Assembly (NCBI GenBank): GCA_961205875.1
Contig: OY540818.1
Location: 1,596,001 to 1,660,000, forward strand
DNA length: 64,000 bases
Reading direction: 5' to 3'
Source: Sialis fuliginosa
Taxonomy: Eukaryota > Arthropoda > Insecta > Megaloptera > Sialidae
Shown here: one piece after another, positions 1 through 64,000 of the stretch
Layout: every line of letters begins with the position of its first letter
Numbering within the stretch: position 1 is the stretch's first letter
The notes under the pieces: generated by a model
The model's input: the letters and a program-made list of their open reading frames with translations, nothing else
Told to the model about the DNA's origin: nothing
The model's database searches: none
Position numbers and translations under genes: made by a program

Positions 1-14
1 GACATAATATAAAA

Positions 15-395
15 ATGATAAACAAAAATAAGTATACTACTAAAATTTTTTTTTCTAAATTGAAAAATAAAACTGATAAGATGAAATGTTCTAACGTTAT
101 TTATAAACTTAAATGTTCTTGTGATTATTCTTACTTAGGGCAATCTAAACAATACTTGCAAAAGAGAATCAACAGTCATAAATATGCTAAAAATGAAGTT
201 ACTGCACTTCGTACCCATATACAACAGACTGGTCACGAAGTTGAATATGGTGATGTTGAAATTTTAGATTTTCAGCCTATTTTAAAAAAAAGATTACTTA
301 GTGAATCGTTACATATCTTAAAAGAACCTAAATGTCTTAACTCTAGAGAAAATCTTAATCACCTCAAAGAATCATATCTAAATTTAATTAAATAA
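15..395 (+). pseudogene. Penelope-like element, C-terminal GIY-YIG endonuclease fragment
   Basis: This 126-codon reading frame holds only the C-terminal endonuclease of a Penelope-like retroelement. The motif NVIYKLKCSC followed by YLGQSKQYLQKRINSH (about residues 27-55) matches the GIY-YIG fold, in which paired Tyr residues and a downstream Arg act in single-strand nicking for target-primed reverse transcription. No reverse transcriptase is visible before it because the window begins here. The first Met is simply the first one after a stop, not a natural protein start. The frame ends in TAA at 395 and is followed by an AT-rich tail with a ribozyme-like motif near 1163. The family assignment is firm; the state of the missing 5' part is unknown. 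Confidence 0.75.
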
Positions 396-1324
396 ATTTT
401 CTTTTTTCCTCTTTCTTCTTCTTTCCACGTTTCTTTTTGCTTGTATTGTATGCCATTTTTTGGTTTTTCTATTAATTTTAACTTTTTTCATTTTTGTTTG
501 ATTAGGTATATGTTTTGTTTGATTTTGATGGTTTTTGTTCCTTTTTTTCTCTTTTTTTTTTTTCTCTCTTTTTAAAAATTTTTAAAAAATTTCTTTCTAG
601 GTTACCTTGTACTTAAAATTGACATTTAACATAGATAAGTTTTTTGTTTTCCATAGATGTAATAAATATAATTAAGTTTGTAATACTAGTGCTTTTCTTT
701 CATTGAAACACTAGTAATTTTATTTCTTTTTTCATGTTTGTATAATAAATTTGTAACTAGTTTTAAGTAAAAACAATTGATTGTTCTTGTTTAATTAAGT
801 TTTATCTTATTATAAATACTTTTCAACATGTGATACAATGTGATACGAATTTTATTTATTTTTAACGTTTTTAAACTAAATTTTTAAGTTTTAATGTTTT
901 AAAAAAAAAATGTTTTTATATATTGTTTTATCTGTTGGATATCACATTTACATATTTTTAGTCTTTTGTACAAAAATGGGTACTTTTTAATATTTAAAAA
1001 AAAATTTTTGATGTAATATGCATCTTTTACTACATACATATGGTCACACTAATTTCTGTTTAAATTGTAAGTAAAAATATGTTTATATCTATGAATATCT
1101 TGTTCATTTGCTTATGTTACTTACTTATGTTTATGATTTCTTATAGGGATAATTATTAATTTCTGATGAAGACAAAAATGTTGAAAATTAAAATAAGCGC
1201 TATTAATTAAAATGATTTGAACATTGGTTTAGTTCTTTAATTAATATTTTGACCTGGGAAAAAAAAAAAACCCCTACAAAATAGGTATATTTAAATAATA
1301 TCAAGATGGTCATATATATGAATA

Positions 1325-1328
<4 letters not shown>
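396..1328 (+). other. AT-rich 3' tail of the first Penelope-like element
   Basis: No reading frame of note is present. The stretch lies between the GIY-YIG fragment and a TA microsatellite. It contains poly-T runs, a hammerhead-like core at 1157-1215 and, near 1248-1275, a segment (ATTTTGACCTGGG, poly-A, CCCC) that resembles the end of the neighbouring palindrome arm (ATTTTGACCTTGG, poly-A, TCCC near 2395-2417). I read it as the 3' untranslated region and terminal repeat of the element. Confidence 0.45.
1157..1215 (+). ncRNA. hammerhead ribozyme-like motif, Penelope-like element 1
   Basis: The core CTGATGA (1163-1169) is followed by A, a short helix II (GACA/TGTT around an AAAA loop, 1171-1182) and GAA at 1183-1185. 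Helix III can form from AATT...AATA (1186-1195) with TATT-AATT (1201-1208), leaving A1209 at the cleavage position. Helix I pairs 1157-1162 with 1210-1215 with one mismatch. Type I hammerheads are known in Penelope-like terminal repeats. The fold was made by eye and activity is unproven. Confidence 0.5.

Positions 1329-1382
<54 letters not shown>
1328..1382. repeat. (TA)n microsatellite
   Basis: Uninterrupted TA dinucleotides lie between the tail of the first Penelope-like element and the palindrome. Similar TA runs flank the other Penelope-related units at 2437-2460 and 5721-5768, so TA arrays are either the insertion target or a by-product of insertion. Confidence 0.9.
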
Positions 1383-1387
<5 letters not shown>

Positions 1388-1503
1388 GTTTATGTATATG
1401 ACCATATTGACGAATAATTTATTATTGTTTCAAATTGGGATTTTTTTCCAAGGTCAAAATAAAGAAAATTTAAAAAAATTCTTATTTAATTACACATACG
1501 TGC

Positions 1504-1565
1504 ATTTATTTCATAAAATAGCTATTTTTTCGAATGTTATAAACATTCTTCTTCAGTGCATAAAT
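1504..1565 (-). ncRNA. hammerhead ribozyme-like fold, left palindrome arm
   Basis: Exact inverted copy of the fold at 2289-2350, read on the minus strand. Predicted cleavage falls between 1514 and 1513. Transcription across the whole palindrome could fold the two copies against each other instead of as ribozymes. Confidence 0.55.
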
Positions 1566-2288
1566 TTCTTTTTTATATATATATCTACAAAATAATATCA
1601 CACAATTAGGAAAAATCCTTTTACAAAATTCAGATAGAAACAGAAAAACAATATTTATTCTACTTACGCTATGACATTGATCAATCAATTCAGAAAAGAA
1701 GGAAAAATATTAAAAATAAACAAAATTAAACTTCAAAAGCATTCTTGCAATTAACGAAAAATATAATTCTACTTAAAACTAAAAATATATATTCTATTTT
1801 AACCACATAATATTTTTCTCCTTCTCTTCCATTCCATCAGTTCCTTACACATTATATTATATTAACAATTAATATTTTAAAACCACAAAAATTTTTTTTA
1901 AATAATATACGACCATGTGTCTAATTCTTTAAAACACATGGTCGTATATTATTTAAAAAAAATTTTTGTGGTTTTAAAATATTAATTGTTAATATAATAT
2001 AATGTGTAAGGAACTGATGGAATGGAAGAGAAGGAGAAAAATATTATGTGGTTAAAATAGAATATATATTTTTAGTTTTAAGTAGAATTATATTTTTCGT
2101 TAATTGCAAGAATGCTTTTGAAGTTTAATTTTGTTTATTTTTAATATTTTTCCTTCTTTTCTGAATTGATTGATCAATGTCATAGCGTAAGTAGAATAAA
2201 TATTGTTTTTCTGTTTCTATCTGAATTTTGTAAAAGGATTTTTCCTAATTGTGTGATATTATTTTGTAGATATATATATAAAAAAGAA

Positions 2289-2350
2289 ATTTATGCACTG
2301 AAGAAGAATGTTTATAACATTCGAAAAAATAGCTATTTTATGAAATAAAT
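2289..2350 (+). ncRNA. hammerhead ribozyme-like fold, right palindrome arm
   Basis: The core CTGAAGA (2298-2304; position 7 of the hammerhead core is free) is followed by A2305, a perfect 7-bp helix II (GAATGTT 2306-2312, loop TAT, AACATTC 2316-2322), then GAA (2323-2325). Helix III is AAAAT/ATTTT (2326-2330 with 2335-2339). A2340 sits at the cleavage position. Helix I pairs ATTTATGCA (2289-2297) with TGAAATAAAT (2341-2350) with one G-A mismatch and one bulge. Predicted cleavage is after 2340. Confidence 0.6.
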
Positions 2351-2429
2351 GCACGTATGTGTAATTAAATAAGAATTTTTTTAAATTTTCTTTATTTTGA
2401 CCTTGGAAAAAAATCCCAATTTGAAACAA

Positions 2430-2460
<31 letters not shown>

Positions 2461-2463
<3 letters not shown>

Positions 2464-2795
2464 CTGGTGATGACTTCCGGGTAGCACCGCGCTCCAAGTT
2501 GTCCTCTTGACGACGTTTCGGTCGAATCCTATCGGCCATCTTCAGGTCTGGTCTAAACTGGGTTCTTTGAACTTCGTTTGTCGACTGACTACCGTTTTGT
2601 GCGTTTGCTCTCGCTTATATACTAGTCGAGCGATGTTCTGATTGGTCGGTGTAGCGTCACGTGTTGTGGTGTTGATGACGTCAGTAGTGTTCGTGTTTGT
2701 GTCTTGCGTGTTACGTTGCGTAACTCTCGTTTGGGATCTGGTAATGCGTTGTTGTGGAGGATTACGTATGTTGGTGACGTCTGTGATCTTGGTGT
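2461..2795 (-). repeat. 3' pseudo-LTR of full-length Penelope-like element
   Basis: This 335-bp segment recurs at 5388-5722 with a constant offset of 2927 bases and no difference that I could find. In the minus orientation of the element it is the 3' copy. It holds the stop codon of the ORF and a hammerhead-like motif. Its outer edge abuts a TA run (2437-2460). Confidence 0.9.
2509..2548 (-). ncRNA. hammerhead ribozyme-like motif in 3' pLTR
   Basis: On the minus strand CTGAAGA (2545-2539), T, an imperfect helix II (GGCCGA with TCGACC, one C-A mismatch) and GAAACGTC (2519-2512) give the minimal Penelope-type hammerhead. The very short palindromic ACGT helix III is of the kind thought to act as a dimer. 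Helix I is GAC/GTC. Predicted cleavage falls between 2512 and 2511. The TGA stop of the ORF (2544-2542) lies inside the core. Confidence 0.6.
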
Positions 2796-5466
2796 TTGTA
2801 CAGTCTGTGGTGGGTTGCGTAACCCTCATTTGGGATCTGGTAACCCGCCGTGGTGGAGAATCCCGTACTTGTTTATTTTCTTGGAGTGTCTGTATGTCGG
2901 TGGTGGCTTTGTTTCTTACTTGTGATGTTGTAACACGGTGTGTGGGTGGATCTTGCACTTGTAGGGGTCGTTCGGGTGACTGGTCTCGTGCAAGGGTGTT
3001 GTTGTTGTTGTTGTTTGTGTCGTGTGTGTTGTGTATTTTGTACTTCACCAGGAGTGGTTTCCATGCGGGTGGTAACCTTTGGCCGTCATCTCGATTGTTC
3101 ATGACGTGTGGTCTTATTTCAATTTCTATGGCCTCCTTGATAATACGGGGTAGCATACGGTCTTCATTGGCGAGTTTTCTTGTATGCTGGAAGTCAATGT
3201 TGTGTTGATTGTCGGAAGCGTGTTTGGCCAGGGAGTTGGATAGAACTTTGTTGTTCACTGCTAAGGTGTGTTCCTGGATTCTGTTGGAGATTCTACGTCC
3301 TGTTTGTCCTACGTAGACTTGATTGCAGTTACCACAGGGAACTTCGTAAACTCCTTTTTCTTCAAGATGGATCTTCTCTTTTCCGGAATTGACCATGTGA
3401 GCTAGTTTCTGGTGAGTCTTGAAGACCGTTCTAATGTTGTGTCTCTTGAATGCCCTGCTGATGCGATCTGTGGTACCTCTTATGTAGGGTAATATAGCTG
3501 TGGATCTAGGCTCTTCCTGTGTATCATCTGTTGTAGTTGTTTTAATAGGTTTGTTAGTATTGAAAGCCCTCCCAACCACCCCCGCTTTATAACCATTACA
3601 TTTTAATATACTAGTGAGGTTTTGTCGTTCGTCCGTTATGTGGTCGTCATCAGCGAGTCTTTTTGAGCGGGTTACAAGAGTGTTAATAACCGAATTTAAT
3701 TGTGCCGGATGATGATGAGACGTGGCGTGTAGGTATCTATTGGTGGCTGTCGGTTTCCTGTAGACGGTGTGCCCTAAATTTCCATCTTTCTTCTTTATTA
3801 CCATGACATCCAGAAAAGGTAAAGCGTTGTTGGTTTCCATCTCCATGGTGAACTTGATGTTGTTGTGTCTCGTGTTGATGTGTTCCAGGAACTCCTGAAG
3901 TTTATCTTGACCATGTGGCCAGATGGCGAAGACGTCATCGACGTAGCGAACCCAACAAGTGGGTTTGAGATTGGCGGTCTCCAGGGCCTTGGTTTCAAAG
4001 TCGGTCATGAAGAGGTTGGCTATGACTGGTGACAGTGGTGAACCCATGGCTGCTCCCTTGACTTGTTTGTAGAATTTATCCTCGAAACTGAAATAGGTGG
4101 ACGCGAGGCAGTGTTCGATTAATTTGATGTAGTCTTTGGGAATGTGGTATTGGGTATCTAACAGTGTCACCGCCTCTGGGACAGGAATGTTAGGAAATAG
4201 AGAAACCACGTCGAACGAAACCAGTATGTCCTGTTCTTTGATCCTCCACTCTTTGAGTTTTTCAATGAAGTCGTATGTATTTTTGACGTAAGAGGTAGCT
4301 TTTTCCGCATGCGGTTGTAGATGTTTTGCAAGAAATCTGGCCAGATCTTGTGTAGGGGAGTTAAATGCGCTTACTATCGGTCTTAGTGGTGTCCCTTCTT
4401 TATGTATCTTAGGGAGTCCGTAGAATTTGGGTGTTCTGGATGACTTTTCCCTCGGAATAATTTCGTTATAACGGCTTTTGTCGATGGAGGAGCCCTGTAT
4501 GAGTTTTTTTGTTTTGACTTCCAGATAGGTAGTTGGGTCTCGTTCTGTGATGACATAGGTGCCGTCGTTGAGTATGTCGTTGATTTTCCGTCTGTAGTCA
4601 CTGGAGTTCATAACGACAGTGGCGTTTCCTTTGTCTGCAGGCAGTACGATGACATCTGGATTTTTTTTCAATTCTTTTAAAGCTTTTATCTCCTTGATGG
4701 TTATGTTGGATGTAGGTATTTTGGCTGTTTTTATTATTCTTGACACGTCATGACGTAGGTCTTCTGCTTCCTCTTTGGTTGTTTCTGTTTCACAGATCAA
4801 AGTGGGCGTTGGAATTTCTCTGGGTGTGATGGCAAAGTTGAAACCTTTGGCTAGTGCTTCTGTGGTGGGCTCATCAAGCTGTATGGATGAAATGTTGTGA
4901 ACCGTCTTCAGGCGTTCCTCTCTTTGATGCGGTAGTGATTCTGGTTGTTGCTTCGTTTTCAAGTTAGTGAATTTGCGGCGTTGGCGGTCTTTTTGTTTGT
5001 CGCTTTCGGCTAGAGTCTGGTGGTAAGTGACTATGTCGATTCTATTCCATATGTAGGGTGTAGTTGAATTACTTATTTTTATATGTAATTTGTAGAGCGA
5101 CATCTCGATGTTGTTGAGTTCTTGTCGCTTTCTTTGGATCTCTTCTCTAATGAGTGCCATACTGGCTCGAGATAAGATGTTGTTAGTTGTGTTGGTGTTC
5201 TTGTGGTGACTGAGTTTGAAGGCCACCGGGATGATTTGATTGTCTCTGCAGCGCTTCAAGAAACACAAGTGATTTATCAGCGTGCTTTTCTTCATCCGTA
5301 GTTTCTTTAAATTCTGAATCAAGTTGTTAGATTCCTCTCCGTAGAGCCAAGTGTTGTTGAAGTATTGATTTCCGCGGGCTGATGTAGATGCTGGTGATGA
5401 CTTCCGGGTAGCACCGCGCTCCAAGTTGTCCTCTTGACGACGTTTCGGTCGAATCCTATCGGCCAT
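2542..5466 (-). CDS. Penelope-like element polyprotein: reverse transcriptase + GIY-YIG endonuclease
   Basis: An uninterrupted 974-codon frame runs from one pLTR to the other. Reverse transcriptase motifs appear in order: FYGLPKIHKEGTPLRPIVS (about 345), SFDVVSLFPNIPV (about 420), GAAMGSPLSPVIANLF (about 477), the catalytic YVDD in WVRYVDDVFAIW (about 507) and LPFLDVMV. A GIY-YIG nuclease follows at about 705-745 (GVYEVPCGNC, VYVGQTGRRISNRIQEH). The C-terminal 150 residues are a low-complexity Thr/Asn/Gln/Arg tail with repeated RVTRSQ-type units. The family primes reverse transcription at a nick made by its own endonuclease. With no stops and matching pLTRs, this copy could be recent and functional. 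The ATG lies inside the hammerhead motif of the 5' pLTR; the next in-frame Met is at about residue 58. Confidence 0.93.
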   Translation of the reverse strand: MADRIRPKRRQEDNLERGATRKSSPASTSARGNQYFNNTWLYGEESNNLIQNLKKLRMKKSTLINHLCFLKRCRDNQIIPVAFKLSHHKNTNTTNNILSRASMALIREEIQRKRQELNNIEMSLYKLHIKISNSTTPYIWNRIDIVTYHQTLAESDKQKDRQRRKFTNLKTKQQPESLPHQREERLKTVHNISSIQLDEPTTEALAKGFNFAITPREIPTPTLICETETTKEEAEDLRHDVSRIIKTAKIPTSNITIKEIKALKELKKNPDVIVLPADKGNATVVMNSSDYRRKINDILNDGTYVITERDPTTYLEVKTKKLIQGSSIDKSRYNEIIPREKSSRTPKFYGLPKIHKEGTPLRPIVSAFNSPTQDLARFLAKHLQPHAEKATSYVKNTYDFIEKLKEWRIKEQDILVSFDVVSLFPNIPVPEAVTLLDTQYHIPKDYIKLIEHCLASTYFSFEDKFYKQVKGAAMGSPLSPVIANLFMTDFETKALETANLKPTCWVRYVDDVFAIWPHGQDKLQEFLEHINTRHNNIKFTMEMETNNALPFLDVMVIKKKDGNLGHTVYRKPTATNRYLHATSHHHPAQLNSVINTLVTRSKRLADDDHITDERQNLTSILKCNGYKAGVVGRAFNTNKPIKTTTTDDTQEEPRSTAILPYIRGTTDRISRAFKRHNIRTVFKTHQKLAHMVNSGKEKIHLEEKGVYEVPCGNCNQVYVGQTGRRISNRIQEHTLAVNNKVLSNSLAKHASDNQHNIDFQHTRKLANEDRMLPRIIKEAIEIEIRPHVMNNRDDGQRLPPAWKPLLVKYKIHNTHDTNNNNNNTLARDQSPERPLQVQDPPTHRVTTSQVRNKATTDIQTLQENKQVRDSPPRRVTRSQMRVTQPTTDCTNTKITDVTNIRNPPQQRITRSQTRVTQRNTQDTNTNTTDVINTTTRDATPTNQNIARLVYKREQTHKTVVSRQTKFKEPSLDQT

Positions 5467-5722
5467 CTTCAGGTCTGGTCTAAACTGGGTTCTTTGAACT
5501 TCGTTTGTCGACTGACTACCGTTTTGTGCGTTTGCTCTCGCTTATATACTAGTCGAGCGATGTTCTGATTGGTCGGTGTAGCGTCACGTGTTGTGGTGTT
5601 GATGACGTCAGTAGTGTTCGTGTTTGTGTCTTGCGTGTTACGTTGCGTAACTCTCGTTTGGGATCTGGTAATGCGTTGTTGTGGAGGATTACGTATGTTG
5701 GTGACGTCTGTGATCTTGGTGT
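5388..5722 (-). repeat. 5' pseudo-LTR of full-length Penelope-like element
   Basis: Direct copy of 2461-2795. It contains the presumed promoter, the hammerhead-like motif and the ATG of the ORF. The outer edge runs straight into a TA array (5721-5768), as at the other end. Confidence 0.9.
5436..5475 (-). ncRNA. hammerhead ribozyme-like motif in 5' pLTR
   Basis: Same sequence as 2509-2548. CTGAAGA is at 5472-5466 and its last A is the first base of the ORF start codon (5466-5464). Predicted cleavage between 5439 and 5438 is about 27 bases downstream of that ATG, so self-cleavage would remove it from the downstream RNA. Confidence 0.6.
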
Positions 5723-6186
5723 ATATATATATATATATATATATGGATATATATATATATATATATATTATATAATATTTATATATTTATTTGTTGATTT
5801 GTTATTTGCAGGTGACTGAGTCCAGTTATTTTGTAAAACTTTAACACCGCAAAATTCAATGTCACATACAAATATTGTAGACGTAGAAGATATCACGATT
5901 GGAGTTTAAGTTAACTGTATTGTTCATTATTCTATATTTAAGCTTATCTTTAGATTACTTTCCTATCAGTAGTGATGTGTTATGACAGTTGGGGGCTCTA
6001 GACAGAAAATAATTTTGAACCCATTTAAAAAATTAATTTTTTTTCTAAAAAAAAAAACAAAACAAAGCCACCGTCTGTTTGGGGCAATAACGGACAAAGG
6101 AAGGTTGGAACCCGGGGCAAAATGTTAATTGTGAGCGCTCTACCCCCCCCCCCCCCCACTACCAACTCGCGGCAAGTTATGAAATA
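5723..6186. other. Intergenic, TA-rich then poly-C containing; no gene seen
   Basis: A TA array is followed by about 400 bases without a convincing frame. A pyrimidine-rich stretch ends in TATTTGCAG (to 5811), which looks like a 3' splice site. A 16-codon ATG frame (from 5859) follows, but it stops at once. A long poly-C run lies near 6145-6160. Confidence 0.4.
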
Positions 6187-6256
6187 TACCGGGTGTTTCT
6201 TAAAGACTTTCCAGCAGATTATTTCCAAAATAACGAATTTTTAGAGAAAATGTTTA

Positions 6257-6415
6257 TTATATATTTGGTAAAATCAGTACAACAGTCTTATAAATTGATT
6301 ATCTTTATTTTTCAGTATAATGTTATTATAAATTGTTTTTGTATCCCTGTACAAAATACTCTGTTTTCATGGCTTACTTTTATATAACAAATAAATTATA
6401 TTTAGATACATAACA
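6257..6415 (-). repeat. 3' LTR of truncated Ty3/gypsy element, with polypurine tract
   Basis: On the minus strand the LTR starts TGTTATGTATCTA and directly follows a polypurine tract (AAGAAGGGGAGAT, plus-strand 6416-6430). Its outer boundary is set by the AATGTTTA direct repeat shared with 8923-8930. Only about 14 bases of the opposite LTR survive (8909-8922), so the 5' LTR, leader, gag and protease were lost in one deletion. Confidence 0.6.
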
Positions 6416-6516
6416 ATCTCCCCTTCTTATTTTTAAGCCAGAGGGATACTGGACATTTAATTTTAGTGCTTTAAAAATTTAAATAGTGTCGTTTGCCACC
6501 TTACTTGTCTATGAGA

Positions 6517-7449
6517 TCAATTGGTCTCATCATCACCTTCTTCCATTAAAGAATCTTTACTTTCGGTGGCTAGTGGTACTGCTCCGATATTATACGTACA
6601 AATTTGATCGATATGTCTTTTCCATTCAAAATTATCAATAGTTTTGACAATATACAGATGACTGCCTAATATTTGTATAATTTTTGCTTTAGTCCATGTA
6701 GGACGTTTAAACCGATAATCCTTTACCAAAACGGTATCATCAATATCAAACATTATATTACGTTTACCTTTATAATTAATTATTTGTTTGTATTGATTAG
6801 CTAATACAACATTTTCCGTTGATGGAGTAATACGATCTAATTTGCACCTTATTTGTTTATTCAATAACAATTTTGCAGGACTTTCTCCTGTAGAACTTTG
6901 TACAGTATTTCTATAATAATGCAAAAATCTATTGATAACCAAACTCAATTCTTCTGTACCCTTTTGTTGACGCGCCCTTAATATACAATTTTTAATTATT
7001 TTAACAGCGCTTTCAGCCTGACCATTAGATGACGGGTGATAAGGAGCTCCTATTAGCGATTTTATTCCATTCGCTTTATAATAATTTTGGATTTCATCTG
7101 AAGTGAACTGTGTCCCTCTATCACTCGTTATCTCCACTGGCAAACCGAAACGTGAGAAACACTCTCTAAATTTATTTATAGTGCTCGTTGATGAGATTGA
7201 ATTCATTATAAAACATTCTATCCATTTTGAATGTGCATCAACTATTATAAGAAAATATTTATTACAAAATGGACCTAAAAAGTCAACATGTAATCTATAC
7301 CAAATTTTATTTGGCCAATTAAAAACTTTCAAATTAGCTTTTGGCGGTGAAGCCTTAAATGGAATGCATGCCTCATATGAACGAGCCAACGTTTCTACGT
7401 TTTGGTTTAAGTTAGGCCACCACACATACGATCGTGCTAAGTTTTTCAT
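6517..7449 (-). pseudogene. Ty3/gypsy integrase region of truncated pol
   Basis: This 310-codon frame carries the DDE integrase core: HVDFLGPF (first Asp), TSDRGTQF (second Asp) and NGQAESAVKII (Glu), with the chromatin-end sequence KIIQILGSHLYIVK after it. It joins the RT/RNase H frame upstream at 7450, where the reading frame shifts by one base and the upstream frame runs into TAA. The pol protein is therefore split. It would act in a nuclear pre-integration complex if intact. Confidence 0.85.
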
Positions 7450-7451
7450 TT

Positions 7452-8908
7452 TTACATTCCCATATGTGTGGAATGTAATTCATTTAAAATCATATAATGC
7501 AATTTTGAAGGTGGTACCACTCTATATCCCCACAATATACAACCTTGTTCAATAGTTAATTCATTTCTCCTTATTGCATAAGGTTGTAACTCTTTTGAAT
7601 ATTTAATATCTGGCCACCCTGTTAATATAAATTTAGTCACTTTTGACAAAATTGGATCTCTTTCAGTTTCTCGTTTTATTTTACTACAATCTAAATTAAA
7701 TTGACTTTCTTCTACATATTTTAAATAACAAAAATCTGATTTTTCTGTATCAGCTTTGGATACAGGCATTCGTGATAACCAATCTGCTCGATTTTTAGCG
7801 GAAGGTACATATTTTATTTCATAATTATAACAGGATAATATTATAGCCCATCGTTGAAGACGACTAGCTGCGAGCTCTGGTATACCTTTTTTATCTCCAA
7901 ATATTGTCAACAGTGGCTTATTATCAGTTGTTAACTGAAAATTACGGCCAAATAAATATTGATTAAACTTTTTGAGACCAAATATAACTGCTAATGCTTC
8001 CCGTTCAATTTGAGCATAATTACGTTGTGCTGAATTTAACACTTTTGAAGCAAATGCAATTGGTTTTTCTTCCCCTCCGGGATATACATGACTAATCATA
8101 GCTGAAATTCCAACAGCACATGCATCAACTGTCAAATTGATCGGTTTATTTATATCATAATGATCCAAAACTTTATCTGACACTAACATTTCTTTAGCTT
8201 TTTTAAAAGCTATTTCACATTTATCAGTCCAATTCCATCTAATACCTTTATGCAGTAAATTATACAGCGGATGTAATATAGATGCAAGATTAGGTAAAAA
8301 TTTGTCGTAATAATTAATTGACCCCAAAAATGATCTTAATTCATTAACATTATTAGGAGCTGGTGCCTTTTGCACTGCCTCTAATCGCTCTTTAGTCATA
8401 CTTATGCCGTTTTTATCAATTACGTGCCCTAAATATGTAACCGAAGTTTGAAAAAATTGGCATTTTTCTAACTTTATTGTTAGCCCACATTCTTTCAAAA
8501 CATTCAACACCCTTAATAGTCTATCTGAATGTTCCTGTCTTTTACGTCCTGTTATTAACAAATCGTCTAAGAAACATGCGACTCCTGGTATTTTAACTAA
8601 AATACTTTCCATCATTTGTTGAAATAATGATGGTGCTGAATTAATGCCGAAGCATAATCGTGTTGATTTAAATAGACCTTTGTGTGTGGAAAGTGTAACT
8701 AGTTTTTGCGACTCCTCAGTTAATGAAACTTGTTCATATGCTTGACGCAAATCTAATCTAGTAAACTCTTCTCCTCCCTGTAATATTTCGAACAAGTATT
8801 CGATTCTAGGTAAAGGATGTTTTGCCAACTCTAAACACGGATTTAATGTGACTTTAAAATCACCACATATTCTTATTGAACCATCCAATTTAGGTATCGG
8901 CACAATAG
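7452..8908 (-). pseudogene. Ty3/gypsy reverse transcriptase-RNase H, 5' truncated
   Basis: The frame starts inside RT at PIPKLDGSIRICGDFK; the preceding fingers, protease and gag are gone. RT motifs visible are FTRLDLRQAYEQ, LCFGINSAPSLFQQ and the catalytic CFLDDLLITG. RNase H follows with TVDACAVGISA, IEREALAVIFGLKKF and TTDNKPL, then the spacer before integrase. The true left limit is the deletion junction near 8908, where sequence changes to the LTR remnant. The frame ends at a one-base shift next to the integrase frame. Similarity is to the K02A2.6-like gypsy branch. Confidence 0.9.
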
Positions 8909-9240
8909 GTTAGATACATAACAATGTTTAATACAAAAGTTTCATGGTTTCGAGGGGGCTCAATACTGACAATATGGGTTGACCTTGAAAAGGTCACCTC
9001 AATGGGTTTTCAGGTTCAACTTTTCTTTTTCAAATCTAAACCTATATTTTCTTCCTCTTGTAATTTTTCTAAAAAATGTATAGTTTTCGAGTAAAAAATT
9101 ATTGAATATCCAGAAATGTTTTTTTGCATGCATTTTCTGCAACAAAAAATATAGAAAAGTTGAACCTGAAAACCCATTAAGGTGACCTTTTCATGGTCAA
9201 CCCCAATCCGTTGGAAAGTCTTTAAAAAAACACCGGTATA

Positions 9241-9975
9241 TAAAGGACCCCGCAGTTTTTGATAGGGAAATGGCTTTCAGTCAATCTCTTTGAAACCAAC
9301 TGAAAAATATTCTCTAAATCATCCCGATTAAAAGTCTCAATGGTCGCAACCGAGGTCTCGCGCAAAGAGCTATTTTGTACCTAATAATGCAATAAAAAAA
9401 TCGATATAGTACAGGACATTTTGAACAAAGAAATTAAGTTTTATGTATCGTTTTGTTTATTTAATTTCTAGATTTTTATGTTGTTAAGGTTTGCAAGTTC
9501 TAGCAAATTGTTTTATGGATTATAATAAAGTTTTTATAAAACATGTTAAGGTATGTGTAGTGCCGTCAGCGCCAGCTACTAGCGATAGTATTAAAAATAT
9601 TAAATTGTAAAATAAAAACAATAGAAAATTAGTTGTCATAAAAATATAACTTTGATTTCTAACACACTTATGGGACACCTTATATAAATGTAACTATTTT
9701 AAAAATATGCTGCTTGTCTAGCCTGACAACTTTTGTATTTAAAGTTTTCTTCCATTTGTTATAATAAATTAAATATTGAACTTGGGAAATCCTGTACTAT
9801 ATGTATGTTTTTTTATTGCAGTATTACAAAACAGTTTTTTGCGCGAGACCTCGGGAACTTAGGCGGTTGCGACCATTAAGACTTTTAATCGGGATGATTT
9901 AGAGAATATTTTCCAGTTGGTTTCAAAGAGATTGACTGAAAGCCATTTCCCTATCAAAAACTGCGGGGTCCTTTA
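9241..9975. mobile_element. TIR element (MITE-like), TAAAGGACCCCGCAG ends
   Basis: TAAAGGACCCCGCAG at 9241-9255 is inverted exactly at 9961-9975. The inverted similarity continues inward for about 140 bases (through the GAGGTCTCGCGC block near 9350-9365, matched at 9838-9850). The 450-base centre has no meaningful frame. It abuts the preceding element directly. Confidence 0.75.
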
Positions 9976-10309
9976 TTTTTTGGGACAAAATTTTTTTAGC
10001 AAAAATTTAAAAATCCCACTGGTGAAACTTGAAGCTGAATGTGTTTTTTTACTCTTCACTAAACTTTTTTTTTTTTTTTAAATACTTGAAATGTTCATGT
10101 ACTATACATGTTTTATATGCTCCACATTAGCCCCCCCCCCAATTATTTCGTTACTGGTTCCCCCCCCCCCCCCACTTACCTCGGGGTCGTAGCCATTTAC
10201 CTAATTTACCTTCTTTGTACGCGCCACTGTTTTTAAATATATTAGGAGTCCTTGGCTTGTTCTGAAAACGTACTGCTTTTAATTTTACAATTATGTAAAT
10301 TATTGCCAT
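9976..10309. other. Intergenic with two poly-C tracts; no gene seen
   Basis: Only AT-rich filler and two long C runs (near 10130-10140 and 10160-10173) are visible. The C runs resemble those at the ends of other repeats in the window. Confidence 0.4.
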
Positions 10310-10531
10310 TCTATACTAATATTATAAATGCGAAAAAGTGTCTGTCTGTATGTATGTTTGTTACCTTTTCACGGTTAAACCGCTGAACCGATCTTGATGA
10401 AATTTGGCATGGAGCTTGCATTCTGTGGAAAGACATAGGCTACTTTGTATCCCAAAATTGATTAGATGAATAAATACAAATTCCACGCAGGTGAAGTCGC
10501 GGGTAACAGCCAATAAACAATAAACTAAAAA
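10310..10531 (-). mobile_element. Helitron-like / insect short interspersed repeat fragment
   Basis: The segment has the widespread insect repeat pattern: TACTAATATTATAAATGCGA, then a CTGTCTGTATGTATG run, TTTCACGGTTAAACCGCTGA, GATCTTGATGAAATTTGGCA, and at the far end GTCGCGGGTAACAGC. Related copies in the opposite orientation lie at 24424-24836 and 25490-26002. The superfamily call follows common annotation of such repeats and is tentative. Confidence 0.5.
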
Positions 10532-10827
10532 AAGTTTATAGTTTCTAAGTAAAAATTCTTGAAAATGCAAAAATATCTAATTGTTTTGTTAAATATCTTG
10601 TTAATGTGAATTTCAGAGGATCTTGTGGAGAAATAATACAGACTTTGTGAAAATAATATGTATTCTATTACGTTAAATTATACTTTACTTTACAAACACG
10701 TTTTCATCTTAACGGCCATACTTAGTTACTACTTGTTGTGTATAGATGTCGTGCAGTACAAATTTACTATACGCACTACCAACCCAACAGTTAAATTGAA
10801 ATCAATTTGAAAAATAAAATATATGTA
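10532..10827. other. Intergenic; no gene seen
   Basis: AT-rich sequence with no frame or repeat that I could place between the Helitron-like fragment and the TACAG element. Confidence 0.4.
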
Positions 10828-11767
10828 TACAGAATGATTCAGCACTATCGTGCCAAACTTAAACCGTAGGTCAAGGGAGTTATTTTAAGCAAAAAATTTG
10901 ATATAAACATGTGTCCGGAAATTCTTCGTGAGAGAGCTACAGCCTTGTAAAGACTATACTCAAAAATAGTAAATATTTATTATCTTGAGAACCCCTTGTG
11001 ATAAAGTTATGAAATTTTATGTACGCTTTAGTATTAATAAGTGTCATCAATTTTCAGTACCATCCAATTATTATTTAGACCAGGAGCATAGGGGGCCTAT
11101 GGACCCATCGATTTTTATGTTGCATTATTTTGTTTGTTACTTTTATCCTTAGTTGGTCATTGAAATATGATTACATGATATAAAATACACAAAAAAGTGC
11201 TTTACTAATTTGACATTGAAGCAACGGTTGACGAGAAATATCAATTCAAATGAAAGAACTGAAGAATTTCACTTAATACATAATCATATAAATATGCCCC
11301 CTAAAATTCATCTTTATTGACGAATAATCATTTTCAGTTTTGGTTTATTTACATTAACATGTATTGGTAAATGTTATTGAGAGCGCTGTAGCTTCCTCAA
11401 AAAACGTTATTAAACACATGTTCATGTAGATTTTTGCACAAAATAACTTCTCCAATTACTTCACAATGTTCAGCACATATAAAATGATTAATATTGGATA
11501 AAATATGATGGTATGAAGCTATAAAGTATCAACGCTAACCATAGGTTATTTCCATTTAAAAACTAATTATGTGCGTTTAATATTAGTTATTTTATTTTAG
11601 GAATACTGTATCAACTGTAGTAATATTACAGCGATATTTTTTTTATGAAGTCACCTTATAAAATATTGACCAAAACAATTAAAAATGTATTTTCAGTTTA
11701 TTTTAAAATAAAGACATAAATAAATAATAAATAAAATATTAACAAATTTCTTGTACGATTCAAGACT

Positions 11768-11899
11768 TTATAAAAACTGCTCAAAATGTTTTTCTTCGGC
11801 ATCAATACAAGCTTGACAACGTTTAATCATTGAATCATATAACATAGGTACTCGCGATATAATGTCATTGTTATTTTGAATATCATTTGCGGCATGTAA
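11768..11899 (-). pseudogene. C-terminal remnant of a DDE transposase (Tc1-like, DUF4817-associated type)
   Basis: Reading minus-strand codons back from the TAA at 11768-11770 gives about 43 residues that include IISRVPMLYDSMIKRCQACI followed by EEKHFEQFL. This is the characteristic C-terminus of a large family of insect Tc1-like transposases (ending in a RCxxCIxxxGxHFEhLL-type pattern). Everything upstream is gone: the sequence meets the gypsy LTR at 11902 and, on the far side, the right TIR. The transposase was therefore deleted before or at the gypsy insertion. This fragment identifies the autonomous parent of the TACAG-type foldbacks here. Confidence 0.6.
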
Positions 11900-11901
11900 T
11901 C
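11897..11901. repeat. 5-bp target-site duplication, left copy
   Basis: TAATC precedes the left LTR and is repeated at 16666-16670 after the right LTR, as expected for Ty3/gypsy integration. Confidence 0.85.
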
Positions 11902-12060
11902 TGTTTCATGCTTTGCTTAGTGTGATTAAAAGGATGCTTATCCTAATGAAAAACTATTGTATATTATAATAATTCTTTATTCACATAATCTTACAATCAT
12001 GCTCTGAGTGGCTTATTCGTGTGAACCTAGTCACTGGTCTGTAACAGTGTTCACCAAACA
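11902..12060 (-). repeat. 3' LTR of Ty3/gypsy element 2
   Basis: A 159-bp repeat on the plus strand from TGTTTCATGC to TTCACCAAACA, matching 16492-16665. The adjacent minus-strand polypurine tract is a long A run ending GAGAAGT (plus 12061-12085). Confidence 0.9.
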
Positions 12061-14702
12061 ACTTCTCTTTTTTTTTTTTTTTTTAATCTTCCAGTCTTCG
12101 GTTTCTTTAAAACTCTTCCCGATCTACTTGTCTTCAATGTTGGCTCTTGCTTTTGAATGACGTTGGGTGTAGTACTATTCTCTATATTTGTAGATCTCGT
12201 ACTGGTTGCATCGTTCTTACATTCCTCTTGTTTATAAGCGCTTGTCTTTACTTCAGTTTGATTTGAGCGTGTTTTTTCAGGTTCTTTTTGAGTTGTTGTG
12301 CTATCTGAAGAATGAGTGGTTTGTTTTGCTTGAGGTAATGTGTCTTCTTTGTTTATTTCTTCTTTTGGTATTGGTTTTATCCAGTTTCTGTTTCTTCTAT
12401 ACTTGCTTCCGTTTATATTAACTTCGTATGACCTTTCTGAAAGTATGTTTGTTATTTGTCCTTTCTTCCATTTTTTTTCTATATTGTTGTATGGCTTTAT
12501 TCTTACTTCTTGTCCTATTTCTAGACTTGGTAAATCTTTCGCTTGTTTGTCATAATAAAATTTGTTGTGTTGCCTTTTTTTGATTATATTTTCAACTACC
12601 TTGGTTTCTATTTTTTGTCTTAGTAAATTATCGTGGATTGGTAGAACATTCCTGGTTCTTCTAGCAAAAAGTCTCTGTGCAGGACTTGAATCCATGTCGA
12701 TAGTTGGAACGTTTCTCCATTTTAATATGTTCAGTCTTAAGTCTTCATTGTTACTTTTTGTCTTCATAATTAGTTTCTTAATTATTTTGACAGCTGATTC
12801 TGCTTTACTATTTCCTTTGCTGTGGTATGGTGATGACGTTGCGTGTATGAATTTCCATTGCATAGCAAATTGTTTAAATTCTTCGCTGATTAAATTTGCT
12901 GCGTTGTCTGAAATCAAAACTTTTGGCGTTCCATGAATTGAAAAATATAGCTTGCAATATTTAATAATGGTTGACGTTTTTGTGTTGTCTAGTTTATTAA
13001 ATTCAAAATAGTCTGAATAGTAATCAACTAATACAATGTAGTCTTCTTTTTCAATTTCAAATAAATCGATTGCGACCCTTTCCCATGGCAATGTTGGAAT
13101 TTGGTGCGATTGCATTTTTTCTTTCGGTTGATTTGTTGTAAATTCGTTACATATGGAGCAGCTTGTCGTTATATTTTTAATGTCATTTGACATGTTTATC
13201 CAGAAAATATTATCTTTTGCCCATCTTATTGTTGAATTTATTCCAAGATGTATTGAATGTAAATTTTTTAGCATTTCACTTTGTAACATTTTCGGTATCA
13301 ATATTCTTCCTGATTTAAAAATTAATCCATCTTGTATGGTTAGATCATCTCTGTATTTCTTGAATTTTTGCAGTTCAGGTAAGTTATTGTTATCATATAA
13401 TGTACCATTTACAATAGCATTCTTTAGTAAGTTTAATTCTTCATCTTTTAATGTAATTTCTTTTATTTTTATTAAGTCATCATTTTTAATATTTAAATCT
13501 TCACATAAATTTATTTTTTCAAATTCAGTATAAATAGTTTCATTTATGTGATTAATGATTTCTAAATTTTGATTTGAAGTTTTCTGCTTATTGTTTTGTG
13601 CTATTGCTCTGGATAAAATATCTGCAATATACATTTCACTTCCTTTTTTGTGTTTAACTATTAAATCATATCTTTGTAATCTTAACAACATCCTTTGTAT
13701 TCTTTTGGGTGCTGATAAAATAGAATTCTTGAAAATAGTTTCTAATGGTTTATGATCAGTTTGTATCATAATTGACTTTTTACCTGTAATGTATTGTTGG
13801 AATCTCTCACATGCGAAAACTATACTAAGACATTCTTTTTCAATTTGTGCGTATTGCTTTTCTGTTTCTGTAATACTTCTTGATACAAATGTTACAGGTC
13901 TACCTTCTTGCAATAATGTAGCTCCTAGTCCTTTTAAACTTGCATCACATTGTATTGTAATTGGTTTGCTTGAATCATAATATGCTAAAATAGGTGCTTG
14001 CTTAGTTAATTCTTTGATGGTATTAAAAGCTATGCTATGTTCTTTTTTCCATTCATAATTTGAATTATTTTTAGTTAAATTTCTCAGTGGTTCACTTATT
14101 TTGGATAGTGATGGTAAATATCTTGATAAGTACGTTGTAAAACCTAGAAAACTTTTAACTTCTTGTTTATTTTTAGGTATTTGCATATCATTTATACCTT
14201 GAATTTTCTTTGGATCTGCTCTTAACCCTTTTGTTGAAAAAATATTTCCTAAATAGGATACTTCTTTTAGTCTTAACTTGAGTTTACTTACGTTAAATCC
14301 TAAGTTTGCTTTTTCTGCTCGTTTCAACAATTTTTCTAATTTAATATCATGATCTATTATTGCTTCATCTTCTGTTTTTCCTTTTCCTATTATTAATATA
14401 TCATCTGCTATTATTTCTATACCTTGTAAATCTTGAAATATTTCATGTAATCTTCTTTGATATTCTTCGGACGCTGTCTTTATTCCGAAAGGTAATCTTA
14501 ACCAGTAATATCTTCCAAATGGTGACCAAAATGTAGTTAACTTTGCACTTTCTGGGCTAAGTTTGACATTCCAAAATCCATTTTTTGTATCTAGTACTGA
14601 AAATATTTTGCATTGGTTAAATTTGGCGTAATTTCTTCGATTGTTGGTATTTGATATTCTGCACGTTTGATGGCTTCGTTTAAGTTTTGTGGATCCATAC
14701 AA
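12051..14702 (-). pseudogene. Ty3/gypsy pol: RT (3' part), RNase H, integrase
   Basis: This 883-codon frame starts in mid-RT after a one-base shift near 14595. It carries FSVLDTKNGFWNVKL, RLPFGIKTASEEYQ, the catalytic IADDILIIG, RNase H (IQCDASLKGLGATL, IEKECLSIVFACERF, QTDHKPLE), an HHCC zinc finger (HSIHLGINS...CSICNEF), the integrase DDE residues (VAIDLFEI, ISDNAANL, SKAESAVKIIK) and a basic C-terminus. The frame runs into the 3' LTR. The first 30 or so residues are out-of-frame translation and not protein. Apart from the shift it is intact. Confidence 0.92.
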
Positions 14703-16375
14703 ATTCTCAATTTTGCATTTTTATTAACTAAAACTATATTGCTGATCCATTCTGTTGGCTCGGTAACTTTTCGAATAATTTTCATTTCTTCTAATTCTTT
14801 AAGTTTTTCTTTTAATGGCTCCATATAACATATTGGAATACGTCTTGGATATTGCTTAACTGGTGTAATGCTTTCATCTATTTCTATCTTGTATTCTCCT
14901 GGCATACAACCTGTTCCATTAAAAATATGTAAGTATTTGCTTATGACCGTATCATTCATCACATAATTCGATGGAATGTTTTCATAAATTTGGTTAATAT
15001 TTGCTTTTACTTCTAATAAATTCATTTCCATGCATGTACTTGCTGATATTAACGTACAATCACTTAATTCTACGACTTGAAACAATAGTTCATAAATTTT
15101 GTTCTTATGCTTACAGTTTAATATAATTTTACCCAATGGTATGATTATTTCACCTCCGTAGCATTTTAATTTAACTTTTGTTCGTTTCAGCTTTGGCTTC
15201 TGTCCTAAAATTAATCTTACATTTTTTAAACTTATTACATTTACCGATGCTCCTGTATCTAATTGACATTTGATTGTTGTTTTCTTATCATTTGCTTGTA
15301 ATTCTAAATCTGTTATGATTTTATCTTTTCCTTTGATATTAGCAACATCTTCTATTAGATATGTCTCTTCTTCTTCTGATTCTAAAGAATATTCTTCAAT
15401 TTCTTTAACATTTTGCTTTGTTTGTCTGTTTTCTTGTAGACATACTTTGCTGAAGTGATTTGCTTTTCCACAGTTTGTGCATAATTTACCGAAGGCTGGA
15501 CAGCTTTTCTTGCAATGTTTATGGATTGTTCCGCAGTATTTACATTTAATTTCTTTTTTTGTATTCGCTTGTTCGAAATACTTTTGCTTATATCCACTGC
15601 TTTTGCTTTGCTTTTCTTTATATTTTTTCATTTTACTTATTTCTGCTTCTAAGTTTTCTGTATTGCTGCTTGACGTTTTTAGATTATTTAATTGTTTGTC
15701 TGATAGCTCTTTTGATTTACATCTATTTATTGCTTGGTCTAATGTAATATTTCTGTCCATCCACAATGCTTCTCTAATCTTGACGTCTTTTATCGAACTT
15801 ATTATTTTGTCTAGTAAAATGTCTTCTGCTATGTGTCCATATTGGCAATTTTTTATTAGTTTTCTTAGTCTGTTGAAGTAGTCGTCATAACTCTCCTGTT
15901 GTTCTTGATATGCTAGGTTGAAAATTGCTCTTTCGTACCTTTTGTTTACTTCTGGTATTATGTTTCTTCCTATTGCTGCTAGTACTTTGTCCGCTGTTGT
16001 CTTATCTTCTTCTGCTATGGGTAGATTATCGTATCGTTTAAAAATATCTTCACCTATTGCTGTTAGTAGGATTGCTATTTTTTCTTGTTCCGATTTATGT
16101 TGTTATCCACTAGCTATTTGATAATTGTCCCACGTTAATTTAAAATGTTTGAAGTTTTCACTAATATCTCCTTCATTTATTTTAATTGGATTAGGTAGCG
16201 GTATGTTTATGTTGTTAACATTGTTATTTTGTACATTTAAACGTTGCATTAGGTCTTTTATTTGTGTTTCTAGCGTTATTATTTTGTTTTCCATTGTTGT
16301 GCTTTTTTCTTTATGTTCACACTTTTGTTTTATCTTATTGTTTACACTTGTGTTTTTTTTTCTTTTTGCTTGCAC
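14591..16375 (-). pseudogene. Ty3/gypsy gag-protease-RT (5' part), with in-frame stop
   Basis: One minus-strand frame runs from the ATG at 16375 to TAG at 14591. It is broken only by TAA at 16105-16103, after IASG; no other stop lies between 16102 and 15766. The capsid-like part is followed by zinc knuckles (CKYCG...; CTNCGKANHFSKVC, a CX2CX4HX4C knuckle), an aspartic protease with LDTGASVNVIS, then the RT fingers (KLRICMDPQNLNEAI). The frame ends where a one-base shift moves RT into the next frame. The products would form virus-like particles and mature the polyprotein. Two lesions make this copy defective. Confidence 0.85.
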
Positions 16376-16491
16376 TTTTGTTCATTTGATTTACCCTTTG
16401 CTTACACACACTTTTTTTTTTTACACGTGTTTTACACTTATTTTCTTTTTGTCAATAAATGTTTTACACTTGTTTTATTCACCTGACACCA

Positions 16492-16665
16492 TGTTTCATG
16501 CTTTGCTTAGTGTGATTAAAAGGATGCTCCTAATGAAAAACTATTGTATATTATAATAATTCTTTATTCACATAATCTTACAATCATGCTCTGAGTGGCT
16601 TATTCGTGTGAACCTAGTCACTGGTGTGAACCTAGTCACTGGTCTGTAACAGTGTTCACCAAACA
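16492..16665 (-). repeat. 5' LTR of Ty3/gypsy element 2, with primer binding site
   Basis: This 174-bp copy of the LTR at 11902-12060 differs mainly by an internal 17-base tandem duplication (GTGAACCTAGTCACTG repeated) and a small indel near GGATGCT. Just inside it on the minus strand, TGGTGTCAGGTG (plus 16480-16491) fits a tRNA primer binding site complementary to a CCA-ending acceptor stem. The tRNA was not identified. TSD TAATC follows at 16666-16670. Confidence 0.88.
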
Positions 16666-16954
16666 TAATCATATTTCAATGACCAACTAAGGATAAAAGT
16701 AACAAACAAAATAATGCAACATAAAAATCGATGGGTCCATAGGCCCCCTACGCTCCTGGTCTAAATGATAATTGGCTGGTACTGAAAATTGATGACACTT
16801 ATTAATACTAAAGCGTACATCAAATTTCATAACTTTATCACAAAGGGTTCTCAAGATAATAAATATTTACTATTTTTGAGTATAGTCATTACAAGGCTGT
16901 AGCTCTCTCACGAAGAATTTCCGGACACATGTTTATATCAAATTTTTTGCTTAA

Positions 16955-18365
16955 GGATGTATGGCAGGTATCTAATTTCAACGAGAAATAGTTGAAATTT
17001 GGAGAAGTTACTTCTTAATAAATCTAAAGTACCCACACAAAATTTCAAAAGGTTTTACAACATAGTTTAAAAGTTATTATTTAAAAAAATTAACATGGGC
17101 TCTTATGGGAGAATGGTGTATTGACGGTTGAATTCCAATAAAACACATGGTTCAAGCATCGAGAAAAATCTGAAATTTTCACAACACGTCACTTACATAT
17201 TTAGCAACAAGTTTCATAAAAAAAATTATATGCATACAGAACTAAATTGTGAGAAAAAAAAAAATTATTGCTGAAAAATGTCGAAAAAAATAAAAAAATG
17301 GCGTACTCTATAAAAATTATATTTTGACAGCTGATTATCCAGGGCGCGCTGTATAAACTTTTGTATTATTACAATAATAATATGTACATCCAAATATATT
17401 ATTTTACTGTTATTAATATATTTATAATTGATTCATTTTTATTATTTTTAGACGTTAACATTCATTTTTTATTAAAATTTGCGTGATTTTTAAGTATTCA
17501 ATTTAAACAATTGAAGGTTAACGTTTTTCTGTCACAATTATTACAAAACTCGGCATTTAAATAATTAATTCATATGTATATAAATAAATAATAAGATATA
17601 CTTGGGGGGAGGGGTGCTAGAGAACTAACCGTGTTGTTCGGTCTCCTCGGGTGTAACAGGCACTTCCTCTATATTTTTTGATCGTAAAGAGTTCGCTCGT
17701 CGTTGATTATATACCGTTTCTTTAACAATTTTTCCTTTCCAATGAAACATTTTTCTCTTCACAAACTAACAATACTATATTTGAGTATACTCGTATTATT
17801 GTTCTGTGTTTTACGTTAACAAATTGAATACGCGTGCACATGTGTTCACAAATATTATCACAATCACAAATATGATTGTTGTAAATTAAATTGGTACTAA
17901 TGCGATGTTGTCAAATGTAATTTTTTGTTTTCTTAAATATTTTTTCATATTTGTAAGCATATATACTACTAATATTATTATTTTCATTGCATTTATATGT
18001 TCCATGTATGTTCTAAATAGTGTTATTTAATAATATTTTAATTTCTGAAGTAATTTTTAATAATAAAATACTTGGGGTTTTTTTATTTTTAACAGATGAA
18101 TTTAAATGACATTCAGAGTAAAAAGTTTTCATATTATCAACAAAAATATTCATTTATTGGCTAAAATTCTAAAATAATAGTTAAGAATGAGAAATAAGCT
18201 TTAAACATAAGTATTTATATTGTTTAAGTAGGGTTTAAGTAGTTTATAAACATATTTGACTTTCCTACATTCACTTAAAATGAATATTTAAAAGTTTGAT
18301 TTTGATCGTTCCATCTCACCTAGATTTACGTTATTTTCGACATAGACTGTACGTGCCATTCATCC
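16955..18365. mobile_element. piggyBac-like non-autonomous element, TTAA target site
   Basis: TTAA duplications at 16951-16954 and 18366-18369 flank ends GGATGTATGGCAGGTA and its imperfect inverse TACGTGCCATTCATCC. Removing it rejoins the arm of the surrounding Tc1-like element exactly, which confirms the insertion. No transposase is present. It does carry a short exon-like frame on the minus strand (17625-17750). Confidence 0.75.
17625..17750 (-). CDS. 41-codon ORF, possible captured first exon
   Basis: An ATG frame inside the TTAA element encodes a charged 41-residue peptide (MFHWKGKIVKETVYNQRRAN at its start, ...PVTPEETEQHG at its end). The composition looks more protein-like than the AT-rich surroundings. 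Its last codons overlap GGTTAGT, a fair 5' splice site, so it may be the first exon of a longer transcript, perhaps the parental transposase gene or a captured host exon. I do not recognise the protein and no downstream exon was found. Confidence 0.3.
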   Translation of the reverse strand: MFHWKGKIVKETVYNQRRANSLRSKNIEEVPVTPEETEQHG

Positions 18366-18369
18366 TTAA

Positions 18370-18640
18370 AATAACTCCCTTGACCTACGGTTGAACCATT
18401 TGGACGAAAAAAAATATGCTCTAAAAAATGCAGTTTTGCCACCAAAAATAAAATGTTCCAAAAAAATTTTTTTTTTTTTTTATTATGTACTTAATGTAAG
18501 GCATCAAATAAAGTACTTACAAAACATGGGCGTCGCATGGTTTTAGTTTTGAAGGGGGTAGAAAGAATAAAAAAAATAATTAAAATAAAAACCTGTAATT
18601 ATTAAATAAATTGAACTTTATTATAGTAACAGTATGAATA
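18370..18640. other. Residual right arm plus AT-rich filler; no gene seen
   Basis: The first 20 bases finish the TIR of the Tc1-like derivative; the remainder has no frame or clear repeat. Confidence 0.4.
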
Positions 18641-19287
18641 TACCGGGTGTTCCAGACCACCCGTCCACTATGTTTTACGCCCAAACTATTGAAGATAGAG
18701 TTCTATGATAAAAAATTTACTGTATATATCGACCCTAAAGAATTTCAGGAAAATATTTTCAATCCTCTAAAACTCCTCTTTGGGGGGTAGTTTGAGGGGT
18801 ACAAGCCCGTTTCTCAGCAAAATCAAATGGAACGGTATATCAAAAAGTAGATAATTTTAAAGATCATAAAAAAGTAAGAAACTTTTGTAGAAAAAAATTT
18901 TTCATACATTCAATTGTTTAGAAAATATGGCGACTTGATCCAAAATTTTAGGGTTTTACTAAAATTGCTCTAGTTTCGTTAAATATTAATTAAATTTTAT
19001 TTTTAAAATTTGTTTTGAAAGTAGAAATAACGAACTTTCTAATGATGTATGATTATTTGAGATTTGAATAATTTAAAGTGTCATACGCGACATATCAAAA
19101 ATTCAAAACTTCAATTGGGGATAATTCAAAAATTTTAAATGGAATGGTATATCAATTAGTACTTTATCTTAAAAAATATATTTAAATTAACAACTTTTGT
19201 TAAGAAAATTTTTAATTTAAAATTATAATTTTTTTTTTTTTTAAATAAAATTTAAAATGGTGGACGGGTGGTCTGGAACACCCGGTA
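18641..19287. mobile_element. Foldback element, TACCGGGTGTTCC ends
   Basis: TACCGGGTGTTCCAGACCAC at the left is inverted at the right (GGTCTGGAACACCCGGTA). No coding sequence is seen. The end motif is close to that of the element at 6187-9238, which suggests the same mobilising enzyme. Confidence 0.75.
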
Positions 19288-19969
19288 TACATGAAAATGT
19301 ATTACGAAATTAATTACAACTCTCCATACGCGACAGGGGATGAAATATAAAATTTTTCCTTTACTTGATTTTTATTCGATATACAAAATCGTAAATATCT
19401 CGGCTCCTATGCGAGATATGGGCATGGGTTTGTTTTTCCCCCTAAAACCCCCTCCCCTGTAGTATTCCCGCCGGATCAAATAAAACTAATTACAACCCTC
19501 AATACGTAACAGGGGATGAAATTTAAAAAAATACTCTAAATATTATACAAAGTCGTAAATATTTTGGATCTTAGTTGAAAATTGCAAAAACCCATCCCCT
19601 TTCTACTCTCGCCATTAGGGGTTGAATGTCGAAATTTTTATTTTTATTGAAGACTATATTACCCGAATTCATACGCAGATAAACATCAAAAACCCACCCT
19701 CGCCTCCTTCCTACACTATTAGGGGTTGATTGTCGAATTTTTTTAAAATTATTTTATCCAAACATACCCTAATATCATAAACAGTCATGTAGATAAATTT
19801 ATCAAAATTAAAAAAATTAACACCAACCCCCCCCCCCTCTTCACACCTAGGGGTTGAATTTTCGATAATGCTATTTACCTTGTTTTGTTTTTCTCATACA
19901 AACTTTTCCACCCCCTTGCATTACCTTAAGGGTTGAATTTTGGGAAATGCTGAAATATCTTTTTCATTA
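19288..19969. repeat. Helitron-like internal repeat block (GCCGGATC / AACCCT / CAGGGG unit), degenerate copies
   Basis: About three decayed copies of one unit follow each other: a poly-C/CTCC stretch, CGCCGGATCAAAT, TAATTACAACCCT and GACAGGGGATGAAAT. The same unit is found at 24424-24836, 25490-26002 and in the array at 61.6-63.6 kb. No frame is present. Confidence 0.55.
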
Positions 19970-21148
19970 TACAGGGTGATTCAGTGCTGTCGTGCCAAAC
20001 TTGAACAGTAAAGTAAGAGAAATATTTTAAGCAAAAAACATTATATGAACATGTGTCCGGAAATTTTTCGTAAGGGGGCTACAGCCCTCCAAAGATTTTA
20101 TTCAAAATTAGTTTTTATTTAATATCTGGAGACCCCATTGTGCTAAAGTTAAGAAATTTGATACAGGGTTTAGTATAAATAAGTATTATCGATTTCCAGT
20201 ATTGAGCAATTATAATTTAGATCAGGGCTGTTTGGGGCCAGTGAGCCCATCGATATTTATCTAGTATCATTTTGTCCTTTATTTTTTCCTAAATTAGACA
20301 TTTGAATAAGATTGTACGCCACAAAATACACAAAAATATACTTTGCTCATTTATCATAGGATAAACCGTTTATGAGAAATATGGATGCAAAAGAAAGGAT
20401 GCAGAATTTTACTTAATACAGATGCTTCAAATTACAAAAAATATTTTTATATTTTTGTTCTATGATAAAAAATAAGACAAAAAAATAATAAAAATATACC
20501 TCCAAAAATTCATCCATACCAACAAATAGCTATTTTAAGTACGCTTTCTAGTTATGTTAGTAAATTACTTGCAACATTAATAGAACTGGCTATAGGTCTA
20601 AGATGACACGTATTAGGTGATATATGTACATGAACTTTTTTCTTACCTTTAATCAAAGAACAGAAATATAGATTTATTTTGTTTAATTTGAAGCATCCGT
20701 ATTAAGTAAAATTCTGCATGCTTTCTTTTGCATCGATATTGCTCGTAAACGGTTTATCCTATGATAAATGAGCAAAGTATATTTTTGTGTATTTTGTCTC
20801 ATACAGTCTTATTAAAAATTTTAACTCAGGAAAAAATTGAAGAATAAAAAATACTGGATAAAAATCGACGGGCCTCCTGGGCCCATACAACCCTGGTCAA
20901 AATTACTGTTGGTTGATACTGGATGTAGATAACACTTATTAATACTAAACCCTGTACCAAATTTCATAAATTTATTACTATGGGTTCTCAAGATATTAAA
21001 TAAAAACCAATTTTGAATAAAATCTTTGGATGGCTGTAGCCCCCTTACGAAAAATTTCCGGACACATGTTCATATAACGTTTTTTGCTTAAAATATATTT
21101 CTTAATTTACTGTTTAAGTTTGGCACGACAGTGCTGAATCACCCTGTA
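19970..21148. mobile_element. Foldback element, TACAGGGTGATTCAG ends
   Basis: TACAGGGTGATTCAGTGCTG is inverted at 21129-21148. Arms of about 450 bases hold CATGTGTCCGGAAA and other blocks also seen in the Tc1-like derivative at 10828. It is complete but without transposase coding. Confidence 0.8.
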
Positions 21149-21686
21149 TGTATGGTAGAGTATTTATATTAAGTTTCACGTAAATCCAACAAAAAAAAGT
21201 TTTCCCATACAAAATTTTACTCCCCCTTACAAAAAAATGGTGGTTGAATTTTGGGAAATGTTTAAATACGTGTTTCATTATTTGTATAGTTTTTTAAGTT
21301 TCAAGTAAATCCACCAAAAAAATATTTTTTACCATACAAACTTTTACACCCCTTTTTACCACCATGGGGGTTCAATTTCGAAAAATCTTTTCTTAATGGG
21401 TGCTTACATAATAAAAGGAAAACATCCCTGAAATTTCATGTTTCTAGGTCCACGGATACATTTTTTATAAGCCGTGGACTATAGTCGATTTTACGCGTTT
21501 TTTAGTCGCTTTACGCGTTCAAAGGGTTAAGTTTGGCACGACAGTGCTGAATCATCCTGTATATTAGAATAATACAAAATCCAAAGTGCCTTTTTGTAGC
21601 CACGCTGCTAGCTTCTACACAAACTTATTTATTGTTTATTTATAATGAACTATTAATTATACTAATTAAATATTAAATAACTACAC
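21149..21686. other. Decayed Helitron-like block and solo foldback end; no gene seen
   Basis: Repeated CCCCTT...GGTTGAATTT segments continue the block at 19288-19969. At 21533-21562 a lone inverted end (GTTTGGCACGACAGTGCTGA followed by ATCATCCTGTA) is the remnant of another TACAGG foldback. Confidence 0.5.
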
Positions 21687-21895
21687 CACTTGCACTGGTT
21701 CCCAAACTGCGGTCCTCGATTCCCTTGGCGGTATTGGGTAGATCAAAGGGAGCCCTGGTGGCTCTGGATGTCGTTGGGAAGCCCTGGATTATTATATAAC
21801 ACTAGATGTGTATATGAAAAAATGTTCACTGCTAAAAATTTAAATTATCAGGGGAGCCTTGTGATTTTTTATAGCTGAAGAGGGGGTAGTGAGTC
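21687..21895. mobile_element. hAT-like MITE fragment
   Basis: CACTGGTTCCCAAACTGCGG is the common end of hAT-related MITEs; the other end is not found. A 62-codon frame crosses it but looks like chance translation. Confidence 0.4.
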
Positions 21896-21949
21896 AAATA
21901 AGTTTATGAACTTATGAACTACACCTTAGAACATTTACATAATATTTAA

Positions 21950-22701
21950 GGGGGGAACCCGGTTTATGAGGTCGAAATTTTGCTGTTTTTCATGATTTTT
22001 TTTAACCAGGAAGGAATAATCACAAATTGTTTAAGCTTGGAGGATATTTTATTTATGTTTTCAAGTACACTTTAAAATTTTTTCAAACGATTTCCTTTGG
22101 AAATAGTGGAGTTACCGCGTGCAGTCCATGGGCGATTGCCATCCGAGCATTTGGCTGGCGTACATCCCTGACGTCGCAATTTTTATCTGTAATCATCATG
22201 ATTTTTTTTTTCATTAAAAACATATTTTCTAAGAATATGAACCTAATTTTGATCAAACAAATTGAAAATTGCATGTTTTTGAGGTGTTTGAACACAATGT
22301 CATGTTTTTATACTATATTTTTTCATCTTTCTTGCATAAAAAAATATATTTTTAATAACAATATAATCCCCGAATTTGGTTCATGTTACGTGGAATTGAA
22401 TAAAGAATATCTACACCAAATTTCAGAACGATTGATCAATAACTTTTTGAGCTAGAATGTACGCTAGTCGAAAAAAAGTCGTTTCGAGAAAAACGCGTTT
22501 GAAATAATATGTAGCGAAAACGTTATAATTACCGTGCGCTTCTTCACAGAACCGACGGGCGGTCACTTAAGTGCTCATTGCATTCGAACTAATGGGAATT
22601 TTGCTTTGAAATTTTGACCACATATTCTTGAATAGTTATACTAATGATTCATGCAATAAAAAAAAGACGATTTTTCGATCGGTCTAAACTGGTTTCCCCC
22701 C
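21950..22701. mobile_element. piggyBac-like MITE, TTAA target site
   Basis: GGGGGGAACCCGGTTTA and its inverse TAAACTGGTTTCCCCCC are flanked by TTAA at 21946-21949 and 22702-22705. A 142-codon frame inside (22027-22455) shows no recognisable domain and a biased Phe/Ile/Leu content. I treat it as non-coding. Confidence 0.75.
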
Positions 22702-22850
22702 TTAAAAAAGTAAGATAGTAACTTATTAATTAATTATATGAAAACACATACATATATCTACTTGGCACCTTTCGTATTAAACCCCTTGAAGGGCTGTCGA
22801 TAATGTATGTATTAACTATAATCTTCAGACTTCTGACATTATCGACTATT

Positions 22851-23985
22851 GGGCGAAACTTCAGTATCCGACGTACACACAGATTTAATATTTTTGTTTG
22901 TTGGCAATACTTTATTTGGGTGATGCGCGCGCATATGAGTTGTGTCAGTGACTAAATGGTGCTCAAACGGTGGAATATATGCGACCGCCAATACATTGTT
23001 ATACAGTGTATTCCAAATTGATTAAGACATTGGAAATTTAACATGGGGGCAATTAGAAATGTTGTAGTAACCTTTGGTCATATTTAACGATGGTGCTGTG
23101 TGATATCAGAGCGAGTTTATTGTAATTTTTTATTCTTTACAAAAATTCTAGTACGAAGTAGTGAAAAAGACTATAAAACCTCTTCGCGAGGGTGAACAGT
23201 ATTTTAAAAGTGAAATGTTGATGTGTAAGTGTTTCCTTTTTTTATCATTATTCATATTCATTTCTACATGACGTTTTGTTGAAGCTTGCATTCCTTGTAT
23301 TCAGTTGTGTTTTATGAAAGTAATTTAAATAGTCGTGGATAAAGTATACTACTCGCAATAATGGCAATTATTACCTCGGAATGTTTTTTCTCTCTCGCCG
23401 CTTCGTGGCTCGATTCGAAAATTATCCTCGGTAATAATAGCCTAGCTATTATTATTGACTCGTGGTATAATATACTATTATTCTTTATTAAAGTTGAAAA
23501 CAAAATACTGTTGATTAATTTAAAATTTATCAGTTAGTTTCGAGGCGGTATTTCAAAATGCACCATCATTAAATATGACCAAAGGTTACTACAACATTTC
23601 TAATTGTCCCCATGTTAAATTTCCTATGTCTTAATCAACTACACTGTATAATATTATATTAATAAACTCATTATGTTTATCAACATAATATAACTGATTA
23701 TTAATTTTAGTATATTTTTTGCTATTTACAATAAATAAATTATTACAATAAAATATAATATAGTATAATAATCAGTTATATGTTGATAAACACAATAAGT
23801 ATGTAAGTTTATTAATATAATACAATATTATATAACAATGTATTGGCGGTCGCATATATTCCACCGTTTGAGCACCATTCAGTCACTGACACAACTCATA
23901 TGCACGCGCATCACCCAAATAAAGTATTGCCAACAAACAAAAATATGAAATCTGTGTGTACGTCGGATACTGAAGTTTCGCCTAG
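22851..23985. mobile_element. Foldback element, GGCGAAACTTCAGTATCCGA ends, with a second element inside
   Basis: Left arm 22851-23001 and right arm about 23843-23985 are inverted copies (CGGTGGAATATATGCGACCG and its complement). An inner AT-rich palindrome follows the nested element at 23002-23648. No coding sequence is seen. Confidence 0.7.
23002..23648. mobile_element. Nested MITE, TACAGTGTA ends
   Basis: Arms 23002-23100 and 23556-23648 are inverted (AGAAATGTTGTAGTAACCTT and complement). It lies inside the foldback at 22851-23985 and has a TA-rich target. No frame of note. Confidence 0.65.
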
Positions 23986-24423
23986 CAATTTAAAAAACGA
24001 ATGATGATTTTTAAAATCAAATTTTTTACAAGTAACATTGTGGTGATCTATATTATAGTAAATTTAATGCTCTACAAAAAAGATTCTATAAAATTTTTAC
24101 GTAACATGTGTCGTTCTTGAGATATCTTGAAAAAATAAATATTTTTGGATGTCACCCCTACCTCTTACACACGATTTTGATAAATGGGACCGTTCTCAAG
24201 CGAGACCTAATCAACCAACCAAGTTCAGTGGTTCATGAGTTATGCGTGTGACAAGGATTCAGGGGACAGATAGACACACAGACACGGAACGAAAACTATT
24301 TTCTCATTTTAAAACGATCACAAGGCTTCTTGTACATTCGATATTGCGAGGAAGCAATATTTCTGGAAACAATAATTCTACTGAAATCTCTTTACTTTCT
24401 ATAATTATATTTATACTTTATAC
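23986..24423. other. Decayed repeat region; no gene seen
   Basis: It contains a segment typical of insect repeats (CAGGGGACAGATAGACACAC near 24260) but no complete element. A 72-codon frame at 24242 is chance translation. Confidence 0.4.
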
Positions 24424-24836
24424 TAGCTGCTACCCGCGGCTACGCTCGCGTGAATTTTGAAACCCCCATCCCCATGATATTTTTTCCGCAAGATCGAATG
24501 ATAGGGGGTTGTTTTTCCTTCTATATACCCCATATATAAATACCTGACCCCTGTGGTATTTTTTCCGCCGAATCGAATAAAACTAATTACAACCCTTCAT
24601 ATGTAACAGAGGGTGAAATGTTTATTCCTAAAAAAAAATTCTCCATACAAATTTTTCAACCCTTTTGCAATCCCTTAACGGTTGAATTTTCGGGATACGA
24701 AGTAACCTTTGTCCTTCCTCGGGATGCAAGCTATCTCACTGCCAAATTTCATCAAGATCGGTAAAACGGTTTAGCCGTGAACAGGTAAAAAATAGACAAA
24801 CTGAGAGATACACTTTCGCATTTATAATAGAGTTGG
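24424..24836 (+). mobile_element. Helitron-like element copy 1
   Basis: It begins CTAGCTGCTACCCGCGGCTA with CGCTCGCGTG, the usual start of this insect repeat, and ends with AAATTTCATCAAGATCGG, TTTAGCCGTGAACAGG and CACTTTCGCATTTATAATA. The internal CCGAATCGAATAAAACTAAT and AACCCTTCATATGTAACAGA units match 19.3 kb and 61.6-63.6 kb. Confidence 0.55.
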
Positions 24837-25482
24837 GCATTTTAGTTCATGACAGAGAGCGCTCCCTATAGTTCAGTAGTCTTTAATGAACTAGTTCGTT
24901 CTTCTAGTTCTTTTAGTTCATAGAATTTTTTTCCGAACTATACGATGACAAAATTTATTGATTTAGATATATTGGATTGAATAGAATTGCAAACTGCTGC
25001 AATTTTGAATTCGTTATTAATTTATAGACAAGATAGATATTTTTAAATGTATATATTTGCAATAATCTTCTTTTTTTTAAATCGAACCTTCGATATATGT
25101 ATATGAATATTTTTAACATTATTTACTGTAGAGTAATATAAGCAATATATTTAAATTTCATTAAAATCTGTGACATTCCTTTTTGTTGATTGTCATAAAA
25201 TAGTATACAAATCACGTCCTTTTGAAAGACATATTGCATTCATGTGAACTAAAAAAATTCAATATAATATATCTTTAGTAAAATAAATCCAAATTAGTAA
25301 TAAAGTATTGAAAACGTAAATTATTAAACATAAAAATCGTACAATCTCATTTTTAGAACAGTGTATTTGAAGTGTATCGGGAACTATCGAACTAAAAGAG
25401 CGGAGCGCATACGAACTAGTTCGTCTAGGTCTCGTGTGGGAGCGCTCTTTTGAACTAGTTCGTTCGTGAACTACACAAGTCT
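24830..25482. mobile_element. MITE with GAACTAGTTCGTTC-containing ends
   Basis: The left end has AGTTCATGACAGAGAGCGCT and GAACTAGTTCGTTC; the right end carries AGCGCTCTTTTGAACTAGTT and CGTTCGTGAACTA in inverted order. It separates two Helitron-like copies. Exact ends are uncertain. Confidence 0.5.
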
Positions 25483-25489
25483 AATTTAT

Positions 25490-26002
25490 AATATAAGTCT
25501 CGACTCCTATGTTAGATAAGGTGTTGTTTTGTCCCCCTAATAACCCCTCTGCCGTAGTATTTTTCCCGCCAGATCGAATGTAGCCAATTACAACCCTTCA
25601 TATGTGACAGGGGGTGAAATATTAATTTTTTCTTATTTTTAGTTTTCTTCCATTATACAAAATCGTAAATATCTCGGCTCCTATGCGAGATAGAGAGTTG
25701 TTTCCCCTTTAAATCTCCCGCCCCCGTAGTATTTTTCCTGCCGGATCGAATAAAACCAATTACTACCCTTCATATAAAATATTAATTACTAAAAAAAAAA
25801 AAAGTAATTTCACCCCCTTGCAATTCTTAAGGGGTTGAATTTTCGAGATACGAATTAGCCTATGTCCGTCCTCTGGATGCAAACTATCTCACTGTCAAAT
25901 TTCATCATGATCGATTCAGCGGTTTAGCCGTGAAAAGGTAACAAACAGACACAGACAGAGAGACAGACAACACACACTTTCGCATTTTTAATATTAGTAT
26001 GG
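25490..26002 (+). mobile_element. Helitron-like element copy 2
   Basis: It has two internal CCCCTCTGCCGTAGTATTTT / CCGCCAGATCGAAT type units, then CATCATGATCGATTCAGCGG, TTTAGCCGTGAAAAGGTAAC, a CAGACAGAGAGACAGACA run and CACTTTCGCATTTTTAATAT, ending at TAGTAT. It is the complement of the pattern at 10310-10531. Confidence 0.55.
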
Positions 26003-26027
26003 ATACAGTATTTTTCAATATTTGCAG

Positions 26028-26124
26028 GTGACATCCAGTAACTGATTTATTGTGATAACTTTATTTGAAGAATCAGACAAAAACAAAATGGCCGACAAAA
26101 GCAAAACCCGTACATCTGGCTCCG
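26028..26124 (+). CDS. Possible first coding exon of a host gene
   Basis: TTTTTCAATATTTGCAG (ends 26027) is a good 3' splice site. Sixty bases later AAACAAAATGGCC gives a strong start context, and the frame MADKSKTRTSGS continues for 12 codons plus one base to a near-consensus 5' splice site CCG|GTAAGT at 26125. Only the coding part 26088-26124 would be translated. No second exon is seen within the following repeats. The peptide is too short to identify. It may equally be a coincidence in repeat-rich DNA. Confidence 0.4.
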
Positions 26125-26155
26125 GTAAGTTGCACAAATATATTGAGGGTTCAGA

Positions 26156-26485
26156 CCAGCGGTTCTCAACATGTAGTTCCCAATTCTATCATTGCAGCCT
26201 TCAATATTTTTTGCGTAATTTTGCTATTTAAATTAATACAAATAGATGATCAGTAGTTATGTAATTATCTATAGTTGTACTAGTTTCAATATAATTTGTA
26301 CAATGTTCTGATTTTTGTTACTTATAGTTAGCTATGATATATTTATTCAATTATTTTATTCGTATCATACTCTCGATACGCTACTGACTGGTAAATATTC
26401 TTTGTTATATTCTTTGTTTGAGTCCCTTACAATCTATAATGTTATTTTTAATTAACAACTTAAAATAATTTGGGAACCACTGGTC
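26156..26485. mobile_element. hAT-like MITE (CAGCGGTTCTCAA ends)
   Basis: AGACCAGCGGTTCTCAACA at the left is inverted as TTGGGAACCACTGGTCT at the right. It sits in what would be the first intron of the possible host gene. No clear target duplication. Confidence 0.6.
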
Positions 26486-27191
26486 TATTTTTATTCTTGT
26501 TTTTTTGGACTTTATAATTTTTACAACAAAAGCAAAAATACATTCATCAAATTAATTAGGGATCAGATTATTCATATTAAAAATCGGCAATATTCAAAGA
26601 TGTGTAATTATGGTAAAAATTTATGTACAGAAATAAATTAAAAAACATTTTAAAACTTGAAATCTTTTCTTTTTAATACTTTTTTAAAATTTGAAATTTG
26701 ACACTTTTTTTCATAAAGGTATTTAACACCTAAGCAAAGTTATAATTTAGACTTTGTAAACTTGTAATGGGTTAACAAGGCAACATACGACATTCGTTAA
26801 ACAATTTTCTCTTTAAAATTCGTTTAATATTTTTTTATAGAAGTTATTTTATATTTTCGCAAAGGATATATCTTAATTCAATTCATAACGATCAAAATCA
26901 ATAAAAATGTTGAAACTTGGATTATTCTTAACAATGAGTTGAAAAACCAGTGTCTCTGATTTATTATTTTATGAGTTCAATTCTGGTAATAAATAGGTAA
27001 TATGGGCTTCAGAAGTCGTCTGCCACCCTAAAGGTCAGAATCGTTTACAACAGATTCACAAATATTAAGACAACCATCATCGGCATCATCGGTTATATAT
27101 CAAAAAGAAGACACTCATACTTCACGTTTCTAGGTACAAGGGTTTCGGCTCGGTGATGATGAATTAGTCAGTCTTTCAGGACTTGTTATTA
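26486..27191. other. Unique AT-rich sequence; no gene seen
   Basis: No frame above background and no repeat structure was recognised. It includes one GC-richer patch near 27000-27180 (GTTTCGGCTCGGTGATGATG). Confidence 0.4.
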
Positions 27192-27492
27192 TACCGGTTG
27201 TTTTTTTCAAGACTTTCCAGCGGATTATTTCCAATATAATGAATTTTAAGAAAAAATGTTTCAGACAAAAGTTTCATGGTTTTGAGGGGGCTAAATATTG
27301 ACAATATGGGTTGACCTTGAAATCTGCAACAAAAAATATAGGTTTAGATTTAAAAAAGAAAAGTTGAACCTGAAAACCCATAACGTGACCTTTTCAAGAT
27401 CAACCCATGAAACTTTTGTTTGAAACATCTTCTCTAAAAATTCGTTATTTTGGAAATAATCTGCTGGAAAGTCTTTAAAAAAACATCCAGTA
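27192..27492. mobile_element. Short TACCGG-end TIR element
   Basis: TACCGGTTGTTTTTTTCAAG is inverted as AAAGTCTTTAAAAAAACATC then CAGTA. Internal blocks (AAAGTTTCATGGTTTTGAGG, ATGGGTTGACCTTGAAA) match the longer relative at 6187-9238 and show its uninterrupted order. Confidence 0.7.
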
Positions 27493-27502
27493 TATGTATG
27501 TA

Positions 27503-28388
27503 TACAGGATGGGGCATTTAAAGTGTTAAAGATTATTATCTCAGAACCATCGCATATTTGAAAAAAATGTTTCAACCAAAAACTGTTTGGTTGTAAGGGG
27601 GTAATCGAATAGTAATATTTATTTACTATTTTATTGTAGCCTTCAAGGATATTTGAAGGTCAACATCATTTTTTTAAATAGAAATCTATAGTTTTTATTT
27701 AGTAATCTTATTCTACGCTAAAACACACGAATCTTTCATTGAAAACTTTTTTTTGAACAACCCAAGCTTTCCTAAATATCTAACAAAATAATTCGAGATT
27801 TTGAACTTTCAATAATTTTTTACTCAGAAACCATAAACTTTAGAAAAAAAGTACAAGATACATAAAATATTTATTTTGGTTTAATAAAGCTTGGAGAATT
27901 ATTTCAAAAATTTAAAAAACTTTTTAAAACTTTTTCTATTTATTTTATTTTAGCAAAAATAAAAAAAAGTACGAAATGTTAAAAAAATTCTAGAATAATT
28001 CTTTCATTAGGCCAAAATAACCATGTTTTGCATCTTGTACTTTTTTTTAAAGTTTATGGTTTCTGAGTAAAAAATTCTTGAAAGTTCAAAATCTCGAATT
28101 ATTTTGTTAGATATTTAGGAAAGCTTGGGTTATTCAAAAAAAAGTTTTCAATGAAAGATTCGTGTTTTTTCACGTAGAATAAGATTACTAAATAAAAACT
28201 ATAGGTTCCTATTTAAAAAATGATATTGACCTTCAAATATCCTTGAAGGCCACGTTAAAATAGCAAATAAATATTACTATTCGATTACCCCCTTACAACC
28301 AAACATTTTTTGGCTGAAACCTTTTTTTTTCAAATATGCGATGGTTCTGAGATAATCAACTGTAACACTTTAAATGCCCCACCCTGTA
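27503..28388. mobile_element. Foldback element, TACAGGATGGGGC ends, copy 1
   Basis: Arms of about 430 bases are inverted around 27950 (ATCTCAGAACCATCGCATAT at the left, complement at the right). A second copy is at 48798-49648. No coding sequence is seen. Confidence 0.8.
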
Positions 28389-28582
28389 TAGAAACGACTC
28401 TTTCATTTAAAAAAAATGCCTTTTTATTAATATTAACAGTAACAGTAGGTATAATAATTATTATTATTCAGGAATAATCCAAGTTTCAACATTTTTATTT
28501 ATTTCAATCGTTATATGAATTGTGAATTAAGGTAAAATACCGTTTGCGAAACTTATGAGTCTATTTCAAGTAGAAAAATGTA

Positions 28583-29428
28583 GGGGAATTGCTCCAACAG
28601 TGGGAAAGGTTTTGTTTTATGGCCATAAATTTTATAAATAATAAGATAATTTAATGCTTGATACGCCGTTTGAAAGAGCATATCAATATCTAACTTTTGC
28701 CGGACAAAGATATTCCATATCTTGCGAAACAAAAAAGTTATCATCAATTTTCTGAGGAGCTTGAAATTGGCTTTTTTTTGGTCCAACAGTGGTATACGGC
28801 CTAAAACCTTATAAAAACTGTTATAAAAGCGGAAAAATAAAGAAAACATTGAGTTATGAAAAATTATTCAATATTATTGGTTTATTTAACATTTTCATCT
28901 GATTTTACATTTAAATCAGAGTCACAATGAACGCAAGTGTAGAAACTATTACGCACAGAAAACACAGAAAATTTAGCTAAAATAACATTCATAATCATTT
29001 ATATGTATTCCAATGGCAATTTTCAATAATAAAATGAGGTTTCAATACTTTACGAAGAAAAAAAAGTGCGTTTTCCACTGTTGGAAAATGACGCGATTTT
29101 GAAATTACCAAAAAATAAAAATTCCATTCACTATTTTCACAAATAATTTTTATTACAATGAAAAACCATGAAATGTATAAACCTTTATTTTTCGATGAAA
29201 AATATAATTTTATAAACACTTAAAAAAATCTTGAAAAAGTTTTTAGAAAAAAAATTTTACGCTATGTTTGGCACAACTCAACGAATGCGTCTTTTTGCTT
29301 CAAAACTAACCAGAAAGTGAAAGAGCAATTGACGTTGCCAAGTTAAAAATTTGGTGTTACCCCTCCACAGAAAAAAAATATCGCCATTTCCCACTGTTGG
29401 ACCATTCTCACTGTTGGAGCAATTTCCC
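28583..29428. mobile_element. TIR element, GGGGAATTGCTCCAACAGTG ends
   Basis: GGGGAATTGCTCCAACAGTG is inverted near 29413-29428, with a second inner inverted CCCACTGTTGGA. TA flanks both sides, as for Tc1/mariner-type insertion. Two 70-100 codon frames inside are Phe/Ile/Lys-rich translations of AT-rich DNA. Confidence 0.65.
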
Positions 29429-29968
29429 TATAAAATAACTTTTATACAAAAATCAACACAATTTTAAAGTTTTACTTCATTAAGTGCGTTCAGTAATGCA
29501 ACGGTAACGAAAATCGTTGCATGCAATGATGCGCGTGCATCATGTAATAAAAAACATCATGAAGTTAGGTTAGGTAGATAATACAGATTCCACGTACATA
29601 AGTACACAACCCACTTTTTAGTGAAAACGAAACACCTATAAAATCACGTCCGTCCGTCAGTCACAGGCGATTTTCTCTGAAACTGTTCTACAATAAAAAA
29701 ATACAGGAACTATATAAAAAAACAGTTTGAAGACGTCACTTTTCTGAAATTTGAGGTGAAATAAAAAGAGAAGTTGTATTATAGGTATAACTTAGTCAAT
29801 AACTCATGTTTGTATCATAGAAAAAAATATTTTATGTAATTAACCGATTAAAATAATGCAGTAATTGAAATAAATAATACCTACATTGTCTATAAATACA
29901 TGATAATTGATTATCTTCAATAATTATTAAACTCTATAAAAATGGCTAGTAATACAATAGTATACACA
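29429..29968. other. Intergenic; no gene seen
   Basis: AT-rich with a GC-richer patch (29500-29560, alternating CGCGTGCATCATG). No frame or repeat pair recognised. Confidence 0.4.
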
Positions 29969-30740
29969 TACAGGATGATTCACAACAAGGGTAAAAAAAA
30001 TTAGCAGTTGACCGAGGATATTATTTTAAGTAAAAAACTTTATGTAAACATGTATCCGGAAATTCTTCGTGAGAAAGCAACACTGCTACTGCCTTCCAAA
30101 GATTTTTCCCCAAAATAAGTTTTTATATAATATCTCGAGAACTCATTGTGATATGAAATTTGAAAATCGGTTTAGTATTATAGTGTTATCGTTTTCTGGT
30201 ATCAACCAATAATTATTTAGATCAGAGGTGTGGGGTCAGTGGGCCCATCGATTTTATTCTTTGATTTTTCTTTAGTTTGGCATTTAAACAAGATTATTAT
30301 ATGACACAAAATATACTTTATTCATTTGTTATAAGACCAACCGTTTTCGAGAAATATCGATAAAAAGAAAGTACTGCAAAATTTTACTAAATTATCCTAT
30401 GATTAATTAATAAATAAACTAAAGAAAAAATAAAGAATAGAAATGTACCTAGATAAAAATCGATGGACCCATTGACCTCATACATCCCTGATCTAAATAA
30501 TTATTGGTTGATACTAGAAACCGATAACACTTATTAATACTAAATCGATTATCAAATTCCATAACTGTATCACAATGGGTTTTCAAGATATTAAATAAGC
30601 ACTACTTTTGGGCAAAATCTTTAGAAGGTTGTATCTCCCTCACGAAGAATTTCCGGATACGTTTGCATACAAGTTTTTGCTTAAAATAATATCCTCGGTC
30701 TACTGTTAATTTTTTAAACTCGTTGTAAATCATCCTGTAT
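29969..30740. mobile_element. Foldback element, TACAGGATGATTCA ends
   Basis: TACAGGATGATTCACAAC is inverted as GTTGTAAATCATCCTGTA. The arms hold GAAATTCTTCGTGAG blocks shared with the elements at 10828 and 19970. It is a divergent member of the same group; a further end fragment lies at 42114-42206. Confidence 0.75.
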
Positions 30741-30788
30741 ATAGTCCACGGTATTTAGATTAAAATTCACCAAATAGAAGAAAAAAAT

Positions 30789-31540
30789 TATAAAGATTTG
30801 ATACTTTGTCCACGAACTCTCAGTAAGGTTCGGAATAAGAGCCCGAAAAGTTCCCACCTAAATCGTGGATGGAACATCTCCTTTCACGTAAAAAACTACC
30901 CGCGGAATGTAATTTATTCCAGTTTTTCCCATTTTTCATTCGATCCGCTGTTCAGAGAAAAAAATATTACAGGAATTAAAGATTCTACATAAAATTCTAC
31001 GTAAAAAATGTCATGTGCACTATTCGGTTAATTCCCAGCCTAGCAGCGAAAAATCGGCGTAGCAATAGTTTTCAACGTACATATTATCAAAACGGCTGAT
31101 TTTACGTATAAAATGATTATGATAAAAATTATAGAACTTAATCTTCTCTATGAGATCCATGCACCACAAATTTTTTTCAAACGTTTTTCATTGATTTTTT
31201 TCCCATTTTTCACAAACGCGCATTCTATTATTTTACATGGAGAAGATTTTTTAGTAAAAATTATCATCAAAATATAATAAAATATGTTGTCTATGTGTGT
31301 GCGTATGTGTATGTGTGCCTGTCCCTTGAATTTTTGTCGCACGCTTAACTCATGAATCACTGGACCGATTTTAATGAAACTTTCTTTGTTGGTTCTGACT
31401 AGTAGATGATCCCATATAAAAATCATCAAAAGTTTTTTACGTGAAAGGGGATGTTCCATCCACGACTTAGGTGGGAACTTTTCGGGCTCTTATTTCAAAC
31501 CTTACTAAGAGTTCGTGGACAAAGTATCAAAACTTTATGA
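30789..31540. mobile_element. TIR element upstream of the NACHT locus
   Basis: Arms 30789-30905 and about 31425-31540 are inverted (ACTTTGTCCACGAACTCT, GAGCCCGAAAAGTTCCCACC and complements). A 103-codon minus frame inside is not domain-like. Its right edge lies about 100 bases before the nuclease-like ORF. Confidence 0.7.
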
Positions 31541-31639
31541 ATTTGTTCTTCTAAAATATCTAATTTACTTGGACTAATAATGTTTATGTAAGTTACATAC
31601 ACAAAAAATCGTAAGATATTATATTAGTTAAGTAAAACC

Positions 31640-32821
31640 GTGATAACTTGTTGCACAGAGAAACAAGTTCCAAAGTACAGAGGCATTGAAGGTAATAAAC
31701 GGGGCACCGACTATCACTACTACGTGGCGATGTCTCTGTGTCTGGAGGGGCATCAACTAAAACAAGCCAATCCCGACTACGAGTTTAAATTACACCAAGA
31801 GGACAAAGAGGCCGGTATGTTTGACGATTTAGTGTACGAGTATAGAAACAACCAAAGTGAACCTTGGACACGTCTACTCGTACAAATAAAAAACAAGAAA
31901 TCTGTCAACACGATCAAGACAAGCAATCTTCTCTTCGATGGAAAGAATGAAACTTTTAGTTTAATAAAGTTTTTGAAATCTTCCCAAGAAATCCAAAACA
32001 CTGATAATGGGAGTAGTTGTTTTATTATATACACGAATACAAGTTTTGAATTCGAACAAAATGGACACCTGAGAAAATTGTATAAAAAAGAAACGAAAGA
32101 AGAAATATCTTTACTTCCATCTAAAGTCAACTGTATCCCTATATTTAATACTGGATATCAGTTTAAATTTAATGAAGAAATAAACGTTGATATATTTTAC
32201 AAACACACAAACATTGCTAAAGAAGAGTGGAAACAGTTCTTTAGCAAGCTTGTGTTTGTTGTCGGTCAGCCGGATCTTAAAGAAATAACAAGTATTGTAG
32301 AAAATAAAATTGAAGAAATTTTACCTAAATCAACATCACAAATATGGAAAGGATTAAACAAGATGCTAAATGGCTCTTTATATAAAAATATCACAGAAAT
32401 TACATCAAACGAAATAGCAAAATTATTTAAAACTACTGAAATAGACATTCAATCAGTTTGTGATAATAAATACGAAGAAAGTAAGCTAGATTTTGAAAGC
32501 AGTATACCATTGTACGATTTTCTTAAATCAGATTATATTATATTTCCTATTAAATTTGAAAATTCTGAATTTACCCTTCACAAAATTTGTCAACTAATAA
32601 AAAAATTGAGGGAAGAGAAATGTGATATAAAAAAATTCACTATGAAACATGTGTACGGCATTAAGCAAGTGACTGATATAGAAACTGCAACTACATTTAA
32701 CCTTGTAATAATAGTTATTCAAAGTAATGAACAATTAATTACATTTAAATATATTCCAAAAATGGATCGACAAAAATACATCATTGTAATTTCAAAAGTA
32801 CTAGTTACCCGAATTGACTAA
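31640..32821 (+). CDS. Nuclease-like N-terminal module of a STAND NTPase (PD-(D/E)XK-type, tentative)
   Basis: A 393-codon frame. Residues 14-37 (RGIEGNKRGTDYHYYVAMSL) form a Gly/Tyr-rich helix opening. FDDLVYEY at 61-68 and LLVQIKNKK at 79-87 give the order Asp-Asp ... Gln-x-Lys, which fits a restriction-type PD-(D/E)XK core like the effector nucleases (for example DUF4297/Cap4-type) fused to NTPases. No ATG precedes the conserved part: the frame opens at a TAG at 31625 and the first ATG is at residue 33. The start is therefore missing or lies on an upstream exon; TTGCACAG at 31651-31658 is an acceptor-like site. The end overlaps the NACHT frame by 17 bases in the +1 frame. Function is inferred from motifs only. 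Confidence 0.55.
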   Translation: MITCCTEKQVPKYRGIEGNKRGTDYHYYVAMSLCLEGHQLKQANPDYEFKLHQEDKEAGMFDDLVYEYRNNQSEPWTRLLVQIKNKKSVNTIKTSNLLFDGKNETFSLIKFLKSSQEIQNTDNGSSCFIIYTNTSFEFEQNGHLRKLYKKETKEEISLLPSKVNCIPIFNTGYQFKFNEEINVDIFYKHTNIAKEEWKQFFSKLVFVVGQPDLKEITSIVENKIEEILPKSTSQIWKGLNKMLNGSLYKNITEITSNEIAKLFKTTEIDIQSVCDNKYEESKLDFESSIPLYDFLKSDYIIFPIKFENSEFTLHKICQLIKKLREEKCDIKKFTMKHVYGIKQVTDIETATTFNLVIIVIQSNEQLITFKYIPKMDRQKYIIVISKVLVTRID

Positions 32822-35800
32822 TTGTCATTCAATCTATGAAGATAATGAAAACACATTCCAGAAGTTATCCAAGGTCTCTAAACAATATGTTTTAGAGAAA
32901 ACATGCGTGTCTTTTAATGGTCATAAGTCAAGTTTCGGAGAAATTCTTAATGTGAATAATTCAAATTTAACAGAAGAACAAGAGAAGGAACTAAGTAAAG
33001 TAATAACAGGTGATATTTTGACACATTTCCTCGTTGACGATAACAAATATTTAGAAATAAATGTTAATCATCCAAGCATTAATGTATTCGACTCTAACTC
33101 GTATATAAAATTGAATTACACAGCAGTGATAGCAGAAAATGAAATGAAGGAATTTAAAGAAAAGTACATAATCGACAGTTTACTAAATTTTGAATGTCAG
33201 TGCAATGAAAACCCAAATCTTACAATTCATCATTTTAAAAAATACAAAAAGACATTGGTGTGGGATCAAAGTAATGGTGATATAACATACTTAAGAAATG
33301 TTATCAACAAAAACAGAGCTGCTAATAACTGCAATACAATTGAATCTTTTGATAAAATGTATGACTATCTAACAAACTTAAGAGAAATCACCAACATGAA
33401 CATTGCTTTAGATGGTTTAATAACTCAACGGGAGAAGAAATCCACAGGCTTTGTAATAAGCGAAGATAGGCTGTGCAGTGGTAATAACAAAGTAGTAATA
33501 ATAGCAGATAAACCCGGAATGGGAAAAACTTTACTAATGAGTAATTTATTTAAAAATCTGCAGTTGAAGCATCCTAATAATATAATAATTAGGCTAAATC
33601 TTAACGACCACACGACCGCATTTAATGAAAACCCTAGCTTTGATAAACCGGAAATTTCTCTAGGTTTTCTAAAAAATAAGTTATTAACAAAATCTTCTCC
33701 ATTATCACACAGCATTTTGACTTTTTTATTGAAAAAACAACACCTAATATTTTTATTACTGGACGGAGTAGATGAACTATGTCCTGACTATAGAAATATA
33801 ATATTCGATTTCATTAAATCACTTAATAAATCAAAATATGTTAAATTGATTGTGACAACAAGGCCAGCACAAAAAAACAGTTTAGAAGAAATAACGTCTC
33901 AATTTGCGCTATCAATAAAACCGTTTACTAAGAAAGATAAGTTATCATATTTGGATAAAGTTTTAATAGGAACAGATAGAGACGCTGCAAACACATTGTT
34001 AGAGCAAATTAATAAAAAATCTAACTTAAAAGAACTATTAGGAGCCCCCCTGTTATTAAGAATTATTACTGAAATTATAAATAGTTCAAATGAAAAGGAT
34101 TTTAATATTGAAGAAAATTTAAATTTTTCAGAATTATTCAAAACATTTGTTAAGCAAAAATTTTCAATTCATTCACTTGAAAAAAAGAAACAGGACGAAA
34201 CTAATACATATGTTAAAGGTGATGATGAAGAGTTACAAATAAGTTATCATAAAAAACACGAATATTTGGCAATGAAGTTGCTCTTTGAAGAAATCGAAAA
34301 TAATGAAGAACTAAATGAAAATACTACAAATAGAATAATAAAAGTAGGTATAATTACACAAATCATAGACCAGAAAGCAGAATTTATTCATAGAACTTTT
34401 GCCGAATATTTTTCATCGACTTTTATACACACACACTTCAATGAAGATTGGGTACTCAAATTATTATTTGAAAATGTATTAATAGAAAATGATTTGACAG
34501 CTCTAAGAAAATTCATAAACAATAACATTCCTAAAAAAATTATAGAAGAAACAAAAACAAAGTACAGAAAATTTGTTAGGGACAATTACACAAATGTTAA
34601 AGAAAAAAATCCATTATTAAGTATTTTATACACAGCTTCATATGAAGATAACTTGGCAACTTTAAAATTCATTTTAGAGAATTTTTTAGAATATCAAATT
34701 ACTTTACAAAAATTGCTTTCTTATAAATCAAATAAAACGGAATTAATACCTCTTGAAGCTGCAATTAGAAACGGAAACAAGGAAATAACAAAACAACTTA
34801 TAAACATTTGTATTGAACAAATTAAACAGGAAAATAATCTAGCATTCCAATATCTGTTGGGTAAGGGTAACGCACATGGTAATACAGCGTTACATACAGC
34901 CGCACTTAAGGGTCAAAAAGATACTATGAATTTACTGTTAGACAAGGGGACAAACATTAACAATGCCGGTAATAGCGGAGAGACTGCGTTACATCTTGCC
35001 GCCCTTGGAGGTCACAAAGACATTGTGAGTTTGCTGTTAGATAGGAGGGCAAACATTAACAGGGTATATTATGACGGATTTACAGCGTTACATGCAGCTG
35101 CAATTGGAGGTAACAAAGAGGTTGTGAGACTACTGTTAGAAAATGGGGTAAACATTAATATGAAGAATAAAGACGGAGTTACCGCGTTACATACAGCCGC
35201 ATCTAGAGATCACAAAGACGTTGTGGGTGTATTGTTAGATAAGAGAGCAGACATTAACATGTCAGATAAAAACCGATTTACAGCGTTACATGCAGCCGCG
35301 ACTGGAGGTCACAAAGATGTTGTGAATGTACTGTTAGATAAGGGGGCAGACATTAACATGTCAGATAAAAACGGATTTACAGCGTTACATGCAGCCGCGT
35401 CTGGAGGTCACAAAGATGTTGTGAATGTACTGTTAGATAAGGGGGCAGACATTAACATGATGAATAAAGACGGAATTTCAGCGTTGTATGTAGCTGCGTC
35501 TACAGGTCACAAAGACGTTGTGGGTGTATTGTTAGATAAGAGAGCAGACATTAACATGTCAGATAAAAACGGATTTACAGCGTTACATGCAGCCGCGACT
35601 GGAGGTCACAAAGATGTTGTGAATGTACTGTTAGATAAGGGGGCAGACATTGACATGGCAGATAAAGACGGATTTACAGCGTTACATGCAGCCGCGTTTG
35701 ATGGTTATAAAGACGTTATGAGGGTATTGTTAGATAAGGGGGCAGACATTAACATGATGAATAAAAACGGAGTTACGGCGTTACATGCAACCGCATCTAG

Positions 35801-37007
35801 AGGTCATAAAGACATTGTGAGTGTACTGTTAGATAAGGGAGCAAACATTAACATGACGGATAAAGACGGATTTACAGCGTTCCATGCAGCCGCGTTTGGT
35901 GGTTATAAAGACATTGTAAGTGTATTGTTAGATAAGGGGGCAAACATAAACATGATGAATAAAAACGGAGTTACGGCGTTACATGCAACCGCATCTAGAG
36001 GTCATAAAGACATTGTGAGTGTACTGTTAGATAAGGGAGCAAACATTAACATGACGGATAAAGACGGATTTACAGCGTTCCATGCAGCCGCGTTTGGTGG
36101 TTATAAAGACATTGTAAGTGTATTGTTAGATAAGGGGGCAAACATAAACATGATGAATAAAAACGGAGATACGGCGTTACATGCAACCGCATCTAGAGGT
36201 CATAAAGACGTTGTGAGTGTACTGTTGGCTAAGGGAGCAGACATTAACATAATGAATAAACTTGGCGATACAGCATTATATTCAGCCGCCTTGAACGGCC
36301 ACAAAGATGTTGTGAGTGTACTGTTACATAAGGGGGCAGATATTAACATTATGAATAAAGACGGAATTTCAGTGTTGCATGCAGTTGCGTTTGTCGGTTA
36401 TAAAGACGTGAGTGAACTTTTATATAAGGCAGACATTAATATGTCGGATAAAAATGGATTTACAGTGTTACATGCTGCCACGTGTGGTGGTCACAAAAAT
36501 TTTGTAAGTGTACTGTTAGATAAGGGGGCAGACATTAACATTATGAATAAATACGGAGAAACAGCGCTATATTTAGCTGCCTTCAACGGTCATAAAGACA
36601 TTGTGAGTGTATTGTTAGATAAGGGGGCAAATATTAACATGATGAATAAAAATGGTGTTGCAGCGTTACATGCAGCCGCATCTAGTGGTCACAAAGACGT
36701 TGTGAGTGTATTATTAGATAAGGGGGCAGACATTAACATGGCGAATAAAGACGGAAGTACAGCGTTGCATGCAGCCGCATCTAGAGGTTACAAAGATGTT
36801 GTGAGTGTATTGTTAGATATGGGGGCAGACATTAACATTATGAATAAAAACGGAGTTACGGCGTTACAAACAGCCGCATTTAATGGCCACAAAGATGTTA
36901 TGAGTGTACTGTTAGATAACGAAGCAAACATTAACATGGCGAATAAAAACGGAAGTACAGCGTTGTATGCAGCCGCATCTAGTGGTCACAAAGATGTTTT
37001 AAGTTAA
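32805..37007 (+). CDS. NACHT STAND NTPase with long ankyrin-repeat array
   Basis: Counted from 32814, 1397 codons. Residues 1-225 are an unassigned linker. The NACHT ATPase follows: Walker A ADKPGMGKT (about 231-240), Walker B LLLDGVDEL (about 313-321), sensor-1 region IVTTRP (about 345-350), helical and winged-helix parts ending in HRTFAEYF (about 526). Ankyrin repeats begin near residue 684 and give about 21-22 units of 33 residues (pattern DGFTALHAAASGGHKDVVSV then LLDKGADIN). Such proteins switch from an ADP-bound resting state to an oligomer when the repeats sense a ligand. There is no ATG at the start and no intron. It lies one frame from the nuclease-like frame, so the two probably belong to one protein. 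It ends at TAA 37005-37007, which replaces a CAA seen in sister repeats. It is probably cytosolic, since no signal peptide or membrane segment is seen. Confidence 0.85.
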   Translation, partial: LPELTNCHSIYEDNENTFQKLSKVSKQYVLEKTCVSFNGHKSSFGEILNVNNSNLTEEQEKELSKVITGDILTHFLVDDNKYLEINVNHPSINVFDSNSYIKLNYTAVIAENEMKEFKEKYIIDSLLNFECQCNENPNLTIHHFKKYKKTLVWDQSNGDITYLRNVINKNRAANNCNTIESFDKMYDYLTNLREITNMNIALDGLITQREKKSTGFVISEDRLCSGNNKVVIIADKPGMGKTLLMSNLFKNLQLKHPNNIIIRLNLNDHTTAFNENPSFDKPEISLGFLKNKLLTKSSPLSHSILTFLLKKQHLIFLLLDGVDELCPDYRNIIFDFIKSLNKSKYVKLIVTTRPAQKNSLEEITSQFALSIKPFTKKDKLSYLDKVLIGTDRDAANTLLEQINKKSNLKELLGAPLLLRIITEIINSSNEKDFNIEENLNFSELFKTFVKQKFSIHSLEKKKQDETNTYVKGDDEELQISYHKKHEYLAMKLLFEEIENNEELNENTTNRIIKVGIITQIIDQKAEFIHRTFAEYFSSTFIHTHFNEDWVLKLLFENVLIENDLTALRKFINNNIPKKIIEETKTKYRKFVRDNYTNVKEKNPLLSILYTASYEDNLATLKFILENFLEYQITLQKLLSYKSNKTELIPLEAAIRNGNKEITKQLINICIEQIKQENNLAFQYLLGKGNAHGNTALHTAALKGQKDTMNLLLDKGTNINNAGNSGETALHLAALGGHKDIVSLLLDRRANINRVYYDGFTALHAAAIGGNKEVVRLLLENGVNINMKNKDGVTALHTAASRDHKDVVGVLLDKRADINMSDKNRFTALHAAATGGHKDVVNVLLDKGADINMSDKNGFTALHAAASGGHKDVVNVLLDKGADINMMNKDGISALYVAASTGHKDVVGVLLDKRADINMSDKNGFTALHAAATGGHKDVVNVLLDKGADIDMADKDGFTALHAAAFDGYKDVMRVLLDKGADINMMNKNGVTALHATASRGHKDIVSVLLDKGANINMTDKDGFTAFHAAAFGGYKDIVSVLLDKGANINMMNKNGVTALHATASRGHKDIVSVLLDKGANINMTDKDGFTAFHAAAFGGYKDIVSVLLDKGANINMMNKNGDTALHATASRGHKDVVSVLLAKGADINIMNKLGDTALYSAALNGHKDVVSVLLHKGADINIMNKDGISVLHAVAFVGYKDVSELLYKADINMSDKNGFTVLHAATCGGHKNFVSVLLDKGADINIMNKYGETALYLAAFNGHKDIVSVLLDKGANINMMNKNGVAALHAAASSGHKDVVSVLLDKGADINMANKDGSTALHAAASRGYKDVVSVLLDMGADINIMNKNGVTALQTAAFNGHKDVMSVLLDNEANINMANKNGSTALYAAASSGHKDVLS
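35757..36152 (+). repeat. Two identical 198-bp units (two ankyrin repeats each)
   Basis: 35757-35954 and 35955-36152 appear identical base for base, including silent positions, whereas neighbouring 99-bp repeats differ at many sites. This is a recent in-frame tandem duplication. Confidence 0.9.
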
Positions 37008-37034
37008 CTGTTACATAAGGGGGCAGACATTAAC

Positions 37035-37244
37035 ATGGCAAATAAAGACGGATTTACAGCGTTACATGCAGTCGCGTCTGGAGGTCACAAAGATGTTGTG
37101 AGTGTATTGTTAGATAAGGGGGCAGACATTAACATTATGAATAAATACGGAGGTACAGCGCTATATTTAGCTGCCTTCAACGGTCGTAAAAACATTGTGA
37201 GTGTATTGTTAGATAAGGGGGCAAATATTAACATGATTGAATAA
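37035..37244 (+). pseudogene. Ankyrin array segment after the first premature stop
   Basis: It continues the frame of the NACHT gene after TAA at 37005-37007 for about two more repeats, then runs into TAA because one extra base (near 37235) shifts the frame. It is part of the same ancestral array, not a separate gene. Confidence 0.8.
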
Positions 37245-38808
37245 AAATGGTGTTGCAGCGTTACATGCAGCCGCATCTAGTGGTCACAAAGACGTTGTGA
37301 GTGTATTGTTAGATAAGGGGGCAGACATTAACATGACAGATAAAGACGGATTAACAGCATTACATACAGCCGCGTTTGATGGTTATAAAGACATTGTGAG
37401 TGTATTGTTAGATAAGGGGGCAGACATTAACATGGCGAATAAAGACGGATTTACAGCGTTACATGCAGCCGCATCTAGTGGTCACAAAGACGTTGTGAGT
37501 GTATTGTTAGATAAGGGGGCAGACATTAACATGGCGAATAAAGACGGATTTACAGCGTTACATTCAGCCGCGTCTGGAGGTGACAAATATGTTGTGAGTG
37601 TATTGTTAGATATGGGGGCAGACATTAACATTATGAATAAAAACGGAGTTACGGCGTTACAAAAAGCCGCATTTAATGGTCACAAAGATGTTGTGAGTGT
37701 ACTGTTAGATAACGAAGCAAACATTAACATGGCGAATAAAAACGGAAGTACAGCGTTGTATGCAGCTGCATCTAGTGGTCACAAAGATGTTGTAAGTCAA
37801 CTGTTACATAAGGGGGCAGACATTAACATGGCGAATAAAGACGGATTTACAGCGTTACATGCAGCCGCATCTAGTGGTCACAAAGACGTTGTGAGTGTAT
37901 TGTTAGATAAGGGGGCAGACATTAATATGGCGAATAAAGACGGATTTACAGCGTTACATTCAGCCGCGTCTGGAGGTGACAAATATGTTGTGAGTGTATT
38001 GTTAGATATGGGGGCAGACATTAACATTATGAATAAAAACGGAGTTACGGCGTTACAAAAAGCCGCATTTAATGGTCACAAAGATGTTGTGAGTGTACTG
38101 TTAGATAACGAAGCAAACATTAACATGGCAAATAAAAACGGAAGTACAGCGTTGTATGCAGCCGCATCTAGTGGTCACAAAGATGTTGTAAGTCAACTGT
38201 TACATAAGGGGGCAGACATTAACATGGCAGATAAAGACGGATTTACAGCGTTACATGCAGCCGAGTCTGGAGGTCACAAAGATGTTGTGAGTGTATTGTT
38301 AGATAAGGGGGCAGACATTAACATTATGAATAAAAAAGGTGTTGCAGCGTTACATGCAGCCGCATCTAGTGGTCACTAAGACGTTGTGAGTGTATTGTTA
38401 GATAAGGAAAGCGACATTAATATGATGAATAAAGACGGACTTACAGCGTCACAAATAGCCGCGTCTGGAGATCACAAAAATGTTGTGAGTGTGTTGTTAG
38501 CTAAGTAGGCCAACATTAACATTGAGGATAAAGTCTGAATTACATCTTTACAAACAGCCGCATCTGGAAGTCACATAAACGTAGTGAGTGTACTGTTAGC
38601 TAAGGGGGCAGACATTAACATGGCGGATAAAGATGAATTTACGGCGTCACAAACAATCGTGTCTTGAGGTCAGAAGGACGTTGTGATTGTACTGTTTTAT
38701 AAGAGAGCAGACACTAACATGATGAATTTAATCGGATTTACAGCGTCACCTTTAGATGATCATAGAAATCACCATGATATAAGATTATTCTTACAAGGAA
38801 ACCTTTAG
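37237..38808 (+). pseudogene. 3' ankyrin array and C-terminal cap, multiply interrupted
   Basis: About 14 further ankyrin repeats run to TAA at 38377 (an AAA-to-TAA change in a GHKD unit). The same frame continues with TAG 38506, TGA 38536 and TGA 38665, then a non-repeat cap (DDHRNHHDIRLFLQGNL) ending in TAG 38806-38808. That is the likely original C-terminus of the gene. The repeats after 38380 are visibly more diverged than those before. Confidence 0.75.
37432..38223 (+). repeat. Two 396-bp units (four ankyrin repeats each)
   Basis: 37432-37827 and 37828-38223 are tandem copies with only a handful of differences (for example AATATGG/AACATGG). They show a second, larger recent duplication in the same array. 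Confidence 0.9.
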
Positions 38809-39014
38809 AAGTGGCATATTCAGATCGAGTTTAAATTTTGTATATAGTTAGAGGGGGTCATGACTAGTAAGGAAAACAATATCTTAGCTGTGGTAAAACG
38901 GTTTAAACGGGTGAAACACCCCTATGAAAATGTGCAAAATAATGATATATTTCAAATAACTCTGAAACTAATGAAGATTTTTAAAAATCTATAATATGAA
39001 TTTTTTATGATTTT
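38809..39014. other. Spacer between the two ankyrin genes
   Basis: AT-rich, without ankyrin similarity. It follows the natural-looking stop of the first gene. Confidence 0.5.
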
Positions 39015-40014
39015 TTGTGCTCTTTCAAAATAATAAATAAGATTGTGAGTAAGAGGGCAGATAACATAATGGATAAATACGATAAGGTATCGTTACAGAA
39101 AGCCGCCCTCGGAGGCAGCAAAGATGTGGTGAGTTTACTGTTAGATAAAGGAGTTGACATTAACACTGGGGATAAATCTGGTATGACAGCGTTACATACA
39201 TCCGCCGTTGAAGGTCACAAAGATGTTGTAAGTGTATTGTTAGATAAGGGAGTAGACATTAACATGATGGATAAATTCGGCCAGACAGCGTTGCATACAT
39301 CCGCGTATGGAGGTCACATAGACGTTGTTAGTTTACTGTTAGATAAGGGGGCAAACATTAACATGGTGGATAAATCTGGTATGACAGCGTGTCATAAAGC
39401 TTCCATTACAAATCGCAAAGATGTTGTGAGTGTAGATAATGTTAGATAATGGAGTAGACATTAACATTGCGGATAAATCCGGTATGACAGCGTTACATGT
39501 AGCCACTATTAGAGATCACAAATATGTTGTGAGTTTGTTGTTAGATAATGGGGCAAACATTAACATGGTGGATACATACGGTGATACAACGTTTAATTTA
39601 GCATATAGAACTGGTGATTACAAACTAGTAAAGTTGCTATTGACACATGGTGATTATCTGTATGACAATGATAACAGTGATAGTGATAGTGATAGTGAAT
39701 TACCTACAGAACTACAGTGCGCTGTGTGGAGACGTCGGTCTAAGTACGTGGAGTACTTGCTATATACAGGTTGTGATATAAACGCAGGTGACAGTCACAA
39801 TAGAACGCCCCTATATTGGGCTGCTCTGCTCGGTGATTGCGGTATGTTGAGACTATTGTTGAGAGAAGGTGCCGATGTGAACATTACAGACATTAATGAC
39901 TCAACAGTTCTACAAGCTTCGTTTAGGTCCGGTAATTACAAAGCAGTCCAAATGTTACTTAGACACAATAGTAATCTTTATAATTATTATGGTAGTGACA
40001 GTGACAGTGAGTAA
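39015..40014 (+). pseudogene. 3' part of a second ankyrin-repeat gene (two frames)
   Basis: Two frames, 39015-39449 and 39439-40014, hold about eight ankyrin repeats (DKSGMTALHTSAVEGHKDVV). They are separated by a local duplication (GATAATGTTAGATAATG) that shifts the frame near 39433. The last repeats are more diverse (LLYTGCDINAGDSHNRTPLY, LLLREGADVNITDINDS), and Asp-Ser runs (SDSDSDSE, GSDSDSE) occur twice, the second at the C-terminus. There is no NACHT domain here, so it is a 5'-truncated paralogue or a relic of a tandem gene array. Confidence 0.7.
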
Positions 40015-40213
40015 TCGTAATTATTCTGCAATAATAACTTAAATAATTTTAATTAAGACATTTTTCCTTAATTAATTATTTTAAATTTTGATAAAACAGC
40101 TTTTAAATTTCACCACTAGTATGTAATCAAGAAAGGAAAGGATTACCTAACTCCCAAAAATATTGATATAATAATAACTTTTAGTGTAGATTTAAAATAT
40201 AATGCGATTATTA
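40015..40213. other. Downstream AT-rich flank; no gene seen
   Basis: Nothing beyond short AT runs is visible; no clear polyadenylation signal was identified. Confidence 0.4.
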
Positions 40214-41995
40214 TACACTCATCCAAACAATTAAAGGAACAATAAATTAAACATTTTTTTGAGGTGTTTTTTGAAGTGCTGTATCTTTGTGAAAAATGGT
40301 CGTATCGAAATAAAACAAAAAGCATTTTAAAGCTTCAAGTTTCTAGTTTTGAGATTTTTTAGCATAATTTTTTTTGAGTTACGGTTATCGCGCAATCAAA
40401 AGAAATAGTGGGACACAAAAATTTTCAAATTTGTAAAAAAAAATTTAAGGGTCTGCGGGCTTGGGAATTTTTTTTCAGTTAAACTAATGCATTAGTCAGT
40501 TAACTTGTTTCTTCAGCTTTAATTTCTTTTTTTTTGGTCTCTCTCAATTTTTTTTCGCCGAGATATCTGACTTTAAATGAAAAATGATTCTTTTGTCTTC
40601 GATCATCAATATATCAGCAATTAATGACTAAATAGTAAATTTAAGGGCAGTTTTAAAAACTTGAATAAATTTCCTACAAGACCCTTTCATGACTTTATTA
40701 GAAAAAATTTTTTTTTAACCCTCACCATTAGTGTGAAAAAGTACAAAAAATGACCATTTATGATTTTTTAGTAAATCTATCGCTACTTTACAAATATTGA
40801 TGGGAAGACTTATGTTGCCAAGTATTTTTACAGCTTAATGTACCCCCAACAGTCCTGTAAATTTTGAAATTGATCCATCGAACCGTTTTTCCGGACCGAT
40901 TGATCAAAGTTTTACAAAACAATTAAAGGAACAAGTGTATTGTGTAACAGACTGAAACATAACATTGTGTAATCATCATCAAAATGAAAAAAACGAATTT
41001 CGATTTTTGATTTTTTTACAGTTTTGCATTAGTTACTTGTTAAATTTGAAATGAAGAAAAAAAAATTCCAAAAAATTTAAAAAAAATTATTTTTTTTAAT
41101 TTAAATTATTTTTTTCAAAATTTTTAAAACATTTCAAGAAACAATACTGACTCATTTCTGACACGATTCGGCTTTTGCGTACCATAATTTTACTCATCTT
41201 GAATTAATTGCATTAATTTATTCTTTCGCAGCGGGAATCGTACGAAATTGTAAAATAATTTTGTCTCGCATGCTGGAATCGAATTAATACGCAAGCAAAA
41301 TTTGATCAGTCGGTTCGGAAAAACGGTTCGATGGATCAATTTCAAAATTTACAGGACTGTTGGGGATACATTAAGCTATAAAAATACCTGGCAACATTAG
41401 TCTTCCCATCAATATTTGTAAAGTAGCGATAGATTTACTAAAAAACCATAAAAGGTCATTTTTTTGTACTTTTTCATACTAATGGTAAGGGTAAAAAAAA
41501 ATTTTTTCTAATAAAGTCATGAAAGAGTCTTGTAGGAAATTTATTCAAGTTTTTAAAACTGCCCTTAAATTTACTATTTAGTCATTAATTGCTGATATAT
41601 TGATGATCAAAGACAAAAGAATCATTTTTCATTTAAAGTCAGATATCTCGGCAAAAAAAAATTGAGAGAGACCAAAAAAAAACAAATTAAAGCTGAATAA
41701 ACAAGTTAACTGACCAATGCATTGGTTTAACTGAAAAAAAATTTCCCGAGCCCGCGGACCTTTAAAAAAAATTTAAAAAATTTGAAAATTTTTGTGCCCC
41801 ACTATTTCTTTTGATTGCGCGATAACCGTAACTCAAAAAAAATTATGCTAAAAAATCTCAAAACTAGAAACTTGAAGCTTTAAAATGCTTTTTGTTTTAT
41901 TTCGATACGACCATTTTTCACAAAGATATAGCACTTCAAAAAACACCCAAAAAAATGTTTAAATTCTTGTTCCTTTAATTGTTTGGATGAGTGTA
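40214..41995. mobile_element. Tc1/mariner-like palindromic element (TACACTCATCC ends)
   Basis: TACACTCATCCAAACAATTA followed by AAGGAAC is inverted at the right end. The arms match almost throughout, so the 1.78 kb is a single palindrome centred near 41105. TA flanks and the CTCATCCAAACAATTAAAGG end are typical of Tc1/mariner-type MITEs. No transposase. Confidence 0.75.
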
Positions 41996-43083
41996 TTTAA
42001 TTAATTTAAAAATACTGTGAATTTTTTATAAATAGACTAAAAAATAAAACATGTTAATAATATTCGATAAAAATTAATAAAAAAAACTTTTTTTTAAAAC
42101 AAGCTTTTATACTAGGTGATTTACAACTATTGTAAAAAATTAAAGTAGATCGAGGATGTGATATTAAGCAAAAAACTTCATATGAACATGCATCTGGAAA
42201 TTCTTATTTTTTATTTAATTTTTAAATTCACGGGTAACACCGGGTTCTATCGGATGGTTATTAATAAAAACAAAAATCATCTGGACAACAAAATCTGTAT
42301 TCAGAAGAAAAATAATCAAGTTCCAAGAGTCACAGAAGTGTTATCTGTAGAAGCAGTCCTTGACGAGTGTGTTCTGTATCTGTGTGATACTGGAAACTGA
42401 GATGATCTAGTGTGATACGAGATGTAAGTGTAATTAATACAAATTATTGTTGTACAAATGCAACACTATCTTAGAAAGTATAAAATTAAATATTTAGAAG
42501 AAAAAACTATCTAAAAAAACATCAAACAGACCTTCAAAATCTATTAAATAAAGTATTGGTTATTTTGTATTTTAATTGTTAATGTTCCAAAATTGTACAG
42601 TAAATTATTTGCAAAACGTCTGCTTGTACAAAAATAATGCATAGAACCTTTTTGTTGAGAATTTTGAATCTACATATTTTATAATAACTATTTTTACTGT
42701 CCGATCAATAGAAACGGAGTTATCGACGAAGAAGTGATTTTTGATGATCTTTGACCACGAAAACTCGTGACGCAAGCGCAATATCGATGGACATATTTGA
42801 CATTCATGACAAAATAAAGATGTATACAAAAATCTAGCTTGCTGAAAATTTTTCTGAGGTGAAATCTTAATACGATGACTAAGTATTTTTCAAGTAAAAT
42901 CGGTCAGACTGAAAAAACTATCAGGAGTCAAGCTGGCCAACAGACAGATATGAAAACAGCTTCATCTAATTGATAATACGAGATGAGGTAAGTTTGCTCT
43001 TCCACGGGGTTATTTCCCCCTTCACTACGCAAAATGTTCCAAGATACAGGACGGTCGACCGACGTTTTCTTTATCTACTTAAA
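41996..43083. other. Foldback end fragment and mostly unique sequence
   Basis: 42114-42206 is the end of a TACAGG-group foldback (AGGTGATTTACAACTATTG, ...GAACATGCATCTGGAAATTC). A frame after it (42230-42400; ...RVTEVLSVEAVLDECVLYLC...) has a protein-like composition, but I do not recognise it. A GAG|GTAAGT-like donor occurs near 42985. Otherwise nothing was found. Confidence 0.35.
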
Positions 43084-43446
43084 GGCCCTTTTACACGGTT
43101 AGTTCAGTCTCAGTTTCAGTCGAACTGTCCGTTTTTCCTATGTGTAAAAACTAAAAACAGACAGGAGAACTGAAACGGAGACAAATAACTTACAGGGCGG
43201 CTTCATTTCATTTCTTAGAATTCCTTTGTGCAAACAACCGCGTCCTGCCTTAATTCGTTCGCTCACGTTAGTTTTCTTGAAAGTTTGTTTCAGTGTACAT
43301 GGGTCTAAGAGAAGTTCATTAATTAAATTTACATGCGACAATGAATTTCTTTTAAGGTACCAAGTTTTACTCCATTGGCTTATTTTCTTTCGTGGTTTCT
43401 TCAGCACCAAAGCTAAGGCTACTGCAATGAGACATTTTTCATCCAT
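43084..43446 (-). pseudogene. PIF/Harbinger (HARBI1-like) N-terminal remnant with one transposon end
   Basis: The minus frame from 43446 begins MDEKCLIAVALALVLKKPRK then KISQWSKTWYLKRNSLSHVN and LINELLLDP. This matches the N-terminal region before the DDE4 nuclease of insect HARBI1-like transposases (a basic run, W..W...R, then a (L/I)..EL helix). Similarity ends near 43291; the remainder is transposon-end sequence with GGCCCTTTTACACGG at 43084-43098. The DDE catalytic domain is absent. The true insertion limits are unclear. Confidence 0.55.
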
Positions 43447-44274
43447 AAATTGTTACATTATCACATGTTCACTTTTGAACAGTATATACAATGTGTTTGT
43501 ACACTTTGAACTATATTGGTAAATACTGAAAATTTTGAATTAGCATTTTGTAAGAATTGTTTCCTTATAAAATGCAAACATATAACCTTATTTTTTTGAT
43601 GTTGGTTTCCTAATAACTACGCTTATAAAAATATTATTCCCGCAAAAATATTAAATAGGTACCAATATTCTTTAATTTTGTTATGTTATTAACCATTTCT
43701 AAATTAATATCGTTAGGAAGTTAGCACAGACTAGTGGTAAATAAAATAAAAAAATTCATTTAATGCTCCTCATATATTTGAAATTGCTCCAACTCTTAAT
43801 ACAAAATATATAAAAAATTTTACAAAAAAATAATAATCGTTATATCGTATTTTTCGAAAACTAATCGTTTACTTCCTCACGATTAAATTATTTGATTTTA
43901 CAGGGATATAATATTTTATCATATATAAAAATTTTTCATAAAATTTTACATACTAATTATAATTCATTTTATAAACATCAATATGTTTTTTTTTAACAAA
44001 GAAAACTTACCGTCAGTAAATTTTTAACACCCATTACAATGAATTTTTGATTTCTGGAAATATTTCATGTTTGTTTACAAGCAATAGTAATATCAAATTT
44101 CACCTCTTCTTAAAATAGGTTACAAATTTTCATAAATAGGTAGTAGATAATAATTAACCATTTACAATTACAATAATTACAAATATTTTTTAGAGAAAAA
44201 ACAATTTATTGATGTCAGCTGATCAAAACTTCAACTCAAAATATGGATTCATAGATATCGAAGAAGATAGAACA
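43447..44274. other. AT-rich sequence; no gene seen
   Basis: No frame or repeat pair recognised. 44267-44274 is the left target duplication of the hAT MITE. Confidence 0.4.
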
Positions 44275-45308
44275 CAGTGGCGAGGCGTGAAAGGGAAGCA
44301 TATTTTGTCAATTCTCCCCCTCCTATTAACAAAAAAAAACTAGTTATGAAACAGCTTTAGTTCAAGCATTTACTTTATTAATTAATTGCTATATATTTAT
44401 ATAGTTACTAAATGATTATACGTCTTATTTTCTTATATTTAGTCGATATTTGTATGACGAGTTGAAGTTCACTGCAGGAAATTTCACTAAAAAATTTAGA
44501 ATTTTTGATATCGTTAAAAGTATGTTTATTGTATATAAAATGACGTGAAAAGTTGAAATTTTCAAATCACAGGTCTGTATCTCAAACCGTTCTTGAGATT
44601 TAGCCTCTCAAAGTTTTAGTTTTTTCAAATTTTTGGAGAAAAAAGGCTATAACTTTTGAACGGGTGGTCGGAATTGATTTTAGTTGACGGATTTGAAATG
44701 AGTGTGTCAGAATCTATATAATTACAACTATAATACTTTAAAATCCGACAAAAAAAAATTAGTAAAAAATCGACGATTTTTCGCGATTTTTTTTTTCGAG
44801 TTTTAAGGTATTATACATATCATTACACAAATTTGACACGCTGATTCCAAATCCATCAATTAAAATCAATTCCGACCATCCATTTAAAAGTAATAGCCAT
44901 TTTTCTTCAAAATTTTGAAAAAACTGAAACTTTGAGAGGCTATATCTTAAGAACGGTTTGAGATACAGACCTGTGGTTTAAAAATTTCAACTTTCCACGT
45001 CATTTTCTATACAATAAATATACTTTTAAATCAAAATTTCCTGCAGTGAACTTCAATTCGTCAGACAAATATCAACTAAAATACAAGAAAATAAGACGTA
45101 GAGGTATTATAGTTTTATAATTGAACGTGTAAATTAATATTAAATGTTATTTTTGACTTTTGGTTAAACTGTTTGAGTTGCGCATAAAGATGAATATTTT
45201 AATAATATTTTTAAATTATTTATTAACTGAAAACACAGATTTGTATTAATTTACCCATAAAGAAAGGGAAGCACTGCTTCCCCTGCTTTCATGGACGCTT
45301 CGCTACTG
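44275..45308. mobile_element. hAT MITE with 8-bp target duplication
   Basis: CAGTGGCGAGGCGT and its inverse ACGCTTCGCTACTG mark the ends. ATAGAACA is duplicated at 44267-44274 and 45309-45316, the 8-bp signature of hAT elements. Inside, 44419-45100 (TACGTCTTATTTTCTT ends) is a near-perfect palindrome of two ~335-base arms, possibly a second element inserted in the first. No transposase. Confidence 0.8.
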
Positions 45309-45464
45309 ATAGAACATGATTATAGTTACTCAAAAATCGCAGCTTTCCTCGTAAGAGACAATCTTATACAGTGATCTTTCGTTTTACGATTGATTCAACC
45401 TACGACCAAGTCATTTCACAATGGACTTACCTTATTAATGATTCACATATTGTTAAAATGCACA
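45309..45464. other. Short MITE-end-like sequence; no gene seen
   Basis: CAGTGATCTTTCGTTTTACG near 45371 resembles an isolated transposon end; no partner was found. Confidence 0.3.
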
Positions 45465-46134
45465 GTAAGTAAAAAAATAAATATATTTGATCATTTCCAG
45501 TAGTTTTTTAAAACAGGATGCATGTGTCACTCGATTTTTTTTCTGAAAGTACATATCAAAAAAACAAAATTCTGCCCCCCCCCCCCCCCATCCCTTGAAA
45601 TCGAGCTAAATTAGACTTTTTTTGAAGGTATACCTTATTTTTCTAAATATCCCTTACAATGCATGTTATAGGGCTCATTCTCTTTGTTTTTTTTTATTGA
45701 ACTTTCATTTAAAATTAGTTTCAGAGCCGAATATTTAATTTTAGCCGAATTTGGTATCGAAACAAAGTTTTTTTTTTATAAAGTCGAATTTTTATAATAG
45801 TTGATTTTGAAACTACCGATAAATATTTTGTTTTCAACCAAAATACTTCCAGCATAGATGTTTTTTTTTAGTTTTTTTATTACGTAGTTTCCAAATATCT
45901 AGGGGAGAAGGAGGCACCTTAGCACAGAGGCAGATTTGAACATGTTGATTTCTGAACGCAGCTTTATGTTAATCTATGCCGCAACTCCATTTTAATATTG
46001 GCAACACTGGCTGTGACAAACGTCAAGTCACAAAGCGCGCGTGTTTCGTTGTCAAAAAGAGTTATAACCTGTCGTCGTATTTATACCGGCGAAGTAAAAA
46101 ATAAAAATAAATGTTGTAAGGGATTTACAATCAC

Positions 46135-46433
46135 GTAAGTACAGGTTTCCAACTAATTCTTTCACAAAATTGTGCAGTACTTATTAGTTTTCAATCCACC
46201 TTGTAGTTTTTGCTTGCCAGTTATTTCACATTATTTTTTTTGTAATATTTTATCTTCCAAGTGACCATGGGGCAGATTTGATCAAAACAAACGGGGCTGA
46301 TTTGAACGGGACGTTCAAATGTGCCCCGCCCCCGGCTTAAATGCAAACTTTAAATGTTTTCTAATACATGTATTCTAAATGTAATAATTAATTGTAATTA
46401 AATGCATCACTAACTGTAATTCATTATTTATAG
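46135..46433 (+). other. Predicted 5' UTR intron of the pogo-like transposase
   Basis: CAC|GTAAGT at 46135 is a consensus donor and TTATTTATAG (AG at 46432-46433) a consensus acceptor. The ATG lies one base after the acceptor. Length is 299 bases. Confidence 0.5.
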
Positions 46434-46434
46434 A

Positions 46435-47778
46435 ATGGTTAGAACATACAAAAAGAAGCGGGAACTTACAATTAATGAAGATGATGTCCAAAATGCTGTT
46501 TTATGCGTCATCAACGGAACTATGAAACTTAGAAGAGCTGCAGATGCATATGGACTGACGCCGAGTACACTCTTCTATCGAGTTAAAAAATATAAAGAAA
46601 ACATAGCTCCAAGAAGTGAACTATTTTCAAGTAAATACACTGTTGCTCAGGTATTTACCAATGACGCGGAAAAAATGCTTCAAAATTACCTCTTGACAAG
46701 ATCAAAAATGAACTATGGCCTTACCTATAAAAGTGCAAGATCATTAGCTTTTGAATATGCAACAGCTCTTAATAAATGTCCTGCAAAATGGACTGAAAAC
46801 AAACTGACAGGCATAGAGTGGATGAAAGGATTTATGAAGAGGCACAAAAGCATTTCTTTGCGAAAGCCTGAGAACACGAGTCTTTCAAGATCCGCAAGTT
46901 TCAATAAACATAATGTGTCAGTGTTTTACGATAATTACGAAAGGGCTCTGCAGAAGACCCACTTTACTCCAGACCGAATTTTTAATTTGGATGAGACCAA
47001 TATCATGACGGTGGTGCAAGCACTTAACGTGATTGCACACACCGGTATAAAACAGGTAGGTCAATGTGTGTCAGCAGAGAGAGGCCAGCTTATAACAATG
47101 TGCGCCATAGTCAATGCAACAGGTAATACTGTTCCACCTGTTTTCATATTTCCAAGGGCACGATTTCATGAAGCTATGATTCATGGTGTACCACCAGGAA
47201 GCGTTGGTTATACAAATAGCCCAAAGAGCGGATGGATGACCGGCCCTTTATTTCTTAAGGTACTGCAACACATAAAAAAATTCACAAGATGTAGCAAAGA
47301 TGACAGAATACTGTTATTATTTGACAACCATGAAAGCCACTGTACGTTAGATGCAATTAATTACTGTCGATATAATGGTATTGTTGTTGTCACATTCCCT
47401 CCCCATTGCACACACCAGATGCAACCCTTAGATATTGCCGTCAATGGTCCATTTAAACAAAAAATTTCAGTAGCACAAAATGATTGGTTGCTCGAACATC
47501 CTGGTAGAACTACAACGATACATGATCTGCCAGCCATTGTGACTCCAGCATACAATGCATCTCATACGCCTAAAAATATATTATCAGGCTTTACACGACC
47601 AGGAATATATCCATTTAACCGTAATGCATTTACGGACGATGATTTCCAATGTGCAGAAGTCACGAATCGTCCTCAACCTGACATATCTGCCGGAAATGAG
47701 GGGCCCGTGATAGCAAATGCTATCACTGGTTTACATATGTCACAAACTACATCTCTCGCACCAAAGGAAACTGATTAG
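46435..47778 (+). pseudogene. pogo/Tigger-like DDE transposase, main part
   Basis: 447 codons. An N-terminal psq-type helix-turn-helix (about residues 10-55, MKLRRAADAYGLTPSTLFYR) is followed by a CENP-B-type region and a DDE_1 domain. Catalytic Asp residues sit at 186 (FNLDETNI), 297 (LLLFDNHESH) and 333 (HQMQPLDIAV), a DD35D spacing. The C-terminal third continues in another frame after TAG at 47776, so the copy is broken. It would cut and paste the element in the nucleus at TA targets. Start context is GAATGGTT. Confidence 0.9.
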
Positions 47779-47854
47779 AGAGGCAGTCCAAGTATACTTG
47801 AAAGCCCTGCACCTGGTATTGATCAGCCCATAGTAGCTTCACATATGCCACAGA

Positions 47855-48628
47855 TTGTATCTCCTGGAACAGAAGAAACTATTCAAGAGAGGCAGTCCAG
47901 AGGCAGTTCCTGCTCTCATCACTCCAGAAATGATACAACCGTATCCTAAAGCTCCTCCACGTAAAGATGACGCAAGAGGACGAAAAAAAGGAAGTTCGCG
48001 GATCTTAACTGACACCCCGGAGAAAAATTCAATAGAAGCAGCACACTTAATTCGGATGAAAAACTTAGAAAAGTCTGCTATTCGTTCACGTACCAGAAAA
48101 GAGAAGCCACTTACCACAGTGAAGCAAGCTGCAAAAGGCAAGCAACTACTTAAGGGCAAACAGCTTCCTAAACCCAAATCTAAATCAAAACAGAGATCCA
48201 TATTCACATCAAACTCTGAGTCGGACGATAATGACGATAACATCTCTGTGAATGACGACTCAGACTTAGATGCGAGTGACAGTCATAATGAAGATGAAGA
48301 ACTGCTGGAACAAGCTGACAGTACTCTTTTCACTAGTCAAAGCCTGAATGTTGGGGACTTTGTACTAGTTCAATGCCCTTCAGAAAAACGAATTGCATCT
48401 TTGGCTTTCGTTACTAGAATTGAAGAAAAGGACTTAAATACCTTTACTGTGAATTACTTGAAGAGAAAAGGAGATGTGTTATACTTTCCTGAAAAAGTTG
48501 ATAGATGGTCTGTTACAATTTTGGATATAGTAACAAAACTGCCAGCACCTAATAATGCTCCTGGCACGTCCAGAACTGCAGGAAGGTTTTCTTTTAATTT
48601 CAATTTTTCTTTTTTTCATATGGGATAG
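47855..48628 (+). pseudogene. pogo/Tigger-like transposase, C-terminal part (different frame)
   Basis: The real homology begins near 47915 with ITPEMIQPYPKAPPRK, then RGRKKGSSRILTDTPEKN, a basic Lys-rich and an acidic Asp/Ser stretch, and a C-terminal GDFVLVQC...VNYLKRK...FPEKVDRWSV fold ending IVTKLPAPN...GTSR. This order is typical of the family's C-terminus. An imperfect duplication of the HMSQTTSLAPKET-type segment lies between the two parts (47735-47900), next to the stop and frame change. Confidence 0.8.
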
Positions 48629-48797
48629 GTAGGACAGGACCTACCTAAGATGATTACTTTAAAATGATTGTGCAACATGATTATTTTTGTTACCAAAGTG
48701 GAAGTCTGACTAAATTAAAATTTATTATTAAGTTTAGAAGTTTGATATTAAGTTTATTTTATGTTTAATTTTGCGTCTGAGGCAGTATTATACAGTA

Positions 48798-49648
48798 AAC
48801 AGGGTGGGGCATTTAAAGTGTTACAGTTGATTATCTCAGAACCATCGCATATTTGAAAAAAATGTTTCGACCAAAAAATGTTTGGTTGTAGTAATATTTA
48901 TTTGCTATTTTAACGTGGCCTTCAAGGATATTTAAAGGTCAACATCATTTTTTTTAAATAGGAACCTGTAGTTTTTATTTAATAATCTTATTCTACGTAA
49001 AAAAACACGAATCTTTCATTGAAAACTTTTTTTTGAACAACCCAAGCTTTCCAAGGTATCTAACAAAATAATTCGTGATTTTGAACTTTCAAGAATATTT
49101 ACTCAGAAACCACAAACTTTAGAAAAAAAGTGCAGGATACACAAAATATTTATTTTGGTCTAATAAAGCGTGGATAATTATTTCAAAAAATTTAAAAACT
49201 TTTTCTATTTATTTTATTTTAGCAAAAACAAAAAAAAGTACGAAATGTTAAAAAAAATCTAGAATAATTCTCCAAGTTTCATTAGACCAAAATAAACATT
49301 TTTTGTTTCTTGTACTTTTTTTCTAAATTTTATGGTTTCTGAGTAAAAAATTCTTGAAAATTCAAAATCTCGAATTATTTTCTTAAATACTTTGGAAAGC
49401 TTGGGTTGTTCAAAAAAAAGTTTTCAATGAAAGATTCGTATTATTCACGTAAAATAAGATTACTAAATAAAAACTATAAGTTCCTATTTAAAAAAATGAT
49501 GTTGACCTTCAAATATCCTTGAAGGCCACGTTAAAATAGCAAATAAAAATTACTATTCGATTACCCCCTTACAACCAAACATTTTTTGGTTGAAATATTT
49601 TTTTCAAATATGCGATGGTTCTGAGATAATCAAATGCTCCACCCTGTA
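48798..49648. mobile_element. Foldback element, CAGGGTGGGGC ends, copy 2
   Basis: The same family as 27503-28388 (ATCTCAGAACCATCGCATAT block at both ends). It is inserted in the 3' part of the pogo-like element. Confidence 0.8.
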
Positions 49649-50830
49649 TAATTATAATAACAATAAACTAATACTCTTGTGCAATATGATTATTTTTGTT
49701 AACAAGGAGGAAGTCAGACACAATTAAAAACTATAATTTTTATTTTTGTTACTGTAATGCAAGATTTAACTTTAGAAGTTTCGTATAAGTTTATTTTATA
49801 TTTTAATAACAATAAATATCATTATAATAAAGACAAATTATTACTCTATACTCTCTTTTTTCTGGTTTTTAACCCATTTTTCAAAACTGCTCCATGTCGA
49901 TTCAAATGTGCCCCCATGGGGAGGCAAGATGTCTTCTTTTCCAAAAAACGCTTTATTCACACCCTTAAAACTTTTTTTCTCTATTCTCCATATTGCATCT
50001 AATTTTGGGGAAAAAATGTTTTCTTCAAAACAATCCTCAAAAAACATTTTTTTCATATTGAGTTCCTAACTGATAAAACCTAAATTACTAATGTATTAAA
50101 TATAAGGATTTACAGGAATTTTCAGTGTTTCTAAAATGTCGGGGCTTCTAATAATAGAATAAAAAATATACAACTTAATTCGCTATGGAATTCCCTACAA
50201 ATCTTCATAGGTTTAAAATTTTTAGTTTCATTACAAAAGATTCTTTATTTTTAACATTGTTATTAAATAAATACAAAATTGATGTACAAAGTTTCCTAAA
50301 ATTTGGTGCAATATTGAGAATGGAGAAAAAAGTTTTAAGGGTGTGAAAATAGCGTTTATTTGGAAAATAAGACATCCTAAAAAAGCGTAGATAACTTTAA
50401 AAGTTTTTGACAAAATTATTGTTTTTAGATATTTGGAAACTACATAGAAAACTAAAAAATGACCTATGCCGAAAGTATTTTGGTTAAAACCAAAATATTT
50501 GTCGGCAGTTTCAAAATCGACTGTTTTTACAAAAAAAAACTTTATGTTTTGATGCCAAATTCGGCCAAAATTAAATATTCGACACTGAAACCGATTTTAA
50601 ATGAAAATTCAGACGCTATAACATGCATAATAAGGGATATTTCGAAAAATAAGGTACTCTCGAAAAAAGTCTAATTTCTCTCGATTTCAAAACATTCAAA
50701 AATTGTAATTCGGTCGGAAAAAAGGGTATGGTCAAAATATTGGAAGCAAAATCGGTGACATACATGCGCCGTTTTTTCAAAAAACTACTGAAAATGCTCA
50801 TTTAATTATTTATTCATTGTAAAGTTAACT

Positions 50831-51536
50831 CTTTAGAGCGGAACATATATAATCAAAATGGGAGGAAGAGAGGGGAACCCTCTGATTCAGAAATAACTTG
50901 AGAATCACCTCTGAATAAGTCAAAGTGGACACCAGCCCGATAATAAAACCAATATGGACAACGGCCACGAAAGCCTTTATTAGAATATATTATGTAATTT
51001 AATATTATCTGTCAAAAAGTTGTATTGTTTAATAAACAGTTAAATTACGTGACAGCTCAATCAAACAGAGTGTTTTCACATTTTTGTAACTAAAGTGCCA
51101 GTTAAGACCACACAACCGGACACAAGATGCTGACACTGTTGTTTCAGCTATATAATAATCACTAGACTTAAGATTATATTTATCGACATAATGTATTATC
51201 TTAAGTATAAAACATAATGTATTCATTTTAAGAAGCACTTTTATATTGGCTTGCACATGTAGTGAAGCTTATGCTGTATAGTTAATATATTAGTCAAAAC
51301 AGTGTAATTGTTTTTAAAAAGACCTTTTCCGGGAACCGACAATTAACTTGCCGTAAATATCCCATAAAATAATTATTGGTAGAGGAGAAGTGGGGAATAT
51401 GGGACAGTTAAAATAAAATTAAGATTTAGTCAATTACTTGAAATTTTATTTGAATATTTGATAAAACTTTGAACATAAATGTCATAAATTATAATCAGTT
51501 CAAGTATTACGTAAGTATAATTCCGTTGATTTCAGA
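50831..51536. other. Mostly unique sequence; no gene seen
   Basis: The stretch has no frame above 75 codons. GAGGAGAAGTGGGGAATATG near 51382 resembles a transposon end with no partner. It could hold untranslated or intronic host sequence. Confidence 0.35.
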
Positions 51537-51545
51537 CCCCCACAC

Positions 51546-52349
51546 ATGGGCGTAGCCAGGGTGGGGCAGGGGGGGGGGGGGCGCTTGCCCCCCCCCCTAG
51601 CTTGTGGACAAAAAGTAATAAGTAAATCAGTATTATTGTCCAAACAGGGATATTTCTAGACTTCTATGATGTCCATTAAATTTTTGAACGTAAATTTATA
51701 TTTTGGATCCAGAAAATAAAATATCAAAGTTTTTTTTAATCACAATCTTTTATTTTTACATGTAAACTAAAATATCAGGGAAAATTAAAAATAAAATAAA
51801 AACACCTAAAGGCAAAGGTCGCAGTATTGGCAACAGTGAAAACTGTGTTTTGTGTTAAAATAACTACCCACAAAAGCCTGGGCAAGGGGGGACGCTTGCC
51901 CCTCCCCCTAGCTCGTGAAGTAAGAGTAACAAATTAATCAGTTCATTGGCTAAATATTGACATTTTTAGATTCGAAAATTTAAATATCATTATTTTTTTT
52001 ATTGTAAAGTTTTTTTTAAGTATATTATCAATTCAAATTAGATCGATTTTTTACATTAAATAAAAAAAAACACCAAAATAGCAACGTAGAGTACATTTTT
52101 GTAGAGGAATTTGTATTCAAAAAGATATGCACATACATATAAATTTAATTGATTGAAAAAAATGTGGCGAAAATAAAAGAAGAAATGAAAAAAATAATGA
52201 CTTTTCATTGTTACTTTTTGCGCACCTATCTAGAGATATAATAAATAATGAAAATGTTAATTTTTTCAATACTAGGCAAAACACGCCGATCAATCGGTTT
52301 CAAAAAAAAAAATTGCCCCCTCCTGAACAAAATCCTGGCTACGCCCATG
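51546..52349. mobile_element. TIR element, CATGGGCGTAGCCAGG ends, 8-bp target duplication
   Basis: CATGGGCGTAGCCAGG is inverted at 52334-52349. CCCCCACA is duplicated at 51537-51544 and 52350-52357. G/C-rich subterminal runs (GGGGCGCTTGCCCC) repeat twice inside. The length and 8-bp duplication fit a hAT-like or related superfamily. Confidence 0.75.
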
Positions 52350-52545
52350 CCCCCACACCCCTTTTGTAAGAAAAATAAGAAAATTGTAGACTTCCCCTCC
52401 CCAAAATGATAAGATGTAAGAAGTTTTTTTATATTTGTAATAGATACAAAATTAAATACTTTTTTAAATTTTGTTTCAAATCGTTTTCGATTCCACGAAT
52501 TGAACATCGCTAAATTTAAGTAGACTGCTACGTATCTACTTACTA
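52350..52545. other. Short spacer; no gene seen
   Basis: Nothing recognised between two TIR elements. Confidence 0.35.
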
Positions 52546-53096
52546 TACAGGGTGGCGCAACGAAAACGAAACGGTCGCGTTTTTGGTCAGTTAAAATAAG
52601 ATTTTGAAAAAACGCTCGAACACGTCGATTTTGCTTTCAAGGGGGACATCTTTTAGTGGAGCTCAATTTGAACATTTTTGAATTAATTAAAGTTTTGGAT
52701 GTTAGTAAATTTTTGTGAATTATCTGATAAGAAAATAAGCCTTCTTTGTTTTGAATTTTAGTTCTGAATGTTTGTTTTGTTGATCAGAAAATAAATGCAT
52801 TCATGGAATTAAAAATGTAAATAACTTGACTAAAATTAAACAGATTTGAAAAAAACAAAAAGCACTTTGTTTAGAATGAAAAAACCTTTCAAATGAGGTA
52901 TCACTTACCCTATCATGCTATTTAAAATTTTAAGGGTTGTGCTCATAGCGCATTGGGTTGAAAATATTCTTGCAAAAATTTTATTGCAAAAGATGTCTCC
53001 CTTGAAAGTAAAATCGACGTGTTCGAGCGTTTTTTCAAAATCTTATTTTAACTGACCAAAAACGCGACCGTTTCGTTTTCGTTGCGCCACCCTGTA
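52546..53096. mobile_element. Foldback element, TACAGGGTGGCGC ends
   Basis: TACAGGGTGGCGCAACGAAA then ACGAAACGG is inverted exactly at the right end (53 or more bases, through TTAAAATAAGATTTTGAAAA). The end motif is shared with other foldbacks here while the interior differs. No frame. Confidence 0.8.
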
Positions 53097-53403
53097 TATA
53101 ATACGTTATATACATTCTAGTGCAATACAGATAACGGTAATTCTCGGAACGTTTTTAAATAATGAATGTTATTTTGAAAATATTAATTATTTTGTAGTCG
53201 ATTCTTAGTCTTCCCTTCACTCCCTTGTCAGAAAAAGTAAGAACAAACTTACCCCCTCCCCCCCACTTAAGCCTGCTTACGTAATACTTGAACGCCCCCT
53301 TAAATATATGCAGCCATCTGCAAAAAAATAAACGTAAATGCTTAAAAATAATAATTTTGGTCCATATTGCCCAAACAGTTGTGGGTAATGAGAATTATAT
53401 ATA
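53097..53403. other. Spacer; no gene seen
   Basis: AT-rich with a short CCCCCTCCCCCCC tract near 53250. Confidence 0.35.
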
Positions 53404-55101
53404 TACAGGATGACCCAAGTGAACACCCCTTTTAATTTTTTATGACGAGGTTCAATCAAAAAACATTTCAAATGAAAGTTTTGCACGGTTTGAAGGAGGA
53501 CATCGATGTACTGTGCTTAACTTTTCTTTAGGTGACGATTTCAAGATCATTTGAAGGTCAACTCCATTTTTTTAATGCGAACTCAATTATCTTAAACGGA
53601 AATTCCATATTTTTTATATAAATTCTTGTATTACATGAAAAATGAGTAAGTTTTGCTTAAAATATTTTTTCCTAAAAATGCAACCTGATACAGTAAATTC
53701 AGTTTTCGAAAAACCACAATATCCTTACCTCGCGACACATTAATTTTGTGAATTGATAAAACTAAATACCATCGACATTAGTATTACCTGATATACACTA
53801 CGAGGAGGTTGCGATCGGATTTGTCCCTGAAAATGGCCGACGAGTGTTTAAATGCCTGTTAATTTGCAGTCTAAAAATAAAATAAATATACAAACAAAGT
53901 ATCAACTTCACTGTAGCTAGGTTCAACTGAATTTTGAGTTACAATAAAAAAAATGAATTATAATTATTATTATTTGTTATTAATATTAAAAATTTCAAAA
54001 ATTTTTAATTTTAAGTAAATAATAATCGATTTTTCAGAGAAAATTGATATGCAACCTCCTCGTAGTGTATATCGGATAATATTAATGTCAACGGTATTCA
54101 GTTTTATCAATTCACAAAACTAGCATGGGCGCCGGCAGAATTTGTTCCAGGGGGGTGCATCTAGATATATAAAATTAAATTTTATATAAAATAATTTAAA
54201 AAAAAAAATTTTTTTAAACAATAATTTTGTAATAATAAACTTGTATTGCATTTATAGTCCAGTAACTTTGTCGCCTAAATGTATGGGGTAGTATGCGTTA
54301 AATCCGGTAGTTCTGATTTTTTGCAGACTTGTTTATGATGTTGGCCTAATGAATAATCCAAGTTTGTGACCTCGAGGGCCGAACGCAACTTTGTCAAAAA
54401 TCGAAAAAACCGCGAAAAAATCGTTATTTTTTCAAATTTTGGCGATTATAACCCTAAAGGACTAGTTTTTGAAAAAACTTTTTTAGAACTTTTTTAAAGT
54501 AGACTAAATTTGCTACAATATGATACTAGAATTGTCTCTGTAGACCCAATAGTTTCCGAGATTAAGCCTTTCAAAGTTTATCATTTTTTTCGAACTTCGC
54601 AATTTTTTGCAATATTTAGACGTCACTCGAATAACTCTAGCGGGATGAAGTTCCAATTACCTCCGACGGAGTGTGCTAGTATTGCTCGTGTGAAGTCACG
54701 AATCGGAACCTAGCAACTGGTCCCCAGTGCTCCGCCATCTTGTCTATTTTGCTACCTTACCGTGGTTACAGAGACAGCATTAAATATAGAGTTGATCATT
54801 CCAGGATCTTCCAGGATCTCTTCTAGTGAGTCGTTCACAATTATCTCTGATAATGAAAACATGTCAACATCGTCGTCACGTAATATTAGATTAAGATTAA
54901 ATAAACTGGTAAAGTTTTAATTTTTGTCTTCTTAGATAAACTTAGAATTTAATTTATTATTATTGGCATACACTATTTATTATTATTATTATTATTAAAT
55001 AATTATAATACAACAGAACATTTAAAATATTATATGGTATGGTGATGAACTATAAAGCCAAAATTTCATGCCTAAGTACTCCAAGCAGAGGAAGATGCTG
55101 A

Positions 55102-55144
55102 TTACAGCTGTAGTGATGATGAGCCATCATCACTACAGCTGTAA
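55102..55144. repeat. Perfect 20-bp hairpin inside the PIN-like gene
   Basis: TTACAGCTGTAGTGATGATG (55102-55121), AGC, then its exact complement (55125-55144). The left arm looks like a templated inverted copy of the right arm. In the frame that continues into the gene it creates tandem TGA stops. Confidence 0.9.
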
Positions 55145-55167
55145 CTGCTGCCTCTACCTATGATATA

Positions 55168-55842
55168 GTGGTAGTCGTTGGTGAGGACATTGACTTGCTG
55201 ATCATCCTTACTGCGATCTCAAACCAACATGAAATTTTTTACAATAAATGTGGAAGAGGCAAAGCATCAGATGTCATGTATTCCAGCATCGCTTCTTCAA
55301 AATCCTCTTTGAAACCAGAGCTTTTCCTCTTCATCCATGCCTTTAGTGGTTGTGACTATCCTTGTTGGTCGACATCCTACTTCTTTGGCTTAGGGAAGAT
55401 GCAAATGATGTCCATAGTCGAAAAAAATCCGGACGTTGAAAAGCAAGCTGCGATTTTTCTCGACAACAACTCTACACTTGACGAGATAGCAGCAGCAGGA
55501 GAGCGAGTCATAATTGCTCTATACGGAGGCAACCCCAACACCCATAACTTTGACGAGTTGCGGTACCAACTATTCACCAGGGCTGCGACGAAAACCAGCT
55601 TCAATCTAGCCAGGTTACCTCCTACACGAGACTGCTCGATTTCACTGCTTGCGGACATACCATCAGGTAAAAATTTGTCCTTGCATCAGTTACATATCAT
55701 TCATCATTTTCTATTCTCATGTACAATCTTCTTAAAGGTACAGGCGTGGTTGGGAATCACACTGAACCCTCTCTCCTGGGGGTGGATATCCACGTCACAA
55801 GGCCTCAATCCCAAAATGATGACCAACACCTCTTACGGATGA
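55168..55842 (+). pseudogene. PIN/XPG-like nuclease fragment, transposon-borne
   Basis: The frame opens before 55168: in-frame codons back to about 55127 read TTAVTAASTYDIVVVVGEDI. VVGEDIDLLIIL and, about 55 residues on, FIHAFSGCDYPC match the acidic pairs of FEN1/XPG-type PIN nucleases (ED.D ... GCD). Later LPPTRD and VQAWLGITLNPLSWGW are the conserved linker seen in this arthropod family. After WGW the frame diverges and stops; the CXC part continues in another frame, so a shift lies near 55780. There is no ATG at the start. Nuclease function is inferred from motif order. Confidence 0.55.
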
Positions 55843-56132
55843 TTTCTTGTGGCTGCACGAAGGGTTGTGGGAACGCGTGCAGCTGCAGGAAGGCAGGATT
55901 AAAATGCTCATCAGTCTGCAGGCACTGCAGCGGGGTCTCTTGTGACAATATACCTGATGTTGCAGAAGTAGATATCCCAGAAGGCGACGATCTGTCCGAT
56001 GTCGAAATGGAGGATGACTTGTGGGCACAAGACGTCGACGATTCATCACCATCCCCTGATGGGGATATGCCATCCCAATACGTACAGATACGGACGAACC
56101 TCAACCGGGACCTTTCAAGAGGGCTAAATTAA
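55719..56132 (+). pseudogene. CXC-type cysteine-rich C-terminal module of the same gene
   Basis: The real homology starts near 55840: LLRMISCGCTKGCGNACSCR then KAGLKCSSVCRHCSGVSC, a tesmin/TSO1-like run of paired Cys residues (C.C..GC...C.C...GL.C...C..C.G..C) expected to bind zinc and DNA. An acidic tail ending TAA at 56132 follows. It is separated from the PIN-like part by a frame change. Confidence 0.6.
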
Positions 56133-57121
56133 TTTAATTTTTTGATTTTGAATATTACTCAATTTCCTAACAAATAAACTTATTAACTTTTGTTGTACTT
56201 ATCTTTTTTACTTCATTATTCATAGCTTAGCTTAACATCATCGTTCACACTTCTCATTTTCTTTTTTAACATCCCATAATAATAGTACAGGGCTTCGATA
56301 GTATAATCAGGGTCAAAATTCATTCAGAACGACAGAATTGCAAAAAATTGCGAAGTTCGAAAAAAATGATAAACTTTGAAAGGCTTAATCTCGGAAACTA
56401 TTGGGTCTATAGAGACAATTCTAGTATCATTTTGTAGCAAATTTAGTCTACTTTAAAAACGTTGTAAAAAAGTTTTTTCAAAAACTAGTCCTTTAGGGTT
56501 ATAATCGCCAAAATTTGAAAAAATAACGATTTTTTCGCGGTTTTTTCGATTTTTGACAATGTTGCGTTCGGTGCTCGAGGTCACAAACTTGGATTATTCA
56601 TTAGGCCAACATCATAAACAAGTCTGCAAAAAATCAGAACTACCGGATTTAACGCATGCGGTGATGTATAAAGTTACTGGACTATTAGTATGACTATTAT
56701 AATTATAATAAATTGTAAATTAAAATTTATATTTCTTAATTTTTTTCTTTTTTGCAAGGGGGGTGCAAGTGCACCTCCTTGCACCTCCCTCCCGGCGCCC
56801 ATGAAAACTAGTATCTCGTGAGGTAAGGTTGTTGTAGTTTTTCGAGAACTGAATTTACTGTACCAAGTTGCATTTTTAGGAAAAAATATTTCAATCAAAA
56901 TTTACTCGTTTTTTCATGTAGTACAAAAATCTGCATTAAAAATAAGGAATTCCCATTTAAAACCTTCAAATGACCTTGAAATTGCCACCTAAAGAAAAAT
57001 TAACCACAGTACATCGATGGTCCCACTCCAAACCGTACAACTTTCATCTGAAATGTTTTTCGATTGAACCTCACCATAAAAAGTTAAAAAAAGGTGTTTA
57101 ATTAAAATGGGTCACTCTGTA

Positions 57122-57406
57122 AACAGGGTCAATATGAGCCGAATTAACTTTAATCTCAAACTAAAATAAACATATTTAAACAAATAACAAAATTAAATGT
57201 TCTCTTCTAATATTTAGAGCCTACAGACTTTTAGTCAGTCGATATAGGTTGATTGGTTTGGCAGTTTTAGAATATATGGAAATACGCACTAAAGCTGGAC
57301 AGGTGAGAAATGTTGCTCACGATCACGCACATTCACGAAAAAAAAATCTGTCACGTCCGCTCACTCATGGTTATACAGAAAAAAATCACGGCTACGTACG
57401 CTCACA
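57122..57406. other. Remnant with CTCACGATCACG words; no gene seen
   Basis: Words such as GCTCACGATCACGCAC recur at 60680-60760 (CTCACGATCACGATCTCAG), on the far side of the palindrome at 57407-59863. Both may be halves of one older element split by that insertion. Confidence 0.4.
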
Positions 57407-59863
57407 AAGAGCATGGCAGGGTAAGCATGGGCGATCTGCCCCTGGGGAAAGTTGGGTCGATATTTTTTTTATAAAAAGGTATGACTAAAAGGTACTCTTC
57501 TACAAACTTTTGGGCCCCTGCGCCCACTAATTTTCCGGGAAATATGAAAAATGTAATCTCGAAAAAAAAATTTTTTTGCTGTAATGACTTTATAAATGTC
57601 GATCTCTGCGATATATGTTGTAGCTATACCTTACTAGTATCATATCAATTTTTTTGAAAAATCTCCCATCAAAAATACATAGAAATTTACGATTCCAAAA
57701 TTTTCAAAAAAAATTTTTTTTGCTTAAATGGCCTGATACACCTACGAATTTTTTTTCATTAATACCCCTTATTATACACAAACACATATATTTTTTTCAA
57801 ATTCCTACTTTGGGTGGACGGGGGGTAAAATTAAATATGTTTACTGACCTCTATTTCTATAGTGGATTTGCATATTATGTAGTATTGTGGGTTAAAATAA
57901 GGAAACTTTCGCGGATCAAAACGTAATAGTTCCTACTCATTAATACAAACATAAAGAAAACGATTTTTTTGAAATCAGTCAATAAATATCTGGGGATTAC
58001 GCATTAGGTCTAAAATTTCGGAAAGGCTGTAGCCGGATAGCAATGTAAAATCGGCCTCAACACGGATTTGGATAATTTTTATTTTGAATGTTGATCTTTA
58101 TGTGAGCATTCTCATGCCCAATTATTAGCCTCTAAAAGTTGATAGTTTTTGGAAAAAAAAATATTTTCAATTTTTCAAAAAAAAATTTTTTTAAGAATTT
58201 TTTTTTTGGATAATGTAGAAGTTGTTTTGGTGTAGTTGAGCGACAACTTCAGATATTTCATGAAATAATCTTCATACTTTAATATTACACCCTACAAAGT
58301 CTGAAAAGAATCGAAGTGGTAGAACATACTTAAAAAAAATAAAATAATTTAATATAAAAATAATATAAAAATGATATAAAAACAGTTATTTAAATAAAAT
58401 TAATTCGAAATATTCAATAAGAACGCTTCTGTCTCCCATTGCTCGTTTGTTTTACAGTCTTAGACATACATACATTTCTTATGGTGATATACACATATTT
58501 ATAGTCCAGGCCACTTTACATGAAATTGAGTTTCTTGAAGTACTTCGTATAACATTTTGCAATCAAAGCTATAAAGAGTATTTTGGCCCTGCTGAATCCG
58601 AAAATCGCTGTTACCAAGCCGAAACATTGATCGAAAGTTCAATATGAAATATTTTTTGAAAAAAATTAACATATTTGTTTAACAACATTGTTGTATCCTT
58701 ATGTGAAACTCAATTTCATGTAAAGTGGCCTGGACTATAAATATGTGTATCACTATAAGAAATGTATGTATGTCCAAGACTGTAAAACAAACGGGCAATG
58801 GGAAACAGAAGCGTTCTTATTGAATATTTTGAGTTAATTTTATTTAAATAACTGTTTTTATATCATTTTTATGTTATTTTTATATTACATTATTTCTATA
58901 GCATTTGTACATGTTAATATTGTCTTCCAATGATTTTAATTTTTTTTAAGTATGTTCTACCACTTCGATTCTTTTCAGACTTTGTAGGGTGTAATATTTA
59001 AGTGTGAAGATTATTTCATGAAATATCTGAAGTTGTCGCTCAACTACAACCAAAACAATTTCTACATTATCAACAAAAAAAAATTTTTTTTTGAAAAATT
59101 GAAAATATTTTTTTTTCCAAAAACTATCAACTTTTAGAGGCTAATAATTGGGCATGAGAATGCTCACATAAAGATCAACATTCAAAATAAAAATTAGCCA
59201 AATCCGTGTTGAGGCCGATTTTACATTGCTATCTGGCTACAGCCTTTCCGAAATTTTAGACCTAATGCGTAATCCCCAGATATTTATTGACTGATTTCAA
59301 AAAAATCGTTTTCTTTATGTATGTATTAATGAGAAGGAACTATTAGGTTTCGATCCGCGAAAGTTTCCTTATTTTAACCCACCATACTACATAATATGCA
59401 AATCCACTATAGAAATAGAGGTCAGTAAACATATTTAATTTTACCCCCCGTCCACCCAAAGTAGGAATTTGAAAAAAATATATGTGTTTGTGTATAATAA
59501 GGGGTATTTATGAAAAAATTTTCGTAGGTGTATCAGGCCATTTAAGCAAAAAACATTTTTTTTTTTAATTTTGGAATCGTAAATTTCTATGTATTTTTGA
59601 TGGGAGATTTTTTAAAAAAATTGATATGATACTACTAAAATATAGCTACAACATATATCGCAGAGATCGTCATTTATAAAGTCATTACAGCAAAAAAAAT
59701 TTTTTTTCGAGATTACATTTTTCATATTTCCCGGAAAATTAGTGGGCGCAGGGGCCCAAAAGTTTGTAGAAGAGTACCTTTTAGTCATACCTTTTTATAA
59801 AAAAAATATCGACCCCACTTTCCCCAGGGGCAGATCGCCTATGCTTACCCTGCCATGCTCTTT
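57407..59863. mobile_element. 2.46-kb palindromic foldback element
   Basis: AAAGAGCATGGCAGGGTAAG at the left is inverted at 59844-59863. Pairing continues (GGGCCCCTGCGCCCACTAAT; AGTCCAGGCCACTTTACATG) to a centre near 58635 with a loop of about 150-180 bases. Arms are about 1.1-1.2 kb with scattered differences. A 66-codon frame covers the loop but resembles nothing known. Confidence 0.85.
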
Positions 59864-60344
59864 ATGATTGTTTTTTATTGTTATAAATAACATTTTGAAA
59901 TAATGAAATTCTTTTTACTTGCAACTATTATAGGTAGGTATATTTTATATTATTTATTCTTGACTGCATTTCTAGTGCAAGTAGCAAAAAAAAAGAAAAT
60001 AAAGCAACAATAGATTTTTAAATCTGGAATATTTTTGGTGTTCTGAAAATATTGTGTGTATTTAAGTGTTTCTTCATTCGTTTTAAAATTTTAATATATT
60101 TATACATAATGTATATTAATAAATTTTTAAAAAAATACCTTGAAAATATATTCACGGACACACGCACGATAAAAATGTACTTACGCATGATTGTTTTACT
60201 TTGACTCATAACAGTGGCGCCGGAATAAATTATAAATAAACCTAAAAAATTAAGCTGGCGTTCTTAAAATTCAAAATTGATTTCAATTTTCTTTAACTTG
60301 ATTAATATCGTATTATTTGTTAAAAATAAAAATAAATAGAAATA
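59864..60344. other. AT-rich sequence; no gene seen
   Basis: No structure recognised before the mini-MITE. Confidence 0.4.
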
Positions 60345-60423
60345 CAGTCGAACCTCGTTAGTACGTTTTTAAAGGGACTAGGGAAAAAGTACTAAAGCAA
60401 AAAGTACTAACGAGGTTTCACTG
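60345..60423. mobile_element. 79-bp mini-MITE with pogo/Tigger-type ends
   Basis: CAGTCGAACCTCGTTAGTAC and GTACTAACGAGGTTTCACTG form nearly the whole element. The CAGT.GAACCTCGTTA end is typical of Tigger/pogo-type elements. TA lies at the left flank. Confidence 0.65.
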
Positions 60424-60964
60424 TTTTTATTTATCTTTGTCTCTGACTCGACTCGTGGTTACATTTTATAATTTCTTTGTGAGCTTTAACATCAGGTAAA
60501 TAATTTTTAAGAATAAAAAATTACAGAAAACAAATGTTTATAATTGTACGTCGCGTCGCTTCAAACCCGCCTTAAAAAACAAAATCAAAATTGGGGGGGC
60601 GGCAAAAGTAGTCATCCCCCCCCCCCTTACTGATAATTTTAACTGATAAATTTACTGCCCCCCGACTCCGACGCCACTGACTCACGATCACGATCTCAGA
60701 TTAAAAAATCGCTCACGCTCACGTCAGATCACAACCGAGACCCGAAAAATTCACGACCCTTGCCCAACTCTAGTGCGTACATCAACCGACAAAAAAACAT
60801 CAACAGGGCTAGTCGATTCCCATTTGTTTTAAATAATCAAACAACTATCAGCCGACTGACAATCAGTATCAATGACTTAATGTTATTGCGCACATTACCA
60901 ATCAAATAGTCGGCCGATAATTGAAGCCTCGTGATTGTGATCGGTTATAGAAATTGATTTGCGG
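60424..60964. other. Transposon-end remnants; no gene seen
   Basis: Poly-G and poly-C runs (60590-60630), GACGCCACTGACTCACGATC, and a CGGCCGATA-type inverted pair (CAGCCGACTGAC near 60850, AGTCGGCCGATA near 60908) suggest several broken elements. Confidence 0.35.
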
Positions 60965-61310
60965 TCAATTTATCGTAAACAGTTTATCGTAAAACAGTTT
61001 ATCGTAAACAGTTCATCGTAAAACAATTTACCGAACGAACAATTTATCGTATGAACAATTTACCGTAAGAACAATTTATCGTAAAACAATTTATCGTAAG
61101 AACAATTTATCGTATGGACAATTTACCGTAAGAACAATTTATCGTAAAACAATTTATCGTAAGAACAATTTATCGTATGGACAATTTACCGTATGAACAA
61201 TTTATCGTAAAACAATTTATCGTAGAACAATTTATCGTAAAACAATTTATCGTAAAGCAATTTATCGTAAAACAATTTATCGTAAAACAATTTATCGTAA
61301 AACAATTTAT
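60965..61310. repeat. Minisatellite ACAATTTATCGTAA, left block
   Basis: About 20 units of 14-17 bases on the pattern ACAATTTATCGTA(AA/AGA/TGG). The left border grades from CAGTTTATCGTAAA variants. It is inverted at 63856-64000. A frame of repeated QFIVK units across it is a by-product of the repeat. Confidence 0.9.
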
Positions 61311-63855
61311 GTATTATTATTGTCACAGACTCCACTGGACTTTCTTATACGTATTAAGGTCAAATCAATTATGAAAATATTATATAATACATTATTATAT
61401 AGAAACCTTGTTTTCTAATTTTATCAATTAAAAAAAATGTACAGATGCGTATTAAGTTAGATTTTAGGCCCAAATTATTAAAATAATAAATACACATTAC
61501 ATATAAATAATATACATAAACCTTATTTATTATTTAATCAAATAAAAAAAAATGTACAGAAGCGTATTGAGTAATTATTGAGACCCGTGTATTAAACTAA
61601 TTAATAAACTCACAACTCGCCCCCTGTCACAGATGGAGGGTTGTAACTGGTCTCATTGGATCCGGCGGGAAAAATACTATAGGATTCTAGGGGGATGGGA
61701 GGCAAAACAACCTTCTATCTAGCACAGAAGTCGAGATATTTACGATTTTCTGTAATGAATACCATAAGTAGCGAAACAGAAAAATTCAATATTTACAATA
61801 AATACTGCATATAAACATAAGATATTATTATTTAATTTAATAGAATGAAATAAAAAGTTCAGGCATGTATTAAGTGATATTTTAGGCCCGTATTGTTAAA
61901 ACAACAAATACACATATGTATATAGAAACCTTGTTTATAATTTAGTCAGTTAAAAATAATTGTACAGAAGCGTATTGAGTGATTTTTGAGGCCCGTGTAT
62001 TAAACTAATTAATAAACTCACAAATCGCTCCCTGTCACAAAATCAGGGTTGTAACTGGTCTCATTGGATCCGGCGGGAAAAATACTTCAGGATTCTTGGG
62101 GAGTGGGGGGCAAAACAACCCTCTATCTAGCACAGGAGTCGAGATATTTACGATTTTTTGTAATGAATACCATAAGTAGCGAAACAGAAAAATTCAATAT
62201 TTACAATAAATATTGCATAGAAACATAAGATATTATTATTTAATTTAACAGAATGAAAAAAAATGTTCAGGCATGTATTAAGTGATATTTTAGGTCTGTA
62301 TTGTTAAAACAACAAATATACATATATAGAAACCTTGTTTATAATTTAGTCAATTAAAAATAATTGTACAGAAGCGTATTGAGTGATTTTTGAGTCCCGT
62401 GTATTAAACTAATTAAAAACACCCCTCTTACTCGTATAGGTGACGTGTTAATTACGATTTTCTATAATGAATAAATAGTGAAAAAGAAACAAAATCAATA
62501 TCCACCTCTTACACAATAATAATATACCTTAGATATTATTACTAAATTAAATAAATTTTAAAAATGTACAGATGTATATCAAGTGATAATATAGGCCTGT
62601 ATTCTTAAAATAACAAATTCACGTATACCTACTATTTAGAAACATTGAATATTATTTAATCGATTTGCGTTCAATTTATGGTAAACAGTTCAATGTAAAA
62701 CAATGTTATATTACATTCTTTCATCACGTGACAGAGGCGAGTTTATTAATTAGTTTAATACACGGGCCTCAAAAATCACTCAATACGCTTCTGTACAATT
62801 ATTTTTAACTGACTAAATTATAAACAAGGTTTCTATATACATATGTGTATTTGTTGTTTTAACAATACGGGCCTAAAATATCACTTAATACATGCCTGAA
62901 CTTTTTATTTCATTCTATTAAATTAAATAATAATAACTTATGTTTATATGCAGTATTTATTGTAAATATTGAATTTTTCTGTTTCGCTACTTATGGTATT
63001 CATTACAGAAAATCGTAAATATCTCGACTCCTGTGCTAGATAGAGGGTTGTTTTGCCCCCCATTCACCTAGAATCCTATAGTATTTTTCCCGCCGGATCC
63101 AATGAGACCAGTTACAATCCTCCATCTGTGACAGGGGGCGAGTTGTGAGTTTATTAATTAGTTTAATACACGGGCCTCAAAAATCACTCAATACGCTTCT
63201 GTACAATTATTTTTAACTGACTAAATTATAAACAAGGTTTCTATATACATATGTGTATTTGTTGTTTTAACAATACGGGCCTAAAATATCACTTAATACA
63301 TGCCTGAACTTTTTATTTCATTCTATTAAATTAAATAATAATATATTATGTTTATATGCAGTATTTATTGTAAATATTGAATTTTTCTGTTTCGCTACTT
63401 ATGGTATTCATTACAGAAAATCGTAAATATCTCGACTCCTGTGCTAGATAGAGGGTTGTTTTGCCCCCCATCCCCCTAGAATCCTATAGTATTTTTCCCG
63501 CCGGATCCAATGAGACCAGTTGCAACCCTCCATCTGTGACAGGGGGCGAGTTGTGAGTTTATTAATTAGTTTAATACACGGGTCTCAATAATTACTCAAT
63601 ACGCTTCTGTACATTTTTTTTTATTTGATTAAATAATAAATAAGGTTTATATATATTATTTATATGTAATGTGTATTTATTATTTTAATAATTTGGGCTT
63701 AAAATCTAACTTAATACGCATCTGTACATTTTTTTTAATTGATAAAATTAGAAAACAAGGTTTCTATATAATAATATATTATATAATATTTTCATAATTG
63801 ATTTGACCTTAATACGTATAAGAAAGTCCAGTGGAGTCTGTGACAGTAATAATAC
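61311..63855. mobile_element. Large inverted element built of ~410-bp Helitron-like units
   Basis: 61311 pairs with 63855 and the symmetry centre is near 62583. The left half has about two and a half direct copies of a ~410-base unit (TGAGGCCCGTGTATTAAACT, CTGTCACAGATGGAGGG, TTGGATCCGGCGGGAAAAAT, TCGAGATATTTACGATTTTC); the right half has the inverted copies at 62740-63640. The CCGGATCC/AACCCT/GACAGGGGG core is the Helitron-like unit also seen at 19.3, 24.5 and 25.6 kb. No coding sequence. Confidence 0.7.
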
Positions 63856-64000
63856 ATAAATTGTTTTACGATAAATTGTTTTACGATAAATTGTTTTACG
63901 ATAAATTGCTCTACGATAAATTGTTTTACGATAAATTGTTCTACGATAAATTGTTTTACGATAAATTGTTTTACGATAAATTGTTCTTACGATAAATTGT
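63856..64000. repeat. Minisatellite, right block (cut by window end)
   Basis: Units TTGTTTTACGATAAA are the inverse of the left block. By symmetry with a centre near 62583 the block should extend about 200 bases past the window. Confidence 0.9.

Follow-up and report, generated by a model that had tools for sequence, protein, structure and literature searches.

Does an insect genome carry a gene that joins a nuclease-like domain, a NACHT ATPase and an ankyrin-repeat sensor in one protein? To our knowledge, insects are commonly said to lack receptors of the NLR type. The question was raised by a locus of Sialis fuliginosa, in which a first-pass annotation had read these three parts in this order; it is taken up here in a window of 64,000 nucleotides, the whole stretch of DNA that was analysed. 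If such a receptor is real, arthropods would share with bacteria a defence that is cell-autonomous and self-destructive, and the bacterial Cap4 effectors would be linked with animal immunity.

Two open frames make up the main part of the locus. The first, 31628-32821 (397 codons), holds the N-terminal part with the motif set RG..Y...VA, FDD and Q-x-K, and the second, 32805-37007 (1400 codons), holds the NACHT and the ankyrin repeats and encodes ADKPGMGKT, LLLDGVDEL, TTRP and HRTFAEYF. The motifs FDD, QIK and these four, all named in the first-pass annotation, were read directly at the coordinates it had quoted, with FDD at 31820-31828 and QIK at 31883-31891, both in the frame of 31628-32821. 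The proposed single order of nuclease, NACHT and ankyrin repeats is present on the strand, but the N-terminal motifs and the NACHT lie in two different frames, which overlap just at 32805-32821. Nor does the frame stay open to 38808 as had been proposed; it meets a stop at 37005-37007, a frame-shifting unit of 100 nt at 37154-37253, and further stops from 38377. The first frame offers no ATG ahead of the domain, its earliest one being that of YVAM, and this calls for a first exon further upstream to be assumed; we infer that the N-terminal domain starts at 31658, after a plausible AG acceptor. The features are as follows.

31658-32062 (+): putative N-terminal nuclease-like core, RGTDYHYYVAM followed by FDD and QIK (motifs; hhalign to a Cap4-type profile; decoys and shuffles)
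32063-32821 (+): remainder of the first open frame, without a known domain (open frame; weak matches only)
32805-32821 (+): overlap of the two frames and site of the break, by a 1-nt indel or a short intron (reading frames, GT-AG pairs)
33492-33962 (+): NACHT ATPase, Walker A ADKPGMGKT and Walker B LLLDGVDEL (Pfam PF05729; alignment with three bacterial NACHT proteins)
34883-38746 (+): ankyrin array, 39.1 copies of a 99-nt unit (Tandem Repeats Finder; Pfam ankyrin families)
37005-37007 (+): first in-frame stop within the array (reading frames)
37154-37253 (+): frame-shifting repeat unit, 100 nt long (unit walk)
38343-38746 (+): array end, decayed and interrupted by several stops (reading frames, unit list)
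39000-40014 (+): second, shorter ankyrin block in two frames, with acidic SDSDSE stretches (open frames, Pfam, repeats)

The last of these blocks, in which Tandem Repeats Finder places a second short array at 39119-39582, is perhaps the old C-terminus of the NACHT-ankyrin gene, or perhaps a neighbouring fragment.

That the locus encodes a predicted NACHT STAND NTPase with ankyrin repeats is supported by family models. The NACHT scores 39.0 bits against the curated cut-off of 26.7 for Pfam PF05729 (E 9.5e-10, residues 230-386 of the frame 32805-37007), and both the Walker A and the Walker B motif are present. The same frame gives 637 bits for Pfam Ank_2 (E 2.4e-196). No death-fold or leucine-rich-repeat (LRR) family, as in NLRs of the vertebrate type, was found in the frames scanned with Pfam; the assumed upstream exon lies outside those frames. 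One PDB match of the NACHT part, to a designed protein at E 7.9e-4, was taken as chance.

By tblastn at E up to 1 the NACHT part matches 4 phage and 12 plasmid records, and all three of the 12 plasmid matches that were fetched carry a NACHT above the Pfam cut-off, with 22-25% identity when aligned. A scan of genome contigs with one degenerate Walker A pattern gave at least 16 confirmed bacterial NACHT loci (12 of these cyanobacterial by title), which are 22-34% identical to it. In viral contigs the NACHT part as a single query found no relative, and the NACHT alignment as query found at least three remote ones. Bacterial Avs proteins are in outline STAND NTPases with an N-terminal nuclease and a repeat sensor, and the outline here is similar; the present sensor, however, is an ankyrin array, and a PADLOC scan of both parts (31628-32818 and 32805-34920, E up to 1) matched no Avs family model and returned PDC-S02 only. 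With no Cap4-type motif seen by eye in the N-termini of the at least 16 bacterial NACHT loci (printed to at most the first 150 residues), the label "Avs-like" is not borne out.

The ankyrin array had been put at about 36 repeats. It is indeed long, but the count is that of the 39.1 copies found by Tandem Repeats Finder, and a unit-by-unit walk kept 39 units. The suggestion that its repeats turn over is supported by stretches duplicated exactly within it, of 220 nt (offset 198), 203 nt and 118 nt (offset 396). The variation among the units is not evenly spread. Residue entropy is 1.70 bits at six contact positions, which we take to be the randomised contact positions of designed ankyrins, and 0.63 elsewhere; the permutation p of 2.4e-4 for this contrast (32 of the 39 units), or 1.4e-4 with the 28 distinct units, is a guide only, because the units are related by duplication and one of the six hardly varies (K in 34 of 36 units). 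Variation that is concentrated at these presumed ligand-contact positions suits a sensor. The pairwise dN/dS of 0.58 among 36 of the 39 units hints at constraint; by part it is 0.49 for the 20 units that start before 37000, 0.61 for the 12 units of 37255-38344, and 0.82 for the last four, with one unit counted in both of the latter groups.

The higher ratio in the last four units brings up the question of whether this copy is still a working gene, and we consider it an even call whether it has a function of its own or is a decaying pseudogene or a fragment of a larger family. Besides the contrast of 0.82 with 0.49, decay, on which the first-pass annotation is silent, would explain the interruptions, namely the change of reading frame within 32805-32821, the first stop in the array, the frame-shifting unit and the stops near the array end. 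Some of these have a milder explanation, however. The first break could stem from a short intron instead of a 1-nt indel; as many as 39 GT-AG pairs of 58-280 nt (donors from 32650, acceptors to 32959) would keep the frame open across it. The unit list places about 21-22 repeats ahead of the first stop, which may simply end a protein of that length. Repeat arrays are moreover prone to assembly errors. On balance, the copy is probably truncated or decaying.

What, then, is the N-terminal part? Direct searches name no nuclease, be it in Pfam, PADLOC, NCBIfam, PHROGs or the PDB sequences. The Pfam model of the Cap4 nuclease, PF14130, does not match it, and the weak Pfam matches that were obtained (Fe_hyd_lg_C at E 0.051, EKAL at 0.097 and ArgoN at 0.12; for the core, APG12 at 0.077) name no nuclease either. 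The best PADLOC match, PDC-S02 at E 0.0098, covers residues 308-354 of 397, outside the core. Scans of viral contigs and genome contigs gave no relatives of this part, and the tblastn matches, in 4 plasmid and 5 phage records, are all at E 3 or worse. One of these (H4) was rejected as a relative, being by eye an FAD-dependent oxidoreductase-like protein.

The case for a nuclease-type fold comes from comparison with a family profile. The families gathered under PF14130 (Cap4, LmuA, DUF4297, AbpA/HamA) have the order RG..Y...VA, DD, QxK in common with the N-terminal part. Bacterial members of the Cap4 family were reached through the PDB and plasmids, and the profile was built from the first 180 residues of all 11 records fetched together with two PDB fragments (13 sequences); a cyanobacterial caspase-family protein with a 47% match to part of record L024 was left out. 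A PF14130 scan of nine of the 11 records (L027 and L032 left out) matched seven, and L024 and L034 gave no match. L024 (2989-5475) is an AAA ATPase of a Nostoc plasmid, whose N-terminus matches that of the 1523-residue AAA ATPase in PDB 9n00 (34.6%, E 1e-6).

In hhalign, the N-terminal part aligns with this profile over residues 12-79 (56 columns, P 0.0081, probability 4.9%), and the aligned region covers the helix, RG..Y...VA, FDD and QIK co-linearly. Two of 216 decoys, pieces of 164 residues cut out of further open frames in the loci and the window, score higher, and none of 150 shuffles does. In hmmsearch the N-terminal part ranks first of 217 sequences (E 0.044, 7.5 bits), and the reversed sequence scores 14.6 against 22.5 for the forward one. 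P is 0.0048 for the first 100 residues, 0.017 for the whole 380 and 0.1 for a global alignment. When each of the 13 family sequences was left out in turn (the near twins L029/L032 and L030/L031 dropped together), P ranged from 0.0044 to 0.027, with 53-59 columns aligned in 9 of the 13 runs and 20-22 in four. Against L024 and 9n00 alone, hhalign gave 10 columns elsewhere, at P 0.35, and BLASTP against the 9n00 fragment found nothing.

The profile-profile comparison with the Cap4 type had been proposed in the first-pass annotation, and its outcome is mixed, as the motifs are co-linear at P 0.0081 but the probability is low and the score far below that of true members: when withheld from the profile, known members reach 37-201, against 19-24 for the N-terminal part. 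As read from the alignment, residues G16, D57, Q76 and K78 fall on G21, D52, Q70 and K72 of the family, so that, of the nine columns that do not vary among nine bacterial members, four are matched. The family-invariant G15, Q25, M36 and L37 are unmatched, the first-helix Q25 being replaced by H, and the placement of the glutamate E48 is unsure. It is worth noting how the family behaves against its own relatives. A nine-sequence profile (A2) run against the PDB reached the SAVED-domain chains 6vm5 and 6vm6, presumably Cap4 itself, at no better than E 0.096 (15.8 bits) and E 0.22 (14.6 bits), so the weak score of the N-terminal part is compatible with Cap4 membership, though no proof of it.

Predicted structures add little. 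AlphaFold run without an alignment gave two models of low confidence, one of 380 residues (pLDDT 36.5) and one of 135 residues (pLDDT 38.4). The longer of these low-confidence models has a helix at 18-37 and strands at 42-50, 54-63 and 71-77; in the shorter, equally low-confidence model a strand replaces the first helix. Foldseek with the 380-residue low-confidence model returned 217 matches at E up to 10 and none at E 0.001. Among the best 50 of the 217 no title names a restriction-endonuclease-type entry, and the sole nuclease by title is the Dicer-like DCL4 at rank 32.

Taken together, a nuclease-type fold of the N-terminal part is weakly indicated by the motifs and the profile. The nuclease N-terminus proposed at the outset is upheld in its co-linear motifs and its weak match to the Cap4-type profile, but not in the domain libraries. 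The receptor could also be real and its N-terminal domain no nuclease, serving instead as an adaptor, or as a nuclease-like fold that has lost its activity and brings in partners; we regard this as a serious though less than probable reading. The ordered line-up of RG, FDD and QxK, which scores above all 150 shuffles and all but two of the 216 decoys, speaks against it, while the silence of the libraries on any nuclease, the distance in score from true members, the four unmatched invariant columns and the uninformative structure models are what one would expect from it.

Could the two frames be unrelated neighbours, a gene of the N-terminal type followed by a NACHT-ankyrin gene? The frames do differ, and the first methionine of the second, at about residue 114, precedes the NACHT at residue 230; yet both are on one strand, with 17 bases in common, and an N-terminal domain followed by a NACHT would be the order of an effector and its switch. 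We infer that both frames are parts of one gene, and find two separate genes improbable. A recent origin from Wolbachia or its phage WO, a carrier of a NACHT-ankyrin gene, is very improbable: PMC5062602 tells of such proteins being exchanged between phage WO and arthropods, but according to the same paper the WO sequence sits inside the diversity of arthropods, neither Wolbachia nor phage WO is among the 4 phage and 12 plasmid tblastn records of the NACHT part (E up to 1) or the at least 16 NACHT loci of the genome contigs (one Walker A pattern), and the other coding elements identified by Pfam in the window are retroelements and a transposase.

We thus return to the reading we prefer, an NLR-like STAND receptor with an ankyrin sensor, a NACHT switch and a Cap4-type nuclease effector. 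The ankyrin repeats would recognise a ligand that is foreign or signals danger. On binding ATP, the NACHT might then open the protein and let it oligomerise, by which the N-terminal domains, with a diverged PD-(D/E)XK fold of the Cap4-nuclease kind, would be brought together. So assembled, they could cut nucleic acid and stop the infected cell. We judge this full mechanism to have slightly less than an even chance of being right. A broader proposal is more tentative, namely that the locus belongs to an arthropod family of NLR-like receptors whose Cap4-type effector has a common ancestry with those of bacterial CBASS, Lamassu and Hachiman, and whose fast-recombining ankyrin sensor diversifies at its contact positions like the binding surface of an antigen receptor.

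HEPN is an RNase fold unrelated to the candidate nuclease fold. HEPN-NACHT fusions of cephalochordates and cnidarians, proposed for defence in the available part of PMC3710099, nevertheless have a likeness to the present locus in bringing a nuclease-type domain to an animal NACHT protein. In the bacterial literature, the accessible portions of two sources list restriction-endonuclease (REase) effectors in conflict systems (PMC8195603) and mention Cap4, DUF4297 with HerA, and Hachiman (PMC12948488). Closer to insects, the available text of PMC5062602 describes NACHT homologues throughout arthropods and crustaceans and ankyrins in the phage WO version. Compared by description, the likeness of these proteins to ours is the NACHT and, in the phage version, the ankyrin repeats; they differ in that this text makes no mention of a nuclease-like N-terminus and gives the phage version a latrotoxin C-terminal domain. 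Among the matches listed, titles and abstract beginnings of the open-access literature report no arthropod nuclease-NACHT-ankyrin protein. As PMC5062602 already describes arthropod NACHT-ankyrin proteins, novelty would lie in the possible Cap4-like effector.

The view of a NACHT-ankyrin STAND gene in an animal-type genome, as judged from the gene and element types, is supported, and the surroundings are those of retroelements and a transposase. Five of the ten other long frames scanned with Pfam have reverse transcriptase, integrase or RNase H domains or a DDE_1 transposase. No tRNA was found in the window, nor any Rfam match at the gathering score. The G+C content ranges from 0.21 to 0.41 in 2-kb blocks of the window. 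A long frame at 2542-5541 (-), with a reverse transcriptase and a sub-threshold GIY-YIG match, resembles a Penelope-type element. At 6517-8909 (-) and 12051-16102 (-) lie two retroelements similar to Ty3/gypsy elements, each with domains for reverse transcriptase, RNase H and integrase; the frame 14591-16102 has no Pfam match. The DDE_1 transposase, with a Psq-type HTH, lies at 46420-47778 (+) and resembles a pogo/Tigger element. Further along, two overlapping frames without a Pfam match are found at 55123-56132 (+), the second of which is cysteine-rich (CGCTKGCGNACSCRKAGLKCSSVC).
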